Of a DNA stretch of 64,000 bases, positions 1 through 64,000 are shown one piece after another. The notes beneath the pieces were generated by a model, which was not told the origin of the DNA, made no database searches, and saw only the letters and a list, made by a program, of their open reading frames with translations. Source of the DNA: Flammeovirgaceae bacterium SG7u.111 (GTDB lineage: Bacteria > Bacteroidota > Bacteroidia > Cytophagales > Flammeovirgaceae); NCBI GenBank assembly GCA_034044135.1, contig CP139021.1:3487635-3551634 (forward strand). The letters run 5' to 3'. Numbering within the stretch: the first letter of the stretch is position 1; each line of letters begins with the position of its first letter. The position numbers and the translations under genes are program-made.

Positions 1-638
1 GGATTGTCTTTGCCAGTTGGCTCTCCCTCAAAGTTTTCTTTGTAACTAACTTCAATAGGGTCATTAGGATCAAGTCCTACAACATCTCCATTTTCTATGT
101 AAACAGTTGGCACACGATCTTGAGTAGCCGCCATTATGTAAGAATAATCAAAACCAACTTCATTTGGTCCTGGAGAAACACGCTGGTTCCAATCTACAAA
201 ACCAGTACCCAATCCCAAATGCCACTTCCCAACTATACCAGTATGGTATCCCTCTTCTCTCAACAACTTAGGAATAGTAACCTGAGCAGTATCAATTATC
301 AAAGGAGCTGTGCCCGGAAGGATTTTAGCATTTTTGTTTCGCCACGGATACATACCTGTAAGAAGCGCATATCTACTTGGTGAGCAAGTAGCTGAAGATG
401 CATATCCATTGGTAAAACGCACACCTCCATTTGCTAACATATCAATATTAGGAGTGTTCAACTCAGTTGCGCCATATGCGCTAACATCTCCGTAACCCAA
501 ATCATCGGCATAAATAAAAATAATGTTCGGCTTTGTCGGCTCGTCGTCAACCTCTGTTATTTCAGCCTTCTTTTTCTCTCCACAAGCAGCGAGTGCAAAG
601 GGTAGAATAAGTAATAATGTGAATCTTAAAAATTTCAT
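1..638 (-). CDS. Sulfatase lipoprotein (partial, C-terminus off window)
   Basis: About 212 N-terminal codons of a type I sulfatase; the rest lies beyond the left edge. The protein starts with a hydrophobic signal ending in a lipobox (LAAC, Cys19), so it should be a membrane-anchored lipoprotein. Family marks are the metal-binding pair D45-D46 in YADDLGYGD, the active-site signature C85-S-P-S-R followed by ALLTG, and GKWHLG with K138 and H140. The CxPSR motif means Cys85 would be oxidised to formylglycine by a sulfatase-modifying enzyme. The family hydrolyses sulfate esters, often on sulfated polysaccharides, but the substrate cannot be read from this fragment. The ATG follows AAAACAAGAAA. No neighbour in the window shares its pathway. 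Confidence 0.93.
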   Translation of the reverse strand, partial: MKFLRFTLLLILPFALAACGEKKKAEITEVDDEPTKPNIIFIYADDLGYGDVSAYGATELNTPNIDMLANGGVRFTNGYASSATCSPSRYALLTGMYPWRNKNAKILPGTAPLIIDTAQVTIPKLLREEGYHTGIVGKWHLGLGTGFVDWNQRVSPGPNEVGFDYSYIMAATQDRVPTVYIENGDVVGLDPNDPIEVSYKENFEGEPTGKDN

Positions 639-905
639 TTTCTTGTTTTTTTCAAAGTGTATAAAGCGAAAAAATAGGCGGTTAAATTACTTCATTTTGA
701 ATAATAAAGCGATTGTTGGTAATTTTTCTTTGTGCGAAACCCTTTTAACTCGTATATATGAAAAAGGAATAAGGCTCACGTTTGTGCCAGATTGCAGGAG
801 CAATGCGAATGAAAATGACAAAAAGTTGCAAATGATACTGGTTTGGGTATAATTGCGCACACGCACAAATTTTTCACACCACCCTATATAATTATCACTA
901 TCTAT

Positions 906-1592
906 ATGAAAACAATCATCAACAACACGGTCGCCATTACATGTATCACCCTCCTCTTTTCTTGCGAGCAAAAGCCAAAAGCCACGGAAGGAATAGCAGA
1001 TGAAACCCCTGCTATTCCAAGTGAAATAGTGACACGCTCAGCTCCCGACAACCTTGTGCCTACACAAGAAGAATCATGGGAAATTGAAAGCCAAGAAGGG
1101 CAAAACCTGGTTTTTTCTAATGGGGAAACAGTGCAAACCGAACTCTATGAGCTAGAATATTTCGGCAAAATTGAGGCGAAGGGGAAAGCTCCCTTTTTGA
1201 TAGTAGCTGGAAGAGGTTGTGATGAATGCGACGAGAACATTGCCATTTACCTTCATTCCCCAGATAGTAAAACTAAACTGGGCGAAACCGTAGCAATAAG
1301 ATACCCTTACCCAGGAAAAGAGTTGGATTATGAAGACGGAAGCCTACTCAACGATGTTCGTTTTTTCTTTGGCGAAGTACTGCCTGGGATAAACGGAGCC
1401 ATTTGGTACCAAAAAACCAAGGTAGATGGACGGTTGATGGATAATGCTTATTTGGTGACAGTAGAAAAAGGCGAGATAAAAGGTAGCACTCTTCTAAAAA
1501 AAGATATGCCTGATATAAATAAAACCCTAGAACTTGTCTCCGAAGAAAAAGCATTGGAAGTACCCGGGGTTGAGTATTATAGCGAGCCTTAA
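906..1592 (+). CDS. Hypothetical lipoprotein
   Basis: A 228-codon reading frame, if started at the ATG at 906. An upstream in-frame start at 843 would add 21 residues ahead of a complete signal, so 906 is preferred. The N-terminus is a short hydrophobic stretch ending in LLFSC, a lipobox with Cys20, followed by a polar linker. The body is mixed and rather acidic, with a CxxC motif in GRGCDECDEN near residue 110 and repeated aromatic/glycine stretches that look beta-rich. I do not recognise a family. It stands alone, divergent from the sulfatase and about 150 bp before hisA. It is probably exported and lipid-anchored; no function is assigned. Confidence 0.75.
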   Translation: MKTIINNTVAITCITLLFSCEQKPKATEGIADETPAIPSEIVTRSAPDNLVPTQEESWEIESQEGQNLVFSNGETVQTELYELEYFGKIEAKGKAPFLIVAGRGCDECDENIAIYLHSPDSKTKLGETVAIRYPYPGKELDYEDGSLLNDVRFFFGEVLPGINGAIWYQKTKVDGRLMDNAYLVTVEKGEIKGSTLLKKDMPDINKTLELVSEEKALEVPGVEYYSEP

Positions 1593-1654
1593 ACCTCGAA
1601 TATTTCTTAAATTAAAGACATGTTGGTCGCAGACCAGCTATTCGGTTGAGTTTT

Positions 1655-1690
1655 TTCTTGTTGCATACAGTAAAATTCATTCCTTTTGTA
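1655..1690 (+). promoter_or_regulatory. Possible Bacteroidota promoter for hisA
   Basis: TCCTTTTG at 1681-1688 matches TAnnTTTG in seven of eight positions, and a TTGTTG lies about 17 nt upstream. It is about 50 nt before the hisA ATG. The match is imperfect, so this is tentative. Confidence 0.3.
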
Positions 1691-1738
1691 GACATAGCCC
1701 TTATGGGCATTTTCCCACTTTTTCAACACCTTACATAA

Positions 1739-2461
1739 ATGATAGAAGTAATCCCAGCCATCGACTTAATAGATGGAAAATGCGTGCGCCTAAGTCAAGG
1801 CGATTTTAATACCTCTAAAATCTATAGCGAAAACCCGCTTGAAATGGCGAAAGCATTTGAAGGAATTGGGATTAAGCGACTTCACCTTGTTGACCTTGAC
1901 GGGGCAAAGCATAAGAAAGTAAAAAACCTCGCTACGCTTCAAGCAATCACGTCTAACACTAATTTGGTCGTGGATTTTGGCGGTGGTATTCAGTCAAATG
2001 ATGACCTTAAAAAGGTAATAGACGCTGGCGCAGAGATGGTTACATGCGGAAGTATAGCCTTGAAAAACAGGCCTCTTTTTGAAGAATGGCTTGAAAGATA
2101 TGGCCCTGAGAGGATCATATTGGCTGCCGATACTAAGGATGGAAAAATAGCCGTACATGGATGGCAAGAAACCGCTTCCGTCACGTTAGACGATTTCATC
2201 TCTGACTTCTTGCTCAAAGGAATCAAGTACTTCTTGTGTACCGATATAAGCAAAGATGGAATGCTTTCTGGCCCTGCATTTAGCCTTTATAACCAAATTC
2301 AAATAAACCATCCAAGCATCAAACTGATTGCCAGCGGTGGAATAAGTAATATGGACGATATTCGCCAATTGAACACCAGCGGAATATTTGGCGTAGTAGT
2401 AGGAAAAGCCTATTATGAAGGGAAAATAGCACTAGAAGACTTCAAAGAATTTGTAGTTTAG
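1739..2461 (+). CDS. hisA: HisA, phosphoribosylformimino-AICAR-P isomerase
   Basis: A 240-residue TIM-barrel isomerase of histidine biosynthesis that converts ProFAR to PRFAR in the cytoplasm. The start IPAIDLIDGKCVRL carries the catalytic base Asp9, and the second catalytic aspartate is Asp131 in AADTKDG. The phosphate-binding glycines appear in DFGGGIQ and in ASGGISN and VVVGKAYYEG near the C-terminus. Length matches the family. HisF is a close paralogue, but the DLIDGKCVRL start is typical of HisA. No other his gene lies within the window, so this copy is not in a visible his operon; the next gene is an unrelated PAS protein 40 bp downstream. Confidence 0.95.
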   Translation: MIEVIPAIDLIDGKCVRLSQGDFNTSKIYSENPLEMAKAFEGIGIKRLHLVDLDGAKHKKVKNLATLQAITSNTNLVVDFGGGIQSNDDLKKVIDAGAEMVTCGSIALKNRPLFEEWLERYGPERIILAADTKDGKIAVHGWQETASVTLDDFISDFLLKGIKYFLCTDISKDGMLSGPAFSLYNQIQINHPSIKLIASGGISNMDDIRQLNTSGIFGVVVGKAYYEGKIALEDFKEFVV

Positions 2462-2501
2462 AGCATGCCCTTAGAGATTTAATACAAAAAAACACCCATC
2501 C

Positions 2502-3017
2502 ATGGATTTCCCCAACAGAAGAAGAAATAAGATTATAGGCTTTGCGCACCCGTTACATAGCTGGGACGTAATTGCCCTCAACTCCATGGACTACTTGAGC
2601 CAAACGGAACACGGAGAAGACCTTCTTTTTATTTCTAACTTTTGTAAAAACCATGGATGGGACAATTACATAGACTTTTTCAGCCTGCTGAGGGAGGGCA
2701 AAACCATTGTGATCACCGACAAGCACACAAATTTGGTTTGGGTAAGTAGCAACTTTAGCAAAATGACAGGCTACTTTTTGGATGAAGTGAAAGGGATGCG
2801 CCCTCCAGAACTATTGCATGGTGAGGAGACAAGTGAAGAATTAAAAACCAAGATTCGTGAGCGCCTTCAGAACCGCAAAAGGGTAAAAGCCGAAATAGTT
2901 AACTACAGGAAAAATGGGGAGCGGTACATCTGCTTACTTGATATTAGACCTGTGATCAACTTCAATGGGGATGTAGTAAACTTTTTAGCCATTGAACATG
3001 AAAAGCCAATTGGGTAA
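2502..3017 (+). CDS. Stand-alone PAS domain protein
   Basis: A 171-residue soluble protein made of a roughly 50-residue N-terminal extension and one PAS domain (about residues 60-168). PAS marks are the TDKHTNLVWVSSNFSKMTGY start, the KGMRPPELLHGEET segment in the position of the LOV GKNCRFLQG loop, and a C-terminal YRKNGERYICLLDIRPV strand. The photoactive LOV cysteine is absent, since the loop reads GMRPPELL, so a flavin-adduct photosensor is unlikely. There is no kinase, cyclase or DNA-binding output domain. It follows hisA by 40 bp and may be co-transcribed. Ligand and partner are unknown. Confidence 0.8.
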   Translation: MDFPNRRRNKIIGFAHPLHSWDVIALNSMDYLSQTEHGEDLLFISNFCKNHGWDNYIDFFSLLREGKTIVITDKHTNLVWVSSNFSKMTGYFLDEVKGMRPPELLHGEETSEELKTKIRERLQNRKRVKAEIVNYRKNGERYICLLDIRPVINFNGDVVNFLAIEHEKPIG

Positions 3018-3043
3018 CACATTAATTCCTCCTTTATTCACAT

Positions 3044-3080
3044 TCTATTTCTCTACCCGCCTCAATAGTTGTACTTTTGC
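3044..3080 (+). promoter_or_regulatory. Candidate promoter of the GT39-GT2 operon
   Basis: TACTTTTG at 3072-3079 is a perfect match to the Bacteroidota -7 element TAnnTTTG and lies 58 nt before the GT39 ATG. The -33 element is weak (TTT-rich around 3045-3055). Confidence 0.45.
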
Positions 3081-3137
3081 AATCATTTTTTTTTGTTAAA
3101 GGTGCTTACCACCCATTTCCATTATTGAATTTGATAT

Positions 3138-4805
3138 ATGAACAAATTGGGATCAATACTTTATACCTATAGGTATCATTTCTTTTTTCTGATAGCAGCT
3201 ATTATTTACCTCATCTACATGGTCATAGACGTGATCGAAATAGATTCGGCACAATACGCCGCCCAATCTATGGAAATGTTTATGAGCAAAAGCTACTTAC
3301 ATGTTTTCTTGAGGGGAAAAGATTACCTTGACAAGCCTCCTATGCTGTTTTGGCTTGCCTCCTCTTCTTTCAATTTATTTGGGATCAGCAATTTCACTTA
3401 CAAGCTCCCTGCCGTGTTAGTAGGAATCCTAGGCATATATTCCACTTACAAATTTACAGAGCTTTGGTATGGGAAAAAGAAAGCGCTGATAGCCGGCCTT
3501 ATTCAGGCTACAGCTCAAGCGACCATGCTGGTAGTAAACGATGTAAGGACCGACGGTATTTTAACCGCTTTCGTTATCTTCGGCATTTGGCAACTCTCAG
3601 CTTTTCTGCAAAAGAAAAAACTCCATTTTTTGGTTGGAGGGGCTGTCGGCATTGCTTGCGCACTTATGTCCAAAGGACCTATTGCGCTCGTCATTCCCAT
3701 CGCCGCATTTTCTATCGACTTCATCCTCAAACGAGAGTGGAAGCTCTTCTTCAAGCTAGAATGGTTGCTGTTTTTACTTCTTGTAGGAGTATTGCTAGCA
3801 CCAATGCTATACGGGCTTTACACCCAATTTGACCTGCATCCCGAAAAAGAAGTATATGGGCTGAAAGGACCTTCGGGTATCAAATTTTTCTTTTGGACAC
3901 AAAGTTTTGGGCGGATAACAGGCGATAATTATTGGAGCGACAATACTACATTTTTTTATTTCTTCCACACCATCTTGTGGGATTTCCAGCCTTGGGTGAT
4001 CTTTTTCATCATAGCTTTCATCTCAAAAACCATAAATATTTTTAAGCAGGGATTCCGAATCTCGCAAAAGCAAGAATACATTAGCTATGCAGGCTTTTTG
4101 TTCCCATTTTTAGCGATGTCTACCTCAAGCTTTAAGCTGCCTCACTACATCTTCCCCCTCCTGCCCTTGGCGGCCATTATTACCGCCGACTTCTTAGGTG
4201 ACTTGTGGGATAAAAAAAGCATTTGGCTCAAAAGGCTTGCTCGAATCCAGTTTGGAATCATGCACCTCTTTTTCCTTTTGGCAGCCATCAATTTCATCTT
4301 GTTTTTCCCGCCAGAATCAGTTATGCTTCCGGCAGTGATCGCCCTATTTTTCGTACTCTTCTGGATCGCATTTTTAAAAATAAACGATTGGTTGGAAAAA
4401 CTTGTGGTCATTACCGCCATTGCCATCCTTGGGTTCAACCTACTTATGTCTGTGAACTTTTACCCAAACCTCATGAAATACCAAGGAAGCTCTTTGGCAG
4501 GAAGATTCATCAGAGAAGGACAAAAAGAGGATGTGTATTGGTACAAAGCAGTGGGGACCAGCTTGGATTTTTACGCAAGAAAAGTAGTACCCAAAATAGA
4601 AGACGAAGAAATAGAGCAATTGGCAAAAGGAGCTTGGGTCTACACAACTGATGAAGGGCTGAAAGGCCTAAAGCCCTTAGGAGTTGAATTTGATACTGTG
4701 AAGACTTTTCCTGGCTACCCAGTTTCCCAGCTCAGTATCCATTTCCTAAAGCAAAACACTCGGCAAGAACAATTACACACTTACTATTTACTCGAAAAGA
4801 AATAA
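3138..4805 (+). CDS. GT39/ArnT-like membrane glycosyltransferase
   Basis: A 555-residue integral membrane GT-C enzyme of the ArnT/PMT superfamily, which moves a sugar from a polyprenyl-phosphate donor to an acceptor on the periplasmic side. The N-terminus has a membrane helix followed by IEIDSAQYA with the conserved acidic Asp36 of the first external loop. The family signature DKPP is at residues 65-68. Many further hydrophobic helices run to about residue 440, then a soluble C-terminal tail. The GT2 gene 7 bp downstream is the type that makes polyprenyl-phosphate sugars, so the two probably form a donor-synthesis and transfer pair. The acceptor (lipid A, glycan or protein) cannot be told. 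Confidence 0.88.
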   Translation: MNKLGSILYTYRYHFFFLIAAIIYLIYMVIDVIEIDSAQYAAQSMEMFMSKSYLHVFLRGKDYLDKPPMLFWLASSSFNLFGISNFTYKLPAVLVGILGIYSTYKFTELWYGKKKALIAGLIQATAQATMLVVNDVRTDGILTAFVIFGIWQLSAFLQKKKLHFLVGGAVGIACALMSKGPIALVIPIAAFSIDFILKREWKLFFKLEWLLFLLLVGVLLAPMLYGLYTQFDLHPEKEVYGLKGPSGIKFFFWTQSFGRITGDNYWSDNTTFFYFFHTILWDFQPWVIFFIIAFISKTINIFKQGFRISQKQEYISYAGFLFPFLAMSTSSFKLPHYIFPLLPLAAIITADFLGDLWDKKSIWLKRLARIQFGIMHLFFLLAAINFILFFPPESVMLPAVIALFFVLFWIAFLKINDWLEKLVVITAIAILGFNLLMSVNFYPNLMKYQGSSLAGRFIREGQKEDVYWYKAVGTSLDFYARKVVPKIEDEEIEQLAKGAWVYTTDEGLKGLKPLGVEFDTVKTFPGYPVSQLSIHFLKQNTRQEQLHTYYLLEKK

Positions 4806-4812
4806 ACTTCCT

Positions 4813-5526
4813 ATGAAACTATCAATTATTATCCCAGCGTACAACGAAGAAAATACTATTGAAAATATTCTTCAAAAGCTTTCGGAAGTAGAGTTAATCA
4901 ATAATATTGAGAAAGAACTGATAGTGGTGAACGACTGCTCGGCAGATAACACAGAAGGCGTAGCGAAAGCCTTTATCCAAGCCAACCCGTCGCTCAATAT
5001 CCAGTATTATAAGCACGAGGTAAACAAAGGAAAAGGAGCTGCCCTGCATACGGGAATACAAAACGCTAGTGGAGATTATTTGGTGGTACAAGATGCCGAC
5101 CTTGAATACGACCCTCGCGAGTTCAACTACCTACTACAGCCTGTGGTGGATGGCTTTGCCGACGTGGTATATGGATCTAGGTTTATGGGCGGAAACCCTC
5201 ACCGCATCCTTTTCTTCTGGCATTCTATAGGGAACAAAATCCTCACTTTTTGGTCGAACATGTTCACCAACCTCAACCTCACCGATATGGAGACTTGCTA
5301 CAAACTGATCAATGCAGAAATGGCAAAATCTCTTATATTAAAAGAAAACCGCTTCGGCTTCGAACCAGAAGTAACCGCCAAACTTGCCCGCATCAAAGGT
5401 ATCCGCATTTACGAAGTAGGTATTTCCTACTATGGCCGTACCTACGCCGAGGGCAAGAAAATAAACTGGAAAGATGGTTTCAGGGCACTATATTGTGTGC
5501 TTAAATATGGATTGTTTAATAGGTAA
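4813..5526 (+). CDS. GT2 family polyprenyl-phosphate glycosyltransferase
   Basis: A 237-residue cytoplasmic GT-A enzyme similar to dolichol-phosphate mannosyltransferase (DPM1) and ArnC-like proteins. The fold starts with SIIIPAYNEENTI, has VNDCSADNT, and carries the metal/nucleotide motif D94-A-D96 in QDADLEYDP. The segment FEPEVTAKLARI is typical of the DPM1 group. There are no C-terminal membrane helices, unlike ArnC or GtrB. It lies 7 bp after the GT39 gene in the same direction, which supports a role in making its lipid-linked sugar donor. It ends 9 bp from the convergent mobA, with no clear terminator between them. Confidence 0.9.
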   Translation: MKLSIIIPAYNEENTIENILQKLSEVELINNIEKELIVVNDCSADNTEGVAKAFIQANPSLNIQYYKHEVNKGKGAALHTGIQNASGDYLVVQDADLEYDPREFNYLLQPVVDGFADVVYGSRFMGGNPHRILFFWHSIGNKILTFWSNMFTNLNLTDMETCYKLINAEMAKSLILKENRFGFEPEVTAKLARIKGIRIYEVGISYYGRTYAEGKKINWKDGFRALYCVLKYGLFNR

Positions 5527-5535
5527 AAACGAGGC

Positions 5536-6135
5536 TTACTGCTGCCCGCCAAGCCCCAACGAAGCCGAAAGGTTTTTGAAGTCTTCGGGAGTATTGGCAT
5601 TCGCCAAGAAACCAGCATCGCTCGGCCTCGCAAGTTCTGCCCCAATAGTTGCAAGTAGTTTGCGGGGCGAAAGCTTTCCGCTCTCTTTTGCTTTTTTTAG
5701 AGGGGCAAAGGAGTTTGGTTCCCAAATAGAAAACAACGGCTCAGGCATGCCTTCCTCTCCTAAAAAAGCCGTTGCTGGTTTTTGAGGGTTTCGCTTGGAA
5801 ATCAGTTCTTCCAAATTTGACTTGCCCACCAAGGGCATATCGCAAGCGAGTACCAGCCAAGCCGAATCTGGATCGTATTCAAAAGCAGTGAGCAGAGCGC
5901 CTATTGGTCCTAATCCTTTTTCAAAGTCTACCAAAAACTTCATGTGCACAGCCCCTTCAGGCAATTTTTTGGCTACGGACAAAAACACTTCATCGCACAC
6001 CGTTTCTAGCAAGCGGTAGGCAAATTCCCGCTGGGGCAAACCGTGGTAATTGAGCAAGCCTTTATCCTTTTGCATGCGCCTGCTCTTTCCTCCTGCTAGC
6101 ACCAGCCCCTTTAAGGGTATTTCTTCTATTTTCAT
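5536..6135 (-). CDS. mobA: MobA, molybdenum cofactor guanylyltransferase
   Basis: A 199-residue nucleotidyltransferase that joins GMP from GTP to molybdopterin to give the bis-MGD type cofactor. The N-terminal nucleotide loop reads VLAGGKSRRM followed by KDKG (residues 12-26), and LACDMPLV near residue 97 carries the metal-binding aspartate. Length fits MobA. The start codon overlaps the moaC stop as ATGA, so the two genes are translationally coupled on one transcript. No other moa or moe gene is in the window. Confidence 0.92.
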   Translation of the reverse strand: MKIEEIPLKGLVLAGGKSRRMQKDKGLLNYHGLPQREFAYRLLETVCDEVFLSVAKKLPEGAVHMKFLVDFEKGLGPIGALLTAFEYDPDSAWLVLACDMPLVGKSNLEELISKRNPQKPATAFLGEEGMPEPLFSIWEPNSFAPLKKAKESGKLSPRKLLATIGAELARPSDAGFLANANTPEDFKNLSASLGLGGQQ

Positions 6136-6617
6136 CTCCTAAAATCTTTTTTACCTCCAGTTTTCTCCATCAACTTGGTTTCCTTTATAATTATATCGTG
6201 GGACATCGCTTTGCACATATCGTAAATGGTAAGTGCTGCGACCGAAGCGCCTACTAAAGCTTCCATTTCCACTCCAGTTTTGGCCGTGATCACGGTAGTG
6301 CAATCGATTTGGACGGTATCTATCCCGTCGTTGGAAATATGGATCTTGCAATCTTCCAGACCTATTGGGTGACAAAGGGGAATGAGATCGCCCGTTTTCT
6401 TAGCTGCCATTGTCCCGGCAATTACTGCTGTTTGGAATACTGCACCTTTTTTGGTGTAAAGCTCGTTTCCTTGGAGCAGGGAAAGGATTTCTTCACCTAC
6501 TTTCACTTCCGACCTGGCCGTAGCCATGCGTAAGCTCACTTTCTTCTCACTCACATTCACCATCGCCGGATTGCCTTTTGCATCTAGGTGGGAGAGTTTT
6601 TTATCCTTGTCGTTCAT
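6132..6617 (-). CDS. moaC: MoaC, cyclic pyranopterin monophosphate synthase
   Basis: A 161-residue enzyme of molybdenum cofactor synthesis that converts the MoaA product to cPMP. Motifs are LCHPIGLEDCKI (substrate pocket) and KTGVEMEAL followed by YDMCKAM, which contain the conserved lysine and aspartate. The ATG at 6617 is preferred over one 39 nt upstream because it follows GGAAGAAAAAG and gives the usual family start (SHLDAKGNPAMV). It is first in a two-gene operon with mobA, overlapping by 4 nt. Unusually, no moaA, moaE or moeA sits next to the pair. Confidence 0.94.
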   Translation of the reverse strand: MNDKDKKLSHLDAKGNPAMVNVSEKKVSLRMATARSEVKVGEEILSLLQGNELYTKKGAVFQTAVIAGTMAAKKTGDLIPLCHPIGLEDCKIHISNDGIDTVQIDCTTVITAKTGVEMEALVGASVAALTIYDMCKAMSHDIIIKETKLMEKTGGKKDFRR

Positions 6618-6809
6618 CTTTTTCTTCCAATTTCTATATTTGACCTCAAGTCTCACGTACTTTTATACGAACTGCTAGGCCAACGAAGCGGCAAGTTATG
6701 ACCAAACAAAAGAGCTTTGCAAATTTTTAGGGCAAAATTGCTTTACCAGCCTAGGGCAGGCTCTCTCACTTTTTACACCAACTAAAGGCGTACAACGCAA
6801 AAAAACAGC

Positions 6810-7148
6810 ATGCTAGAAACTATTGCAATACTGGGCTTAATCATTTTCATCGTAGCTTTTTTCGGGTTAAGAAAAATCTTATTTGGCGAAAACTCTCTGC
6901 TCAAAAACAGAGAAGACATACGGGCACTCATTACAGGAGGCTCACTTACTACCGACATCGACAAAGCGGAAGGGTTGGTTGGGATGACGGGCAAAGCCCA
7001 AACAGTGCTGAGGCCCGTAGGAAAGGTTCTGGTGGGCGACAATCTTTATGAAGCAGCAACGGGAGGGGAATTCATTGATAAGGGCAAAAAGATAAAGGTG
7101 ATGGGCAAAAGCATGGGTACACTTAAAGTACGAGAGATTGAGGAATGA
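6810..7148 (+). CDS. Small NfeD-like membrane protein
   Basis: A 112-residue protein with one N-terminal membrane helix (about residues 3-21) and a C-terminal OB-fold NfeD domain (about 55-110). The domain shows the glycine pattern LVGMTGKAQTVLRPVGKV, then a central GGEFIDKGKKIKVMG and a final LKVREI strand. NfeD domains accompany membrane proteases or flotillin-like proteins, but none is encoded nearby, so this is a short orphan form. Its partner is unknown. It converges on the DUF4249 gene 59 bp away. Confidence 0.8.
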   Translation: MLETIAILGLIIFIVAFFGLRKILFGENSLLKNREDIRALITGGSLTTDIDKAEGLVGMTGKAQTVLRPVGKVLVGDNLYEAATGGEFIDKGKKIKVMGKSMGTLKVREIEE

Positions 7149-7207
7149 AAAACACAAAAGCAGCAACCAAAATGGCTACTGCTTTACCGATACGCTAAAC
7201 TGCGCTG

Positions 7208-8065
7208 TTATTCGCCAATTCTAATTGAATCAATTGACACTGCCGAAACCAAAAAGAAGCCTAATGCTCCATTGCTTAGATTGTTTCTGCTGTTAGCTGG
7301 AATTGGACCAAACATCCCACCATCGTTATTGAGGTTCATGTCCATATCTTGGAAATAGACAAACCCACTTCTGGACATACTGTACATTTCCATTGTCCCT
7401 TTATCGCCTTCGCGGTAATAGCCTGGTCCTGTAACCCCTTCTATGTTTTCAGAAAGGTATTCATCGTCTGAAAAGAAAACCCCTTCTCCATCAAAATTCA
7501 TGATGCTATCGTTCCTGTAGAACTTGAAGAGGTAAAAATCCTCCGTTTCAGTTGGCTCTGTAGTGTACAACAACATTTCATAAAAATAACCTTCGTCTTC
7601 TGGATCTTCCAGTTCGTCAGGGTCAATGCTCCATGTCAAGCTATCAATAGCTGTAACTCTTGCCAGCGTTTCAGTCGATTCATAAATTTGACCTTCGTAG
7701 GTTACTGAAAGCGTATAGGTTCTGCCTATTACACCTCTAAAGTCATTTGTATATACACCAGGAGCATCTTCTTGCTCCTCCATCACAAACTCGTTGCCCA
7801 AATTGTCAACGATCACCACATCGGCATCGCTTACCCTTGGTGTCCTTCCAGTTGTATAAAAATCAACTGTGTTTGAAAGGATCACATAAGGGGTCTTGTC
7901 AGGGGAGTCCGTTAGCAAAGCATCAATGATCAACTTTTTCTCGGTTTGCTTCAGGTCAAGCTCTATGGTTTTTTCTAAGGCACAAGCGCCAAAGGCTGTC
8001 ATTACCACCAAGAATAGCAAACTATTTATTATTCTATTTTTCATTTTTCTAAAATTGAGTTTCAT
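7208..8065 (-). CDS. DUF4249 lipoprotein
   Basis: A 285-residue exported protein of the Bacteroidota DUF4249 family. The signal ends in FGAC, which fits a lipobox, giving a lipid anchor. The start of the mature part, with the pattern ELDL then LIIDALLTDSPDKTPYVILS and TPRVSDADVVIVD, is the usual opening of this family. It begins 8 nt after the stop of the TonB-dependent receptor and is surely co-transcribed; DUF4249 proteins regularly pair with such receptors as a surface partner. The start could be the ATG at 8065 or the one at 8044. The ligand is unknown. Confidence 0.87.
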   Translation of the reverse strand: MKLNFRKMKNRIINSLLFLVVMTAFGACALEKTIELDLKQTEKKLIIDALLTDSPDKTPYVILSNTVDFYTTGRTPRVSDADVVIVDNLGNEFVMEEQEDAPGVYTNDFRGVIGRTYTLSVTYEGQIYESTETLARVTAIDSLTWSIDPDELEDPEDEGYFYEMLLYTTEPTETEDFYLFKFYRNDSIMNFDGEGVFFSDDEYLSENIEGVTGPGYYREGDKGTMEMYSMSRSGFVYFQDMDMNLNNDGGMFGPIPANSRNNLSNGALGFFLVSAVSIDSIRIGE

Positions 8066-8073
8066 TGGAAAGA

Positions 8074-10437
8074 TTAGAACTTGATGTTAAAAGTGTAAGA
8101 AGGAAGTATTGGGAAAAGCGATACTTGCCTTACTTCTTTTTCGGTACCATCACCTATAATGTTTCCATCGCTATCCTGCTTTGTCCTTGTATAGATAGTA
8201 AAAGGATTAGCCCTGTTATAAGCATTGTAAATAGAAAATACATGGCTAACCTTCCAGTTTCTAGTCGCATTTTTCTCTGGGTGGATAGTGAACGAAAGGT
8301 CTAAGCGATGGAAATCTGCCATCTTGTAGCCATTTCTCTCACTGTAATAATTGAGGTTGTACCCATCGTATTCGTAACGGCCAGTTGGCAAGGTGATAGG
8401 TCTTCCGGTGCTGTAGGTCCATCCACCACCCAGCACATATTTCTCAGAGATTTTATACGTACCTATTATGTTCAAACTATGGCGCCTATCGTAGTTTGCC
8501 AAGAACGGCTGGTTGCTGTTCACATCAGGCACACTCCTTTCTGTTTTAGACCAAGTGTAGCCTACAAAGCCTGTCAACCTACCTTTGTTCTTCTTCATCA
8601 TCAACTCCAAACCATACGAGTTTGATGTCCCTTGCCTGAACTCCGTTTCCAAGTTTTCATTGAAGAAGACTTGTGCATTATCGGCAAAATCAGTCACATC
8701 TTTCATGTCTTTGTAGTATGCCTCTGCAGAAAACTCATAGGTGTTATTTTTGAAGTTCCTGAAGTAACCAACCGCAACCTGATCGGCTTTCTGAGGCTTC
8801 AAGTAAGTGGAACTTGGCGCCCATGTGTTGAAAGGAATAGGAACAGTCGCATTGGCAATTAGGTGAACATATTGTGCCATTCGTTGGTACGAAGCCTTAA
8901 GCGAGCTGTTTTCGTTCAAAATATACCTTGCAGAAACCCTTGGTTCAAGGTTCCAATACGTTTTTATTGGCTCAAACTTTCCATACGCTATCCTGTCAAT
9001 GACATTCACATCTACATTGTCTTTGATGTCTTCATACACATCAACTGTGTCTTCGCCTACATTTTGGAAGATAGAAAGCCTTACCCCATACTCCAAAGAA
9101 AGCCTGTCCGATACTTTTTGCGTGTTGCCCACATAAAAAGCATAATCCATAGAATACATTTTGGCAAGGTTGGTCCCCTTGAAAATGGACTGATCACTGC
9201 TTGGCACAATTTTACCTGGAGAGTACCTGTGGTACGTTCCTTGAAACCCAAAGGAGATTTCGTTTCTAGAATTCAAGAAGTAGTTCAAGTCATACTTTAA
9301 GGCAACTTCTTGCATATTGGCTGTCCATTCAAAGCCTTCAACCGGATCGGCAATTTTAAGCGCATAATCGAAATCACTAAATATCAATGAAGTGTTAGAG
9401 AATAATCTTTCGTTGAAAAGGTGGTTCCAACGCAAAGTAGCTGTTTTGTTTCCCCACTCAATTCTGTTCCCATCAAAGTCGAGCACATCTCTACCAAAAT
9501 AAGTAGATAGGAAAAAACGGTCTTTATTGGTCGGTTTCCAATTTACTTTCGCATTCAAATCGTAAAAATAGACAGGCACTTCTTTGCTAGCTGCTTTGGC
9601 AAGCACATCGGCATAAGATCTTCTACCCGATATTATGAACGAGCTTTTTTCATTTTTACTAATTGGTCCTTCAAGGGTAAGTTTGCTTGCCAGAAGACCG
9701 ATACCAGCCGAACCTCCTAGCTTTTTGGTATTACCATCCTTCGTGCGTACATCTAGCATGGAAGAAAGCCTACCTCCGTACATGGAAGGAATACCTCCTT
9801 TATACAGGTCGGCACTTTTGAGCACATCTGCATTGAAAACAGAGAACAGCCCAAAAAAGTGTGACGGGTCATAAACTGGAGCTTCATCCAACAAAATCAA
9901 GTTTTGATCGGAACTCCCCCCTCTCACAAAAAATGCGGAAGTCCCCTCTCCTGCCGTAATTACACCTGGCTGCATTTGCACATTTTTAATGATATCTGGC
10001 TCTCCAAAAAGCGCTGGCAACTCCTTCACTTGTTGGATACTAATCTCATTTCTTCCAGCAGCAATTTCTGTGATGTTATGGTTCTCTGCTTCTCCATGCA
10101 CCACTACTTCGGCTAGTTCAGTAGCCTGCTCAGTTAATTCTATGTTAAATGTAGTATTTTCAGAAAGGCTAAGTTTTTTATTTATCGTATTGTATCCTAT
10201 AAAACTGAACCTCACATTGTAGTTCCCTTCAGGAAGGGTAATGGAATAAAACCCATACGGGTTGGTAGTAACTCCGTTGCTTATTTCCTCTATATACACA
10301 GTTGCACCAATGATTTCTTCACCGTTGGCTACATCTTTAATGTACCCGCTTATAGTGTATTTTTCTTGGGAAAAGGCATAATTTGACAATAGCAGGCTTA
10401 TAAAAGCCATAGCGAGAATACTTCTCATAAATCGCAT
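8074..10437 (-). CDS. TonB-dependent outer membrane receptor
   Basis: A 787-residue outer membrane receptor. It has a signal peptide (cleavage near YAFS-Q), a CarboxypepD_reg-like domain (about 28-105, ISGYIKDVANGEEIIGATVYI), a plug domain (about 110-240, with VRGGSSDQNLILLDEAPVYDP) and a beta-barrel to the C-terminal aromatic residue (YTFNIKF). It lacks the SusC signature and length, so it is a general TonB receptor and not a SusC. It is first in an operon with a DUF4249 lipoprotein and should take up a ligand with energy from TonB-ExbBD. The substrate is not evident. Confidence 0.92.
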   Translation of the reverse strand: MRFMRSILAMAFISLLLSNYAFSQEKYTISGYIKDVANGEEIIGATVYIEEISNGVTTNPYGFYSITLPEGNYNVRFSFIGYNTINKKLSLSENTTFNIELTEQATELAEVVVHGEAENHNITEIAAGRNEISIQQVKELPALFGEPDIIKNVQMQPGVITAGEGTSAFFVRGGSSDQNLILLDEAPVYDPSHFFGLFSVFNADVLKSADLYKGGIPSMYGGRLSSMLDVRTKDGNTKKLGGSAGIGLLASKLTLEGPISKNEKSSFIISGRRSYADVLAKAASKEVPVYFYDLNAKVNWKPTNKDRFFLSTYFGRDVLDFDGNRIEWGNKTATLRWNHLFNERLFSNTSLIFSDFDYALKIADPVEGFEWTANMQEVALKYDLNYFLNSRNEISFGFQGTYHRYSPGKIVPSSDQSIFKGTNLAKMYSMDYAFYVGNTQKVSDRLSLEYGVRLSIFQNVGEDTVDVYEDIKDNVDVNVIDRIAYGKFEPIKTYWNLEPRVSARYILNENSSLKASYQRMAQYVHLIANATVPIPFNTWAPSSTYLKPQKADQVAVGYFRNFKNNTYEFSAEAYYKDMKDVTDFADNAQVFFNENLETEFRQGTSNSYGLELMMKKNKGRLTGFVGYTWSKTERSVPDVNSNQPFLANYDRRHSLNIIGTYKISEKYVLGGGWTYSTGRPITLPTGRYEYDGYNLNYYSERNGYKMADFHRLDLSFTIHPEKNATRNWKVSHVFSIYNAYNRANPFTIYTRTKQDSDGNIIGDGTEKEVRQVSLFPILPSYTFNIKF

Positions 10438-10532
10438 TGATTTAGGGGTTTAAAAAGTTAGATTTTGGCAAAACAATACCAGCCTAAGCTTTTGTGCTTA
10501 AGTAGTATCAGACGTTGTTTTAGTGTGCTTGT

Positions 10533-10712
10533 TTAGTTACTGATAAGTGGAAGGCAGTGACTTTCTTCGTATTCCAAAGAATACAGTTCGTAATTACATT
10601 GAGATTTCATGAATCCGTCAAAATAACTTTCAATAGACTGGAGGTGTTTCTTACCATTTCTCCTTACCTTATCCGAAATTTTTCTTACTGAAGATTTGCG
10701 TTGGGATTTCAT
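10533..10712 (-). CDS. Possible 59-residue small protein
   Basis: A short ATG-to-TAA frame in the 503-bp gap between the TonB receptor and the tRNA array. The predicted product has a strongly basic first half (KSQRKSSVRKISDKVRRNGKK) and a more acidic second half with three tyrosines and two cysteines. No Shine-Dalgarno is seen, which is common in Bacteroidota. It lies 95 bp upstream of the receptor gene in the same direction. No family is recognised, and it could be chance; the even charge partition is the only argument for it. Confidence 0.35.
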   Translation of the reverse strand: MKSQRKSSVRKISDKVRRNGKKHLQSIESYFDGFMKSQCNYELYSLEYEESHCLPLISN

Positions 10713-10890
10713 TTAAGTATATTATTTTTTGGTTTCAGGGTTAAGACAAGTTTAGTTCAACCACCCCCCTAAAGAAATTTCTTTTTTTTAAAACAAAACA
10801 GATATATCACTGATAATCAATTGATAAAAATTTATTTTTTCTATAAAAAAAACACACACGCATTTGAAGAGAATATTTTTCCTGATGATA
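10713..10890. other. AT-rich intergenic stretch
   Basis: Between the possible small gene and the tRNA promoter. AT-rich, with a run of C (ACCACCCCCCT near 10761-10771) and poly-A/T tracts, but no gene or structured RNA is recognised. Confidence 0.5.
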
Positions 10891-10922
10891 TTTTGCAAAA
10901 TTCAAATCAGTGGCTACATTTG
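10891..10922 (+). promoter_or_regulatory. Promoter of the tRNA-Glu array
   Basis: TTTTG at 10891-10895 and TACATTTG at 10915-10922, 19 nt apart, match the Bacteroidota sigma-A elements (TTTG and TAnnTTTG). Transcription would start near 10930, about 11 nt before the first tRNA. Confidence 0.75.
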
Positions 10923-10940
10923 CACTTCCAAAAACAAAAC

Positions 10941-11015
10941 GCTCCGTTCGTCTAGGGGTTAGGACGCCAGGTTTTCATCCTGGTAACAGGGGTTCGATTC
11001 CCCTACGGAGTACCA
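10941..11015 (+). tRNA. tRNA-Glu (UUC), copy 1
   Basis: A 72-nt cloverleaf plus encoded CCA. Acceptor stem GCTCCGT pairs with ACGGAGT (terminal G-U), the anticodon stem CCAGG/CCTGG holds loop TTTTCAT with anticodon TTC, and the T arm is AGGGG-TTCGATT-CCCCT. First of four tandem copies. Confidence 0.98.
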
Positions 11016-11039
11016 AGTTTTTCAATTATATATATCCCC

Positions 11040-11114
11040 GCTCCGTTCGTCTAGGGGTTAGGACGCCAGGTTTTCATCCTGGTAACAGGGGTTCGATTCC
11101 CCTACGGAGTACCA
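11040..11114 (+). tRNA. tRNA-Glu (UUC), copy 2
   Basis: Identical in sequence to copy 1 including the encoded CCA, starting 99 nt after it. The 24-nt spacer is AT-rich and ends in TATATCCCC. Confidence 0.98.
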
Positions 11115-11139
11115 AGTTTTTCAATTATTATATATCCCC

Positions 11140-11214
11140 GCTCCGTTCGTCTAGGGGTTAGGACGCCAGGTTTTCATCCTGGTAACAGGGGTTCGATTCC
11201 CCTACGGAGTACCA
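11140..11214 (+). tRNA. tRNA-Glu (UUC), copy 3
   Basis: Identical to copies 1 and 2, starting 100 nt after copy 2, with encoded CCA and the same spacer lengthened by one base. Confidence 0.98.
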
Positions 11215-11239
11215 AGTTTTTCAATTATTATATATCCCC

Positions 11240-11311
11240 GCTCCGTTCGTCTAGGGGTTAGGACGCCAGGTTTTCATCCTGGTAACAGGGGTTCGATTCC
11301 CCTACGGAGTA
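11240..11311 (+). tRNA. tRNA-Glu (UUC), copy 4, no encoded CCA
   Basis: The body is identical to the other copies, but the 3' end reads ACCC in place of ACCA, so CCA must be added by the nucleotidyltransferase. It is followed within 4 nt by the array terminator. Confidence 0.97.
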
Positions 11312-11314
11312 CCC

Positions 11315-11346
11315 AAGCCAAGTCTTTCAGACTTGGCTTTTTTTTG
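11315..11346 (+). terminator. Terminator of the tRNA array
   Basis: A perfect 10-bp stem, AAGCCAAGTC / GACTTGGCTT, with loop TTTCA, followed by a T tract. It starts directly after tRNA copy 4. Confidence 0.93.
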
Positions 11347-11375
11347 TTTTCCACAAATCGCTATTTCATCTTTTG

Positions 11376-13595
11376 TTATAGCTCTACCCATTGCACTATT
11401 TCAGAATACCCATCCCCTCTCACCATATTTGCAGGAAGCGTGTCGGCTATGGGAAGCGAACGAAAATAGCTGCTCAGCCTACATTTTGTGGTTTGCGCTA
11501 CGTCACGTTTCGTTAATTCGATCCGAAGCGTATCCGATGGAAAAGCTCGCAGCCCTATAGTAACAGAAGACTCCTTGCCCCACCCACTAAACCCTACTTC
11601 TTTGCCATTCACCTTCATGCCTTTTATGTTCTGCGCATTATCCATCCAGATAGTTTTCCGAAAGCTTTCTACGGGCGAAACAAGTAAAACCAAAGAACTA
11701 TCTAGCGAATCCAACTGCACAGATGGCAATGGCACATGTGGCTTCACTTCGGTTTCTTTGGCTTTGAATGTTCTGGTATTTGGGTAGTACAAAGGCACAT
11801 TTTCTGCCCCTGCAATGTATTGTTCGTTTCCTGCATTTGGGTGTTTATTATAACTTGACCAATAGCCTTTTTCACTCTCTGCATTGTACGTATACTTCAA
11901 CTTTGAAGGCAAAGGGTAGCTTTCGCTAGGCTCTGATGTAAGGTGGCCAATGAGTAAGCTTGAAACAATCAACATCGCCCCTACAACAGGGACAAGCCTC
12001 GATTCAGTCCAAAGCTCTGGGAAGGCCACGAGCAGCCCAAGCGAAATTACGCCAGCCAGCAGCGCAGACCCAGCCAAACCTGATAGGCTGAAAGCTAAAA
12101 ACAACGTCAGGACTACAGGTGTCCAAACCCCAATGGGGACGATGCTGAAAACATGCCTAAGCACAATAGAGCTGACTGGGGCTTTTTCCAAAAACTGATC
12201 TGCAAGGCAAATGAGGGTCAATGCCAACGTAGGAAAAAGCATAAAATAGCTTGCCGTAGGCGCAAAAACATACAACAAGACCGTGACGATACTTAATATG
12301 AACAAGGAAGAAAGCTTAAGGGAAGCTATATCACTTTTTTTCACATACCATTTGGCCATGAGCCACATCGCCAACAAACCGATGCCGACACTCGTCACCA
12401 AGTACCATTTGTGGTTGTAGAACTGGCCGGCATAAAACTCTTCGTATTGGGGGTAAAACTTAAAAAGCAGTTTGCTCAGCTCAAACGCCAATCCTCCGCT
12501 CAATGCCAACCCGAGAAATAAAGACAAAAAGCCTTTCAGGAAAGAGAGTACTGAAAGCTTCTGCCCTTTGGCAACTTTGAAAATGGTAAAAACCACAAGC
12601 AAAAGAGTCGTTAGCAACAATGGTAAATCCCATGCTGACGGGTAAATGGGTAAACTTCCGAAGAAATTGAAAAAAGAAGCGTTTTCGCTCTTTACAGAAG
12701 AAAGATCTGTATTGGCAAAATGCTTTGCCAACCGAAACATATTTTCCCCAGTGTGCTGAACACTTTTTGGATTAATGTTTTCCGGTATGTCATCTGGGTT
12801 GTGGTAATAGGAAAAGCCATCAATAAATGCGTGGTTGATGCCTGCCAACCCTGCGTTTTTGAAAAGGGTAAAATCCGTTCCGTTGGGAAGCCTTTTGTAA
12901 ATCTCATAAGACATTGAATTGGCTACAGGCCTATTGCCAGCTTCCTTCACTTGTTCCACTAACCAGCCATTCCCATCCGACCATTCGAAAGAAATGCTTG
13001 ATCCGCTATTGCCCCGAGCTTCGTAGTTCAGTACCAATCCGATATTTGAAAGATCTTTTGTTTTGGCAAAAGCCTTTGCCCCGTATAGCCCTTGCTCCTC
13101 CCCATCGGTCACCAAAAACACAATATCGTTCTGATGCCCACCTTGCACAAGAAGCCTAGCTACCTCCAGCATACAAGCCGCTGCATGTACGTCATCAGAA
13201 GCACCAGGAGAGTCTATTACACTGTCATAGTGCGCCACCAACACCACCGCTTTCCCATCGCCCTTCCCTTTTATAGTAGCTATGATATTTTCCGTCCTGG
13301 CCAACTGGATATAATTCCCAGACTGATAGCTGTCATAACCTACAAACAACTCTGTTTCTAGCCCCAGCTTTTCAAACTCTGCCATAATATAATCCCGCAC
13401 CTTTCTATTCTCCGCAGTCCCCATCATATGTACTTCAGAAGCCATTATTTCAATATGGGGCAGAGCATTCAGGGCGGAAAAACCCTCCGCGTCGGCTGGC
13501 TGTACGGGGGTTGGCTTTTCAAGCTCGAGGGCATAAAAACTTAAAACGATGATCCAGAGCAGCGGCAAGAGCTGCTTAGTTAGGTATGAGTTCAT
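11376..13595 (-). CDS. Membrane M28 family metallopeptidase
   Basis: A 739-residue protein with an N-terminal hydrophobic signal/anchor, an M28 zinc aminopeptidase-like domain (about 40-295) and about eight membrane helices from about 320 to 590, ending in a soluble region. Zinc and catalytic motifs are H122-Y-D124-S, GASDD (Asp134), DGEE (Glu166-Glu167), EARGN and YYHNPDD. This order of M28 domain plus polytopic C-terminus resembles the ERMP1/Pff1 group of eukaryotic vacuole and ER membranes. It probably cleaves peptides on the periplasmic face, but the substrate is unknown. It is monocistronic and convergent with the tRNA array. Confidence 0.88.
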   Translation of the reverse strand: MNSYLTKQLLPLLWIIVLSFYALELEKPTPVQPADAEGFSALNALPHIEIMASEVHMMGTAENRKVRDYIMAEFEKLGLETELFVGYDSYQSGNYIQLARTENIIATIKGKGDGKAVVLVAHYDSVIDSPGASDDVHAAACMLEVARLLVQGGHQNDIVFLVTDGEEQGLYGAKAFAKTKDLSNIGLVLNYEARGNSGSSISFEWSDGNGWLVEQVKEAGNRPVANSMSYEIYKRLPNGTDFTLFKNAGLAGINHAFIDGFSYYHNPDDIPENINPKSVQHTGENMFRLAKHFANTDLSSVKSENASFFNFFGSLPIYPSAWDLPLLLTTLLLVVFTIFKVAKGQKLSVLSFLKGFLSLFLGLALSGGLAFELSKLLFKFYPQYEEFYAGQFYNHKWYLVTSVGIGLLAMWLMAKWYVKKSDIASLKLSSLFILSIVTVLLYVFAPTASYFMLFPTLALTLICLADQFLEKAPVSSIVLRHVFSIVPIGVWTPVVLTLFLAFSLSGLAGSALLAGVISLGLLVAFPELWTESRLVPVVGAMLIVSSLLIGHLTSEPSESYPLPSKLKYTYNAESEKGYWSSYNKHPNAGNEQYIAGAENVPLYYPNTRTFKAKETEVKPHVPLPSVQLDSLDSSLVLLVSPVESFRKTIWMDNAQNIKGMKVNGKEVGFSGWGKESSVTIGLRAFPSDTLRIELTKRDVAQTTKCRLSSYFRSLPIADTLPANMVRGDGYSEIVQWVEL

Positions 13596-13831
13596 AGCAA
13601 AAATTGGTTCAGTAATGTGATTGATTCCAATTTAAGCATTCGTGCCTGTTAGGCAAAAGGAAAGCAAGAAAGATTGGCAGATTATACTCGCCAAACTCCA
13701 CCAAACGGTTAGGTTAATGAATAATGAAATCAGATCTGAAAAAAAACTTCGAGATATTTGGTGATGGGCAAACAATTCCTCATTTTCCTGCTTTAATCAA
13801 GAATACCAAACCTAAACAGACAAAACCTGAA

Positions 13832-15244
13832 ATGAGCAAAGAATATAGCTTCTTTAATGAAGTCCTCAGCTTTGTTGATAAAGCGGCAGTCCATACAGGA
13901 CACCCAAGCGGACTAATCGACCAAATAAAACAGTGCAACAGCATTTATAAAATGAACTTCCCTATTAGAAAAGAAAATGGGGAGTACGAAGTAATAAAAG
14001 GATACAGGGTGCAGCACTCGCACCACAAAACCCCAACAAAAGGAGGTATCCGCTACAGCATGGGTGTGAACGAAGACGAGGTGAAAGCCCTAGCCTCGCT
14101 CATGACCTACAAATGCGCCTTGGTAAACGTACCTTTTGGAGGTGCAAAAGGCGGCATCCAGATAGACAGAAGAAATTATTCGAAGGTCGATATAGAGAAA
14201 ATCACCCGAAGATACGCCTACGAGCTTACCAGAAAGAACTTCATTGGCCCGGCGGTAGATGTCCCCGCCCCTGACTTTGGCACAGGAGAGCAAGAGATGG
14301 CATGGATAGCCGACACCTATTCAGCATTTCATCCAGAGTCTATCAATGCTGTTGGCTGCGTAACGGGCAAGCCCATTTCCATGTCGGGGATAAGGGGCAG
14401 AAGAGAAGCTACGGGCAGAGGAGTGTATATCGGTCTGTATGAAGCAGTAAACAATGCCGATGACATGAAGAAACTAGGGCTTAGCACGGGGCTAGAAGGC
14501 AAGAAAGTGATTGTCCAAGGCTTTGGTAACGTGGGTTTTTATGCCGCCAAGTTTTTGCAAGAGGCAGGAGCGATCATCACAGGAATAGCCGAATACGAAG
14601 GGGGGATTTTCCACCCCGATGGGCTAGATGTAGAAGCTGTTTTCAACCACAGAAGAGAGACAAAATCAATCTTGAACTTTGACGGCGCAAAAAACATCAC
14701 AAACTCGCTGGAATTGCTCGAATACGAATGCGATATCTTAGTTCCCGCAGCCCTAGAAAACCAAATCACTTCGGAAAATGCGGGAAATGTGAAGGCAAAA
14801 ATAATTGGTGAAGCTGCCAACGGTCCGGTAAGTTCTGCCGCGGCACAAGTTCTTTTAGAAAAAGGCACGCTCATTATCCCTGATTTGTTTCTCAATGCTG
14901 GCGGTGTAACCGTCTCATATTTTGAGTGGCTAAAAAACCTTTCGAGGGTTTCTTTTGGGAAGTTGGAAAAACGCTACGACAAACTCAACAACCAACACTT
15001 GGTGGAGATGCTGGAAAACACTACAGGAAAATCTTTGACAGAAGCCCAAAGAAATACGGTAGTGAAAGGTGCTAGTGAATTAGACCTTGTAAATTCAGGT
15101 TTGGAAGATACCATGATCGGTGCCTACCAAGAAATGCGGGAAACAGCTTACAAATACAAAATTGACGACTTGAGGGTAGCGGCTTTTACCCTTTCTATCA
15201 ACAAAATTGCCGATGATTACCTTAGCCAAGGTATTTTTCCGTGA
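13832..15244 (+). CDS. gdhA: Glu/Leu/Phe/Val dehydrogenase (glutamate dehydrogenase)
   Basis: A 470-residue cytoplasmic dehydrogenase that interconverts glutamate and 2-oxoglutarate plus ammonia. Marks are the dicarboxylate/lysine segment KGGIRYS, the catalytic-lysine motif [26 protein letters not shown], and the Rossmann loop [18 protein letters not shown] follows in the C-terminal half. The ATG at 13832 (MSKEYSFF) is chosen because homologous enzymes begin near there; an in-frame ATG at 13724 would add 36 residues of low-conservation sequence. Neither start has a clear Shine-Dalgarno. The cofactor preference cannot be read by eye. It is a single gene. Confidence 0.9.
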
Positions 15245-15264
15245 GAAACCATTGGTATTTTTTA

Positions 15265-15272
15265 TAAATTTG
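15265..15272 (+). promoter_or_regulatory. Possible -7 element for the Fe-S carrier gene
   Basis: TAAATTTG matches TAnnTTTG exactly and lies about 150 nt before the iscA-like start. No good -33 element is seen, so confidence is modest. Confidence 0.35.
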
Positions 15273-15371
15273 CAGCTTAGATTTTTTCTGCTTCCAACAG
15301 AATTAAATGTTTGGGAACAGAAAAGTACGAAATCGGGTTAGTTAGGTTGAATTACAAACATACCAACCCAA

Positions 15372-15394
15372 GGCCTGTGACCCACAGGTCTTTT
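15372..15394 (+). terminator. Hairpin with short T run
   Basis: An 8-bp stem, GGCCTGTG / CACAGGTC, with a 3-nt loop and TTTT. It lies 128 nt after the gdhA stop and 29 nt before the next ATG, so it may end gdhA or act as an attenuator of the Fe-S carrier gene. Confidence 0.5.
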
Positions 15395-15422
15395 CAAAAA
15401 AGCTTAAAAAGAATTAAAAGAT

Positions 15423-15749
15423 ATGATTACGGTAACAGAGAAAGCAAAAGTAAAATTAGCGGAGCTAAAGAAAGAAGAAGGCTTGGAAGACAGCTACAAC
15501 GTGAGGGTTTCGGTGAAAGGTGGCGGATGCTCAGGGCTGATGTACGATCTTGATTTTGATGCCGAGATAAAGGACGGCGATGAAGTATTTGAAGACAACG
15601 GCGTAAAAGTACTGGTTGACAAAAAGAGTATGCTTTACCTCTTGGGAACTTCCCTAGATTTTAGCGATGGCTTGAACGGAAAAGGCTTCCAGTTTGTAAA
15701 CCCTAACGCAACGAGAACTTGCGGCTGTGGCGAGAGCTTTTCGGTTTAA
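15423..15749 (+). CDS. A-type iron-sulfur carrier (IscA/ErpA/HesB family)
   Basis: A 108-residue Fe-S cluster carrier, the usual length for the family. The three conserved cysteines are Cys36 in [11 protein letters not shown] and Cys100/Cys102 in the C-terminal CGCGESF. The family accepts a cluster from the scaffold and passes it to apo-proteins in the cytoplasm. No suf or isc gene lies next to it, so the system it serves is not shown. It stands between a hairpin upstream and a strong terminator downstream, so it is probably transcribed alone. Confidence 0.95.
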
Positions 15750-15779
15750 GCAAAGAAGTTTCTTAAAAAGAATCAAACG

Positions 15780-15816
15780 AACCCCTCTGGCAGTTGTGCT
15801 GGAGGGGTTTTGTTTT
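15780..15816 (+). terminator. Terminator of the Fe-S carrier gene
   Basis: Stem AACCCCTC / GAGGGGTT with a 14-nt loop, followed by TTTTGTTTT. Confidence 0.85.
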
Positions 15817-15870
15817 AACCATTTGTGCGCCACTTTCAATCTCGCAGACTCCTGCCGAGTGAGGGGTATT

Positions 15871-16020
15871 TGTATGATCCTGCGGAACAAGCTTTTTCAG
15901 GAATGGAAGAACCGTAGGGCGGAGAGCAAGCACAAGATGTCCGCCATAAACGCCATCCGCTCAAAGCTCGTCCACCGCATCTTCGCGGTCATTAACCAAG
16001 ACAGGATGAAAAAATTATAC
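15871..16020 (+). pseudogene. IS110-family transposase remnant (C-terminal scrap)
   Basis: About 50 codons, ILRNKLFQEW then KNRRAESKHKM and SAINAIRSKLVHRIFAVINQ, resemble the C-terminus of IS110/IS116-type transposases of Bacteroidota, where a K-x-K-M stretch precedes an INAIRNKL-type helix. The frame has no start of its own, no catalytic DEDD domain and no upstream transposase sequence, so it is a decayed fragment. It lies just outside the Rhs fragment. Assignment is by motif memory only; another transposase family is possible. Confidence 0.55.
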
Positions 16021-16060
16021 GCATTCCCTTGTTTAAACCATAAGAGTAGTGGGGTAGGAA

Positions 16061-16465
16061 CTACTTTAAGAGATTACCTTTTTCAATGAATAGTGGATCG
16101 ACTTTCTGCAATTCTTTTAATGTCCAGCCATCTAGAGGTGGATCAGATACATATTCTGGAACGGGGTTATTAAATAACATGATACTTTGAGAGGGATAGT
16201 CAATTGTAAATTTTACATAATATCTCTTTCCTTCTTTTAGTCCCCTATTTTTAGGAAATGTACTTGAATTAAAATAACTCTTGTGGTCAACAATAATTTC
16301 CCAATCTGCATTTGGACCACCATTGGATGGGTATGATATGTGAAAAGTAGAAATAGTATACTTTTGGGGAAGCGATCCTGCCCAAATTTGAAATAGCCAA
16401 TAACAGATGGAGCCTCCAAAAAAGAGGATAAAAAAGATTATTCTGAATATTTTCCTTGTATCCAT
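16061..16465 (-). CDS. Small membrane protein after the Rhs tip (possible immunity protein)
   Basis: A 134-residue protein with one N-terminal membrane helix (about residues 8-27) and a beta-rich, mostly polar domain outside it. I recognise no family. It begins only 3 nt after the stop of the Rhs gene, in the same direction, and is AT-rich like the Rhs tip. A small gene directly after an Rhs C-terminal tip is where a cognate immunity protein usually sits; a membrane anchor would place it to neutralise a toxin acting at or outside the inner membrane. That role is inference from position only. Confidence 0.65.
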   Translation of the reverse strand: MDTRKIFRIIFFILFFGGSICYWLFQIWAGSLPQKYTISTFHISYPSNGGPNADWEIIVDHKSYFNSSTFPKNRGLKEGKRYYVKFTIDYPSQSIMLFNNPVPEYVSDPPLDGWTLKELQKVDPLFIEKGNLLK

Positions 16466-16468
16466 ATT

Positions 16469-18514
16469 TTATTTATTTTTATTCGTCTGTCTTTTAAGTC
16501 CACTTGCCCCTCCTTTATTGTAAAGCTCAATAGTTCCCTTCCATATGTCTGAATATAAGGATGACATTCCTTTTACTTTGAACCCAACATTTCCTACTGA
16601 TCCATTGGCTAAGCCTGTATAAAGCTGGAATCCTTTACCTGTTATAAAGTTATGTGCCTTACCGCCAACTATACCAAATCCAGTATCAATCGCCGTTTCA
16701 CTAAATGATTTGTCGACTCCAAACATCTGAGTTCCGGTTAAATTAAGAGGGATGTCAATAGCACCTCCAAAAGTAGAACTTCCTACTACTCCTAGCCCTG
16801 AACCTGCAATAATTATATCAGCTACGTCTGTCTGACCAATAGTATTTAGTACTGCCGTTGATGAAAAACCATATTCCAAAACATTATTAAAACCATTCAC
16901 AGTTAGCTGTGTCCCTGTTTCAATTGCCATTTGACCTGTACTTAACGCAGGTAAGCTTTCTAATAAAATCGGAGCTCCATAAGCTGCGCCAACCGTACCA
17001 AACATTAGTTGGTTACCCCTTGTAGCTATAGCCTTTATGCCCTTCATAAAATCTGAGGCATAAAAGTCTGGCGGCTTGGTATAATGCAGCATATTGTTTT
17101 CGTTGCCCATTATATTAAATCTTTTGTTATCCCCCCTCTTATGATGAAAGTACAAGTTTCTGTAAATAGGATTGTTCATTATGGTAGACCTACTATACCC
17201 AGATGTGACAGTCACTTCGGGGAGGTTTTGTGGGGCAAGCCCACATTTAGGGCACTCAGGATCGGGAACGGGATCAGGGTCAGTTCCCATCAGGCCTAGA
17301 GGATCGTTATACTTGATCGGATTGTTGAATGCATAAGCCATAGGGTTAATCGAAGGCATTAAATCTGCCAATTGGTCTATTCCCCAAAATCTACCCAGCT
17401 GAGTATCAAGTGGTCTAAATGGGGTCATAGTCCAAGCCAACCCAAAATCGGTTTCTTTTTCACCCATACCATTAAATTGAAACATAAACTCAGGAATCCC
17501 GTTCCGCTCTATCCCGGCCATGTTCATGCCGAAGGGGTAGTAGTGGTTTTCCTGTGCTATAATACCCTTTTTGTGCGTGATCTGCAAGTCGTCGAACCAA
17601 ACCTTTGTCTTGCTCTCGTTGGCCACATATACCTTGGCGTAGCCGTCTTGTCCTATTTTTATCTCGGGGTATATGTTGAGACCATGCCAACCGCCTCCAC
17701 CAAGTCCGCTTACCCATCGGGTCTGGGTCTGGTCTTCCATCAGCTCGCCGTCTTGGTTATAGACCTCCACTTTGATGTATGCCGCAGGTTCGTCGTTCGC
17801 ATTTTCCTTATTGCCCAAGGAGCTTATCCCAAAGCCAAGGCTTATCGGGCTACTGCCGCCATCAGGCACAAAAGTGTTTTGCATGGTTGATCCAATAGGA
17901 AGGGTGGACTCGTTGTTGGCTTGGTTGGCATCGTACAAATACTTTACAAACACACTGGCATCGATCGCATCACCTTTACCCACCTCAAACTGCTTGAACG
18001 GGCCTACTGGCAGTTGGTAGCCTTCTGCATTCCTTACCAAGGAAGATACCGATCCGCTTTTTGCAGTCACTTCCGTGTTTTGGGTGAGCTTGATGTTCTC
18101 GAAGCCGAGCTGCTCTTCCTCGTAGTCCTGCATGTCCAGCTCGGAGGTAGCTAGAAATACATCCTTTTCGTCCCCTTCCCTTACGCTCATCCTCAAGTTG
18201 CCCAGATGGTCCTTGTAGTGGTATTCGTACACAAAATCCTGCGTAAGGTCTTGGGTATCCGTTTTCCAGAGCGCCCTTCCCTCGGCGGTGTGCACAAAGC
18301 GCAGGGTGTCCTCTTCGTAGTGGAAGCCGCCCAAGTAATCGGTCACTTTAACCGGTACCCCATTTTCAAATACCTTTTTCTGGAGCTTGACCCCTGCCGC
18401 ATCGTAGCGGTATTGGATCGTATTGCCCGAGCCAAAGTCGATCAGCTCCGGGAGGGATTGGTCGGAGATACCGTGTCTGGCACGGTAGGACACTGGATTA
18501 TCTTGACTTGGCAA
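16469..18514 (-). CDS. Rhs repeat-associated core protein, 5'-truncated
   Basis: A 681-codon frame that starts inside a typical Rhs protein. GSGNTIQYRYDAAGVKLQKK appears by residue 29, whereas complete Bacteroidota Rhs proteins have a long N-terminal region and signal before this. An in-frame stop lies four codons upstream of the only start, a TTG, and the next ATG is about 125 residues in. The core ends at the signature NNPIKYNDPLGL (near residue 408). The following 270 or so residues, glycine- and alanine-rich, are the variable tip, with no toxin fold that I recognise. The core reads GC-rich and the tip AT-rich, as in Rhs elements generally. It is probably a detached rhs end, and expression is uncertain. 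Confidence 0.8.
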   Translation of the reverse strand: MPSQDNPVSYRARHGISDQSLPELIDFGSGNTIQYRYDAAGVKLQKKVFENGVPVKVTDYLGGFHYEEDTLRFVHTAEGRALWKTDTQDLTQDFVYEYHYKDHLGNLRMSVREGDEKDVFLATSELDMQDYEEEQLGFENIKLTQNTEVTAKSGSVSSLVRNAEGYQLPVGPFKQFEVGKGDAIDASVFVKYLYDANQANNESTLPIGSTMQNTFVPDGGSSPISLGFGISSLGNKENANDEPAAYIKVEVYNQDGELMEDQTQTRWVSGLGGGGWHGLNIYPEIKIGQDGYAKVYVANESKTKVWFDDLQITHKKGIIAQENHYYPFGMNMAGIERNGIPEFMFQFNGMGEKETDFGLAWTMTPFRPLDTQLGRFWGIDQLADLMPSINPMAYAFNNPIKYNDPLGLMGTDPDPVPDPECPKCGLAPQNLPEVTVTSGYSRSTIMNNPIYRNLYFHHKRGDNKRFNIMGNENNMLHYTKPPDFYASDFMKGIKAIATRGNQLMFGTVGAAYGAPILLESLPALSTGQMAIETGTQLTVNGFNNVLEYGFSSTAVLNTIGQTDVADIIIAGSGLGVVGSSTFGGAIDIPLNLTGTQMFGVDKSFSETAIDTGFGIVGGKAHNFITGKGFQLYTGLANGSVGNVGFKVKGMSSLYSDIWKGTIELYNKGGASGLKRQTNKNK

Positions 18515-18594
18515 GCATTGTTGCTACCACAATTTCCCTCCCTCCCCAAAATTTCATAATATTGGCTCTTATATATTTGACCAAGGATTGGACT

Positions 18595-19098
18595 ATGGAA
18601 AACAAAGAAGACTACCCTTTTCTATCGCTTATGATGGATGAGCAGATTTATGTGATTGAGGACAAGAGTGCAGAGAAAGTGCAGGTGGAAGAACCGATGG
18701 TGCGGGAGCTGAAAATCTATGGGGAAAACAAGAGGAAATACCTCATTTTGGTATCCTACGAAACCAATGATATTCTCAAAAGTAATGAATACGATTTTCT
18801 CATCAAAATCCTCAACGCCATTGAGCTTTCTATCAACGATATTTCCCTTGTAAACCTAAAAGAAAGCCCGATTGATTATGCTTCACTGCGGGAGGAAATC
18901 CAGTTTGACCATGCCGTGGTCTTCGGTATTTCGAAAGAGGAACTGCAGCTTACCACCGAAAAAAGTGTGGAGCGGTACGAGATACAGAAACTAGATGGGG
19001 CGCAGTTCTTGTTCGCCCACCCTCTATCTGAACTGATGGCAGACAAACACAAAAAGCTCCAGTTGTGGAAAACATTGCAACTGTTGCAAGCTATGTGA
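18595..19098 (+). CDS. Conserved protein resembling DNA polymerase III psi (HolD)
   Basis: A 167-residue soluble protein; the ATG at 18595 is taken because the upstream in-frame extension overlaps the Rhs start region. The layout resembles HolD: a first strand YLILVSYE, then a helix ending in LNAIELSINDISLVNL, and a C-terminal KLDGAQFLFAHPLSELMADK followed by KKLQLWKTL. In E. coli psi the matching parts are LLLVTDE, LRALTLSPDQVLQL, LEGAQVASPAL and RAALWQQI. Psi links the clamp loader to SSB. The similarity is by eye only and the protein would otherwise be called hypothetical. Confidence 0.6.
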   Translation: MENKEDYPFLSLMMDEQIYVIEDKSAEKVQVEEPMVRELKIYGENKRKYLILVSYETNDILKSNEYDFLIKILNAIELSINDISLVNLKESPIDYASLREEIQFDHAVVFGISKEELQLTTEKSVERYEIQKLDGAQFLFAHPLSELMADKHKKLQLWKTLQLLQAM

Positions 19099-19105
19099 TT
19101 GGAAT

Positions 19106-19132
19106 TAACCTAAAATGCTTTATTTTAGGTTA
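19106..19132 (+). terminator. Hairpin after the psi-like gene
   Basis: A perfect 11-bp stem, TAACCTAAAAT / ATTTTAGGTTA, with a 5-nt loop, 7 nt after the stop. There is no T tract, so termination may be weak. Confidence 0.5.
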
Positions 19133-19152
19133 GAGATTAAAAAATAGAACCC

Positions 19153-19217
19153 GTAGAGACGTCCATTTATGACGTCTCGTAAGCAACCAAAATGTAGAGA
19201 CAAGACACGCCTTGTCT
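19153..19217. repeat. Two adjacent REP-like palindromes
   Basis: GAGACGTC / GACGTCTC (19156-19163, 19171-19178) preceded by GTA, then AGACAAG / CTTGTCT (19198-19204, 19211-19217) also preceded by GTAG. Both have the GTAGAGAC-type arm seen in dispersed intergenic palindromes of many bacteria. They sit between the psi-like gene and the DUF2339 gene. Confidence 0.6.
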
Positions 19218-19233
19218 TTTATCAAATAATTAA

Positions 19234-21921
19234 ATGTCAGAGGAGGAAGAAGACAAACATAAGGAAGAAGAACAGCAGCCCGAAGAGGGAAAGCCAAAGT
19301 CCTCTATAAAAGAGGAAATGAAGCGTTTCAGGGCTGATCTTGATCATTATAGAACTACCTATTTCAACGAACTGGAGGGCTATGAAAAGATCAAGAACGA
19401 TGACTCCTACGACGAACTGAAAAAACAAAGCAACACCACTGACTGGGACGATGTGGAAATTACCCGCTTCTACCCAAACGTAGAAGAGATTTTCAAACCC
19501 CGCCCTCCCGTAAAAAACAGTATTTCGAGCATCAACTGGAACAAGGAAACCAACAAGGTTTATATAAAAGAATTTGACGAAGACGATGAGGTGGTAAAAG
19601 CCCAAATTGCCCAAATGAAGGGTGAGATGGATACGAGCAGTGGGTTGCTCTCTGGCGACTTGGGCAAGCAGATCAACAAACAACTGAAAGGCCTCCAAGA
19701 GGAAATACCTCTTAACAAACGGGACATTGAGCGCTACATTGGGGAAAACCTAGTATTCAAGCTAGCCGTTGCCATTATTTTGGTAGGCGTGATAGTTTTG
19801 TACCAATACTCCATAAGCATGGGGTATATCAACGAATACGCACGGGTTGCCGTTGGCATCACCATTGGTACGGCTTTTTGCGTATGGGCACATTACCATG
19901 AGCTAAACGGCAAATCGAAATTTACCCCAACCTTGGTTACGCTGGGAATCATCACGCTTTACTACACCGTACGGGTTTCCTTTTCTACCCACGAAATCCT
20001 TTCCCAAACCCAAGGCTTTATTGGCGGGATAATAGTCACGGGAATTGCTATTTTCCTCGCCATGCTCTACAATGAAAAACGGCTTTCCATCTTAGCTATT
20101 CTGGGCGGATACCTCACACCTTTTTTGGTAAGCACGGGTGAGGGGAATTATGTATATTTCTTTAGCTACGTACTCCTTTTTAACTTAGCAATGCTCATCA
20201 TTGCCCACATTAAAAAGTGGCAGGTTATCAATTCTATTTCCATCCTTTCCACCTCGCTTTTCTTGGTGATTTGGACCACGCTCAACCCTTTTGACAACTA
20301 CGGGGAATATATAGGCTTGCTGGCATTTTCAAGCCTTTCCTATCTTCTCTTTTTTGCTGCTATTTTTACTTATTCTAGGCACAAAAAACTAGAAGTAAAA
20401 TCCTTTGATTTTTACATGCTTGCCTTTGTGTTCGGCATGTTTATTTTCAGTATTTACTACGCTGTTCCCCGCTTAGCTATTCGGGAATATATGCCACATA
20501 TCTTATCCGGCATAGCAGCTTTTCAGGCATATTTTTCCTTTGTGCTGTACCGAAAAGAATCCCTAGAAGTGATCGCTTGGAGAAGACTTGCCCTTTCCTC
20601 CTTGTTGGTGGCCAACCTAGCGGGGCTTTATGGAATAAACCACCCAGAGTTTTACAACACTTTTTGGGCATTACAAGCCATTTTCCTCACGTGGCTGGGT
20701 ATTCAATTAGAAGAAAAATTTGTACGAGATGCCGCAATGGTCGTCCTGCTGCTCGCCATTGCCAGCTTGCTTTATTCTTGGTCGCAAACTTACTGGAGTA
20801 CTTATGAAATCACGCCAACCTTCATTATCAACAAAGGGATGTGGGCGAGTTTTGTTACACTTTGCGCTTCGCTCATAAGTGTCTTGCTCTATTCGGGGGA
20901 AGAAGAGCTGGAAGTATTGGGCATGGAAGTGATCAATTGGATAAAAATCATCAGCGTCACACTTTCCGTCATTGGCTACCTTACTGGGCTGTTCGAGTTA
21001 CTTTGGCACACGCCCCAAATCCAACCAGAGCTTCGCATGCTTATGGTAGATGTTTATTCTATGGGCTACTTATTCTTCTACCGCTTCATTATTTACAACT
21101 ATAAAATCGACCGGCTAAAAGTCAGCGTTGGCGGACTGATGGTCATTAGTGTGATTTTCTATATTTTCTTTGGGCAAAACCGAACACTCGAACTAAGGGA
21201 TGCTTTTGTGAACAATAATGGGAACTTTTGGTCCTTTGGCTTTCATTATATAAACTTGGCCCTCTCCGCTTTGCTGGTCATCACAATCATGCGTGATATC
21301 ACCTCAGGAAAAGAATGGTACCGTACAGGGAAATATGCTTTTGTGATGTGGTTCTTATGTGCCGTTATCGTTTTCCACTCCACTTATGAACTGGAACACA
21401 CCATAGTTTTAATACGATATGCCTTTACCGATATCGGGATGGACGAATTCTTGTCTCAGGTCAGGCTTACCGGTTTTTCCATTCTCTGGTCTGTCATTTC
21501 TTCGGTCTTAATGTATTTTGGCATCACCAAAAAGCTCAAAGAACTTCGGGTTATCTCCTTGGTCCTTTTCACCATCACCATTGCCAAATTCTTGATTTTC
21601 GACTTTTGGTACATGCAAGCCATCTGGAAAATCATTTCAGCTATTTCCATTGGCATTTTGCTATTGATTGTATCTCAGATGTATGGTAAGCTTCGCAACC
21701 TGATAAACAGCGGGGAGCTTATATTTGACAAAGACAAAGTCTACTCCCAAGAAGAATCTGCCGAAATGATCCGCTATGCCCAAGCAAGGCGCGACATGTT
21801 GGAAGAAGACGAAGAGGACGACATCGACGATAAACTTCGCGATATTGATGATATGTACGAAGGAGACTATACCGACGATGAGGAATACGAGGATGACGAA
21901 GACGAGGATGAGTGGAGATAG
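19234..21921 (+). CDS. DUF2339 multi-pass membrane protein
   Basis: An 895-residue polytopic membrane protein of the DUF2339 family. It has a charged, glutamate-rich cytoplasmic N-terminus (about 1-175), then about twenty hydrophobic helices starting at IGENLVFKLAVAIILVGV, and a very acidic tail (about 840-895) made mostly of D, E and Y. The pattern of the first helix followed by RVAVGITIGTAFCVW is typical of the family. The function of DUF2339 proteins is unknown. The acidic tail may bind divalent cations or a basic partner, but this is not shown. The start ATG is about 15 nt after the second REP-like palindrome. Confidence 0.85.
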   Translation: MSEEEEDKHKEEEQQPEEGKPKSSIKEEMKRFRADLDHYRTTYFNELEGYEKIKNDDSYDELKKQSNTTDWDDVEITRFYPNVEEIFKPRPPVKNSISSINWNKETNKVYIKEFDEDDEVVKAQIAQMKGEMDTSSGLLSGDLGKQINKQLKGLQEEIPLNKRDIERYIGENLVFKLAVAIILVGVIVLYQYSISMGYINEYARVAVGITIGTAFCVWAHYHELNGKSKFTPTLVTLGIITLYYTVRVSFSTHEILSQTQGFIGGIIVTGIAIFLAMLYNEKRLSILAILGGYLTPFLVSTGEGNYVYFFSYVLLFNLAMLIIAHIKKWQVINSISILSTSLFLVIWTTLNPFDNYGEYIGLLAFSSLSYLLFFAAIFTYSRHKKLEVKSFDFYMLAFVFGMFIFSIYYAVPRLAIREYMPHILSGIAAFQAYFSFVLYRKESLEVIAWRRLALSSLLVANLAGLYGINHPEFYNTFWALQAIFLTWLGIQLEEKFVRDAAMVVLLLAIASLLYSWSQTYWSTYEITPTFIINKGMWASFVTLCASLISVLLYSGEEELEVLGMEVINWIKIISVTLSVIGYLTGLFELLWHTPQIQPELRMLMVDVYSMGYLFFYRFIIYNYKIDRLKVSVGGLMVISVIFYIFFGQNRTLELRDAFVNNNGNFWSFGFHYINLALSALLVITIMRDITSGKEWYRTGKYAFVMWFLCAVIVFHSTYELEHTIVLIRYAFTDIGMDEFLSQVRLTGFSILWSVISSVLMYFGITKKLKELRVISLVLFTITIAKFLIFDFWYMQAIWKIISAISIGILLLIVSQMYGKLRNLINSGELIFDKDKVYSQEESAEMIRYAQARRDMLEEDEEDDIDDKLRDIDDMYEGDYTDDEEYEDDEDEDEWR

Positions 21922-22154
21922 AATCGTCCATTATTTCCCCGATATAACGAAGCGACCAACAGGAAATTCATTACAAATTCCGCAAGCAAAAACGCTATAT
22001 ATTGCAAACACGTTAGTGTTTATGCTGATTTTTTGCATAGCTCTTGGTAGTTTGGAGAATTACCTACATATTCGTTTGCTAAATTTCCCAATGGCACTCT
22101 TAGCTATTGGATTTACTATTTTTTTATCACCTTAATTTAAAAGAAAGAGGAAGA

Positions 22155-23237
22155 ATGGCTAGGGTTTACAATTTTTCTGCGGGGCCAGCTGCCCTGCCGC
22201 AAGAAGTGCTGGAGAAAGCACAAAAGGAATTGGTCGATTACCAAGGAACAGGGATGTCTGTAATGGAAATGAGCCACCGCTCCAAGGCCTATATGGAGAT
22301 CATTGGTGCCGCTCAAGCCAACTTGAGAAAGTTGATGAACATCTCCGACGATTACGAGGTGTTGTTCCTGCAAGGAGGCGCATCCATGCAGTTCGCTATG
22401 GTTCCTCTCAACTTGTTTTCCGAAAAGAAAAAAGCTGATATTATAAATACGGGGGCTTGGTCGAAGAAGGCAATTGCCGAAGCGAAGCGCTATGGAAACA
22501 TCAATGTAGTTGCTTCGTCTGACGATAAGAATTTCTCGTACATTCCTAAGCTGAGCGCCGACATGTTCGATCCAGAAGCTGATTATGTCCATATCACGAC
22601 CAACAACACAATTTATGGAACGCTATTCCCTTCTCTTCCAGACGTTGGGGATGTCCCTTTGGTTGCCGATATGTCATCTAACATCTTATCACAGGTGTAT
22701 GATGTAAACAAGTTCGGAGTGATCTACGCTGGGGCGCAAAAGAACATCGGACCTGCGGGGCTTTGCATTGCTATTGTCCGTAAGGACTTGATTGGTTCGG
22801 CCTTGGATTTCACGCCAACCATGCTCAACTATAAAACCCATGCGGATGGCGGGTCTATGTTCAACACCCCTCCTACTTATGGTATTTACATGGCGGGCTT
22901 AGTGTTCGAGTGGTTGTTGGAAAAGGGCGGCGTAGCGGCAATGGAAAAAATCAACAAGGAAAAAGCAGCTATCCTTTACGATTTCCTAGATGAATCAAAG
23001 CTATTTAAGGCTACCGTAACCCCTTCCGATCGCTCTATCATGAACGTGCCGTTTGTAACAGGCAGCGATGAGCTTGACAAGGCATTCATTGACGGGGCAA
23101 CTGCCAAAGGGCTCACCACGCTCAAAGGGCACAGAACTGTTGGCGGCATGCGGGCAAGCATTTACAACTCCATGCCTACCGAGGGCGTCGTTGCTCTGGT
23201 GGACTTTATGAAAGGGTTCGAAACGAAAAATTCATAA
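22155..23237 (+). CDS. serC: SerC, phosphoserine aminotransferase
   Basis: A 360-residue class V PLP aminotransferase that makes 3-phosphoserine from 3-phosphohydroxypyruvate and glutamate. The ATG at 22155 follows AAGAGGAAGA and gives the standard opening VYNFSAGPAALP. The lysine that binds PLP is in YAGAQKNIGPAG, and the C-terminus has GGMRASIYN with the substrate-binding arginine. It lies 137 bp before serA in the same direction, with a terminator between, so they are neighbours by pathway but perhaps separate transcripts. Confidence 0.97.
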   Translation: MARVYNFSAGPAALPQEVLEKAQKELVDYQGTGMSVMEMSHRSKAYMEIIGAAQANLRKLMNISDDYEVLFLQGGASMQFAMVPLNLFSEKKKADIINTGAWSKKAIAEAKRYGNINVVASSDDKNFSYIPKLSADMFDPEADYVHITTNNTIYGTLFPSLPDVGDVPLVADMSSNILSQVYDVNKFGVIYAGAQKNIGPAGLCIAIVRKDLIGSALDFTPTMLNYKTHADGGSMFNTPPTYGIYMAGLVFEWLLEKGGVAAMEKINKEKAAILYDFLDESKLFKATVTPSDRSIMNVPFVTGSDELDKAFIDGATAKGLTTLKGHRTVGGMRASIYNSMPTEGVVALVDFMKGFETKNS

Positions 23238-23241
23238 TTCT

Positions 23242-23275
23242 AAACCCCAGCGCATTTGTGTTGGGGTTATTTTTT
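23242..23275 (+). terminator. Terminator of serC
   Basis: Stem AACCCCAGC / GTTGGGGTT (one G-U) with a short loop, followed by ATTTTTT. It starts a few nt after the serC stop. Confidence 0.85.
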
Positions 23276-23373
23276 GGACACGTTGTGTCCTTTTTATTAT
23301 TAATTGCCAAAAAGCGGGTGCATCTCCTGTTCTTTTCATGGCATTTTTTATCTTAATCCAACCTCCTTATCCC

Positions 23374-24549
23374 ATGCTCAAGATCCAAACTATTGATAAA
23401 ATATCTTCTGAAGGGCTGAAACGTTTTCCCTACGACGATTATGAAATCGCTTCTGAGTTTTCAAGCCCCGATGCCATTTTGGTAAGAAGCTCTAAACTTC
23501 ACGAAATGAATTTCCCCACAACATTGAAAGCCATTGCCCGAGCAGGTGCTGGCGTGAACAATATTCCTCTCGATAAATGTTCCGATCAGGGAATTGTAGT
23601 ATTTAATACGCCTGGGGCGAATGCCAATGCGGTAAAAGAGCTCGTACTTACGGGCATGTTGCTTTCCTCTCGGAAAATAGTGCAGGGCATCAACTGGAGC
23701 AAAAGCATAGAAGCCGGCGAAGAGGAAATTGGCAAACAAGTAGAGAAAAACAAATCCAACTTTAAAGGACCGGAAATTCAAGGAAAGACCTTGGGCGTGA
23801 TCGGCTTGGGCGCTATTGGCATGCTCGTTGCTAATGCAGCCGATGCTTTGGGCATGAAAGTGATAGGGTACGACCCGTACATCTCGGTTGATACTGCCTG
23901 GAGTCTTTCCAGCAATGTAAAAAAGGCGATCAGCCTCGATAATTTACTGAGCAAAGCAGATTACATCACCTTGCATGTTCCCCTACTCGATGCTACCAAA
24001 GGATTTATCAACGAAAGCAAGTTTGCCATCATGAAAGACGGTGTGCGGATCATGAACTTCGCTCGTGGCGGTCTGGAAAAACAAGCCGATATGCTCGCAG
24101 CGCTTGACAGTGGAAAGGTGGAGGCATTCGTGACCGACTTCCCAGACGAGCAGTATTTGGTCCATGAAAAAGTCATTTGCCTACCACACCTTGGCGCATC
24201 TACACCCGAATCGGAATCGAACTGTGCGGTGATGGCAGTGGACCAAGTACGAGAATATTTGGAAAATGGAAATATCAAAAATTCCGTGAACTTCCCTAAT
24301 TGCGAAATGCCCCGCAACGGCGGCTATCGGATAGTTATTGCCAACAAAAACGTACCGAACATGGTGGGGCAGATATCTTCCGTCTTAGCTTCTGAAAACA
24401 TTAATATAGAAGATATGATTAATAAGCATAGGGACGGGCTGGCCTTCAACATCATTGATGTGAACTCGGCCGTATGCGAAGAGCAGGCCGAAAAGCTGAG
24501 AAACATTGAGGGCGTGATTATGGCAAGGATCCTTTCTCCTAAAAAGTAA
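23374..24549 (+). CDS. serA: SerA, D-3-phosphoglycerate dehydrogenase
   Basis: A 391-residue NAD-dependent dehydrogenase catalysing the first step of serine synthesis. The Rossmann motif is GVIGLGAIGMLVAN, the catalytic histidine is in LPHLGAST, and the C-terminal 70 residues form an ACT-type regulatory domain (starting near YRIVIANKNVPNMVGQI). It therefore belongs to the short ACT-bearing class, usually inhibited by serine. The ATG at 23374 is preferred over one 36 nt upstream because the protein starts MLKIQTIDKIS. Downstream is the DUF1015 gene that often accompanies serCA in Bacteroidota. Confidence 0.96.
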   Translation: MLKIQTIDKISSEGLKRFPYDDYEIASEFSSPDAILVRSSKLHEMNFPTTLKAIARAGAGVNNIPLDKCSDQGIVVFNTPGANANAVKELVLTGMLLSSRKIVQGINWSKSIEAGEEEIGKQVEKNKSNFKGPEIQGKTLGVIGLGAIGMLVANAADALGMKVIGYDPYISVDTAWSLSSNVKKAISLDNLLSKADYITLHVPLLDATKGFINESKFAIMKDGVRIMNFARGGLEKQADMLAALDSGKVEAFVTDFPDEQYLVHEKVICLPHLGASTPESESNCAVMAVDQVREYLENGNIKNSVNFPNCEMPRNGGYRIVIANKNVPNMVGQISSVLASENINIEDMINKHRDGLAFNIIDVNSAVCEEQAEKLRNIEGVIMARILSPKK

Positions 24550-24668
24550 ATGATCTGATGATGTAATCATGTGATTATTTGATAAAAATATTGAAGCCTT
24601 ATAGGTTTATCACAATTAATTTTGCCCAGCTACTTACTATTTTTTACCACATAAAAACCAATAAAAAC

Positions 24669-25910
24669 GTGGCACGAATTAAAGCATTTAAGGGATTACG
24701 CCCTATAAAAGAAAAAGTAACTGAAGTTGCATCCAGGCCTTACGATGTGCTGAACACCGAAGAGGCTAAAACAGAGGCTAAAGGCAAAGAACTGTCTTTT
24801 TTGCATGTGGTGAAGCCAGAAATGGATTTCCCCGTGGGCAGCAATCCTTATGCCCCCGAAGTATATGAGAAGGGGAAAAGCAACTTCCAGAAAATGGTGG
24901 ACGATGGTGTGTTTTTCCAAGATGAAAAAGACAGCATCTATATCTACGAGCTTACCATGAATGGCAGAAGCCAAACGGGAATAGTTGCCTGCGCCAGCAT
25001 CGACGATTATTTCAACGACATTGTAAAAAAACATGAGCTAACTCGCCCCGACAAGGAGGAGGACAGGAAAAACCATGTACGTGTGGGAAAAATGAACGCC
25101 GAGCCAGTGTTCTTTGCCTACCCAGCCTATAAGCCTTTGGATGTGCTGATGGACGAGGTAAAAACCACCGAGCCTGTTTATGATTTTGTTGCAGAAGACA
25201 AAATCAGGCATGTGTTGTGGAAAGTGGACGATGAATTCACCGTGAACAACTTCATTGAAGAATTTGCCAAAGTTCCTGCGACATACGTAGCCGACGGGCA
25301 TCACCGAACCGCAGCTGCTGCTTTGGTTGGGAAAGAGTTTAGGGAAGCAAACCTCAACCACACGGGCGAGGAAGAATACAATTATTTCTTAGCTGTACAT
25401 TTCCCAGATGACCAATTGGAAATCATCGACTACAACCGAGTGGTGAAGGATTTGAATGGATTGAGCAAAAAGCAGTTTTTGGAGAAGCTCGATGAACGTT
25501 TCATCATTTGCAAAGCTGACGAGCTCTTCAAGCCAAATAAACTTCACATGTTCAGCCTTTACATTGATGGTGAATGGTATGCCTTGGAAGCTAAAGAAGG
25601 AACGTATGATGATAAAGACCCAATTGGAGTTTTGGATGTAACAGTTTTGTCAAAACAGATCCTTGAGCCTATCTTAGGCATTAAAGATTTGCGGACAGAT
25701 AAACGTATTGAGTTTGTTGGGGGAATCCGCGGCTTGGACGAGTTGAAAAAAAGAGTGGATAGTGGGGAAATGGCTGCAGCTTTTGCCCTCTACCCAGTCA
25801 CCATGCAGCAACTGATCAATATAGCCGATAGTGGTGCTATCATGCCTCCTAAAACAACTTGGTTTGAGCCTAAGCTTAGGAGCGGATTGGTCGTTCATGC
25901 TTTGGACTAA
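24669..25910 (+). CDS. DUF1015 protein linked to serine synthesis
   Basis: A 413-residue soluble protein of the DUF1015 family. The start is probably GTG at 24669, since the family opens with ARIKAFKGLRPIKEKV and the sequence before this is unlike the family. Conserved marks are ASRPYDVLNTEEA near the N-terminus, RVGKMNAEPVFFAYP in the middle and VADGHHRTAAA near residue 210. The DGHHR motif resembles the core of ParB/SerK-like serine kinases. The family has no proven function that I can name; its position after serC and serA suggests serine or phosphoserine metabolism. No serB is present in the window. Confidence 0.9.
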   Translation: MARIKAFKGLRPIKEKVTEVASRPYDVLNTEEAKTEAKGKELSFLHVVKPEMDFPVGSNPYAPEVYEKGKSNFQKMVDDGVFFQDEKDSIYIYELTMNGRSQTGIVACASIDDYFNDIVKKHELTRPDKEEDRKNHVRVGKMNAEPVFFAYPAYKPLDVLMDEVKTTEPVYDFVAEDKIRHVLWKVDDEFTVNNFIEEFAKVPATYVADGHHRTAAAALVGKEFREANLNHTGEEEYNYFLAVHFPDDQLEIIDYNRVVKDLNGLSKKQFLEKLDERFIICKADELFKPNKLHMFSLYIDGEWYALEAKEGTYDDKDPIGVLDVTVLSKQILEPILGIKDLRTDKRIEFVGGIRGLDELKKRVDSGEMAAAFALYPVTMQQLINIADSGAIMPPKTTWFEPKLRSGLVVHALD

Positions 25911-25943
25911 ATAGGAAAGTCTACTTTAAAATGAATAGAACAA

Positions 25944-25975
25944 GAAAAAGCTTACGATCAACGTAAGCTTTTTTC
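25944..25975 (+). terminator. Terminator of the DUF1015 gene
   Basis: Stem AAAAGCTTACG / CGTAAGCTTTT with a 5-nt loop, followed by TT. The A/T flanks make it usable in either direction. Confidence 0.85.
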
Positions 25976-26089
25976 ATAATGCCTCAAATCATAAAAATCT
26001 TATTCAAAAGAAATACATTTGCAGGCAACCTAATGGCAATACTTTTACATTATGAACTAGAACCCTCTCTAACACTAAACTTTTCAACA

Positions 26090-26578
26090 ATGACAAAACC
26101 TTTCATACTTTTTTTGTTTTTCATTACCGTAACTATTTCTTCATCTTTTGCCCAAAAGATATTGGTACTGGACAAATACGGCACAAAAAGAACTAGGATA
26201 TCGACAGGTGAAGAAATCATCTTTAGGCAACTTAACAACAAGACAAAATACCATGACTTCATATCTTCGCTCAAAGATTCTACCTTGATCTTAGGCGAAG
26301 CTAAAATAGAGTTTCCACTCAATGATTTTGACACCTTCTATTTTCAAAGACCCGGTATCCAGTATGCCTCTATCGGGACAGCTTTTATTGGCGGTGGCTT
26401 CATGTTCGCTTCGGCAGTTCATCCACTTGTTTCAAATGCAGCATATGATCAGCGTGAATCTTTTATTATTGGGGCATCTTTCATCGCCTTTAGCCAATTA
26501 ATAAAAGTATTTAAGTACAAAAAATTTAAGGTAAGGAAAAATAGCCGTGTCAGGATACTTGACCTTACCTATAGATAA
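26090..26578 (+). CDS. Hypothetical exported protein
   Basis: A 162-residue protein with a signal peptide (cleavage near SSSFA-Q) starting at the ATG at 26090; the in-frame ATG at 25979 lies inside the preceding terminator region and is not preferred. After the signal come a beta-rich region with a TLILGEAKIEFPLNDFDTF-like strand pattern and two hydrophobic segments (about residues 105-122 and 135-150) separated by a short polar loop. No family is recognised. It stands between the DUF1015 gene and the convergent MlaD-like gene. Confidence 0.7.
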   Translation: MTKPFILFLFFITVTISSSFAQKILVLDKYGTKRTRISTGEEIIFRQLNNKTKYHDFISSLKDSTLILGEAKIEFPLNDFDTFYFQRPGIQYASIGTAFIGGGFMFASAVHPLVSNAAYDQRESFIIGASFIAFSQLIKVFKYKKFKVRKNSRVRILDLTYR

Positions 26579-26600
26579 TCTTCAGCAAATATTGAAATGC

Positions 26601-27530
26601 CTACTTATCCTTCTTGCCAAAAACGGAAAAGTGAATATACCTCTTAGGGTGTTCCTCGAAATCGGTAAGGAGGGTATCTAGAGAAAGCAGGGCGGTGTTG
26701 AGGTTGTTGTACATAGCCTCATCTTTCATGAGTTTGCCCATTGTCCCCTGACCTTCGTTGATGCCATCGAGTGTGGTTTTGAGTGCCGCTAACGTAGCTT
26801 GAGCCCCTTCCACAGTCTCAACCAATGGCATTTGTTTTAAAGAGTCGGAAAAGGAGTTGAAGTTATCAATCATTGCAGGCATACCCCTGCTGGCAGTAGC
26901 CAAGTTTCCAGAAAGCAGTTTTAGACTATCGAGCATAAGCTCTATATCTCGAGAGTTTCTTTTCACGATGTTGTCAGCCCCAGCAGTCAAGCTTTCTACA
27001 TTTGACATAGCTCCTTTCATATCTCCAGTCATCCCATTCAAAGAATCGAGTAATAAGTTTACTGCAGTCAATGTCTTTTCCAGCTTCATAATAATGGGCG
27101 AAGCAGTTTCTTCCAAAGAAGCGACCATCCCTCCTACTATTTCCGACTTCAGCGTATCACCTTCTTCATGGATACTGTTTTTGTCAGTGAATTTCAAATT
27201 AATCATTTTTCCTCCCAACAAGCCTTCGTCTTCGAGTGCTACTATTGACCCTTGTGCTATTTCAATATTATTTTCAATGTCTAAGGACACCAGCATCTTG
27301 TTCCCTAGCTTAGGGACAAATTCAATTTCACTCACTCGACCAACAGCAAAACCGTTGAGCATTACTGAGTTCGAAAGCTTTAGCCCTCCAATATCATCAT
27401 AAACAGCGTAGTAAGTGCTAGTAGAACTGAACAAATCAATCCCTTTGAGAAATCTCACTCCAAAGTATAAAATCATTCCTGAGAGCAGAGCTATGATCCC
27501 TACTTTAAATTCTTTTGAATAGTTTTTCAC
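26601..27530 (-). CDS. MlaD family (MCE) lipid-transport protein
   Basis: A 309-residue protein with one N-terminal membrane helix (about 10-28), an MCE domain (about 35-115, with YAVYDDIGGLKLSNSVMLNGF and the VGRVSEIEF strand) and a long helical C-terminal region with coiled-coil character. MCE proteins form hexameric rings in the periplasm and carry phospholipids or other lipids between the membranes with an ABC transporter. The matching MlaE/MlaF genes are not in the window. It follows the amidase in the same direction (105 bp) and sits beside LptD, an envelope-biogenesis setting. A promoter is seen upstream. Confidence 0.9.
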   Translation of the reverse strand: MKNYSKEFKVGIIALLSGMILYFGVRFLKGIDLFSSTSTYYAVYDDIGGLKLSNSVMLNGFAVGRVSEIEFVPKLGNKMLVSLDIENNIEIAQGSIVALEDEGLLGGKMINLKFTDKNSIHEEGDTLKSEIVGGMVASLEETASPIIMKLEKTLTAVNLLLDSLNGMTGDMKGAMSNVESLTAGADNIVKRNSRDIELMLDSLKLLSGNLATASRGMPAMIDNFNSFSDSLKQMPLVETVEGAQATLAALKTTLDGINEGQGTMGKLMKDEAMYNNLNTALLSLDTLLTDFEEHPKRYIHFSVFGKKDK

Positions 27531-27574
27531 GTTGATGGTGTGTTATGTATTTTGGTTCTTGAAAAGACTCCCGG

Positions 27575-27604
27575 CAAATGTATCATTTTTTTGTAAGCTA
27601 TAAA
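27575..27604 (-). promoter_or_regulatory. Promoter of the MlaD-like gene
   Basis: On the minus strand, TACATTTG (27582-27575) fits the -7 element exactly and a TTTA lies about 18 nt upstream. It is 45 nt before the ATG, so the gene may be expressed apart from the amidase gene. Confidence 0.55.
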
Positions 27605-27635
27605 GAGAGAAACCGAACATCTCTGCGCAACCTGC

Positions 27636-28412
27636 TTATTTGCCTACACTCTCTTTATAATCCCTAAAAGCTCGGTAAATGTTTGTGACAACCCGTTCTT
27701 TTCCAAGTTCTGAGTTTAAATATTTTTCTTCTTCCTTATTGCTCAAAAAACCGATCTCTATCAAAATAGAAGGCATATTGGTTTGAACCAATACCAAAAA
27801 GCCAGCCTGTTTCACACCTCTGCTCTTCCAATTATCCACATCTTGAAACATAGTTTCTACCAAACCTGCGCATTTCAAGCTTTGCTCTTTGAACGAATGT
27901 TGGTAATTAGACAATAGAATCTGCCCTATGGGCGAGGTAGGATCAAATCCATCGTATTTCTCTTGGTATCCTTCTTCATTCAAGATCACTGAGTTTTCAC
28001 GCATAGCCACCAATAGGTTTTCTTCATCACCATTTTTTCCCAGCACATAGGTTTCACTTCCTTTAATGTGTTTTTTTACCGAAGCATTGCAATGAATGGA
28101 AATAAATAGATCGGCGTTTTTTTCATTGGAAATATCTGCCCTTTCGTGCAGAGGGATAAAATCATCCGTACCCCTTGTAAGAACTACTTCTACATCAGGA
28201 TGCATTCGCTCAATCAGTTTTTTCAACCTAAGTGATACATCTAAGACCACTTCTTTTTCCTTGCTAAATACCCCAATACAACCAGGATCTAAGCCACCGT
28301 GTCCAGCATCTAGCACCAATACAAATTTTGAACTATCTTGCGGATCGGAAAAATTTGCCGAGATAATCAGAAAGCTTAAGAGTAGCAGAGCAATAATTGT
28401 TATATTTTTCAT
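27636..28412 (-). CDS. N-acetylmuramoyl-L-alanine amidase (Amidase_3)
   Basis: A 258-residue exported zinc amidase that cuts the bond between N-acetylmuramic acid and the stem peptide of peptidoglycan. It has a signal sequence (1-21) and the Amidase_3 domain from about 31. Candidate zinc ligands are H38 in LDAGHGGLDPG, E52, and H107 in FISIHCNAS; the catalytic glutamate is in ILIEIGFLSN. There is no added LysM, SPOR or AMIN domain, so it is a minimal form. It is divergent from lptD and precedes the MlaD-like gene. Confidence 0.95.
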   Translation of the reverse strand: MKNITIIALLLLSFLIISANFSDPQDSSKFVLVLDAGHGGLDPGCIGVFSKEKEVVLDVSLRLKKLIERMHPDVEVVLTRGTDDFIPLHERADISNEKNADLFISIHCNASVKKHIKGSETYVLGKNGDEENLLVAMRENSVILNEEGYQEKYDGFDPTSPIGQILLSNYQHSFKEQSLKCAGLVETMFQDVDNWKSRGVKQAGFLVLVQTNMPSILIEIGFLSNKEEEKYLNSELGKERVVTNIYRAFRDYKESVGK

Positions 28413-28452
28413 AAAATTGCAAAAATTTTGTTCACGGGCTTCTTGCGCTTGT

Positions 28453-28485
28453 CAAAAGTAGACCTTAGCACCAACTTGCTTAATT
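28453..28485 (-). promoter_or_regulatory. Candidate promoter of the amidase gene
   Basis: On the minus strand, TACTTTTG (28460-28453) matches TAnnTTTG exactly, 40 nt before the ATG. The -33 element is weak. Confidence 0.5.
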
Positions 28486-28562
28486 TTATTTTGAGCTAAG
28501 CTAATGCTTATAGAACCAAATAAGTGTGATTAGTATTTAACCTACTATATAAAACTTGAGCT

Positions 28563-31382
28563 TTGAGCCAACGGACTTACTACAAAACAACGGAAAATTA
28601 CGGTAAACTGAAAATCACGAACATCCCATATAACCTAACCACACTCGCCTTGCTCTTGTGCTTTGCCCTTCCGCAGGCGAATGCACAAGAGTTCAACAAT
28701 CTGGACTCTGCCAAAATTGTACAACCTGGCATAGATTCTTTATATGCATCCTTAGCCGATACGGTCGATACTCCTGCCGATTCTGTTGACGTAGATAGCT
28801 TGACTACAGAGGGTCCTATTGAAACTTATATTGACTATTCTGCAAAAGATTCCATTTACTATGATGTGATCAGCGGTAAGGTGTTTTTATACGGAGAAGC
28901 TAAAGTCACCTATGGGCAAATGTCGATAGAGGCTGCTTACATAGAATATGACATGGCCAGCAATTTGGTAACAGCTGAAGGCGTGCCAGATTCTACGGGT
29001 GAAGTAGTAGGGATGCCTATATTTAGCGAAGGTTCCCAAACCTACAATGCTGAAAAGATGACCTACAATATGGAAACCCAAAAGGGGGTCATCAATAGTA
29101 TCGTAACTCAACAAGGTGATGGATATATTCAAAGTGGCAGGGTAAAGAAAAGTCCTGATGAAGCATTTTATGCTGCACAAAATATTTACACTACTTGTAA
29201 CTTGGATCATCCCCACTTCGGGATTAGGGCAAGAAAGTTGAAAATTGTTCCAGATAAATATGTGATATCAGGACCTTTCAACTTCGAGCTGAACGATGTG
29301 CCAACACCTCTGGGATTTGCCTTTGGGCTTTTCCCCTTTACCAAAGAAAGAAATGCAGGTATCCTTGCTCCACAATACGGTGAGTCTGCTGACAGAGGGT
29401 TTTACTTGAGAGATGGCGGGTTTTACTTGCCTATGGGTGATTATATGGGACTAAAGCTGCTCGGGCAGATTTATTCTTACGGAGGTTGGGGATTGACAAC
29501 TGACCTTTCCTACAGAAAACGATACTCCTTCAATGGCAACCTTAATTTTGCCTACAACAAAATAGTGAGGCAAACTGATGATCTTTCAAGAGATGAGTCT
29601 ACCGATTACTGGCTGAGATGGTCGCATTCTCCTCAGTCGAAAGGGTCGAGCCGATTTTCTGCTAACTTGAATGTAGGTTCTACCAACTATAACCGAAACA
29701 ACTCTTTTAATGCCACAGACTATATTTCGGCATCTTTTAACTCCAGTGTTTCTTATACAAAAACGTTTGAAGGAACGCCTTTTTCTATGGGGGCAAATAT
29801 CAGGGTGAACCAAAACGTAAACACTCAGATAACTAACATGAACCCGCAGGCAAACTTTGCCATGAGAAGGATCTATCCTTTCAAAAAGAAGGGGTCTACA
29901 TCTAAAAGCCCCCTTGCTCAATTAAACCTTTCCTATTCATTCGACACAAAGGCTACGATCACTAACAATGAAACCGGGACAAGTTTTCCATTTACAGTAT
30001 ATGTCGAAGAATCCGATGATGATGATATTTTTGATACAAGCACTGATGATGAAGACGATGAAATCCCTGACTTTTTCTCAAATATTGGCGATTATATACA
30101 AGATGCGGAATATGGCGCTATTCATCGAATTCCGATTTCAACAAACCTTACCTTGTTGAAATATTTTCAAATTGCCCCGAGCGTAAATTTCAATGAATAT
30201 TGGTTTCCGAAAAGTTATAATTACAAGTGGTCGGATACTAAAAATGCTGTAGAAGTAGACACCCTTAATGGCTTTGCTAGGGCTTATGATTATAGCGGTG
30301 GTGCTAGTATGAGCACAAGGTTCTATTTTTTCTATTACCCTGTAGGTCAAAAAGTTGACAGGATCAGGCATATGGTCACACCTTCTATTAGCTATAACTA
30401 TCGCCCAGATTTTGGTGACCCGCGTTTTGGGTTTTATCAAAATGTACAAACAGATACAACTGGAACTAATTTTAGTCAGGTATCAAGGTATTTAGGAGGT
30501 ATATATGGAGGACCTAGTGCAGGAAGAAGCAGCAGTGTCAGCTTATCGCTTAATAACCAGTTGGAGGCTAAGGTCCGCTCGAATAAGGACTCCACCGACG
30601 AATATATAAAAGTACCCCTGCTTCAAAGTTTTGGAGCAAGCACAAGTTACAATTTTGCTGCAGATTCCTTCAACCTCTCCAATATTACGTTCAATGCCCG
30701 TACTACCCTTTTTAAAAATGTGCCATTCATGGACGGGGTAAGTGTAAATGTCAGCGGCACAATTGATCCGTATGCATGGGAGCTTGAAAAGATAGAATTG
30801 GATGGCGATCCTGACGATGACATTGAATACAAAACCACACAACGAAGAATCAATAAATATGCATGGAATGCTGGGCAAGGAATTGGGTCGCTTAACCGGG
30901 CAAGTCTAAACCTTTCAACATCATTTTCTCCTCCTAAAGATGATAAAAAAGGTGGAGAAGGCGGAAGTGGTCCACGTGGGCAAGGTGGCAGGGCGGAGGA
31001 AGCTGAACGCCAAGACATTGAAGACAACCCTGGAAAATATGTCGATTTTAATATCCCATGGTCGTTAAGGGTGCAATATACACTCGGTTATTCAAAACAA
31101 GGTTTTGCAGAAGCTTCTGTAGTCCAGACAATGAACTTTATGGGTGAAGTAAAGCTTACCGAAAAATGGAAAGTGGGTATTCGCTCAGGATATGACTTTG
31201 AATTGAAGGACTTTTCTTTTACCAGCTTGAACATTTGGAGAGATTTGCATTGCTGGCAAATGAACCTTAGTTGGATTCCTTTCGGTCCTCGCCAGTCATA
31301 CAACATAGATATTAGTGTAAGATCTTCGTTACTGCAAGACTTGAAACTCAGCAAAAGGAATTCTTGGTATGATAGGCTCTAG
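28563..31382 (+). CDS. lptD: LptD-like LPS assembly protein
   Basis: A 939-residue outer membrane protein of the Bacteroidota LptD group. It has a signal peptide (ANA-Q cleavage near residue 41), an OstA-like periplasmic part (about 90-240, YDVISGKVFLYGEAKVTYGQM) and a large beta-barrel whose last segment ends in RNSWYDRL. The domain KNAGILAP-like motif ERNAGILAPQYGE is seen near residue 262. The only in-frame start before the signal is a TTG, since a TGA lies two codons upstream. An acidic loop near residues 480-495 (D-D-D-D-I-F) lies between barrel strands. Its stop lies 14 nt inside the Sua5 gene. Confidence 0.87.
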   Translation: MSQRTYYKTTENYGKLKITNIPYNLTTLALLLCFALPQANAQEFNNLDSAKIVQPGIDSLYASLADTVDTPADSVDVDSLTTEGPIETYIDYSAKDSIYYDVISGKVFLYGEAKVTYGQMSIEAAYIEYDMASNLVTAEGVPDSTGEVVGMPIFSEGSQTYNAEKMTYNMETQKGVINSIVTQQGDGYIQSGRVKKSPDEAFYAAQNIYTTCNLDHPHFGIRARKLKIVPDKYVISGPFNFELNDVPTPLGFAFGLFPFTKERNAGILAPQYGESADRGFYLRDGGFYLPMGDYMGLKLLGQIYSYGGWGLTTDLSYRKRYSFNGNLNFAYNKIVRQTDDLSRDESTDYWLRWSHSPQSKGSSRFSANLNVGSTNYNRNNSFNATDYISASFNSSVSYTKTFEGTPFSMGANIRVNQNVNTQITNMNPQANFAMRRIYPFKKKGSTSKSPLAQLNLSYSFDTKATITNNETGTSFPFTVYVEESDDDDIFDTSTDDEDDEIPDFFSNIGDYIQDAEYGAIHRIPISTNLTLLKYFQIAPSVNFNEYWFPKSYNYKWSDTKNAVEVDTLNGFARAYDYSGGASMSTRFYFFYYPVGQKVDRIRHMVTPSISYNYRPDFGDPRFGFYQNVQTDTTGTNFSQVSRYLGGIYGGPSAGRSSSVSLSLNNQLEAKVRSNKDSTDEYIKVPLLQSFGASTSYNFAADSFNLSNITFNARTTLFKNVPFMDGVSVNVSGTIDPYAWELEKIELDGDPDDDIEYKTTQRRINKYAWNAGQGIGSLNRASLNLSTSFSPPKDDKKGGEGGSGPRGQGGRAEEAERQDIEDNPGKYVDFNIPWSLRVQYTLGYSKQGFAEASVVQTMNFMGEVKLTEKWKVGIRSGYDFELKDFSFTSLNIWRDLHCWQMNLSWIPFGPRQSYNIDISVRSSLLQDLKLSKRNSWYDRL

Positions 31383-32325
31383 TGTCGAAGTTGCAAAACA
31401 GCATTTGATTGATGGGAAACTAGTAGCAATACCTACTGAAACAGTCTATGGACTTGCTGCGAATGCGTTAAACCCAGAAGCAGTTAGCAATATTTTCAAA
31501 GCTAAAAACCGCCCTTCTTTCGACCCGCTCATTTTACATGTAGACAGTTTAGAGAAAGTTAAAGAAATTGTATTAGGGAAAATACCAGAAACGGCGATTA
31601 AATTGGCAAATGCCATTTGGCCAGGACCGCTTACCATGGTACTTCCTCGCAAACCGCACATTCCCGATTTGGTCACGAGCGGTCTGGAAACCGTAGCGAT
31701 ACGCATTCCCAACCACCCGCTTACACTAGAGTTGCTTTCAAAGCTTGACTTCCCTTTGGCTGCACCAAGTGCGAACCCTTTTGGGTACATAAGTCCTACG
31801 GAAGCTCAGCATGTGGAAGCTCAACTTGGAGAGAAAACAGCCTATATTTTAGATGGGGGGAAATGTAAAGTTGGTTTGGAATCGACCATTATTTCTTTTG
31901 CTGGCGAACAACCAACCGTGCTCCGCAAAGGAGGCTTGGCTATTGAAGAATTAGAAAGCTTAATGGGGGCAAAACTTGCCATACGAGAACATTCATCATC
32001 AAGGCCCGATGCCCCTGGGATGTTGCACAAGCACTATTCGCCAAAAGTCCCTTTTGAGCTTGGGGATATAGAGAGCTTACTAAAAGAACATAAAGGGAAA
32101 AATATCGCCACCCTATCTTTGAGCAAAACTTTTAAAGGAATTTCGAGTACATTGCAATTTGTACTTTCTGAAAAAGAAGACCTTTCCGAAGCTGCGAGAA
32201 ACCTTTTTGCCTACCTCCGTACGCTAGACCAACTCCAGCCCGATATCATCTTGGCAGAGCTCGTGCCGGAAGAAGGTCTGGGAAGAGCCATAAATGACAG
32301 GTTGAGAAGAGCCGCGGCGAAATAA
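31369..32325 (+). CDS. L-threonylcarbamoyladenylate synthase (Sua5/YwlC)
   Basis: A 318-residue enzyme that makes threonylcarbamoyl-AMP for the t6A37 tRNA modification. The N-terminal YrdC-type domain (1-200) has PTETVYGLAANAL and the nucleotide motif KAKNRPSFDPL, and ends with LESTIISF. The C-terminal Sua5 domain (about 215-318) starts after RPDAPGMLHKHYSP. Having this second domain makes it a Sua5-type and not the short TsaC form. Its start overlaps the lptD end by 14 nt, so it is probably read from the lptD transcript. Confidence 0.94.
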   Translation: MIGSSVEVAKQHLIDGKLVAIPTETVYGLAANALNPEAVSNIFKAKNRPSFDPLILHVDSLEKVKEIVLGKIPETAIKLANAIWPGPLTMVLPRKPHIPDLVTSGLETVAIRIPNHPLTLELLSKLDFPLAAPSANPFGYISPTEAQHVEAQLGEKTAYILDGGKCKVGLESTIISFAGEQPTVLRKGGLAIEELESLMGAKLAIREHSSSRPDAPGMLHKHYSPKVPFELGDIESLLKEHKGKNIATLSLSKTFKGISSTLQFVLSEKEDLSEAARNLFAYLRTLDQLQPDIILAELVPEEGLGRAINDRLRRAAAK

Positions 32326-32362
32326 AAAAAGCCAAGCCCAAAGACAAAATTGCCTTTGGGCT
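32323..32362 (-). terminator. Terminator of the S46 peptidase gene
   Basis: Stem AGCCCAAAG / CTTTGGGCT; read on the minus strand it is followed by TTGGCTTTTTTT. It overlaps the stop of the Sua5 gene but lacks a T tract in that direction. Confidence 0.75.
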
Positions 32363-32384
32363 AACTGATTCTTCTTTTCTCAAA

Positions 32385-34598
32385 TTAATATTTCTCCAAC
32401 ATCACTTCTTCAAATTCCTTCGCTTTGCTTGGCTTAGAAGTAACCAACGTCATTTCATCTACTAGATGTTTTGCGCCATTGAGTTTGTCGATCACAAAAA
32501 GCACATAGCGGATATCCACATTTATACAGCGCTGAAGCTCAGTTTCGAAAGCAATATCGCCACTCATCGCTTCCCAGTTGCCATCAAATGCTATCCCTAT
32601 CAGCTCGCCTTTCGCATTTATCACCGGGCTGCCCGAGTTGCCACCTGTAATATCATTGTTAGTAATGAAGCCAACTCGCAGCCTTCCATTGTATCCATAG
32701 CGACCAAAGTCTTTCGCTTCAATCAGCTTTTTCAATTTTGGATCAACCACAAACTCAGGGTTATTAGGATCTTCTTTTTGTAAAATCCCATCGGCTGTGG
32801 TGTAGTAGCTGTACAAAGCAGCATCTTCTGGGAAGTAATCACCTACTTGGCCATAGGTAAGCCTCAGCGTTGAGTTGGCATTTGGATAGTAGCTTTTTGC
32901 AGGGTTCATTTCCCTCAAACCAGCTACGTATAGCCTATTGCCTTTATCTATCAGTGCAGACGATTCCTTTTTAATAGGGACTATTTTAGAGAAATAGTTT
33001 CTGAGGAAAGAAGTCGTGGCTTCCATGGCCATATCGCCCATAAGGGTTTCAAAATTCGGCTCGTCCAAAAATTTATTGAGTTTTTCTTCTGAACTAAATA
33101 TAGAAGTCTCAAAAAGCTTGTTGGCATATTTTGCATAATCTCCACCAAAATCATTTTTGATAACTTCAAACACATCGGGAAGTTGGTCGGCGGGAACATC
33201 TGCCTCGTACATTTCGAGCAAAGCAGTTAAAATTTTCTGATCGGTGGGAGCATTATAATCTTTAAAATGCTTTTTGGCACTTTCCCTAAAGTCAGCTATC
33301 ATTTTGTCGACTGCCTCTTTATCTGCATCTGGCTGTTGGAGCGCACCTGCCAGTTCAGAATATTCGTATGCCATAGGGAGAATTTCCGTTCCAAAAACCG
33401 ATTCGTTAAGGTGATTCCAAGTCATCTCGGTTTTCGCCTGCATCTTATATCCCTCTTCCAACATAATTAGAGCCTTTCCGTACTTTTCTTTTCTGGCCGC
33501 ATCTGCATTTACCCAGTTTTGGAAAGCTTCCTCTTGCGCTTTTTTCTTATCGTAAATATCTAGCCTTTTCAAACCCTTGGTTTGCCCAATAAAATACTTC
33601 CAATAGTTACTTACACTCGCATATTTTGAGGCATATTGCAACCTGATTTTCTCATCAGAATCCATATCTTGCTTCATCAATTCCAGCTTCTTGCCTCTGA
33701 TATCCACTCGCTTAGGGTTCGATTGTTCAATAGCTAGTTTTACTCCGTAAGAAGTAAGGTAACGGTCGGTAGAACCTGGGTAGCCCATCACCATAGTAAA
33801 ATCATTTTTCTTCACGCCATCTAGCGAAACAGGCAAATGTTTTTTGGGTTTGAGTGGAACGTTGTCTTCCGCATATTCTTTAGGATTCCCGTCTTTTCCT
33901 GTATAAATCCTGAGCATGGAGAAGTCTCCTGTATGGCGAGGCCACATCCAGTTGTCGGTATCGCCACCAAACTTGCCAATCGACTCCGCAGGCGCTCCGA
34001 CTAGCCTTACATCGGTGTAGGTTTGGTACACGAACATGTAAAACTCATTTCCATCAAAAAATGGTTTCACCGAAACCTCATATTTTCCATCTTCAGCAGC
34101 GCCTTCTTCGAGTCCTTTACTGATCTCTGCTATTTTCTGAGACCTTTCTTGCTCGGTCATTTCTGGCTTTAATTCGCCGAGAATCTTGCCGCTCACGTCT
34201 TCCATCCTTACCAAAAAAGAAGCTGTAAGTCCTTCGTTTGGCAATTCTTCTTTCAAGCTTTTCGCCCAAAAACCATTTTTCAGGTAATCTTTCTCTACGG
34301 TACTATGGTTTTGGATAAGGTCATAAGCACAGTGGTGATTGGTTAGGAGAAGTCCTTGGGAAGAAACCACTTCGGCAGTGCAAAACCCGCCGCCCAACAT
34401 CACGATCGCATCTTTCAAACTTGCATTGTTGATGCTATAAATTTCCTCGGGGCTCAATTTCAAGCCCATTTTTTTCATATCTGCATAATTGAGCCTTTCC
34501 ACAAACATGGGAAGCCACATGCCCTCGTCTGGCGGTGTAGCTTTACTCGCTAGTCCTGACACTATCAGTAGTGTAACTACTATTAATTTTTTGAACAT
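32385..34598 (-). CDS. S46 dipeptidyl-peptidase (DPP7-like)
   Basis: A 737-residue periplasmic serine peptidase that removes dipeptides from peptide N-termini. It has a signal peptide (about 1-20) and a chymotrypsin-like fold with a helical insertion. The triad is H89 (TNHHC), D225 (RHTGDFS) and S655 (GGNSGSPV). The residue at 673 is Gly (IAFDGNWE); in this family Gly at 673 goes with hydrophobic P1 preference (DPP7) and Arg with acidic P1 (DPP11). The numbering matches the Porphyromonas enzymes exactly by my count. Such enzymes help asaccharolytic or proteolytic Bacteroidota use peptides. It is monocistronic. Confidence 0.95.
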   Translation of the reverse strand: MFKKLIVVTLLIVSGLASKATPPDEGMWLPMFVERLNYADMKKMGLKLSPEEIYSINNASLKDAIVMLGGGFCTAEVVSSQGLLLTNHHCAYDLIQNHSTVEKDYLKNGFWAKSLKEELPNEGLTASFLVRMEDVSGKILGELKPEMTEQERSQKIAEISKGLEEGAAEDGKYEVSVKPFFDGNEFYMFVYQTYTDVRLVGAPAESIGKFGGDTDNWMWPRHTGDFSMLRIYTGKDGNPKEYAEDNVPLKPKKHLPVSLDGVKKNDFTMVMGYPGSTDRYLTSYGVKLAIEQSNPKRVDIRGKKLELMKQDMDSDEKIRLQYASKYASVSNYWKYFIGQTKGLKRLDIYDKKKAQEEAFQNWVNADAARKEKYGKALIMLEEGYKMQAKTEMTWNHLNESVFGTEILPMAYEYSELAGALQQPDADKEAVDKMIADFRESAKKHFKDYNAPTDQKILTALLEMYEADVPADQLPDVFEVIKNDFGGDYAKYANKLFETSIFSSEEKLNKFLDEPNFETLMGDMAMEATTSFLRNYFSKIVPIKKESSALIDKGNRLYVAGLREMNPAKSYYPNANSTLRLTYGQVGDYFPEDAALYSYYTTADGILQKEDPNNPEFVVDPKLKKLIEAKDFGRYGYNGRLRVGFITNNDITGGNSGSPVINAKGELIGIAFDGNWEAMSGDIAFETELQRCINVDIRYVLFVIDKLNGAKHLVDEMTLVTSKPSKAKEFEEVMLEKY

Positions 34599-34905
34599 TT
34601 TGCTGTGTTTTAATGGTTATTTAATGATTCTGAAGCTGGGTTGGGAAGCTGTAACTTTAGTTTTAAAAGGCCTAAAAAGTAGTGTCCCAGCTATTTTAAA
34701 GGATAATATTACTACATCTTTCTTATTAAAGTAAATTAATTTAGCACTTCGGTAATTATGTGTGATGGCAAGCTTTTTTTGAGGGGTGTACGGAAACATA
34801 GCAGCTTTATGCAATTTTGTTGCAAATAGTATTTTGTTGAGAGTACAACTTTCTAATCTTTAAAGTAAATTGCGGCATTGATAGTTTTTGAAACACAGCT
34901 ATAAC
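34599..34905. other. 307-bp intergenic region
   Basis: Lies between the S46 gene and the DUF3299-like gene. AT-rich, with no good promoter match, repeat or RNA recognised. A small inverted repeat, GTTG/CAAC around 34837-34850, is too short to assign. Confidence 0.5.
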
Positions 34906-35358
34906 ATGAAAATAAAATCAAGAAAACTCCCCGTATTACTTCTTTTATTGCTTTTATCGTCGTCAGTTTTTTCACAAGAAAACGATAAGCAATGGGAAGT
35001 TTGGGGAAAATTGACTTCTATTGACTGGGAATACAAGTACAGTGAAATGTATAAAACCGAGATCGGCTTTCCTAAATTCAACAAAGAAGTAAAAGACTTG
35101 GATGGAAAAGAGGTGACCATAAAAGGCTATGTGATTCCATTGGAGACCGAAGACAACTCTATCATAATTTCTTCCCTTCCCTACTCTAGCTGTTTCTTTT
35201 GCGGTGGCGGAGGAGTAGAAACCGTAATGGCAGTTTTCCCTGATGAGCAACGGAAATACGAACTGGAAACAGTAACCTTTAAAGGTGTATTGGAACTGAA
35301 CAACGGAGAAACAGGGCTGATCTACAACCTAAAAAATGCTTTTGAAGTAGAAGAATAG
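34906..35358 (+). CDS. DUF3299-like exported protein
   Basis: A 150-residue exported protein with a signal peptide (VFS-Q cleavage near residue 24). The body has GYVIPLETEDNSIIISSLPYSSCFFCGGGGVET, where SSCFFCGGGG sits at the place of the ACIHTPPP-type segment of DUF3299 proteins, which suggests a distant member. The two cysteines separated by two aromatics could bind a metal. It precedes an ABC ATPase (72 bp) and an FtsX-like permease with a histidine-rich loop, in what looks like a three-gene unit for transport of a divalent metal, perhaps zinc. The ATG at 34906 is preferred to a TTG 18 nt upstream. Confidence 0.75.
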   Translation: MKIKSRKLPVLLLLLLLSSSVFSQENDKQWEVWGKLTSIDWEYKYSEMYKTEIGFPKFNKEVKDLDGKEVTIKGYVIPLETEDNSIIISSLPYSSCFFCGGGGVETVMAVFPDEQRKYELETVTFKGVLELNNGETGLIYNLKNAFEVEE

Positions 35359-35430
35359 TTTTGTCTTTCATAAAGACAGCCCGTCAATACTTTACTACCA
35401 TTTTCATCAATAACCACTTCACACCAAGCT

Positions 35431-36087
35431 ATGCTAGAAACTAAAAGCTTGTGCACCAGCTATGACGGATCAACTATTTTCCGTTTTCCCAACTGGAAAC
35501 TCGCGCAAGGAGAACAAAGCTTAATAATAGGCAAATCAGGCACTGGGAAAACAACACTTCTTCACTTGCTGGCAGGAATCTTAAAGCCTACTGAAGGGGA
35601 AATACTGATAGCTGGGACGGATATCGGAAAATTGAAAGGTGCTACAAGAGACAAATTCAGAGGACAAAACATTGGTCTTATTTTCCAAAAACCACACCTT
35701 ATCGATTCGCTGAGCGTGAAGGAAAACATGATGATGGCAAAGTATTTTGCCGGCTTGCCCCAAGATCTTGCTGCATTAAAATCATACTTAAAAGAACTGA
35801 GCATTGAACACAAGCTGAACAGCCCGGTCTATGCACTTAGCCAAGGGGAAGCTCAGCGGGTATCCATCGCTCGGGCGATGCTCAACGAGCCCAAATTGAT
35901 TTTGGCTGATGAACCAACCTCCAGCCTCGACGATGAAAACTGTAAATCGGTCGCTAATTTGCTTTTGGCTCAAGCCAAAAAACATACGGCTACTTTAGTG
36001 ATTTCTACTCACGATCACCGCCTCAAAAACATGATATCCAACCAATTGGAACTAAAAAAAGAAGATTTACTTTCACATTCAGCATAA
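35431..36087 (+). CDS. ABC transporter ATPase (LolD/MacB-like)
   Basis: A 218-residue ATPase of the MacB/LolD group. Walker A is GKSGTGKTT near residues 34-42, the Q-loop is IFQKPHL, the ABC signature is LSQGEAQRVSIARA and Walker B is LILADEPTSSLD, followed by STHD with the switch histidine. It is 7 bp from the downstream FtsX-like permease and 72 bp from the DUF3299-like gene, so the three are probably one operon. ATPases of this group drive mechanotransmission on FtsX-fold permeases rather than classical import. Confidence 0.95.
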   Translation: MLETKSLCTSYDGSTIFRFPNWKLAQGEQSLIIGKSGTGKTTLLHLLAGILKPTEGEILIAGTDIGKLKGATRDKFRGQNIGLIFQKPHLIDSLSVKENMMMAKYFAGLPQDLAALKSYLKELSIEHKLNSPVYALSQGEAQRVSIARAMLNEPKLILADEPTSSLDDENCKSVANLLLAQAKKHTATLVISTHDHRLKNMISNQLELKKEDLLSHSA

Positions 36088-36094
36088 ACGCACC

Positions 36095-37426
36095 ATGAAC
36101 CTCATCAAAATCAGCTGGAATTATTTACTTTCAAAGCCACTCAATACCTTTCTCAATTTATTGATCCTTGCCCTTGGCTTGGCCACCATTGTGATCTTGA
36201 GTATATTGAGTGTTCAGTTTGAAGAAAAGATTGATAGTAACAGTAAAAAGATCGACTTAGTAGTGGGGGCAAAAGGCAGCCCGCTACAGTTGATTTTATG
36301 CAACATTTTTCACGTTGATTTCCCCACAGGCAATATCGAATTAGCAGAAGCAGAGACCCTTGCCAATAATCCTTTGCTCAAATCAGCAGTGCCTTTGGCT
36401 CTTGGAGATAGCTACAAAAGCTTCCGAATAGTTGGGTCAACTCCCTCCTATCCTGCTATTTATGGATGCGAACTTGCAGAAGGGAAGTTTTGGGAGAAAG
36501 AACTGGAAGTTACTGCGGGTGCTTTTGTCGCCAAGAAACTTGGATTAAAAATTGGTGACACCTTCCACAGTTCACACGGCATAGGGCAAACAAGCCACAG
36601 CCACGAAGACGACAACTTTAAAGTAGTAGGCATCTTGAAACAAAGTAATACGGTGATAGACAATTTATTACTTTGCGATATTCCAAGTGTTTGGCGAGTC
36701 CATGAAACGCACGAAGAACACGAGGAAGAAGTTCATGAAGAGGGGAGACACGATGAGCACGGTCATGAAACGGAATCTCACAAAGGGCATGACCATGAAG
36801 AAGATGAAGCCCATCACCACGGAGAAGAGGAGTATCATCACGCAGAGGCTGTTGGGAAATTGGGAGTACCCATGGAAGAAGACAAGCAAATCACCTCTAT
36901 GCTTTTGAAGTTCAAAACCCCTTTAGCGGCTATTCAACTACCTCGTTTTATAAATGGGCAAACTAATATGCAAGCTGCTTCTCCAGCATTTGAAACTGCT
37001 CGGTTGTATTCAATTTTGGGCGTAGGTACTGACCTTATAAAAGGCTTTGCTTATATCATTGTATTCATCGCCATTTTGAGTATTTTCATAGCTCTGTACA
37101 ATGCACTAAAAGAGCGAAAATACGATTTGGCAATTATGCGCTCACTAGGTTGCTCTAAAGAAAAATTGGTAGTAATGGTATTACTAGAGGCGACTATGCT
37201 CACCTCACTGAGCGTGTTGTTTGGCTTGTTCTTAGCTCACGGGGTAATTGAAACCATAGCGCAAACTGTTGAGGAAACGGGTAAAATTGGATTAACCGGA
37301 TTCGTTTTTATTCCAGAAGAAATAATGGTGATTGCAGCCGCAATAACAATCGGTCTGGTAACAGCGTTAATACCAGCTATTCAGGCATATAAAACAGATA
37401 TTTCAAAAGTTCTGGCAAAGGGATAG
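36095..37426 (+). CDS. FtsX/MacB-like ABC permease with histidine-rich loop
   Basis: A 443-residue permease of the FtsX fold: one N-terminal helix (about 16-40), a large periplasmic part, and three C-terminal helices (about 315-440). Inside the periplasmic part, residues 203-249 carry 15 histidines among many Asp/Glu, with HxxH, HDH and HHH clusters; other His lie at 158-170 (SSHGIGQTSHSH). Such stretches bind Zn2+, Ni2+ or Cu2+. Combined with a DUF3299-like partner, this recalls the Zrg-type zinc system of Vibrio, in which a separate His-rich protein supplies the trap. The function is inferred, and the ion is not proven. Confidence 0.9.
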   Translation: MNLIKISWNYLLSKPLNTFLNLLILALGLATIVILSILSVQFEEKIDSNSKKIDLVVGAKGSPLQLILCNIFHVDFPTGNIELAEAETLANNPLLKSAVPLALGDSYKSFRIVGSTPSYPAIYGCELAEGKFWEKELEVTAGAFVAKKLGLKIGDTFHSSHGIGQTSHSHEDDNFKVVGILKQSNTVIDNLLLCDIPSVWRVHETHEEHEEEVHEEGRHDEHGHETESHKGHDHEEDEAHHHGEEEYHHAEAVGKLGVPMEEDKQITSMLLKFKTPLAAIQLPRFINGQTNMQAASPAFETARLYSILGVGTDLIKGFAYIIVFIAILSIFIALYNALKERKYDLAIMRSLGCSKEKLVVMVLLEATMLTSLSVLFGLFLAHGVIETIAQTVEETGKIGLTGFVFIPEEIMVIAAAITIGLVTALIPAIQAYKTDISKVLAKG

Positions 37427-37546
37427 CGTTTATCCCTAAAATGCATTTACTTTACGAGATAGAACTCTTCAGTTAAATAGTCGCCTCCTTCTTTTCAGAT
37501 TTACTTTAACTAAAAAAGCTATCATCTAAACTGAAATGTCCGCTGT

Positions 37547-37774
37547 ATGTGTCGTTTAAGAAAAGATCATAAAGTCATGTTAGTTTTGGCAATCATTATG
37601 CTGATAGTAGCTATTACACTCACTATCTATGGTATAACTGTAAGAGGTTGGTTCAAGGGAAAGCCAGAAAAAAGCATAAAATACATGGGATATAACATCC
37701 CTGCTTCTAATCATACAAATTCCAAACCAAGCCAAATTCAAACTGTCTCGATTGCCCCATATAACCAGGTGTGA
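37547..37774 (+). CDS. Possible small membrane protein
   Basis: A 75-codon frame with one clear membrane helix (about residues 11-31), then a short basic stretch and a polar tail. The start may be the ATG at 37547 or 37577. Its last 68 bp overlap the 3' end of the convergent porin gene. No family is recognised. The helix placement and the following basic residues look natural, but the overlap weakens it. Confidence 0.35.
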   Translation: MCRLRKDHKVMLVLAIIMLIVAITLTIYGITVRGWFKGKPEKSIKYMGYNIPASNHTNSKPSQIQTVSIAPYNQV

Positions 37775-39743
37775 TAAAATACCCATCGTCCATAATGCCT
37801 TGCAAGGCATTGGTAAGCTTTGCAAAAAAGTTCACGCTTTTGATGTTCAAATTGATGAAGATATCTGACATCAAATACCCTCCTATTTCAAAGTCGTTTT
37901 GCAGATAGAACTGTTGGGTAACAGGCATATAAGCATCAGCATAAAAAGCATTGTGCCAATGAAAATCCAGCCCAACTTGCCCAAAAAGAGCTGACTTGAA
38001 AATAGGCTTCTCCAAATAGATTTGGTAATTGCCAAAAAGCTCTGGCATCCTCAAAATATCTGGGTTTGAGTTTGAGGTATAATGGCCATAGATTTTTTGG
38101 TGCAGATCACCCAAATGGATTTGCAAGTCCAGACCTGCTTGCATCACATCTATTTTAGCTTCCGTCTGTATGGGAATAGCTTCAGTTCCGTAGTAGATAT
38201 AATTGTCGTAATTGATGAGCTTGGCAAAAGGACGCACATTGAAAAATTTATTACTATAGTGGAGAGCTACTTCTGACACCGTATATAATGTATTATCAAA
38301 CTTTCCATAATTGTCCCACTGGAAGTGGTTGCCATAGTAATACAGTTGATTTTGATCTGGCTGAGCCAAAACTCGTGTATGCGAAGCAACGAGGTATTTT
38401 GTATTGATTGCGGCAAAAATCTTGTTCCCTTGCTCTTCACCTATCATACTTTCATATTCTCCCCTAAACTCTATACTCGGCGTTAAGGTATATATCCCCT
38501 TGAAACCAATAAAGTTTTGTGGGTCAATTTTACGGGGAACTTTATCTTGTAGCCTATATTCAAAACGCTGTTTGAAAAGCTTGTTTTTTGCAAAAAAGGA
38601 ATAGTAAAAATTGAGCGCTTTTCCTTTAAGCCCAGCAGTATTTGACAATTCCTGATAGCGCTGGTAATGAACAGACCGATCGGTATCTAAATACGTGTTC
38701 GGGTAAAAAGCACTGTTGGTCGACAGGGCTTGGTCATCATAATTGAAAAGGTGGGTAGATTTATCAATTATATGATAAAGCTGGATGTTATTTTCTCCAA
38801 TGAAGGAGTATTGTTGGAAAACTCTGAACTTCTCCATCCGCCTAAAGCTTTCTACATCGGTAAGCCTATTGCTAAGCTGCCCTCTTCCTAACCTGAAAAG
38901 TTCTTGAATATCACGGGGCTCTTCAGTAGGCTCTGGATCTTCTGGTGGCACATAAGAATCCCAATAAACATCATCTATTTCTAAGCCTCCAGATTCTTGG
39001 ATCGAATGTCTATACGCTTCGGCGTAAGCCAATAATTTATAGCGTTTATTTTCCGATTCGTACCTTGTATTGAATTGATATTCTTCATGCAAATTTCCCG
39101 GACGAGTGTTGCTTGCTCCTACTGCTTCATTTCCAACCAAAAATTTTGCATTTATTCTTCGAATCCTAAAACCTACATTCCACTGAGGGCTGACATTTCG
39201 GGCAAATTTAACATCTAGAATTGAGCGGCCTGCCCCACCTTGCACATAGTACCAGCTCGTATGAGGCGAACGAGTATCAAAATATTCAATTTCATCTGGG
39301 TTAAGCAAATATGGATCGAGGGCATCATACCCGAAACGTACGCCTACCTTGTCGTATTCTTTATAATAAAGCGGTTTAGTAGCACTTCCTGTTGTACCCA
39401 GATCTTGCAACTCAAACTCATCTTGAGCGACAAAATTATACCTGTGCATGTCGTTCAATAATGTATCAATAAAGCGAACAATGCCAGAATTCTCCCTCCA
39501 ATCCGATTCGTAAATAAAAAAAGTTGTTCCCGTTCCATAAACTTGCTCTCCAGCTTTTTCCAAAATCAGCCTTCCTTTCTCATCTACCCTTGCCGAGTCT
39601 GGTCGGTCTTCTCCTAAAAGGCTTTCGTATTCCCCATTATCCCCTAGCTGACCCAATTCTCCTTGATTCCTTTGATTGGGGATCTGAGCCTGAACCGCAT
39701 TAGTCAAGCATAAAAAGAACAATATGTTTATAAATAATTTCAC
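37707..39743 (-). CDS. Putative porin (Porin_10 type)
   Basis: A 678-residue outer membrane protein with a signal peptide (VQA-Q cleavage near residue 20), a proline/acid-rich N-terminal linker and a beta-barrel with many alternating aromatic strands. The opening with RFGYDALDPYLLNPDEIEYFDTRSPHTSWYY fits the Bacteroidota Porin_10 group, whose members are of this size and often end with a strand such as GLVWNLYD. Channel specificity is unknown. It stands alone between the ABC operon and the GNAT gene. Confidence 0.82.
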   Translation of the reverse strand: MKLFINILFFLCLTNAVQAQIPNQRNQGELGQLGDNGEYESLLGEDRPDSARVDEKGRLILEKAGEQVYGTGTTFFIYESDWRENSGIVRFIDTLLNDMHRYNFVAQDEFELQDLGTTGSATKPLYYKEYDKVGVRFGYDALDPYLLNPDEIEYFDTRSPHTSWYYVQGGAGRSILDVKFARNVSPQWNVGFRIRRINAKFLVGNEAVGASNTRPGNLHEEYQFNTRYESENKRYKLLAYAEAYRHSIQESGGLEIDDVYWDSYVPPEDPEPTEEPRDIQELFRLGRGQLSNRLTDVESFRRMEKFRVFQQYSFIGENNIQLYHIIDKSTHLFNYDDQALSTNSAFYPNTYLDTDRSVHYQRYQELSNTAGLKGKALNFYYSFFAKNKLFKQRFEYRLQDKVPRKIDPQNFIGFKGIYTLTPSIEFRGEYESMIGEEQGNKIFAAINTKYLVASHTRVLAQPDQNQLYYYGNHFQWDNYGKFDNTLYTVSEVALHYSNKFFNVRPFAKLINYDNYIYYGTEAIPIQTEAKIDVMQAGLDLQIHLGDLHQKIYGHYTSNSNPDILRMPELFGNYQIYLEKPIFKSALFGQVGLDFHWHNAFYADAYMPVTQQFYLQNDFEIGGYLMSDIFINLNIKSVNFFAKLTNALQGIMDDGYFITPGYMGQSRQFEFGLVWNLYD

Positions 39744-39833
39744 AGAAATTTATCGACTTTTGGTGTTAGTTGAGTTAGGTTAAAATGCTATTATTGAAAG
39801 ACTATTTGATCTCATTGACGGACAAATATTAAA

Positions 39834-40292
39834 CTATTTTAACCATTCGTAAAGATCGTAATGTTCATTGCTCATCCCAATTGCTTTGTACACTCCTTGG
39901 GCATTTGTATTGGTTTTTTCTACATAAAGCCTGATGCCTTTGTAATTCGAAGAGTCTTCTACTATATCTTTTAGGTGGGTAAACATCCTCTTGAATATCC
40001 CTTTTTTTCTATGTTCAGCAAGCACATAAACCGAATGAACCCACATCACATCTCCATTCCTCCAATCGCTCCATTCGTACAACACCAGCGTAGAAGCCGC
40101 TATTTCACCATCCACTTCAGCTACCCAGTAATTTCCCCTCTGAGGCTCAATAAAAAGCCTTTTTACCCCTTCATGCAAAGTTGCACTATCAAGTTCAAGC
40201 TGCTCAGTTTCCCAAGCCATCTTCTGTTGAAACTCAACTATTGTCTCTATATCTTCCCTATGGGCTTTTCTAATGGTGATTGACGAGCTCAT
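39834..40292 (-). CDS. GNAT family N-acetyltransferase
   Basis: A 152-residue acetyl-CoA-dependent transferase. The GNAT fold is seen as ITIRKAHREDIETIVEFQ at the start, the beta strands with YWVAEVDGEIAASTLVLYEWSDW, and the acetyl-CoA pyrophosphate loop VLAEHRKKGIFKRMF in the R/Q-x-x-G-x-G/A position; here the loop reads EHRKKGIFKR. The C-terminal part has LYVEKTNTNAQGVYKAIGM. The substrate is unknown. No operon partner is evident. Confidence 0.9.
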   Translation of the reverse strand: MSSSITIRKAHREDIETIVEFQQKMAWETEQLELDSATLHEGVKRLFIEPQRGNYWVAEVDGEIAASTLVLYEWSDWRNGDVMWVHSVYVLAEHRKKGIFKRMFTHLKDIVEDSSNYKGIRLYVEKTNTNAQGVYKAIGMSNEHYDLYEWLK

Positions 40293-40403
40293 TTATTCTT
40301 AGTTTTTTTGGTTTGTGAACTCGGCAAAAATAACTAAAAAAAGGAATGATTGGAGAAATAGCCCAAGGCATGTTCAAAAATCCGGAAAGAGGGGGATAGT
40401 TGG

Positions 40404-40441
40404 GCAAAAAAGAAGGGTAATACTGTGAAGTATTGCCCTTC
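40404..40441 (-). terminator. Terminator of the PorP/SprF-like gene
   Basis: Stem GAAGGGTAATACT / GTATTGCCCTTC (with a G-U), followed on the minus strand by a TTTTTT run. It lies 15 nt after the stop. Confidence 0.85.
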
Positions 40442-40455
40442 TCATCTTCGATGCT

Positions 40456-41568
40456 TTAAAAATGATCAAACTTCATCAAGTGTTCGTATTTCAATTTCTG
40501 AAATTTTTTCCAAGGGTTTGGACACAAGATTTGAGGATATCCATAATTTCCTTTTTTAATTCCTTTTTCTTTTGGAACAAAGCTATAGGTAATAGAAATT
40601 TCATGAGACCCAGTAGTATTTAAATTAGTAAGCCTCGAAAGGGTATAATCATAACTATAGCCAATGCTAATTGTCCCTAGTCTTATCCCCGTAAGAATAG
40701 CAACAGCATCTTGGTTCAATCCTTTGTATTGTCTTTTCTTGGTGGGAATTCCCCTGTACCAAACCCCTAACATCAAAGGATCTAATGTCAAATAAGTGCC
40801 CAAGCTCAACTGCTCAGATGCTCCTTGGCGAAGATACATAAGTGCTGGAGTGATTGATCTTTCGGGTGGCATATGACGAGGGTTGTACTTCCCTTTTGGG
40901 ATTAAACTGATTTTATATCCTGTATGTACCGTAAGTTTTCTTGGCAGCTTTTCCTTACCTCCCAAAAATGACGTATTCGGTTTGTTGAGATGGCTCACAG
41001 AAAGTCCAAACCACATATTCTGAGAGAATAGCACAAAACCCGAACCTACATCGGCATACCCTTTATACTGTCCTGAAAACTGCTCACTTGTAGGGTTTAG
41101 CGGATCGCTTGGTCCAATAATTTGATCTTCGAATATAAAATCACCAAAATTCAAGGCTCTAACTCCGTAGCCTAGACTTAGACCTGTACTTATCGCATAT
41201 TTATCGTTAACGGGGATATGGTAGGAATACATGACCGCAATATCGGTAGCCGTGATAGGCTTTCCAGCCCCTATGCCTTGGTCGTCTTTTTTTATCATGA
41301 ACCCAACGCCACTTCTTATCTGCTCAAAAAATTGGTCGTAGGAAGCGGCATAGGTAACAAAACTAGCATCTAGCCCTGGCCACTGGTTTCTATAATTGGC
41401 AATAGCCCTTCCTCCACCAGACGCACCTGCAAAAGCAGGGTTTAGGTACAACGGAGCCGCATAGAATTGGGTAAACTGAGGATCCTGCGCCTTTAACCCT
41501 AAAGACATACCCATCAAGAAAAAAACACAGATAGTTCGTTTGATATGGCTGATCAAAAGTTTATTCAT
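40456..41568 (-). CDS. PorP/SprF family type IX secretion protein
   Basis: A 370-residue outer membrane protein of the PorP/SprF family. It has a signal peptide (about 1-27, GLKA-Q) and the family opening DPQFTQFYAAPLYLNPAFAGASGG, then beta strands with RNQWPGL and SIGYSYDYTLSRL. SprF-type members are the partners that let type B T9SS cargo (such as SprB) reach the surface. The giant PKD protein with a type B C-terminus is divergent from it 549 bp away, so they are plausible partners. The T9SS core genes themselves are not in the window. Confidence 0.94.
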   Translation of the reverse strand: MNKLLISHIKRTICVFFLMGMSLGLKAQDPQFTQFYAAPLYLNPAFAGASGGGRAIANYRNQWPGLDASFVTYAASYDQFFEQIRSGVGFMIKKDDQGIGAGKPITATDIAVMYSYHIPVNDKYAISTGLSLGYGVRALNFGDFIFEDQIIGPSDPLNPTSEQFSGQYKGYADVGSGFVLFSQNMWFGLSVSHLNKPNTSFLGGKEKLPRKLTVHTGYKISLIPKGKYNPRHMPPERSITPALMYLRQGASEQLSLGTYLTLDPLMLGVWYRGIPTKKRQYKGLNQDAVAILTGIRLGTISIGYSYDYTLSRLTNLNTTGSHEISITYSFVPKEKGIKKGNYGYPQILCPNPWKKFQKLKYEHLMKFDHF

Positions 41569-42117
41569 TTAGCTTATTATTGAACACATGTGATTCAAAT
41601 GATCTTTTTGTTAGTTTTTCTCATCAAGACGAAACGGCAATAGAGGCTTCAGTCTAAACAAGTATAAAATCACAACGTAACATTTGTTAATTAAGTAGGT
41701 TGGTTGCCATTTAAAATTTCAATACCCCTTAAAACCCAACCTCAAACACTATTTTCCCTTCTTACCACATACCGAGCCAAATTCTTACAAGTCCATTTTA
41801 GCCAACTACACTATCCCATTTCTCCTGTTTTGAGACAATCTTTCGCATTTGCCCCCAATGCTGTTTTATAATGGTTTTGGACAGTATTGAAAAATTGAAT
41901 TAAGTCCAACTAAATACATGCTAACAAGTAGCGTTAAAGAGAAAAAGCAAGGTAAAATCTTACATGGAAATGCACTAATACACTATTATGGGAACAGGAA
42001 GAGCATAGAAATGATCTATTAAAAAGCAAATCCTACATGACCTCAAAAGCGGTGCATTTTTTGACCATTTTAACATATTGTTAATGAGTGTAAATAACCA
42101 TCTGGCTATAAAATCAT
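41569..42117. promoter_or_regulatory. 549-bp divergent intergenic region
   Basis: Between the PorP/SprF gene and the giant adhesin gene. AT-rich with no recognised RNA. A perfect dyad TTAACA-TAT-TGTTAA at 42070-42084 is 33 nt before the adhesin ATG and could be an operator. A 34-codon frame at 41918 is not supported as a gene. No exact TAnnTTTG element was found for either gene. Confidence 0.4.
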
Positions 42118-45100
42118 ATGACTTCAAAACTAAACCCTAACATAATTAGCAAGCTGATAATAGTGCTCAGCATGTTCCTGCCCCAGCTAGTTTTGGGGCA
42201 AGGTGAGATTCGATTCGATTATCAGAATGGAAATAGGTGCGGGCTAGGCTATGTAGACTTTTATTACTATCCTGAAGCGACGGCAGGAACTGTGACCAAA
42301 TTGGAATGGGCCTTTGATGATGGTCCTATTGTTACCAAAGAAGGAGGAGCACTTATACCCTCTACTAATTATAAGGCGACTAAAAGCTATGGGCCTGGAA
42401 TATATAATGTTACACTCAAAGCTTTCCACGGAAGCGTAATCAAAACATATACTGAAACAGTAGAGATTTTTCAAATACCCACGGTAGATATCAATCTTAT
42501 TAGCCAATCAGGAACTTGCGCTCCCACCGAATTCATCTTCGAACCACAAGTGACACCGGCACCAGGCACTACTATCGAAGAATATTTCTGGGATTTTGGA
42601 GATGGGAATAACGTGACAGAAACTACCAATAAACAAGTAAGCCACAGCTATACAGTTCCCGGTACTTATTTTATCACTCTTGTGATTACAGATAGCAGAG
42701 GATGTGTGACAACGGAACTTTTCCCTTCATCAACTACGCCAATTGAGGTTGGTGAAGGCTTTAATGCATCTTTCAACTCATCAGGAAACCTAAATTCTTG
42801 TGTAGCACCTCAAACTATAGATTTTGCGGCAAGTCCCGCCGCAAGTAATTATACTTATGACTGGGACTTTGGAGATGGAAATACCTCAACACTTCAAAAC
42901 CCATCAAACACATACACTGCAGTAGGGAATTATAATGTTGAGTTAATAATCACTAACACTGACAATGGCTGCCAAAGAGTTGTAACTAAAAATAACCATG
43001 TCAATATAAGCACCTTTACTCCTGATTTTCAAGTAAATACATCCCCTATTGGTTGCGCTCCCTCATCCGTTCAATTTCAAAATATTTCAAATGTAATTAC
43101 TAGTTCGCAAACTGTAACTTGGAACTTTGGAGATGGTACAGTCATATCCGGAAGGGCAAATAGTGGGTCTTATGAAAGACCTACACATGAATATGCAGCG
43201 CCTGGTACATATTCAGTAACAATGACTATAGTCGATGGTGGCTATGGCTGCAATGGGATTATTACTCAACCAAATATTGTCATTGTCCCTCCCCCTATAG
43301 AAGGTGCTTTTTCTGCTGATAAAACTAGTTTTTGTGAACTAGGCAATCCCGTTTCAACAGTGACTTTTACTCCTGATAGTCTTTCTACAGGAATTACAAG
43401 CTACGAATGGGATTTTGGAGATGGGAATACTTCCACAGCAATAAACCCATCACATACTTACACTGCATTTGGGAGCTACGAAGTGACCCTCACTATCAGA
43501 GATGCAAACGGCTGTTCGGTCACTATTACCAAGAACAACTATATAAATGGAGGTCCTATAGATGCAGATTTTGAAGCAGTTGCCACAGGAGGTTGCCTTC
43601 CTAATTTCGATGTACAACTTACAGACTTGAGCACATCTTTTGTACCTATCACAGGATGGGACTGGGAGATAATAAACGATGCGAATGTGGTTGTTGCAAC
43701 ATCCACCGACCAAAACCCTACCATGACGTTGGTGGATCATGGCGACTACGATGTGAGGTTAACCATCACCACTGCGGAAGGTTGCACAGATACACACTTG
43801 CTCACAGATTATCTCGAAGTTGGTTTCAAGCCTGACTTTATGGACTTCACTCCTTCTGTTACAGAAATATGTAATGGGGAAAATGTGATCTTCACAAATT
43901 CATCTACAATGCCTGCCAATCCATACCCTACGGAATGGCACTGGGATTATTTCAATGCTGGAACAATTAATAACACAGGGTATCATGGTGGTCATACCTA
44001 TGACGATCTTGACCCAATGCTGATTTCCGTTGCACTCTATTCGGAAAACAATGGCTGTTTTGATACATTAGTAAAAAACAACCTTATCGAACTTGCCCCT
44101 CCTAGAGCTAACTTCATTTATAATATGCCAGCTTGTACCGACGGGCTAATCAGTTTTACAAACACATCTGTAGGAGCTTTAAGCTATGAATGGGAAATTA
44201 CAATTGATGGGCAAGCCCCATACACCGAAACTACAGAGCATATTGATATAGATGTTGACCCAGGAACTGCTTGGGAGGTTACACTTACAGCATCCAACAA
44301 TACTTCAAAAGGTGGGTTAGGTTGTGACCACTCTATGACTGCTGATGACATCTTCCCTTCCTTAACCCCAGATTTTAGCACTATCACATCGAATAATGTG
44401 ACTGGTGGAAATTGCTACCCGGTTACTTACGACTTTGATGCCACTGCTTTTGAAATAGTCGGAACTACAATTACTAATTATGATTGGGACTTTGGAAATG
44501 GGGACACAGGTTCTGGAGATAGTCCTTCTGTAACTTACACTGGCTATGGCACTTTCGCAGTCACCCTTGAAGTCACTACAAACGAAGGCTGTACCTACGA
44601 CTTTACTTTCCCCGATATAAATGTATATGGGCCGCAAGTAGATTTTTCCATCAACGATACAGACGCTTGCAAAGACTTTGAATTTGAATTCACCGACAAT
44701 ACCACATCCCTTGCTCCTATTGTAAAAAGGATTTGGGATATGGGCGATGGTTCAGCTCCTGATACTATAACTACTATTTCGGAAACAACCTACAGATACA
44801 CTTATAATAAAGTAAGCTCGCCCAATCAAAGCGATGGCTTTGATGTTATGTTAACCGTAATAGATTCTGTAGGTTGCTCTAAAAGTATTATAAAAACAGT
44901 AACACCAAGCTTTCCAGTTCCTGATTTTAATATTCAGCGAGAAGGAGCTTGTGGGGGCGAAAATATCAAACCGATAAATGCATCAAGTATGTCTGATGTA
45001 ATAAATCCTAAATCTATCAAATGGACATATAGTGATGGAAGGACCGCTACTGGATTTAGTCCAGGAAATCTATTCTTTGCTGGTTCAAGTACAGGCACTG

Positions 45101-48100
45101 ACTATACTGTTACGCTTGAGCTAATAGATGTAAATGATTGTGTTGACTCTGTCACCAAATCATTTAAAGTCTATGCTGATGAATTAACAGCGGATTTCAC
45201 AGCTCCAGCTGCAATAGGCAGCTGCCCTCCATTTAATGTTAAGTTTTATGATACAAGTATTTTGAATATACCAACTGGCAGCTTGCCTAATGAAATCGTG
45301 AGATGGAAATGGGATTTTGGAGATGGCTCAATTGTAGAAGACACAATCCCCAACCCTAGCCATACTTATGTAACAATAGATAGTTTTGATGTTTCTTTAG
45401 AAGTGTTTGATGCAAAAGGGTGTAGCTCTAAGGTTACGATGGAAAATATGGTAATTTTGGTACAGCCAAATGCTACATTTGATGTGACACCAAAACTTGG
45501 TTATCCAGGGTTAACGGTAAATATGAACTCAACCCCTATCCCTGACTCAGCTACCTATAACTTTATCTGGGAATATGGTGATGCAACTATTGGGAATGAT
45601 CAAAATACAGCCTATACATACTATAAGCCTGGCCTATACGATGTAGAGCTTACAGTAAATAAAGGGCAATGTTTTATTCCAGTTGATAGCACACAAATAG
45701 AAATCCTCCCCTGCCCCGCGCTGGATATTAGCAATATCGAAGTTTGCCCAAGCGATGGAGCAGTGATGTTAGACATATTTGATTCTACTCATAACGTCAT
45801 ATTAGGTGCGGTTTATTACGAATGGAAGGATACTGATTCTAACGCCACATTATCCAATACTTCAGACCTAACCTTAAACCAGCCAGCCAATATTACCACA
45901 AACCAAGTGAGAAATATTGAAGTAAGCGTTTGGGTAGATGTAGCGGGGGATATATCCTGTATGACTACAGAAACTTTTACTGTAACTTTCAAACCCAAAC
46001 CAATAACAGACTTTACTTTTCCCCCAACTTGTGTCCAAACAACTGATGGGAAATTTCAGGTAAACGTGGAAAACATCAGTCAGCCACAAGGAAAAGATTC
46101 TTTAGGAGTCGACAATACAATTGATTTCTTTGAATGGGATCATGATGAAGATAGTGTTTTCACAAATTCAAATCAGAAAAACGTAACCTTTGAATATTCT
46201 AATCCAGGAGAAAAAACCATTACATTGATAACTCTACAATCTAATGGTTGTGCCGATACCCTCAGCAAGAGCATATTCATCCCTGAAGCAGATTTCGTAT
46301 ATTCAGACCCCTGCGCAAGACAAACTGTCCAATTTTCCGCCGATTCCTCAACTGTCCAAGACAGTGTATTTTACTCTTGGGACTTGGATAATGATGGCAT
46401 AGTAGACGACACAACAAAGAACCCTACATTTACATATGCGGAACCTGGAGACTACGTCGTGACGCTTGAGATTAAAGTAGGCCTGTTGGATAATAGCGTC
46501 TCTAGTTGCTCAGTGCTGAAGAAGGACACCATAACGGTAAACCCTACCCCCAAACTAGATCTTAAAATTGATACTTCTTGTGTAAACAATGAAACCGGTT
46601 TCAAAGCAAACGGGACGATCGATACAGGCAATATAGAAACTTACCAATGGTATTTCTATTACAATGGCAGCCTGATTGATTCGGCATTATCTACCACAGA
46701 CACAACCACGTATACTTTCGACAACATAGGGGCACATACGGTAACCGTGACCGCAACAAGTGATTCGAGCTGTGCCCAAACTGTTACCCAAGACTTTACC
46801 GTATACCCTGTACCCATAGCGGACTTCAATTTTGTCAATGCTTGTGAAAATGACACGGTAATGTTCACCGATGCCTCTACCATTGACAGCTTGGTCGTAA
46901 ATGATGCTGAAATAGTCTTTATCGAAATAGACTTTGACAACGATGGGCAATTTGAAGAGAGCTACGTGCCAGGCCAGCTTATGAAGCATGCCTTTACTAC
47001 CGCTGGAGATTCTATCATCAACTACAGGGTCACCTCTGACAAAGGTTGCTCGCACATAACCACCGATACCATTACCATCTTTCCCGTTCCAATTGCAGAT
47101 TTTGATGTTTTGGATGTCTGCGACGGAGAAACCGTTTATGTGGAAGACAAAACCAACGACAGGGGAACAGCTATCGCTACTTATGAGTGGGAGTTTCACC
47201 TAAATGATGGCAGTCCAAGTATTTATGCTACTGGCCCTACCGCTCAAAACCTGTATGCATCGTATGGAAAATATGACATTACACTTCGAGTGACTAATAA
47301 CGAGAAGTGCTATGAGAGTATCACGAAAACGGTGACCGTAAAGGAGAATCCTATTTCTAATTTTGAACTATTGTCAACCTGTATACAGACATCCGATGGG
47401 ACATCATTCCAAGTAACTGCTGAAAACATCAGCCAGCCACAAGGTAAAGACTCATTGGGGGTTGATAATACAATAACATCGTTTAAATGGCTGTCCAATA
47501 GTGCCGTTATCAGCCAAAGTGGTGCTCATGCAACCTTTACTTACCCAACGCCAGAAGAAAAAGAAATTAGCTTGATCGTAGAACAGTCTAACGGTTGTAT
47601 CGATACTCTTACAAAGAGCATATTCATCCCTGAAGCAGATTTCGTATATTCAGACCCCTGCGCAAGACAAACTGTCCAATTTTCCGCCGATTCCTCAACT
47701 GTCCAAGACAGTGTATTTTACTCTTGGGACTTGGATAATGATGGCATAGTAGACGACACAACAAAGAACCCTACATTTACATATGCGGAACCTGGAGACT
47801 ACGTCGTGACGCTTGAGATTAAAGTAGGCCTGTTGGATAATAGCGTCTCTAGTTGCTCAGTGCTGAAGAAGGACACCATAACGGTAAACCCTACCCCCAA
47901 ACTAGATCTTAAAATTGATACTTCTTGTGTAAACAATGAAACCGGTTTCAAAGCAAACGGGACGATCGATACAGGCAATATAGAAACTTACCAATGGTAT
48001 TTCTATTACAATGGCAGCCTGATTGATTCGGCATTATCTACCACAGACACAACCACGTATACTTTCGACAACATAGGGGCACATACGGTAACCGTGACCG

Positions 48101-50982
48101 CAACAAGTGATTCGAGCTGTGCCCAAACTGTTACCCAAGACTTTACCGTATACCCTGTACCCATAGCGGACTTCAATTTTGTCAATGCTTGTGAAAATGA
48201 CACGGTAATGTTCACCGATGCCTCTACCATTGACAGCTTGGTCGTAAATGATGCTGAAATAGTCTTTATCGAAATAGACTTTGACAACGATGGGCAATTT
48301 GAAGAGAGCTACGTGCCAGGCCAGCTTATGAAGCATGCCTTTACTACCGCTGGAGATTCTATCATCAACTACAGGGTCACCTCTGACAAAGGTTGCTCGC
48401 ACATAACCACCGATACCATTACCATCTTTCCCGTTCCAATTGCAGATTTTGATGTTTTGGATGTCTGCGACGGAGAAACCGTTTATGTGGAAGACAAAAC
48501 CAACGACAGGGGAACAGCTATCGCAACTTACCAATGGGACTTTGGCGACGGATCTGCAGTGCTTTTTGGAGCAAACAGCCAACATCTCTACAGCGGGCCA
48601 GGGAAGTATGACGTTACCCTAACCGTGACCAACGAAGAAGGTTGTTCGGAGAGCATCACAAAAACCGTTACTGTAAAAGAAGACCCAATTGCTGATTTTG
48701 CACCATCTCTGACCTGTACTCAAGTTGGTGATGGCACATTCCAAATCCATGCGAAGAACACTAGCCAGCCGCAAGGAGATGGCAATACCATTACCCTCAT
48801 CCAATGGGATCAGAATAACAACAATAACTATTCTGATGACAATCAAAATAACATAACATTCACATATACAAGTGCTGGCGAAAAAATAATTAACCTCAGG
48901 GTAGAACAATCAAACGGTTGTGCCGATACCGTTTCCAAAAGCATTTACATTCCTGAAGCAGATTTTGACTATACCGACCCTTGTTCCGAACAACTAGTTC
49001 AGTTTACCGATCAATCGATCTACAAAGACAACATCAGCTATTCTTGGGATTTTGATGGTGATGGGAATGAGGATGCCACTTCAGCTAATCCTTCTTTCGT
49101 ATACGAGAAACCAGGAGATTACGAGGTAACACTTACTATTCAAGTGAGCTTGAATAGTAAGCGAAGCTTCTCTTGTTCCGTCCTTAAAAAGGATACGATC
49201 ACAGTTGATCCTACTCCAAAAATGAACCTTGAAATAAGCACATCTTGCTTGGGATTTGATACAGGGTTCAAAGCGAATGGAAAGATTGCCTCAGGCAATA
49301 TTGCTACATACGAATGGGATTTTAATGACGATGGGGTAATCGATCTGACTACCACAACTGACTCTGCTACGTATGTTTTCAATACAATGGGTGTACACAC
49401 CATGAGCGTTATCGCTACTAGCGATCTTGGTTGTGCTTTTTCCATCACCCAAGACTTCATCGTAAACCCTGTTCCGGTTGCTGATTTTACTTTTAGAGAT
49501 GCTTGTGAAAATGATATCGTAACTTTTACGAATACATCAACCATTGACAGCAGCATAGTCGATTCTGAAATTGTATTAATAGAAGTTGACTTTGACGATG
49601 ATGGTCAGTTTGAAGAAAGCTACACTCCAGATCAAGTCATTGAACATCAATATTTAAAAGAGGGGACATATCCTATCAACTATCGAGTGACCTCAGACAA
49701 AGGCTGTGCGGACATCATCAACAAAGAAATCATCATTAGCCCTATTCCAATAGTTGAATTCGAAATTGCCGATGTCTGCGATGGAGAGTTTGTGAATATA
49801 GTAGATAAATCCAAGGCAGGAAACAGGCAAATTATTTCCTACGAATGGGATTTCCAAAGCGATGGGAATTACGACGCCAAGGGAACTACAGCTTCAAACA
49901 AATATGACACTTTCGGAACATATGATGTAACACTTCTTGTGACCAATATTTCAGGTTGCCAAGACATGATCACCAAAACGGTTGAAGTGTTTGAAATACC
50001 TAAAGTAGATGCTGGAGAAGATGCATTCATTTGCCAAGGTGAATTCTATGACTTAAAAGCATCTTCTAGTTTCAATATAGTAAATTGGGATTGGGACAAG
50101 GGTTCGCAAACTGGTGCAAATTACCGGGTAAACCCTGAGAAAACCACCACCTACTATGTAGAGGGTTTGGATGAAAACGGCTGTACAGGAATCGACTCAG
50201 TAACGATCATCGTTATTGAAGCTCCAGATATCGTTTCCGATACGGTAGGCTGCGATGGTGATGTAATTACTTTTGACGGAACTATCAACGGCGATTATTT
50301 TGCCACCTATGCATGGAGCACGGGAGAAACAACCCCTAAAGTGCACATCACCCAACCGGGAGAATACAACCTTATTGTACATGTTTCTGGTTTTGATGAT
50401 ACAGGCAAGGAATGTCATTTTGAACATACCGTTAATGTAGACTACAATGCTGTACCCGAGCCGTACCCAGTCGATTCCTTAATCTTTTGTTTTGATAATC
50501 CATATCATGCTACTCCACAAGACACGGTAATCAACTACGAAGGTGATTTCAAAAAAATCGCTTGGGTAGAAGAAGAATACCCTACTGACTCAGTCTTTGC
50601 GAGTGACATTACCATTTCGGCACCTGGAGTTTACATTGTGAATGTGACCAACAAGAATAATTGCACTACGGTAGATTCGGTAAGAATTGTAGAGCTATGT
50701 CCTGCGGTAATTCTTTACCCAAATGCCTTTACCCCAAACAAGGATAACCTCAACGACTCCTTCAGAATTAAAGGCGACAACTTCACCGATTTTGAACTGA
50801 CTGTTTTCAACCGATGGGGAGAGATCATTTTCCAAACCAAAAACCAAGAAGAAGGTTGGCCAGGAACATCAGGTGGAGTAGACATGCCAATGGGAGTCTA
50901 CCCTTTCATGGTTGTCTATGAAGAAGAGCTTTATCCAGGACAAGTAAGAACTGTCCATGGTTCGGTCACCATTATTCGTTGA
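42118..50982 (+). CDS. Giant PKD-repeat adhesin with type B T9SS C-terminus
   Basis: A 2954-residue surface protein. The signal peptide ends near VLG-Q (residue 28). The body is about 25 or more PKD-like domains, with marks such as DFGDG, SHTY, YDVTLTV and NGC. Residues about 1295-2625 form three copies of a 445-residue super-repeat (PEADFVYSDPC, DSSCAQTVTQDF, ACENDTVMF, FDNDGQFEESY), and copies 1 and 2 are identical over 303 residues. The last 90 or so residues (YPNAFTPNKDNLND to VHGSVTIIR) are the gliding-motility-associated CHU_C domain, a type B T9SS signal. It is probably an SprB-like surface adhesin for attachment or gliding, served by the divergent PorP/SprF protein. The substrate bound is unknown. 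Confidence 0.93.
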   Translation: MTSKLNPNIISKLIIVLSMFLPQLVLGQGEIRFDYQNGNRCGLGYVDFYYYPEATAGTVTKLEWAFDDGPIVTKEGGALIPSTNYKATKSYGPGIYNVTLKAFHGSVIKTYTETVEIFQIPTVDINLISQSGTCAPTEFIFEPQVTPAPGTTIEEYFWDFGDGNNVTETTNKQVSHSYTVPGTYFITLVITDSRGCVTTELFPSSTTPIEVGEGFNASFNSSGNLNSCVAPQTIDFAASPAASNYTYDWDFGDGNTSTLQNPSNTYTAVGNYNVELIITNTDNGCQRVVTKNNHVNISTFTPDFQVNTSPIGCAPSSVQFQNISNVITSSQTVTWNFGDGTVISGRANSGSYERPTHEYAAPGTYSVTMTIVDGGYGCNGIITQPNIVIVPPPIEGAFSADKTSFCELGNPVSTVTFTPDSLSTGITSYEWDFGDGNTSTAINPSHTYTAFGSYEVTLTIRDANGCSVTITKNNYINGGPIDADFEAVATGGCLPNFDVQLTDLSTSFVPITGWDWEIINDANVVVATSTDQNPTMTLVDHGDYDVRLTITTAEGCTDTHLLTDYLEVGFKPDFMDFTPSVTEICNGENVIFTNSSTMPANPYPTEWHWDYFNAGTINNTGYHGGHTYDDLDPMLISVALYSENNGCFDTLVKNNLIELAPPRANFIYNMPACTDGLISFTNTSVGALSYEWEITIDGQAPYTETTEHIDIDVDPGTAWEVTLTASNNTSKGGLGCDHSMTADDIFPSLTPDFSTITSNNVTGGNCYPVTYDFDATAFEIVGTTITNYDWDFGNGDTGSGDSPSVTYTGYGTFAVTLEVTTNEGCTYDFTFPDINVYGPQVDFSINDTDACKDFEFEFTDNTTSLAPIVKRIWDMGDGSAPDTITTISETTYRYTYNKVSSPNQSDGFDVMLTVIDSVGCSKSIIKTVTPSFPVPDFNIQREGACGGENIKPINASSMSDVINPKSIKWTYSDGRTATGFSPGNLFFAGSSTGTDYTVTLELIDVNDCVDSVTKSFKVYADELTADFTAPAAIGSCPPFNVKFYDTSILNIPTGSLPNEIVRWKWDFGDGSIVEDTIPNPSHTYVTIDSFDVSLEVFDAKGCSSKVTMENMVILVQPNATFDVTPKLGYPGLTVNMNSTPIPDSATYNFIWEYGDATIGNDQNTAYTYYKPGLYDVELTVNKGQCFIPVDSTQIEILPCPALDISNIEVCPSDGAVMLDIFDSTHNVILGAVYYEWKDTDSNATLSNTSDLTLNQPANITTNQVRNIEVSVWVDVAGDISCMTTETFTVTFKPKPITDFTFPPTCVQTTDGKFQVNVENISQPQGKDSLGVDNTIDFFEWDHDEDSVFTNSNQKNVTFEYSNPGEKTITLITLQSNGCADTLSKSIFIPEADFVYSDPCARQTVQFSADSSTVQDSVFYSWDLDNDGIVDDTTKNPTFTYAEPGDYVVTLEIKVGLLDNSVSSCSVLKKDTITVNPTPKLDLKIDTSCVNNETGFKANGTIDTGNIETYQWYFYYNGSLIDSALSTTDTTTYTFDNIGAHTVTVTATSDSSCAQTVTQDFTVYPVPIADFNFVNACENDTVMFTDASTIDSLVVNDAEIVFIEIDFDNDGQFEESYVPGQLMKHAFTTAGDSIINYRVTSDKGCSHITTDTITIFPVPIADFDVLDVCDGETVYVEDKTNDRGTAIATYEWEFHLNDGSPSIYATGPTAQNLYASYGKYDITLRVTNNEKCYESITKTVTVKENPISNFELLSTCIQTSDGTSFQVTAENISQPQGKDSLGVDNTITSFKWLSNSAVISQSGAHATFTYPTPEEKEISLIVEQSNGCIDTLTKSIFIPEADFVYSDPCARQTVQFSADSSTVQDSVFYSWDLDNDGIVDDTTKNPTFTYAEPGDYVVTLEIKVGLLDNSVSSCSVLKKDTITVNPTPKLDLKIDTSCVNNETGFKANGTIDTGNIETYQWYFYYNGSLIDSALSTTDTTTYTFDNIGAHTVTVTATSDSSCAQTVTQDFTVYPVPIADFNFVNACENDTVMFTDASTIDSLVVNDAEIVFIEIDFDNDGQFEESYVPGQLMKHAFTTAGDSIINYRVTSDKGCSHITTDTITIFPVPIADFDVLDVCDGETVYVEDKTNDRGTAIATYQWDFGDGSAVLFGANSQHLYSGPGKYDVTLTVTNEEGCSESITKTVTVKEDPIADFAPSLTCTQVGDGTFQIHAKNTSQPQGDGNTITLIQWDQNNNNNYSDDNQNNITFTYTSAGEKIINLRVEQSNGCADTVSKSIYIPEADFDYTDPCSEQLVQFTDQSIYKDNISYSWDFDGDGNEDATSANPSFVYEKPGDYEVTLTIQVSLNSKRSFSCSVLKKDTITVDPTPKMNLEISTSCLGFDTGFKANGKIASGNIATYEWDFNDDGVIDLTTTTDSATYVFNTMGVHTMSVIATSDLGCAFSITQDFIVNPVPVADFTFRDACENDIVTFTNTSTIDSSIVDSEIVLIEVDFDDDGQFEESYTPDQVIEHQYLKEGTYPINYRVTSDKGCADIINKEIIISPIPIVEFEIADVCDGEFVNIVDKSKAGNRQIISYEWDFQSDGNYDAKGTTASNKYDTFGTYDVTLLVTNISGCQDMITKTVEVFEIPKVDAGEDAFICQGEFYDLKASSSFNIVNWDWDKGSQTGANYRVNPEKTTTYYVEGLDENGCTGIDSVTIIVIEAPDIVSDTVGCDGDVITFDGTINGDYFATYAWSTGETTPKVHITQPGEYNLIVHVSGFDDTGKECHFEHTVNVDYNAVPEPYPVDSLIFCFDNPYHATPQDTVINYEGDFKKIAWVEEEYPTDSVFASDITISAPGVYIVNVTNKNNCTTVDSVRIVELCPAVILYPNAFTPNKDNLNDSFRIKGDNFTDFELTVFNRWGEIIFQTKNQEEGWPGTSGGVDMPMGVYPFMVVYEEELYPGQVRTVHGSVTIIR
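46267..47177 (+). repeat. 911-bp direct repeat, copy A
   Basis: Reads as identical, base for base, to copy B at 47614-48524, offset 1347 bp (449 codons). Flanking sequence on both sides diverges at once, so the identity has sharp borders. Confidence 0.93.
47614..48524 (+). repeat. 911-bp direct repeat, copy B
   Basis: Identical partner of copy A. Just past its end copy A continues into an EFHLNDG version of the PKD domain, while copy B continues into a DFGDGSA version. Confidence 0.93.
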
Positions 50983-51011
50983 TATCATCCAACCTACACT
51001 ATTTATATCTC

Positions 51012-51045
51012 AAGCCATTCAGTTTTTCTGGATGGCTTTTTTTAT
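51012..51045 (+). terminator. Terminator of the adhesin gene
   Basis: Stem AAGCCATTCAG / CTGGATGGCTT (one G-U) with a T-only loop, followed by TTTTTT. It lies 30 nt after the stop. Confidence 0.87.
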
Positions 51046-51144
51046 TAAATTTCCAAACGGAAAGCCTTCAACATAGTTTACCAACATACAAGGCTTTCAC
51101 AAAAGCCTATTTATCAACCCTTACCAAAAACACAGCAGATTAAC

Positions 51145-52326
51145 ATGGAAAAAGTATATATCTTATCATCCGTCAGGACTCCAATTGGAAGCTTTGGAGG
51201 GATCTTATCATCACAATCAGCCACTCAACTGGGGGCAGCAGCCATAAAAGGTGCATTAGCCAAAGCTGGTGTAGAGGCAAGTGATGTAGAAGAAGTGATT
51301 ATGGGGAATGTCATTTCTGCAAACCTAGGTCAAGCACCGGCCAGACAAGCAGCCATATTCGCAGGAATTGGGCAAGATGTCCCCTGCACCACCATCAATA
51401 AAGTATGTGCATCTGGCACAAAAGCCATTATGTTGGCAGCGCAAAGCATCATGTTAGGTAATGCAGATGTAATAGTAGCCGGTGGCATGGAAAGCATGTC
51501 GAATATCCCCTATTACCTCCCAAAGGCGCGCTATGGCTATAAATTTGGAGATGGGAAATTGGTAGACGGCCTTACCAAAGATGGCCTTACCGATGTCTAC
51601 AGCGATAAAATAATGGGGATTTGCGCCGACCAGACTGCAACAGAGTATGAAATAAGCCGAGAAGCGCAAGATGAATACACCATCAATTCATACAAGCGTG
51701 TAGCAGAAAATACTGAAAATGGATTTTTCAAAAATGAGATCATTCCTGTAGAAATCGCCCAACGAAAAGGCGAGCCGCTCATAATAAGTGAAGACGAAGA
51801 GTTCAAAAAAGTAAAGTTCGAGAAAATCCCAAGCCTGCGCCCTGTGTTCAGCACGAATGGAACAGTGACTGCCGCAAATGCCTCTACTATAAATGACGGT
51901 GCTTCTGCTGCTGTATTGATTTCTGAAACCAAAATGAGGAAACTTGGCTTGCTGCCCCAAGCTGAAATCATTGCTTTTGCCGATGCTGCCCGAGAGCCCG
52001 AATGGTTCACCATTGCCCCTGTACTTGCCGCAAAAAAAGCACTTGAAAAATCAGGGCTTTCATTAGATGAAATCGACTATTTTGAAGTAAACGAAGCCTT
52101 TTCTGTGGTACCACTTGCCTTTAACCAACTTATGGGGGTTGACCCTGCCAAGGTGAACGTTGTAGGAGGTTCGGTAGCAATTGGTCATCCGTTAGGAGCC
52201 TCAGGAGCAAGAATTGTAACCACACTCAATAATGTATTGCACCAGAAAAGTGGTAATTTGGGAATGGCTGCAATTTGCAACGGAGGAGGGGGGGCTTCTG
52301 CAATTATTATAAAAAGAGAAATATAA
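51145..52326 (+). CDS. Acetyl-CoA C-acetyltransferase (thiolase)
   Basis: A 393-residue thiolase. The nucleophilic cysteine is C88 in NKVCASGTKA, the catalytic histidine is H348 in GHPLGASGARI, and the second cysteine is C378 in CNGGGGAS; these positions match the biosynthetic thiolases (for example C89/H348/C378 of Zoogloea). Such enzymes join two acetyl-CoA to acetoacetyl-CoA or degrade it; degradative FadA is less likely, since no partner FadB is nearby. The gene is alone, with a nested inverted repeat downstream. Confidence 0.96.
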   Translation: MEKVYILSSVRTPIGSFGGILSSQSATQLGAAAIKGALAKAGVEASDVEEVIMGNVISANLGQAPARQAAIFAGIGQDVPCTTINKVCASGTKAIMLAAQSIMLGNADVIVAGGMESMSNIPYYLPKARYGYKFGDGKLVDGLTKDGLTDVYSDKIMGICADQTATEYEISREAQDEYTINSYKRVAENTENGFFKNEIIPVEIAQRKGEPLIISEDEEFKKVKFEKIPSLRPVFSTNGTVTAANASTINDGASAAVLISETKMRKLGLLPQAEIIAFADAAREPEWFTIAPVLAAKKALEKSGLSLDEIDYFEVNEAFSVVPLAFNQLMGVDPAKVNVVGGSVAIGHPLGASGARIVTTLNNVLHQKSGNLGMAAICNGGGGASAIIIKREI

Positions 52327-52351
52327 ACCCACGGAGTCAGCTTACTTCGAA

Positions 52352-52457
52352 GAAGTTGTTTGAAGCCATTATTTTATCCTATAAATAGAAGTATTTTGGC
52401 TTAGATGAGGCAAAATACTTCTATTTTCGCTGGTAAACAAAAATTTCAAACAACTTC
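52352..52457. repeat. Nested inverted repeats between thiolase and adaptor genes
   Basis: Outer arms GAAGTTGTTTGAA (52352-52364) and TTCAAACAACTTC (52445-52457), and inner arms of about 17 bp, AAATAGAAGTATTTTGGC (52383-52400) and GCAAAATACTTCTATTT (52410-52426, one bulge). Folded, this gives a long two-segment stem. The inner part could end the thiolase transcript. Confidence 0.8.
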
Positions 52458-52773
52458 AGAAGCTATTTTTTGGCATTAAAAATTAACCACCTACATATTT
52501 TTTATCCCTTTGGTGCAATTTCATTTAATTCAGCATTTTTACATGTCTTATTATTGATTAACTATTAGTAGAAAAATGAATTTTCACACAATAGATACGT
52601 GTTGAATTCAAACTATTTAAATTTGAAAAAATCATTTTTAAAACTACTTTTTTAATAAACTGAAGGATCGTCTGATGTTAGTAAACAACATACATTTCCA
52701 ACAGATTTTTACACTAGCGATTCATTTTCTTTAAGCAAAATTTGACAAGCGTTTAACTCTATAACTCACAGTA
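52458..52773. other. AT-rich leader of the adaptor gene
   Basis: A 316-bp non-coding stretch, strongly AT-rich with poly-A and poly-T tracts. No gene, exact promoter element or RNA was recognised. Confidence 0.5.
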
Positions 52774-54147
52774 ATGGCTAAAAAAAAGAGTAATACTAAA
52801 ATTTATATTATACTGGGTTCACTTCTTGTTCTAGTGGTGTTGGCTGGGTTCATTGGAAGAAAACAGGGCTGGATTGGCGGTGAAAAAGCCAAGAAAGTTG
52901 TATTTGGTAAGGTAAAAAGAGAAACAATTGTAGAGAAAGTAAGTGCCTCGGGTAGGGTTCAACCAGAAAATGAAGTACGAATTAGCCCTCTAGTTCCTGG
53001 TGAAATAGATGAAATCTATATAGAAGAAGGTGATTCCGTTGTTGCAGGTCAGCTCTTGCTCAAAATCAAACCTGACAATTTACGCTCAGCACTTGACAGA
53101 TCTATTGCTGCGCTCAATACTCAAAAAGCGAATTACGCTCAGTCACAAGCAAGGCTTTCCCAAGCAAAAGCTCGATTTATCAACTCTGAACTTACCTTCA
53201 AAAGGAACAAATCCCTTTTTGATGAAAAAGTAATCTCTGAACAAGAATATGAACAAAGCTTAGCCGATTTTGAAGTGTCAAAAGCCGAACTTGAAGCTGC
53301 TGAAAAAAGCGTAGAATCATCTATGTTTACTGTAAAAAGTGCAGAAGCTACTGTTAAAGAAGCGAAGGAAAACCTAGGCTTTACCGAAATTTATGCGCCC
53401 ATGGGCGGTATCATCACCAAGCTTTTGGTTGAAAAGGGAGAACGAGTGGTAGGTACTCAACAAATGTCAGGTACGGAGCTTTTAAGAGTTGCCAACCTGA
53501 ATGTGATGGAAGTAAGGGTGAATGTGAACGAAAACGACATTATAAGAGTGAACGAAGGCGATACTGCAATTATAGATGTTGACTCCTATTCTTTCTTAGA
53601 AGCGGAATTTAAAGGAGTGGTAACTGCTATTGCCAATTCAGCAAACGAAGGGGTAAATGGGTTGAGCACTGACGCAGTAACAGAGTTTGAAGTAAAAATC
53701 AGGATTTTAAGAGACTCATACAGAAGCCTTTCACAGAACAAAAAAGAGGACACCTTCTCTCCCACTATCAATCCTTTCCGCCCAGGTATGACAGCCAGCG
53801 TGGATATCATTACAGCCAGAAAAGCTGGAGCGTTATCAGTTCCATTAGCTTCAGTAACCACCAGAAAGATAGAGATGAAAGAAGGTGAAGAAAAGAAAAA
53901 AGCTGCTAAAGACGATGACGATATGAAAGAAGTTGTCTTTCTTCACTTAGGTGATTCGGTTATGCAAGTGGAGGTGGTAACTGGAATAAGTGACTTCGAA
54001 AATATTGAAATATTAGAAGGGCTAGAAGAAGATCAAGAAATAGTAAAAGGTCCGTTCTTACAAGTTTCCAAAACACTTAAAAATGGAGACAAAGTAGAAA
54101 GAATGGAGGATCGCAAGCCAGGTGGTAAAGGTCCTAAGGTTGATTAA
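52774..54147 (+). CDS. Efflux periplasmic adaptor subunit (MacA/HlyD family)
   Basis: A 457-residue membrane fusion protein. It has one N-terminal membrane helix (about 9-27), a split biotinyl-lipoyl domain (ISPLVPGEIDEIYIEEGDSV then IYAPMGGIITKLLVEKGERV), a long coiled-coil hairpin (about 110-200, heptad-rich with Glu/Ala) and a beta-barrel domain from about 230, then a highly charged C-terminal region. Such adaptors join an inner membrane pump (MacB or RND) to an outer membrane TolC-type channel. No pump or channel gene follows; the next gene is on the other strand, so the partner is elsewhere. Confidence 0.9.
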   Translation: MAKKKSNTKIYIILGSLLVLVVLAGFIGRKQGWIGGEKAKKVVFGKVKRETIVEKVSASGRVQPENEVRISPLVPGEIDEIYIEEGDSVVAGQLLLKIKPDNLRSALDRSIAALNTQKANYAQSQARLSQAKARFINSELTFKRNKSLFDEKVISEQEYEQSLADFEVSKAELEAAEKSVESSMFTVKSAEATVKEAKENLGFTEIYAPMGGIITKLLVEKGERVVGTQQMSGTELLRVANLNVMEVRVNVNENDIIRVNEGDTAIIDVDSYSFLEAEFKGVVTAIANSANEGVNGLSTDAVTEFEVKIRILRDSYRSLSQNKKEDTFSPTINPFRPGMTASVDIITARKAGALSVPLASVTTRKIEMKEGEEKKKAAKDDDDMKEVVFLHLGDSVMQVEVVTGISDFENIEILEGLEEDQEIVKGPFLQVSKTLKNGDKVERMEDRKPGGKGPKVD

Positions 54148-54155
54148 TTTGATGG

Positions 54156-54210
54156 TTCAAAAAAAACAGTGCTCCTCAAGTTTTGTCTGAGGAGCACTGT
54201 TTTTTTTGAA
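54156..54210. terminator. Bidirectional terminator
   Basis: A perfect 23-bp inverted repeat (54156-54178 and 54188-54210) with eight A at the left and eight T at the right, and a 9-nt loop. It serves the adaptor gene and the convergent lipoprotein gene, whose stop is 2 nt away. Confidence 0.95.
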
Positions 54211-54211
54211 C

Positions 54212-54985
54212 CTATTTTCTCTTAGCCCAAATCTCATGGATAGGATCACCTTTGCTGCTCAAGCCCTTATGGTGCCATTCTCCATCTTTTAGCTCGTAAT
54301 CAAAAGTCAGGGAAGCCCCTACCCGACTACTATCTTTGGAAAAGAACTCAATATTCTCCGTGTATTTTCCATCCACAGTTGTGTAGGTCCCCCCACCTGT
54401 TCCGCTAAATTTAGCCGTCTCTACATTGTAAGCCACCCACTGAAAGCGAGTGCCCGAAAGGATTTTCAATGTCCTTCTTGCCCCAAACTCTCTTCGAGTC
54501 ATCTCCCCGTCCCGTTCTCTTCCACTAAAAAACCAAGCTCCTACCAAAGCACCGGGTTCATTGGAGTCAACCTTTGTCCAAACTTTATCATCTCCTTCAA
54601 ATAGGATCGTATCACCTTTCAAGTCAAATGTCAACACCCGAGTTTGCCCTACTGAAGTACTATCATTAGTATCAAATTCTGTTGTAATAGAAAAAACGTT
54701 TCCTTTTGATAGCCAAGTTCCTCCAAAAGTCCTAACAAACTCCCTTCTCTCTAAACTGTAGAATGTTTCCGCCAAATACCCATCTTCTACTATTGTCATA
54801 ATTTCAACTTCTTCTCCCTTTTCATTAGTATAAGATGTAGTCCATGCCCCTGTCAACAGAGAAGATTGATCAACATCTCCTGCAACTTGTTCCGCTTCGG
54901 GTGTTTCAGCCTGATCATCAGTCTTCTTTTTTTCACAACTGGAAAAAACAGTGATCATAAGTAGCATCAATAAATAGTATTTCAT
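54212..54985 (-). CDS. Hypothetical lipoprotein, beta-rich
   Basis: A 257-residue protein with a lipobox (FSSC, Cys17) and a Glu/Asp-rich linker. The mature part has two similar-looking halves, each beginning LLTGAWTTSY or ALVGAWFFSGRE, with repeated beta strands and patterns such as FGGTWLSKGNVFSI and GGGTYTTVDGKYTENI. This suggests two lipocalin-like or membrane-associated beta modules. I do not recognise the family with certainty. It is monocistronic and shares a bidirectional terminator with the adaptor gene. Confidence 0.75.
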   Translation of the reverse strand: MKYYLLMLLMITVFSSCEKKKTDDQAETPEAEQVAGDVDQSSLLTGAWTTSYTNEKGEEVEIMTIVEDGYLAETFYSLERREFVRTFGGTWLSKGNVFSITTEFDTNDSTSVGQTRVLTFDLKGDTILFEGDDKVWTKVDSNEPGALVGAWFFSGRERDGEMTRREFGARRTLKILSGTRFQWVAYNVETAKFSGTGGGTYTTVDGKYTENIEFFSKDSSRVGASLTFDYELKDGEWHHKGLSSKGDPIHEIWAKRK

Positions 54986-55285
54986 AGGGTTAGAGTTTAG
55001 GTTAAATAAAAATGATTAAAGGATGAAACCCAATTTAGTTTAGAAATAAGGAGAGTACAAGGAGTATTTATAAATGAACAATACAAGACTAAAAAATATC
55101 TCGATTTTTTTTTAGAAAACATGAAATATTATCGTTGCAAAGGATTCTTTTCTACTTTTCCCCGTATTCAACTCCTATTCCTTATCCCCAAAAGAGACCT
55201 TTGACAGCAAAGAAGTCAAACACTATTTGCCTTTTAGGAGTATGATTTTATACCTTAGAGCAGTATTTGCAACGTCCCGGTTAAT
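54986..55285. promoter_or_regulatory. 300-bp region before the sigma factor gene
   Basis: AT-rich divergent region. TATTTGCAAC near 55264 is only a partial match to a -7 element. No other structure is recognised. Confidence 0.35.
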
Positions 55286-55861
55286 ATGAAAATTGAAATT
55301 GAATTAATTAAAAACCTTAAAGAAGGTGATCATCTAGCCTTTAAAGAGCTGTATTCCAAGTATGCTGATAAACTATTTTACTTCTCTTTAAAATACACCA
55401 AAAACACTGATGATGCCAATGAAATAGTCCAAACTATTTTTTTGAAGGTTTGGGAAAACAGAAAAAAACTCAACCCAGAACTTTCTTTTAATGCTTACCT
55501 CATTCAAATTGGTAAAAACATAATTTACCGTCAATATCAAAAAAGGCAACTGGAAATAAAATACCAGACCCTTCAAAAAGAAACTCCACTTAGCATCACT
55601 CATAATACTGAAGAGTACATTATTTTTTCAGAATTAGAGCAAAAAACAAAAGATTATATTGGTGACATGCCGGAGAAAAGAAAGCAAGTGTTTATGCTGA
55701 GCAGAATTGAAGGGTTTACTCACGAAGAGATTGCAAAAAAGCTTGGGATATCTGTAGGGACCGTTAAACAACATATGAACCAGGCACTTAAATCACTCAA
55801 CAAAAAAATGCTCAACGATGGACTTCTGACACTTATGCTCTTTGCTGCTATGTATGTTTAA
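55286..55861 (+). CDS. ECF sigma-70 factor (Bacteroidota family)
   Basis: A 191-residue extracytoplasmic-function sigma factor. The sigma-2 domain lies in about residues 15-85 (FKELYSKYADKLFYF, then DDANEIVQTIFLKVWENR), and the sigma-4 helix-turn-helix in about 120-175 (KRKQVFMLSRIEGFTHEEIAKKLGISVGTVKQHM). The C-terminus is hydrophobic (LLTLMLFAAMYV). It should direct transcription of the SusC/SusD operon downstream when released by the FecR-like anti-sigma factor encoded 94 bp after it. Confidence 0.95.
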   Translation: MKIEIELIKNLKEGDHLAFKELYSKYADKLFYFSLKYTKNTDDANEIVQTIFLKVWENRKKLNPELSFNAYLIQIGKNIIYRQYQKRQLEIKYQTLQKETPLSITHNTEEYIIFSELEQKTKDYIGDMPEKRKQVFMLSRIEGFTHEEIAKKLGISVGTVKQHMNQALKSLNKKMLNDGLLTLMLFAAMYV

Positions 55862-55955
55862 GAAATTCGATTCAAACTTCCTTTTTTTTAAAAAACATTT
55901 TTTTGTTCTTGACTATAACCTTGTCTCTACTTCATGATATCTATTATAGATAAAT

Positions 55956-57038
55956 ATGAAAACAGTGGACAAGATATTAATAGATAAGTATTTTAATAAC
56001 AAGTGTACCCCTGAAGAAGAGGAAAAGGTCAAAGCTTGGCTAGCGTCTATGAAAGCTGACTTTGAAGGGTTATCTTCTTTGGAAAAAACTTGGTACAAGT
56101 TTGAGCCTCCTAAAGAGCCTGAAGTATCTTGGGACAAAGAAGAGCTTTATAAAAAAATAAAGTCGATCATAAACGCTAGTGATGAGGCAGGAAATACACC
56201 TGTCAGAAAACTGTACCCTGAAACCAAGAGCATTTCCTCTAATAAAAGGAATAACTCTGTTTATACTTTCAGGAAAAAAGAGGGTTTCAATAGCTATGCC
56301 GCAGCTATCACTTTCTTTTTGATCGCTGGAATTGCAGCATATTTTGCGATTCTCGAACCTCCTAAAAAGCAGCTTGCCCAGTACAAAGAAGAAATACAAA
56401 CTAAATCAAACCCTAAGGGGATCAAATCTAGTATTACTTTTCCGGACGGAACTGTTGTAAAGTTAAATTCCGACAGCAAAATAAGTTTTCCTAAAAAATT
56501 CAATGCCTACAAGAGAGTCGTTACTCTAGAAGGAGAAGCCTTTTTTGAGGTAACCCCCGACTCCACCCGCCCATTTATAGTAAAAGTGGGAAATGTAGAA
56601 GCTAAAGTACTTGGTACTTCCTTCAATATAAACACCCTTGCCGACCCTAATAAAGTTGATATTGCTCTACTTACAGGAAAGCTCGCAGTTTACTCTCCTA
56701 ATGAGCAAAAAGAAATACTACTCCCTACTGAAAGGGCCGTTTATGATAAAAATTCAGGTCAGATTAGTACTGGACACTTCGATGCGGAACAAGTTCTATC
56801 TTGGAAAGAGGGAATCTTGATTTTCAAAGGAGCTTCAATCGATGAAATTACCGCTCGCTTAGAAAGATGGTATAACTGCGAAATAGTATTTGCAGACAAT
56901 GCCAACTTAAAAGCATATAACAAAATAAACTTCACTGGAAAGTTTAATCATAAAACCTTGAAAGAAGTGCTCGAAGGAATGGCAATTGCTTCTGGGTTAC
57001 AATTCGAGCTCAAAAACAAGAAGGTTTTTTTCTATTGA
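55956..57038 (+). CDS. FecR-like anti-sigma factor
   Basis: A 360-residue inner membrane protein: a cytoplasmic N-terminal part (1-105) that would hold the sigma factor, one membrane helix (about 110-130, AAAITFFLIAGIAAYFAIL), and a periplasmic FecR domain (about 145-250, with SSITFPDGTVVKLNSDSKIS and EGEAFFEVTPD). A C-terminal DUF4974-like domain (about 285-360) follows. The periplasmic part is expected to sense the STN domain of the SusC receptor and so pass a surface signal to the sigma factor. It lies between the sigma and susC genes. Confidence 0.95.
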   Translation: MKTVDKILIDKYFNNKCTPEEEEKVKAWLASMKADFEGLSSLEKTWYKFEPPKEPEVSWDKEELYKKIKSIINASDEAGNTPVRKLYPETKSISSNKRNNSVYTFRKKEGFNSYAAAITFFLIAGIAAYFAILEPPKKQLAQYKEEIQTKSNPKGIKSSITFPDGTVVKLNSDSKISFPKKFNAYKRVVTLEGEAFFEVTPDSTRPFIVKVGNVEAKVLGTSFNINTLADPNKVDIALLTGKLAVYSPNEQKEILLPTERAVYDKNSGQISTGHFDAEQVLSWKEGILIFKGASIDEITARLERWYNCEIVFADNANLKAYNKINFTGKFNHKTLKEVLEGMAIASGLQFELKNKKVFFY

Positions 57039-57061
57039 TCGATAACTCCGAATAACTATCG

Positions 57062-57122
57062 AGCACAAAAAAATGCCTGCCCTACAGTTTGGCGACCATG
57101 AGCAGACATTCGGTTTTGTGCT
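57062..57122 (+). promoter_or_regulatory. Long stem-loop in the SusC leader
   Basis: AGCACAAAA (57062-57070) pairs with TTTTGTGCT (57114-57122), and the inner AATGCCTGC (57072-57080) pairs with GCAGACATT (57102-57110) with one mismatch. It ends 29 nt before the SusC ATG. It could be an attenuator or an mRNA-stabilising leader; it is too far from the fecR stop to be sure it ends that gene. Confidence 0.6.
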
Positions 57123-57151
57123 ATTTAAACCATCAAAACTTATTCAAAAAT

Positions 57152-60100
57152 ATGAAAAAGAAACTACTTAGACAATTACTAAAGATGTCAGGATTTGCAG
57201 TAGGCAGTATTATTGTCCAGTGCCTTTGTTTCACCGTTCTTTTTGCCTCTGATATAAACGCTCAGAAAGTAAGCATCGAGGACATCTATGTGAAAATGGA
57301 AGGAGGCAACAAAGAGCTAAAGGTTCTCTTCGATGAGATTGAAAACAAGACTGATTTTTATTTCAATTTTGATGAAAAAACGTTAAAGAATTTGCAGGCT
57401 GTGCAAATTACTTCCTCAGTTAAGAGTTTAAAAGAGGTATTGATTGATATAGCTTATCAAGCTAACCTATCTTTCAAAAGAGTAAATGACAATATATATG
57501 TCATCAAAAACAAAAAAAAGACTCCTACCTCTAGGAAAAACCTCGTCTTTGAGATACAACAAACTAAGGTTACTGGAAAAGTAACTTCCGTTGAAGATGG
57601 AGAGCCTCTTCCTGGAGTCAGTATAATTATAAAGGGCACTTCGACTGGTGCCGTTACTGATGTAGATGGCAATTATTCTTTAAACGTTGACAATAATTCT
57701 ATTTTACAGTTCAGCTACATTGGTTTCGCAACACAAGAAGTAGAAGTAAGCAATCAAACTATCATTAATGTTGTGATGGAATATGACTTGGAGCAATTGA
57801 AAGAAGTTGTTGTTATAGGCTATGGTTCCCAAAAAAAGGAAGACCTAACAGGAGCCGTTTCAAGTGCAGACCTGAAGTCATTTGAAAATGCGCCAAACGT
57901 AAACATTGCCCAAAGTCTTCAAGGAACTATCCCTGGATTGAATGTCGGGCAAGTTAGTCAAGCGGGAACAACCCCTAACATCTCTATCAGGGGTCGGACG
58001 TCCTTAGGAGGCAACAATTCAGTACTGATTGTGGTAGATGGAATCATCTATACTGGTTCTATCACCGCTATCAACCCAGATGACATTGCTTCTATAGATG
58101 TGCTTAAGGACGCAAGTTCTGCTGCTGTATATGGTGCACAAGGTGCAAACGGAGTTATGCTTATTACAACAAAAAAAGGGAGGCGTGATAGAAAACCAAC
58201 TATTTCTTATACTACCTCCTATACAACACAAAACCCTAGTAGTGATTACAGACCTTTAAACCGTGAAGGATATCTTGAAAAAGTTCGTAATCAATATTAC
58301 GACGAAGCCTTTTTAGCTCCTAATTATACAGAACCAAATCCAGATTTTAACTTGGCTGATTATGTAGATGGATCTATGGTAGATGAGAATGGCAACATTT
58401 TAGACAATGATTTTAGCTGGTGGGACGCAGCAACCAATACAGGATATATCATGGATCACCAAATCAGTATTTCAGGAGGTAGTGAAAGTTCTAGCTATCT
58501 GCTATCAGCCGGTTATACCAAACAAAAGGGATTTATCATCAATGATTTGTATGAAAGGAAAAGTATTCGGGCTAATGTGGATTCTGACGTAAAAAATTGG
58601 TGGACTATTGGTATGCAATCTTTTGCTTCTTTCGGTGATTATAGTGGTGCAGAACCCCAACTGTCTAACATCACAAGGTTTTCTCCATTATTGACGCCAT
58701 ATGATGAAAATGGAGACATGATCCCATTCCCTACCAATACAATTGAACCTAATCCATTTTTGACGTATGATGTAACTGACCTCAATAATCAGAACTACAT
58801 TTTTGGCAATTTTTATTCTGAAATCAAATTCCCATTTCTTGAAGGGCTGTCGTACAGAATAAACTTTGGGAATACCTATCGTTGGGACAAATATTACTAT
58901 GCCAGCGAATACAGTGCAGGGCAAACTGGACGTGCCTCTAAAGACAATCAGTTCAGGTATGACTATACACTAGACAATATTTTAACATACAAGAAAACTA
59001 TCAACAATAAGCATAATATCACTGCAACATTGCTCTATGGAGCTACAGAAAGAAATTTTGATCGCACTTACGCTTCCGTAGAAGGTTTTTCAAGCCTTAC
59101 ATTAGGCTATAATAGTCTTCAGCAAGCTACTAACCAGTTCGCTACATCAAGTGCTTGGAGCGAGGCATTGAATTATCAGATGATAAGACTCAATTATGTA
59201 TTATCTGAAAAGTACTTGGCTACAGTTACTGTTCGTAGAGATGGCTTTTCTGGTTTTGCGGCAAATAAAAAATGGGGAGTATTCCCTTCTGCAGCCCTTG
59301 GCTGGGTAGTATCAAATGAAAAATTATTTAATGTTGATTTTATTGACTTTCTAAAACTGAGAGCTGGCTATGGTTCTATTGGCAATCTTACAAGTAGGTA
59401 TTTTTCACTTTCCAGAATTAGCCGGAGTTCTGCTTATGTATTTGGTGATGGCGGATCGCCTTTATTTGGACAACAAGTATCATCATTGTCAAATAACGAT
59501 CTTGAATGGGAGTCTACTACTGGAATAAATTTTGGCTTAGACTTTAGGTTATTTAGTGACCGATTGAGCGGAAGCTTTGAGTATTATAACACAGAAACAG
59601 AGAATCAACTTTTCAAACGTTCTATTCCTTCTATTACAGGCGTGAATAGTATAAATGTCAACTTGGGTAACATCAAAAATAAAGGGGTTGAGTTATCTTT
59701 AACCTCTATAAATGTTCAAAAAAGTGATTTTCTATGGGAAACCACATTGAACTTTTCTAGAAACGCCAATGAAATAGTATCATTAACAGGTGAAGATTTA
59801 GACGGTGATGGTGTAGAGGATGATATCATAGCAGATGGTCGTTTTATTGGAGAATCTATTGGAACTTTATATGGATATGAAGCTGGGCCTATGTACCAAT
59901 TAGATGATGAAATCCCAGCAGGGTATTACCCAGGAACATACAGCGTAATCGACCAAAATGGTGACGGTGAAATCACTCCCGATGACCGAAAAATCATAGG
60001 TCGTAGAGAGCCAGCCTATCGAATAAGTATGCTTAATTCTTTCTCTTATAAAAACTTCACTCTTACAGTTTTCCTCAATTCGATACAAGGAGGAAAAAAT

Positions 60101-60502
60101 GGTTATTTACAAAATAACAATCCTAGTATGACAAGGACTGATAATGACATTCGAAATAACTATTATCAGCAAATTGATTTTTGGTCTCCATCGAACCCTG
60201 ATGGAAAGTATGCTCGCTCAATTCAAAACCCAACCCTACGCCCTGGACTATACCAAGATAGGAGCTTTGTCAGACTTCAGGATATATCTTTATCTTATAA
60301 CTTTTCGGGAGAATTGCTGGATAAAACAGGCTTGAGTGGGTTAAGCTTATTTGTGAGTGGAAAGAACCTTGCTACTTGGACCAAGTGGGAAGGATGGGAT
60401 CCTGAAGGATCTAATCCCGATCCAGAATACGCTCAAGGTCTTAGTGCTGGAAGCAGACCTATTATGAAAGGATATTCATTTGGTTTAAATGTAAAATTTT
60501 AA
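57152..60502 (+). CDS. SusC/RagA TonB-linked receptor with STN domain
   Basis: A 1116-residue outer membrane receptor. The ATG at 57152 gives a typical SusC signal (KKKLLRQLLKMSGF, cleavage near INA-Q). Then come an STN domain (about 45-120, with DEIENKTDFYFNFDEKTL), a CarboxypepD_reg-like domain (about 135-215, VTGKVTSVEDGEPLPGVSI), a plug with the TonB/SusC signature (VVVIGYGSQKKEDLTGAVS, GQVSQAGTTPNISIRGR) and a barrel ending in GLNVKF. The STN domain and the upstream sigma/FecR pair indicate trans-envelope signalling as well as import. With SusD and GH115 it should bind a xylan-type glycan. Confidence 0.96.
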   Translation: MKKKLLRQLLKMSGFAVGSIIVQCLCFTVLFASDINAQKVSIEDIYVKMEGGNKELKVLFDEIENKTDFYFNFDEKTLKNLQAVQITSSVKSLKEVLIDIAYQANLSFKRVNDNIYVIKNKKKTPTSRKNLVFEIQQTKVTGKVTSVEDGEPLPGVSIIIKGTSTGAVTDVDGNYSLNVDNNSILQFSYIGFATQEVEVSNQTIINVVMEYDLEQLKEVVVIGYGSQKKEDLTGAVSSADLKSFENAPNVNIAQSLQGTIPGLNVGQVSQAGTTPNISIRGRTSLGGNNSVLIVVDGIIYTGSITAINPDDIASIDVLKDASSAAVYGAQGANGVMLITTKKGRRDRKPTISYTTSYTTQNPSSDYRPLNREGYLEKVRNQYYDEAFLAPNYTEPNPDFNLADYVDGSMVDENGNILDNDFSWWDAATNTGYIMDHQISISGGSESSSYLLSAGYTKQKGFIINDLYERKSIRANVDSDVKNWWTIGMQSFASFGDYSGAEPQLSNITRFSPLLTPYDENGDMIPFPTNTIEPNPFLTYDVTDLNNQNYIFGNFYSEIKFPFLEGLSYRINFGNTYRWDKYYYASEYSAGQTGRASKDNQFRYDYTLDNILTYKKTINNKHNITATLLYGATERNFDRTYASVEGFSSLTLGYNSLQQATNQFATSSAWSEALNYQMIRLNYVLSEKYLATVTVRRDGFSGFAANKKWGVFPSAALGWVVSNEKLFNVDFIDFLKLRAGYGSIGNLTSRYFSLSRISRSSAYVFGDGGSPLFGQQVSSLSNNDLEWESTTGINFGLDFRLFSDRLSGSFEYYNTETENQLFKRSIPSITGVNSINVNLGNIKNKGVELSLTSINVQKSDFLWETTLNFSRNANEIVSLTGEDLDGDGVEDDIIADGRFIGESIGTLYGYEAGPMYQLDDEIPAGYYPGTYSVIDQNGDGEITPDDRKIIGRREPAYRISMLNSFSYKNFTLTVFLNSIQGGKNGYLQNNNPSMTRTDNDIRNNYYQQIDFWSPSNPDGKYARSIQNPTLRPGLYQDRSFVRLQDISLSYNFSGELLDKTGLSGLSLFVSGKNLATWTKWEGWDPEGSNPDPEYAQGLSAGSRPIMKGYSFGLNVKF

Positions 60503-60507
60503 GAGAT

Positions 60508-62181
60508 ATGAAAAATAAATATATATTAATTACCTTATTTTTAATTGTAAACTTATTTGCTTGCAACGAAGAGTTTTTAGAAGAAAAACCACTAGACTTT
60601 ATTGCAGCAGAAAATGCATTTGAAACTTACAGCGATTTCCAATTATCTGTAAATAATTTGTACAAACTGGTAAGAAGGGAGTTTTATGGAAGAGATGAAA
60701 ACTACCCGATGGACTACATTTATGGTACAGACCTTGTCTTTGACGGTCAGCCCAGTGTGAGAAGATTTACTCCTTATACGAGCTCAATGCAACCTAGCGG
60801 AGGGGCAAATATTCCCCGAACACACTGGCAGGATTTATATAAAATTGTTGCAGAAAGCAATACGATTATATCGAGGCTTGAAGAAGCTTCCTTAAGCGAC
60901 GCTGAAAAAAAGCAAGTCGAAGCTGAAGCAAAATTCTTTAGAGCTTTTACCTATCGTACCTTAGCCTATTTATTTGGTGGTGTCCCCTTGAGTCTTGAAG
61001 AAGTTAAATCTCCTCGCTATGATTATACCAGAGCTACTAAAAAAGAAGTATTAGAACAGTGTATAGCTGATGCTAATTTTGCTGCAGAAAACTTGAAAGG
61101 AGCTTCTGAAGTTCAGGATGGGCAAATCAACCCTCTTATTGCTCAACACTTACTAGCAGAACTTTACCTAGCCAATGACGAACCACAAAAAGCTATTACC
61201 GCTGCAACTATTGTAATAGATGACCCAAATACAGCATTGATGCAAGAAAGGTTTGGTAGTCGTGCAAACGAAGAACCTGGAGATGTTTATTGGGATTTAT
61301 ACCGAAGACAAAACCAAAATCGTGCTGCTGGAAATACGGAAGGTATTTGGGTAATACAGTTTGAACTTGATATTATAGGTGGTAGCCTAAGCTCTACAGG
61401 TCGAGGTGGAGCAGCTTTATACGAAAGACATCACCCTCCAATGGTTAGAGATTACTCTGAAGATGGCAAGCGACTGTTCTCTTGGCCTATGGGAGATTAT
61501 ACTGGAGGAAGAGGTATAGGCTGGGCAGTATCTACAACCTATTTCACAAATACGATTTGGGAAAGTGATTGGGATAATGATATAAGAAATGCCAACCACA
61601 ACTTTGTAAGAGAATATGTTTATACAAACAAATCATATCCAGACAGTTTTGGAAAAACTGTTTCTACAGAAAATCCGCCAGCGGGTGTAACCGTACCTAG
61701 CCGTGCATTCTATGCTTACCAATCTAAGGTGACTACGCCATTCAATCACCCATCTGCACTCTATGCTAACTCAGAATCGGTAGCTTTAAAAAGCTCTGCA
61801 GGCGCTACCTATACCGATCAATATATGTTCCGCCTTGCAGAAACTTATTTGCTAAGAGCAGAAGCCTACCTTAAAGCTGGCAATGCAGGAGCTGCCGCTG
61901 CTGATATCAATGCAATCAGAAACAGGGTAAATGCCGCACCTGTAAGCGGTGCTGATGTAGACATCGAGTATATATTAGATGAGAGGATGAGAGAGCTAGG
62001 TATTGAAGAAAAAAGAAGGTTAACACTTATGAGACTGGGTTTACTATACGATAGGGTAAAAAAATGCAACCCTTACTATGAGACCATAGAACCACATCAT
62101 AATTTGTGGCCTATCCCATTTAGCGAAATTGAAAGAAATACAGAAGCAGAAATCACACAAAACCCAGGTTACCTACAATAA
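60508..62181 (+). CDS. SusD/RagB family surface glycan-binding lipoprotein
   Basis: A 557-residue lipoprotein with a lipobox (LFAC, Cys19) and a mature opening EEFLEEKPLDFIAAENAF that is typical of SusD. Helical TPR-like repeats follow, with YRTLAYLFGGVPL and the conserved C-terminal segments MFRLAETYLLRAEAYLKAGN and NAIRNRVNAAPV. SusD forms the lid on SusC and holds the oligosaccharide at the surface. It starts 5 nt after the SusC stop and is co-transcribed with it and with the GH115 gene. Confidence 0.96.
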   Translation: MKNKYILITLFLIVNLFACNEEFLEEKPLDFIAAENAFETYSDFQLSVNNLYKLVRREFYGRDENYPMDYIYGTDLVFDGQPSVRRFTPYTSSMQPSGGANIPRTHWQDLYKIVAESNTIISRLEEASLSDAEKKQVEAEAKFFRAFTYRTLAYLFGGVPLSLEEVKSPRYDYTRATKKEVLEQCIADANFAAENLKGASEVQDGQINPLIAQHLLAELYLANDEPQKAITAATIVIDDPNTALMQERFGSRANEEPGDVYWDLYRRQNQNRAAGNTEGIWVIQFELDIIGGSLSSTGRGGAALYERHHPPMVRDYSEDGKRLFSWPMGDYTGGRGIGWAVSTTYFTNTIWESDWDNDIRNANHNFVREYVYTNKSYPDSFGKTVSTENPPAGVTVPSRAFYAYQSKVTTPFNHPSALYANSESVALKSSAGATYTDQYMFRLAETYLLRAEAYLKAGNAGAAAADINAIRNRVNAAPVSGADVDIEYILDERMRELGIEEKRRLTLMRLGLLYDRVKKCNPYYETIEPHHNLWPIPFSEIERNTEAEITQNPGYLQ

Positions 62182-62183
62182 AA

Positions 62184-64000
62184 ATGATTCGAAAGTACAT
62201 TCTTTGTTCAATTCAACCTCTATGTATTCTATTATTCTTTACCCTAAATCTAGAGGCAAAGTCTAGTACGTTTGAAATCTATGAAAAGGGAGGAGATGTC
62301 ACTTCTATTCTTTACGATAGAGAAGGCTCCTCTCTAGATTCTATCACTGCTTTTTTACTTGCAAAGGATATTTATAACGTGGTGGGTAAGAGACCCTTGC
62401 TCACCACACTTCCTTCGGAAGTAAAAGGCAATTGTATTGTAATTGGAGAAATAAATTCAAAACTGATCACCAGTCTTTTGCATAAACAAGTAGCTGATGA
62501 TCAGTTCTTAACCCAAAAAGAGAGCTATTTATACAAAATAATTGAAAGCCCTTTTTCAAAGCAAAACAAATGTTTGGTTATTGCCGGGACTGACCCTAGG
62601 GGAACAGCTTTTGGTGTATTCGATCTATCCAAGAAAATAGGAGTTTCGCCTTGGTACTGGTGGGCCGATGTTCCTGTTCAGAAAAATGAAGAACTCGTCA
62701 TCGAGCAAGATGATTTCTATTCAAAAGAGCCTTCAGTAGCCTACAGAGGTATTTTTCTAAATGATGAAGACTGGGGCTTACAACCTTGGGCGGCAAAAAC
62801 CTTCGAACCTGAAATTGGCGATATCGGTCCAAAAACTTATGCTAAAATTTTTGAGCTATTGCTTCGCCTCAAGGCAAATATGATTTGGCCAGCCATGCAC
62901 CCAAGCACAAAAGCCTTTTTCCATTACCCTGGCAATCCAAAAATTGCGGAGCTTTACGACATCGTATTGGGCAGTTCACATGCAGAACCCATGCTCCGAA
63001 ATAATGTAGATGAGTGGAAAAAAGATTCGTTGGGAGCCTTTAATTATGTGGCAAACAAAGAAACCGTTATCAATTATTGGGATAAGCGAGTAGAAGAAGC
63101 CAAAAACATAGATGGGATTTATACCATGGGAATGCGAGGAGTCCACGATAGTGGTATGGAAGGGGTAAAAAGTATCGAACAAGCTGCCCAAGTTCTCGAC
63201 GATGTAATTGCCACCCAACGAGGTTTATTGGAAAAGCATCTTGACAAGAAAATCACTGATGTACCTCAAGTCTTTACCGTTTACAAAGAAGTATTAGCAC
63301 TTTACGACCACGGATTGAACTTGCCTGAAGACATTACCATCATGTGGACCGACGATAACTACGGCTACATAAGAAGGCTAAGCGACGAAGAGGAACGCAA
63401 ACGCTTAGGCGGCGGGGTGTATTACCATGCTTCTTACTGGGGCAGACCTCACGATTACTTGTGGTTGAATACTACTTCTCCCGCTCTTATCAGAGAGGAA
63501 ATGCTAAAGGCTTACCAAACCAACAGTCGAAAAATATGGATATTGAACGTGGGCGATATCAAGCCCGCCGAATACACCATTGACCTGTTTATGGACATGG
63601 CTTTTGATACGGAAAAATACCTCATTACACAATCCTTAGACCACCATAGCCAAGCATTTTATACATCTATATTTGGAAATGAATTAGGAAAAGAAATTTC
63701 TTCTATCCAAAAAGAATATTACCACCTTGCCTTTGAGCGTAAACCTGAATTTATGGGCTGGAACCAAACAGAACCAACCAAGCAAGTTAACCTGACCGAT
63801 TATACTCCTTTCTATTGGGGAGATGAAATCGACAAGCGTTTGGCTGATTATAAAGAGCTTGAAGAAGGAATAGAAAATCTACAACAACAACTTCCAAAAA
63901 GTTTAACTGATACTTATTTTGAGCTGGTTTATTACCCTGTAAAAAGTGCTGCTTTGATGAATAAAAAGTCGCTTTATCGAGATAAAGCATTGAAATATTC
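62184..64000 (+). CDS. GH115 family alpha-glucuronidase (partial)
   Basis: The first 605 or so codons of a GH115 enzyme; the right edge cuts it. The ATG is 2 nt after the SusD stop. It has a signal sequence (ending near LEA-K), a small N-terminal domain with the nucleotide-like ENGCIVIGEI pattern, and the catalytic TIM-barrel opening AYRGIFLNDEDWGLQPWA. LLRLKANMIWPAMHPSTKAF, LGSSHAEPML, MGMRGVHDSGMEG and IMWTDDNYGYIRR follow. The family removes 4-O-methyl-glucuronic acid from xylan side chains. It is the first degradative gene of this polysaccharide-utilization locus, so the locus probably targets glucuronoxylan; other enzymes would lie beyond the window. Confidence 0.94.
   Translation, partial: MIRKYILCSIQPLCILLFFTLNLEAKSSTFEIYEKGGDVTSILYDREGSSLDSITAFLLAKDIYNVVGKRPLLTTLPSEVKGNCIVIGEINSKLITSLLHKQVADDQFLTQKESYLYKIIESPFSKQNKCLVIAGTDPRGTAFGVFDLSKKIGVSPWYWWADVPVQKNEELVIEQDDFYSKEPSVAYRGIFLNDEDWGLQPWAAKTFEPEIGDIGPKTYAKIFELLLRLKANMIWPAMHPSTKAFFHYPGNPKIAELYDIVLGSSHAEPMLRNNVDEWKKDSLGAFNYVANKETVINYWDKRVEEAKNIDGIYTMGMRGVHDSGMEGVKSIEQAAQVLDDVIATQRGLLEKHLDKKITDVPQVFTVYKEVLALYDHGLNLPEDITIMWTDDNYGYIRRLSDEEERKRLGGGVYYHASYWGRPHDYLWLNTTSPALIREEMLKAYQTNSRKIWILNVGDIKPAEYTIDLFMDMAFDTEKYLITQSLDHHSQAFYTSIFGNELGKEISSIQKEYYHLAFERKPEFMGWNQTEPTKQVNLTDYTPFYWGDEIDKRLADYKELEEGIENLQQQLPKSLTDTYFELVYYPVKSAALMNKKSLYRDKALKY

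Follow-up and report, generated by a model that had tools for sequence, protein, structure and literature searches.

A likely Zrg-type zinc-starvation ABC system without ZrgA, and with a His-rich permease loop, in a Flammeovirgaceae bacterium

The direction of transport by Zrg-type MacB-fold systems is disputed, published accounts arguing for import in Vibrio cholerae (PMC9820375) and for export in Pseudomonas aeruginosa (PMC11481552). A three-gene unit of Flammeovirgaceae bacterium SG7u.111 raises the question of what such a transporter could do without ZrgA. It lies in a stretch of 64,000 nucleotides of contig CP139021.1 (positions 3,487,635 to 3,551,634, hereafter the window) of a 7.7 Mb genome. 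A preliminary description of this DNA had proposed a Zrg-like metal system in which the His-rich trap is built into the permease. With moderate confidence, we assign the locus to a zinc-starvation ABC system of the Zrg kind that does without ZrgA. Support for this assignment comes from the order of the genes, their homology, invariant His residues, the lack of a detectable ZrgA and a shared palindrome, and we infer the identity of the repressor, the metal, the joining of three His into one site, the role of the first protein and the inward direction. Natural variants of this kind would reveal what the core of the system is capable of alone.

The ORFs described as a DUF3299-like protein, a MacB-type ATPase and an FtsX-fold permease were recovered where the preliminary description had placed them (Table 1), and the CFFCGGGG segment of the first protein (residues 96–103) and the exact count of 15 His in permease residues 203–249 were confirmed. 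In the ORF listing the first gene begins at an upstream TTG (34888), and the ATG at 34906 was used here. The unit is compact and flanked by opposite-strand genes encoding an S46 peptidase (32385–34598) and a Porin_10 protein (37707–39743), both assigned by Pfam. One small ORF without a family (37547–37774) is found in the downstream gap before Porin_10. The best NCBIfam model for the ATPase was LolD (172 bits, under the cut-off of 308).

Table 1. Positions of the three genes and of the associated features in the window.
Feature	Position	Strand	Length or basis
Candidate zinc-responsive (Zur-like) operator, palindrome TGCAATTTTGTTGCA	34810..34824	.	sole TGCAAN5TTGCA in the window
DUF3299/ZrgE-related secreted OB-fold protein (predicted), CFFCG subfamily	34906..35358	+	150 aa counted from ATG
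CFFCG motif, residues 96-100 of the first protein	35191..35205	+	alignments
ABC ATPase, LolD/MacB-type	35431..36087	+	218 aa; PF00005 121 bits
MacB/LolCE-fold (type VII) permease, Zrg-type	36095..37426	+	443 aa; Pfam, fold, tree
Invariant His161 of the permease	36575..36577	+	73/73 family members, 0/7 controls
Invariant His170 of the permease	36602..36604	+	73/73 family members, 0/7 controls
Invariant His203, opening the His-rich segment	36701..36703	+	73/73 family members, 0/7 controls
His/Glu-rich periplasmic loop, residues 203-249	36701..36841	+	predicted disordered 208-250

The relation of the first protein to DUF3299 (PF11736) was sub-threshold in Pfam (18.2 bits, cut-off 22, E 0.0027), and the DUF3299 profile gave no match at E ≤ 0.001 in the host genome. 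Yet the relation, already suggested in the preliminary description, was borne out by profile and fold comparison, which support homology of the CFFCG protein with DUF3299/ZrgE. In single hhalign comparisons, the CFFCG family matched a mixed DUF3299 set with 98.3% (E 1.9e-14) and a set restricted to four canonical members with 79% (E 1.5e-5). The protein was modeled by AlphaFold2 with an OB-type fold (mean pLDDT 88.8, 43 sequences), for which the top Foldseek match was 4hsp (PA4066, a DUF3299 protein; E 2.6e-4), no other match falling under 0.001. In VIA-align 4hsp ranked 7 with a Z of 7.6, level with unrelated OB folds, and the CFFCG profile reached it among PDB sequences at just E 0.15; the thiol-peroxidase and antibody matches of this profile in the PDB (E 0.07 to 2.4) were discarded as noise. 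Judged by eye, the N-terminal helix resembles a signal peptide, so that the protein looks secreted.

The CFFCG motif is invariant in a 15-member alignment, as are C96, F98, C99 and G100 in a 43-member alignment. Canonical DUF3299 proteins carry a conserved GACIHxPPP region at the same alignment position, so the two differ in motif and agree in position. Intermediates matching both profiles occur in genomes of the same phylum. Among the matches listed, the permease gene adjoins the intermediate gene at L206, L209, L211, L212, L214 and L215, with the ATPase gene also beside it at the last four, and neither lies beside the gene at L207, L208, L210 and L218; among the same matches, the DUF3299 gene of Vibrio campbellii (L204) has no ATPase or permease match beside it, and the permease of L213 was left out of the analysis. 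DUF3299 genes adjoin amidohydrolase genes in L203 and L060, so the family has additional settings. A genome scan with the CFFCG alignment yielded at least 594 candidate stretches, at least 560 of them confirmed, and loci were surveyed for the best 80 of the confirmed stretches, some shortened by contig ends. By name, 79 of the 80 belong to Bacteroidota groups, mostly Saprospiraceae; 28 contain the permease in the fetched stretch and 52 do not, hence the CFFCG protein has other settings as well. The idea of a dedicated transporter subunit was rejected in part on this ground, and also because the host genome holds three CFFCG copies and no palindrome occurs in the 10.5 kb around one of them (L221).

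The permease matches both MacB_PCD (46 bits, cut-off 27) and FtsX (50.9 bits, cut-off 25.5). Its AlphaFold2 model (mean pLDDT 84.1, 29 sequences) has long helices at residues 15–50, 297–340, 355–396 and 407–432, the first two separated by a large domain, and the nearest folds were those of the Streptococcus pneumoniae transporter 5xu1, LolE, MacB and a heme exporter. The two domains, the four long TM-like helices and the fold place the protein in the MacB/LolCE/FtsX type VII group. LolCDE, MacB and HrtBA have this permease fold in common with the window's system, whereas their clients differ; at the sequence level, the comparison covered E. coli LolC, LolE, MacB and YbbP.

To look for family-specific residues, we aligned 73 permeases, comprising 29 relatives, 28 loci from the best 80 CFFCG loci and 16 outside members (P. 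aeruginosa, Aeromonas, Catenovulum, Rhodobacteraceae, Rhizobium, Deinococcus and ten from the phylum of the host). His161, His170 and His203 are kept in every one of these sequences, a set chosen by similarity to the window's permease. At each triad position no His, gaps included, was found in the seven controls, which were LolC, LolE, MacB, two YbbP halves and two host permease-type ORFs (L081 and L087) that we take to be ADOP permeases; the four E. coli proteins thus have none of the three residues. In a tree with the controls set as outgroup, the permease clusters with the Zrg permeases of P. aeruginosa and Aeromonas, apart from the seven controls (local support 0.919). It thereby appears to belong to the ZrgB/PA4065 clade as represented by P. 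aeruginosa and Aeromonas.

A permease match at E ≤ 1e-20 was obtained in 30 of the 58 genomes searched, host included. The preliminary description had suggested looking for the same three genes in other Bacteroidota, and they occur together at 19 of the 29 loci of the relatives, a count in which one locus is broken by a contig end and from which L060, the second locus of G016, was kept apart. Three further loci have the ATPase and permease genes without the CFFCG gene, and in six the permease stands alone (no ATPase or CFFCG gene within about 8 kb on each side), the two closest relatives (L031 and L032) among them. When genome contigs were scanned with the single permease sequence, 67 stretches fitted the pattern and none was confirmed.

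Residues 203–249 of the permease hold 15 His, 17 Glu and 3 Asp in 47 positions, compared with 6 His in the 396 residues outside, and AlphaFold2 gives no order to residues 208–250, which matches the His-rich loop. The segment is no chance run, since His-rich stretches recur at the equivalent place in many, though not all, homologues. Counted between 204 and 265 of the permease alignment, at least 5 His are present in 42/73 loops (14/29 relatives, 20/28 loci of the best 80 and 8/16 outside members), 3–4 in 13/73 (4/29, 7/28 and 2/16, respectively) and at most 2 in 18/73 (11/29, 1/28 and 6/16), with a range from 0 to 40 while the triad stays constant. The His-rich loop is thus optional and dispensable in evolution. 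The invariant His161, His170 and His203 are a better candidate than the loop for the working metal site, and they offer a small, direct mutational test usable in any family member.

ZrgA (DUF2796, PF10986) was also searched for. No match above the cut-off was found in 296 genomes of the phylum, where four partial matches stayed below it, and none at all in the host genome; 14 control genomes gave no signal, and the profile scored above the cut-off in both records used as positive control (2/2). The ZrgA-bearing operons of P. aeruginosa and Aeromonas have one His each in the permease loop, and these two cases suggest that the His-rich part may reside in either of the two proteins. A strict exchange of ZrgA for the loop fits these two and was rejected, as several permeases with no known ZrgA nearby are also His-poor: the loops of Catenovulum (L224), Deinococcus and L060 have 0 or 1 His, and no gene annotated as DUF2796 lies near the Catenovulum permease gene. 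An optional loop agrees with the finding in V. cholerae that ZrgA stripped of its own His loop is still functional (PMC9820375). Regarding the preliminary description, the built-in His trap is present here and is not special to the locus, and the observation that it had named as contrary to its reading, a variable insertion without His in homologues, was made in part, the loop being His-poor in 18 and His-rich in 42 of the 73 permeases. Its overall reading is supported in part: it stands as to the DUF3299/ZrgE and Zrg-permease relations, the lack of a detectable ZrgA, the His segment and the predicted zinc-starvation regulon.

Among the closest described counterparts is the P. aeruginosa operon PA4063–PA4066 (L223, CP109682.1), which likewise combines an ATPase, a DUF3299 protein and a MacB-fold permease that falls in the same clade and shares the three invariant His. 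It differs by a separate His-rich DUF2796/ZrgA protein, which the window's system does not have, by 1 His in the permease loop compared with 15 in the window's segment, and by a ACIHVPPPPSNQ motif where the window's protein has CFFCG. The operon is reported to be zinc-repressed and preceded by Zur boxes (PMC11481552). As published, the Vibrio ZrgABCDE systems of V. cholerae and V. parahaemolyticus also have a MacB-like permease (ZrgB) and an ATPase (ZrgC), with ZrgE as the DUF3299 protein in V. parahaemolyticus, and differ by ZrgA with its own His-rich loop and by ZrgD (PMC9820375, PMC9817125). In the same studies, expression of the zrg genes is switched on when zinc is short, zrgA aids low-zinc survival when znuA is missing (PMC9817125, PMC9820375), and the ZrgD (DUF2607) gene is missing in some Vibrionaceae (PMC9817125). 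Another of the close counterparts is found in Rhodobacteraceae bacterium M382 (L205), with an operon of ATPase, permease and DUF3299 genes, a His-rich permease loop too (15 His in 91) and no gene annotated as DUF2796 within 10.6 kb; it differs in that its DUF3299 protein is canonical and that it belongs to the Alphaproteobacteria. The window's system shares with Zrg the ATPase, the His-triad permease clade, a DUF3299-type partner and probable zinc control. It is Zrg-like in working and core ancestry and not ZrgABCDE as defined, because ZrgA is absent. Among the matches listed in the open-access literature, neither this arrangement in Bacteroidota nor the permease His triad is described.

The palindrome sits 81 bp before the first ATG. 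A first-order Markov estimate gives 0.17 TGCAAN5TTGCA sites per 64 kb and 0.0008 per 300 bp, compared with the one observed in the window. In the host genome, TGCAACNNNGTTGCA with at most one mismatch has 21 sites versus 7 for the reversed control. When the flanks of the other 20 were read (17 stretches), nine proved to precede a total of six genes or operons. Two precede a group encoding a ZigA-like GTPase (ZigA model, 563 of 600 bits), another COG0523 GTPase, MerC and an additional CFFCG protein. Two others lie before a small gene that matches no family and, by eye, begins like a lipoprotein gene; it is accompanied by a TonB receptor gene, whose best model is ZnuD (107 of 950 bits) in a near tie with a hemin receptor (103 of 317), and another two an ABC ATPase and a siderophore-type receptor; the last three stand before a lone TonB receptor gene, a separate MerC gene and an isoprenylcysteine-methyltransferase-like gene. 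As for the remaining 11 sites, six lie within ORFs and five before genes with no evident metal role.

Without mismatch, the same pattern has 38 sites versus 4 for the control, summed over 28 genomes. In the relatives TGCAAN5TTGCA lies upstream (-250 to +40) of 13/15 MerC genes, 6/28 operons and 9/332 other ORFs, counts in which divergent gene pairs share sites. Fisher tests against the other ORFs gave P 4e-16 for MerC and 4e-4 for the operons, with kinship ignored and many rows from one genus. In the more distant loci (of the best 80) the palindrome precedes 0/28 permease operons and 0/183 other ORFs. The counts for the reversed pattern and for other ORFs argue against a chance palindrome. In relative G011, genes for a Fur-family regulator and a GTP cyclohydrolase form part of the operon, which diverges from genes for MerC and a ZigA-like GTPase, and two palindromes lie in between; the Fur-family protein scores far under the cut-off with PerR, its best model (34.7 of 180 bits), and with Zur (19.8 of 167). 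The host encodes three Fur-family proteins, one having Zur as its best NCBIfam model (31.9 bits, cut-off 167).

Since the same palindrome also stands before the operon of the ZigA-like GTPase and before genes for MerC and TonB receptors, the three-gene operon is probably part of a zinc-starvation (Zur-like) regulon; it is the company of metallochaperone-type GTPases, TonB receptors and MerC that indicates zinc shortage, and Zur would be the regulator. No description of a Zur regulon in Bacteroidota was found among the matches listed in the open-access literature, and a candidate zinc-responsive operator with its regulon becomes testable for this part of the phylum. The same company bears on the metal. 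His-rich loops, like CXXC motifs, can bind more than one kind of metal, so the architecture might serve nickel or copper instead; with the ZigA-like GTPase, the second COG0523 GTPase, the ZnuD-like receptor and the Fur-family regulator as neighbours in the regulon, we regard this as very improbable.

How could the parts work together? Under zinc shortage, a Fur-family (Zur-like) repressor would leave the palindrome and the operon would be expressed, while co-regulated outer-membrane receptors would deliver Zn(II) to the periplasm. There, the permease might use its flexible loop of His and Glu as an antenna to collect the metal and hand it to a fixed site in its periplasmic domain, formed by His161, His170 and His203, with the CFFCG OB-fold protein serving in the periplasm as a chaperone for the metal or as a gate. 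The LolD-like subunit, hydrolysing ATP, would then drive the four-helix MacB-type permease, the net outcome being zinc supplied to the cell. Against this reading stand the familiar transporters with a MacB fold, which work as exporters, extractors or mechanotransmitters. Other points against it are the few operons preceded by the palindrome (6/28 in relatives, 0/28 in more distant loci), the low Zur and ZnuD scores, the six loci with the permease alone, the His-poor loops and the CFFCG loci that do not contain the permease. We tentatively propose, as a possibility that falls short of a probable one, a MacB-superfamily zinc importer without a solute-binding protein, in which the periplasmic domain of the permease serves as receptor, the three His are a universal entry site, and the His-rich antenna is optional and interchangeable, located in the permease (Bacteroidota, Rhodobacteraceae) or in ZrgA (Gammaproteobacteria).

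The reverse direction deserves consideration given the MacB/LolCDE fold of the permease. The system would then be a zinc-starvation regulated exporter of a metallophore or metal-metallophore complex, its His sites sensing or releasing metal. In P. aeruginosa, PA4064/PA4065 are argued to export pyochelin-cobalt: deletion of PA4065 in a znuA zrmB strain led to accumulation of pyochelin and cobalt with no further zinc loss, and its loss in that background also hampered low-zinc growth (PMC11481552). Against export, the V. cholerae work reports roughly 100-fold lower survival of a znuA zrgA double mutant in low zinc (PMC9820375), and no metallophore biosynthesis gene was evident by eye among the ORFs in 30000–42500 of the window (seven of them Pfam-scanned). 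We consider an exporter unlikely.

A further rival reading has no metal passing through the permease. LolCDE and FtsX, which are among the nearest permease folds, act on periplasmic clients, and the first gene of the operon is predicted to encode an OB-fold protein of the periplasm; periplasmic mechanotransmission could then load zinc on envelope proteins or strip it from them, with no metal translocation and with the CFFCG protein as client or chaperone. However, 16 of the 30 permease genomes have no strong (E ≤ 1e-20) match to ABC-3 (ZnuB-type) permeases, so that another inner-membrane route is needed in those genomes, and we judge pure mechanotransmission improbable. Nine of these 16 belong to one genus, four have weak matches above the Pfam cut-off, and the route could be provided by MerC or other proteins. 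As to the importer reading, replacement of ZnuABC by the three-gene system was rejected: strong ABC-3 matches occur in 14/30 genomes with the permease and in 17/28 without it, hence there is no inverse relation. No ZIP-family member was found in the host genome, which does encode two ABC-3 (ZnuB/MntB-type) permeases in tandem, so the three-gene system is not its sole candidate zinc importer.

A second operon preceded by the palindrome (TGCAAN5TTGCA type, a candidate zinc-responsive operator) lies elsewhere in the genome that holds the window and is predicted to be a zinc-starvation operon. Two palindromes stand there ahead of a gene for a ZigA-like GTPase, which is joined by genes for a second COG0523 GTPase, for MerC and for a paralogue of the window's CFFCG protein. 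In the same genome, a double palindrome is also followed by a small gene that resembles a lipoprotein gene and then by one for a TonB receptor. The top NCBIfam model for this receptor is the zinc-piracy ZnuD (107 bits, below the cut-off of 950), and the hemin-receptor model is almost level with it. A similar pair of genes is found near tandem CFFCG genes in a Saprospiraceae locus (L149). In the window, TGCAACTGTTGCA carries the half-sites of the palindrome with a shorter spacer.

Predicted and observed features and their coordinates
Feature	Locus	Position
Predicted second zinc-starvation operon	L079, own genome	5096-8652 (C1:1102595-1106151)
Lipoprotein-like gene and TonB receptor	L083, own genome	1803-4980
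CFFCG gene and ATPase	L096, Thalassovita record	6989-8069
Permease with His-rich loop repeats	L051	8010-9548
Half-sites, shorter spacer	window	19076-19088
PKD-like protein (by eye), 2954 aa	window	42118-50982
Four consecutive tRNA-Glu(ttc) genes, spaced 99-100 bases	window	10941-11313

CFFCG proteins are a wider periplasmic family, so far without a name, since in five Flammeovirga loci (L098-L102) their genes occur with no transporter found within the stretches examined. The gene following the CFFCG gene in L098 appears Fur-like, as judged by eye. A metagenome-assembled genome titled Thalassovita encodes a CFFCG protein (58% identical) and an ATPase in the same order as the window, with no permease match beside them; this record is possibly mislabelled or a mixed bin.

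The closest relatives of the window permease (61% identical; L031 and L032) have neither the ATPase nor the CFFCG gene nearby, and are preceded instead by an 839-aa ORF. Permeases differ strongly in loop length within one genus; in the L051 permease the loop spans 131 residues and includes 40 His within HDEHDHKHDEHEEHD-like repeats.

The translated PKD-like protein contains long, nearly identical internal repeats; Tandem Repeats Finder (period limit of 500 bases) did not detect them. Two records of the plasmid collection appear chromosome-like, NZ_AP026896.1 (Aeromonas, 4.9 Mb, 18 annotated features) and NZ_CP050465.1 (Vibrio, 2.1 Mb, 2 annotated features).
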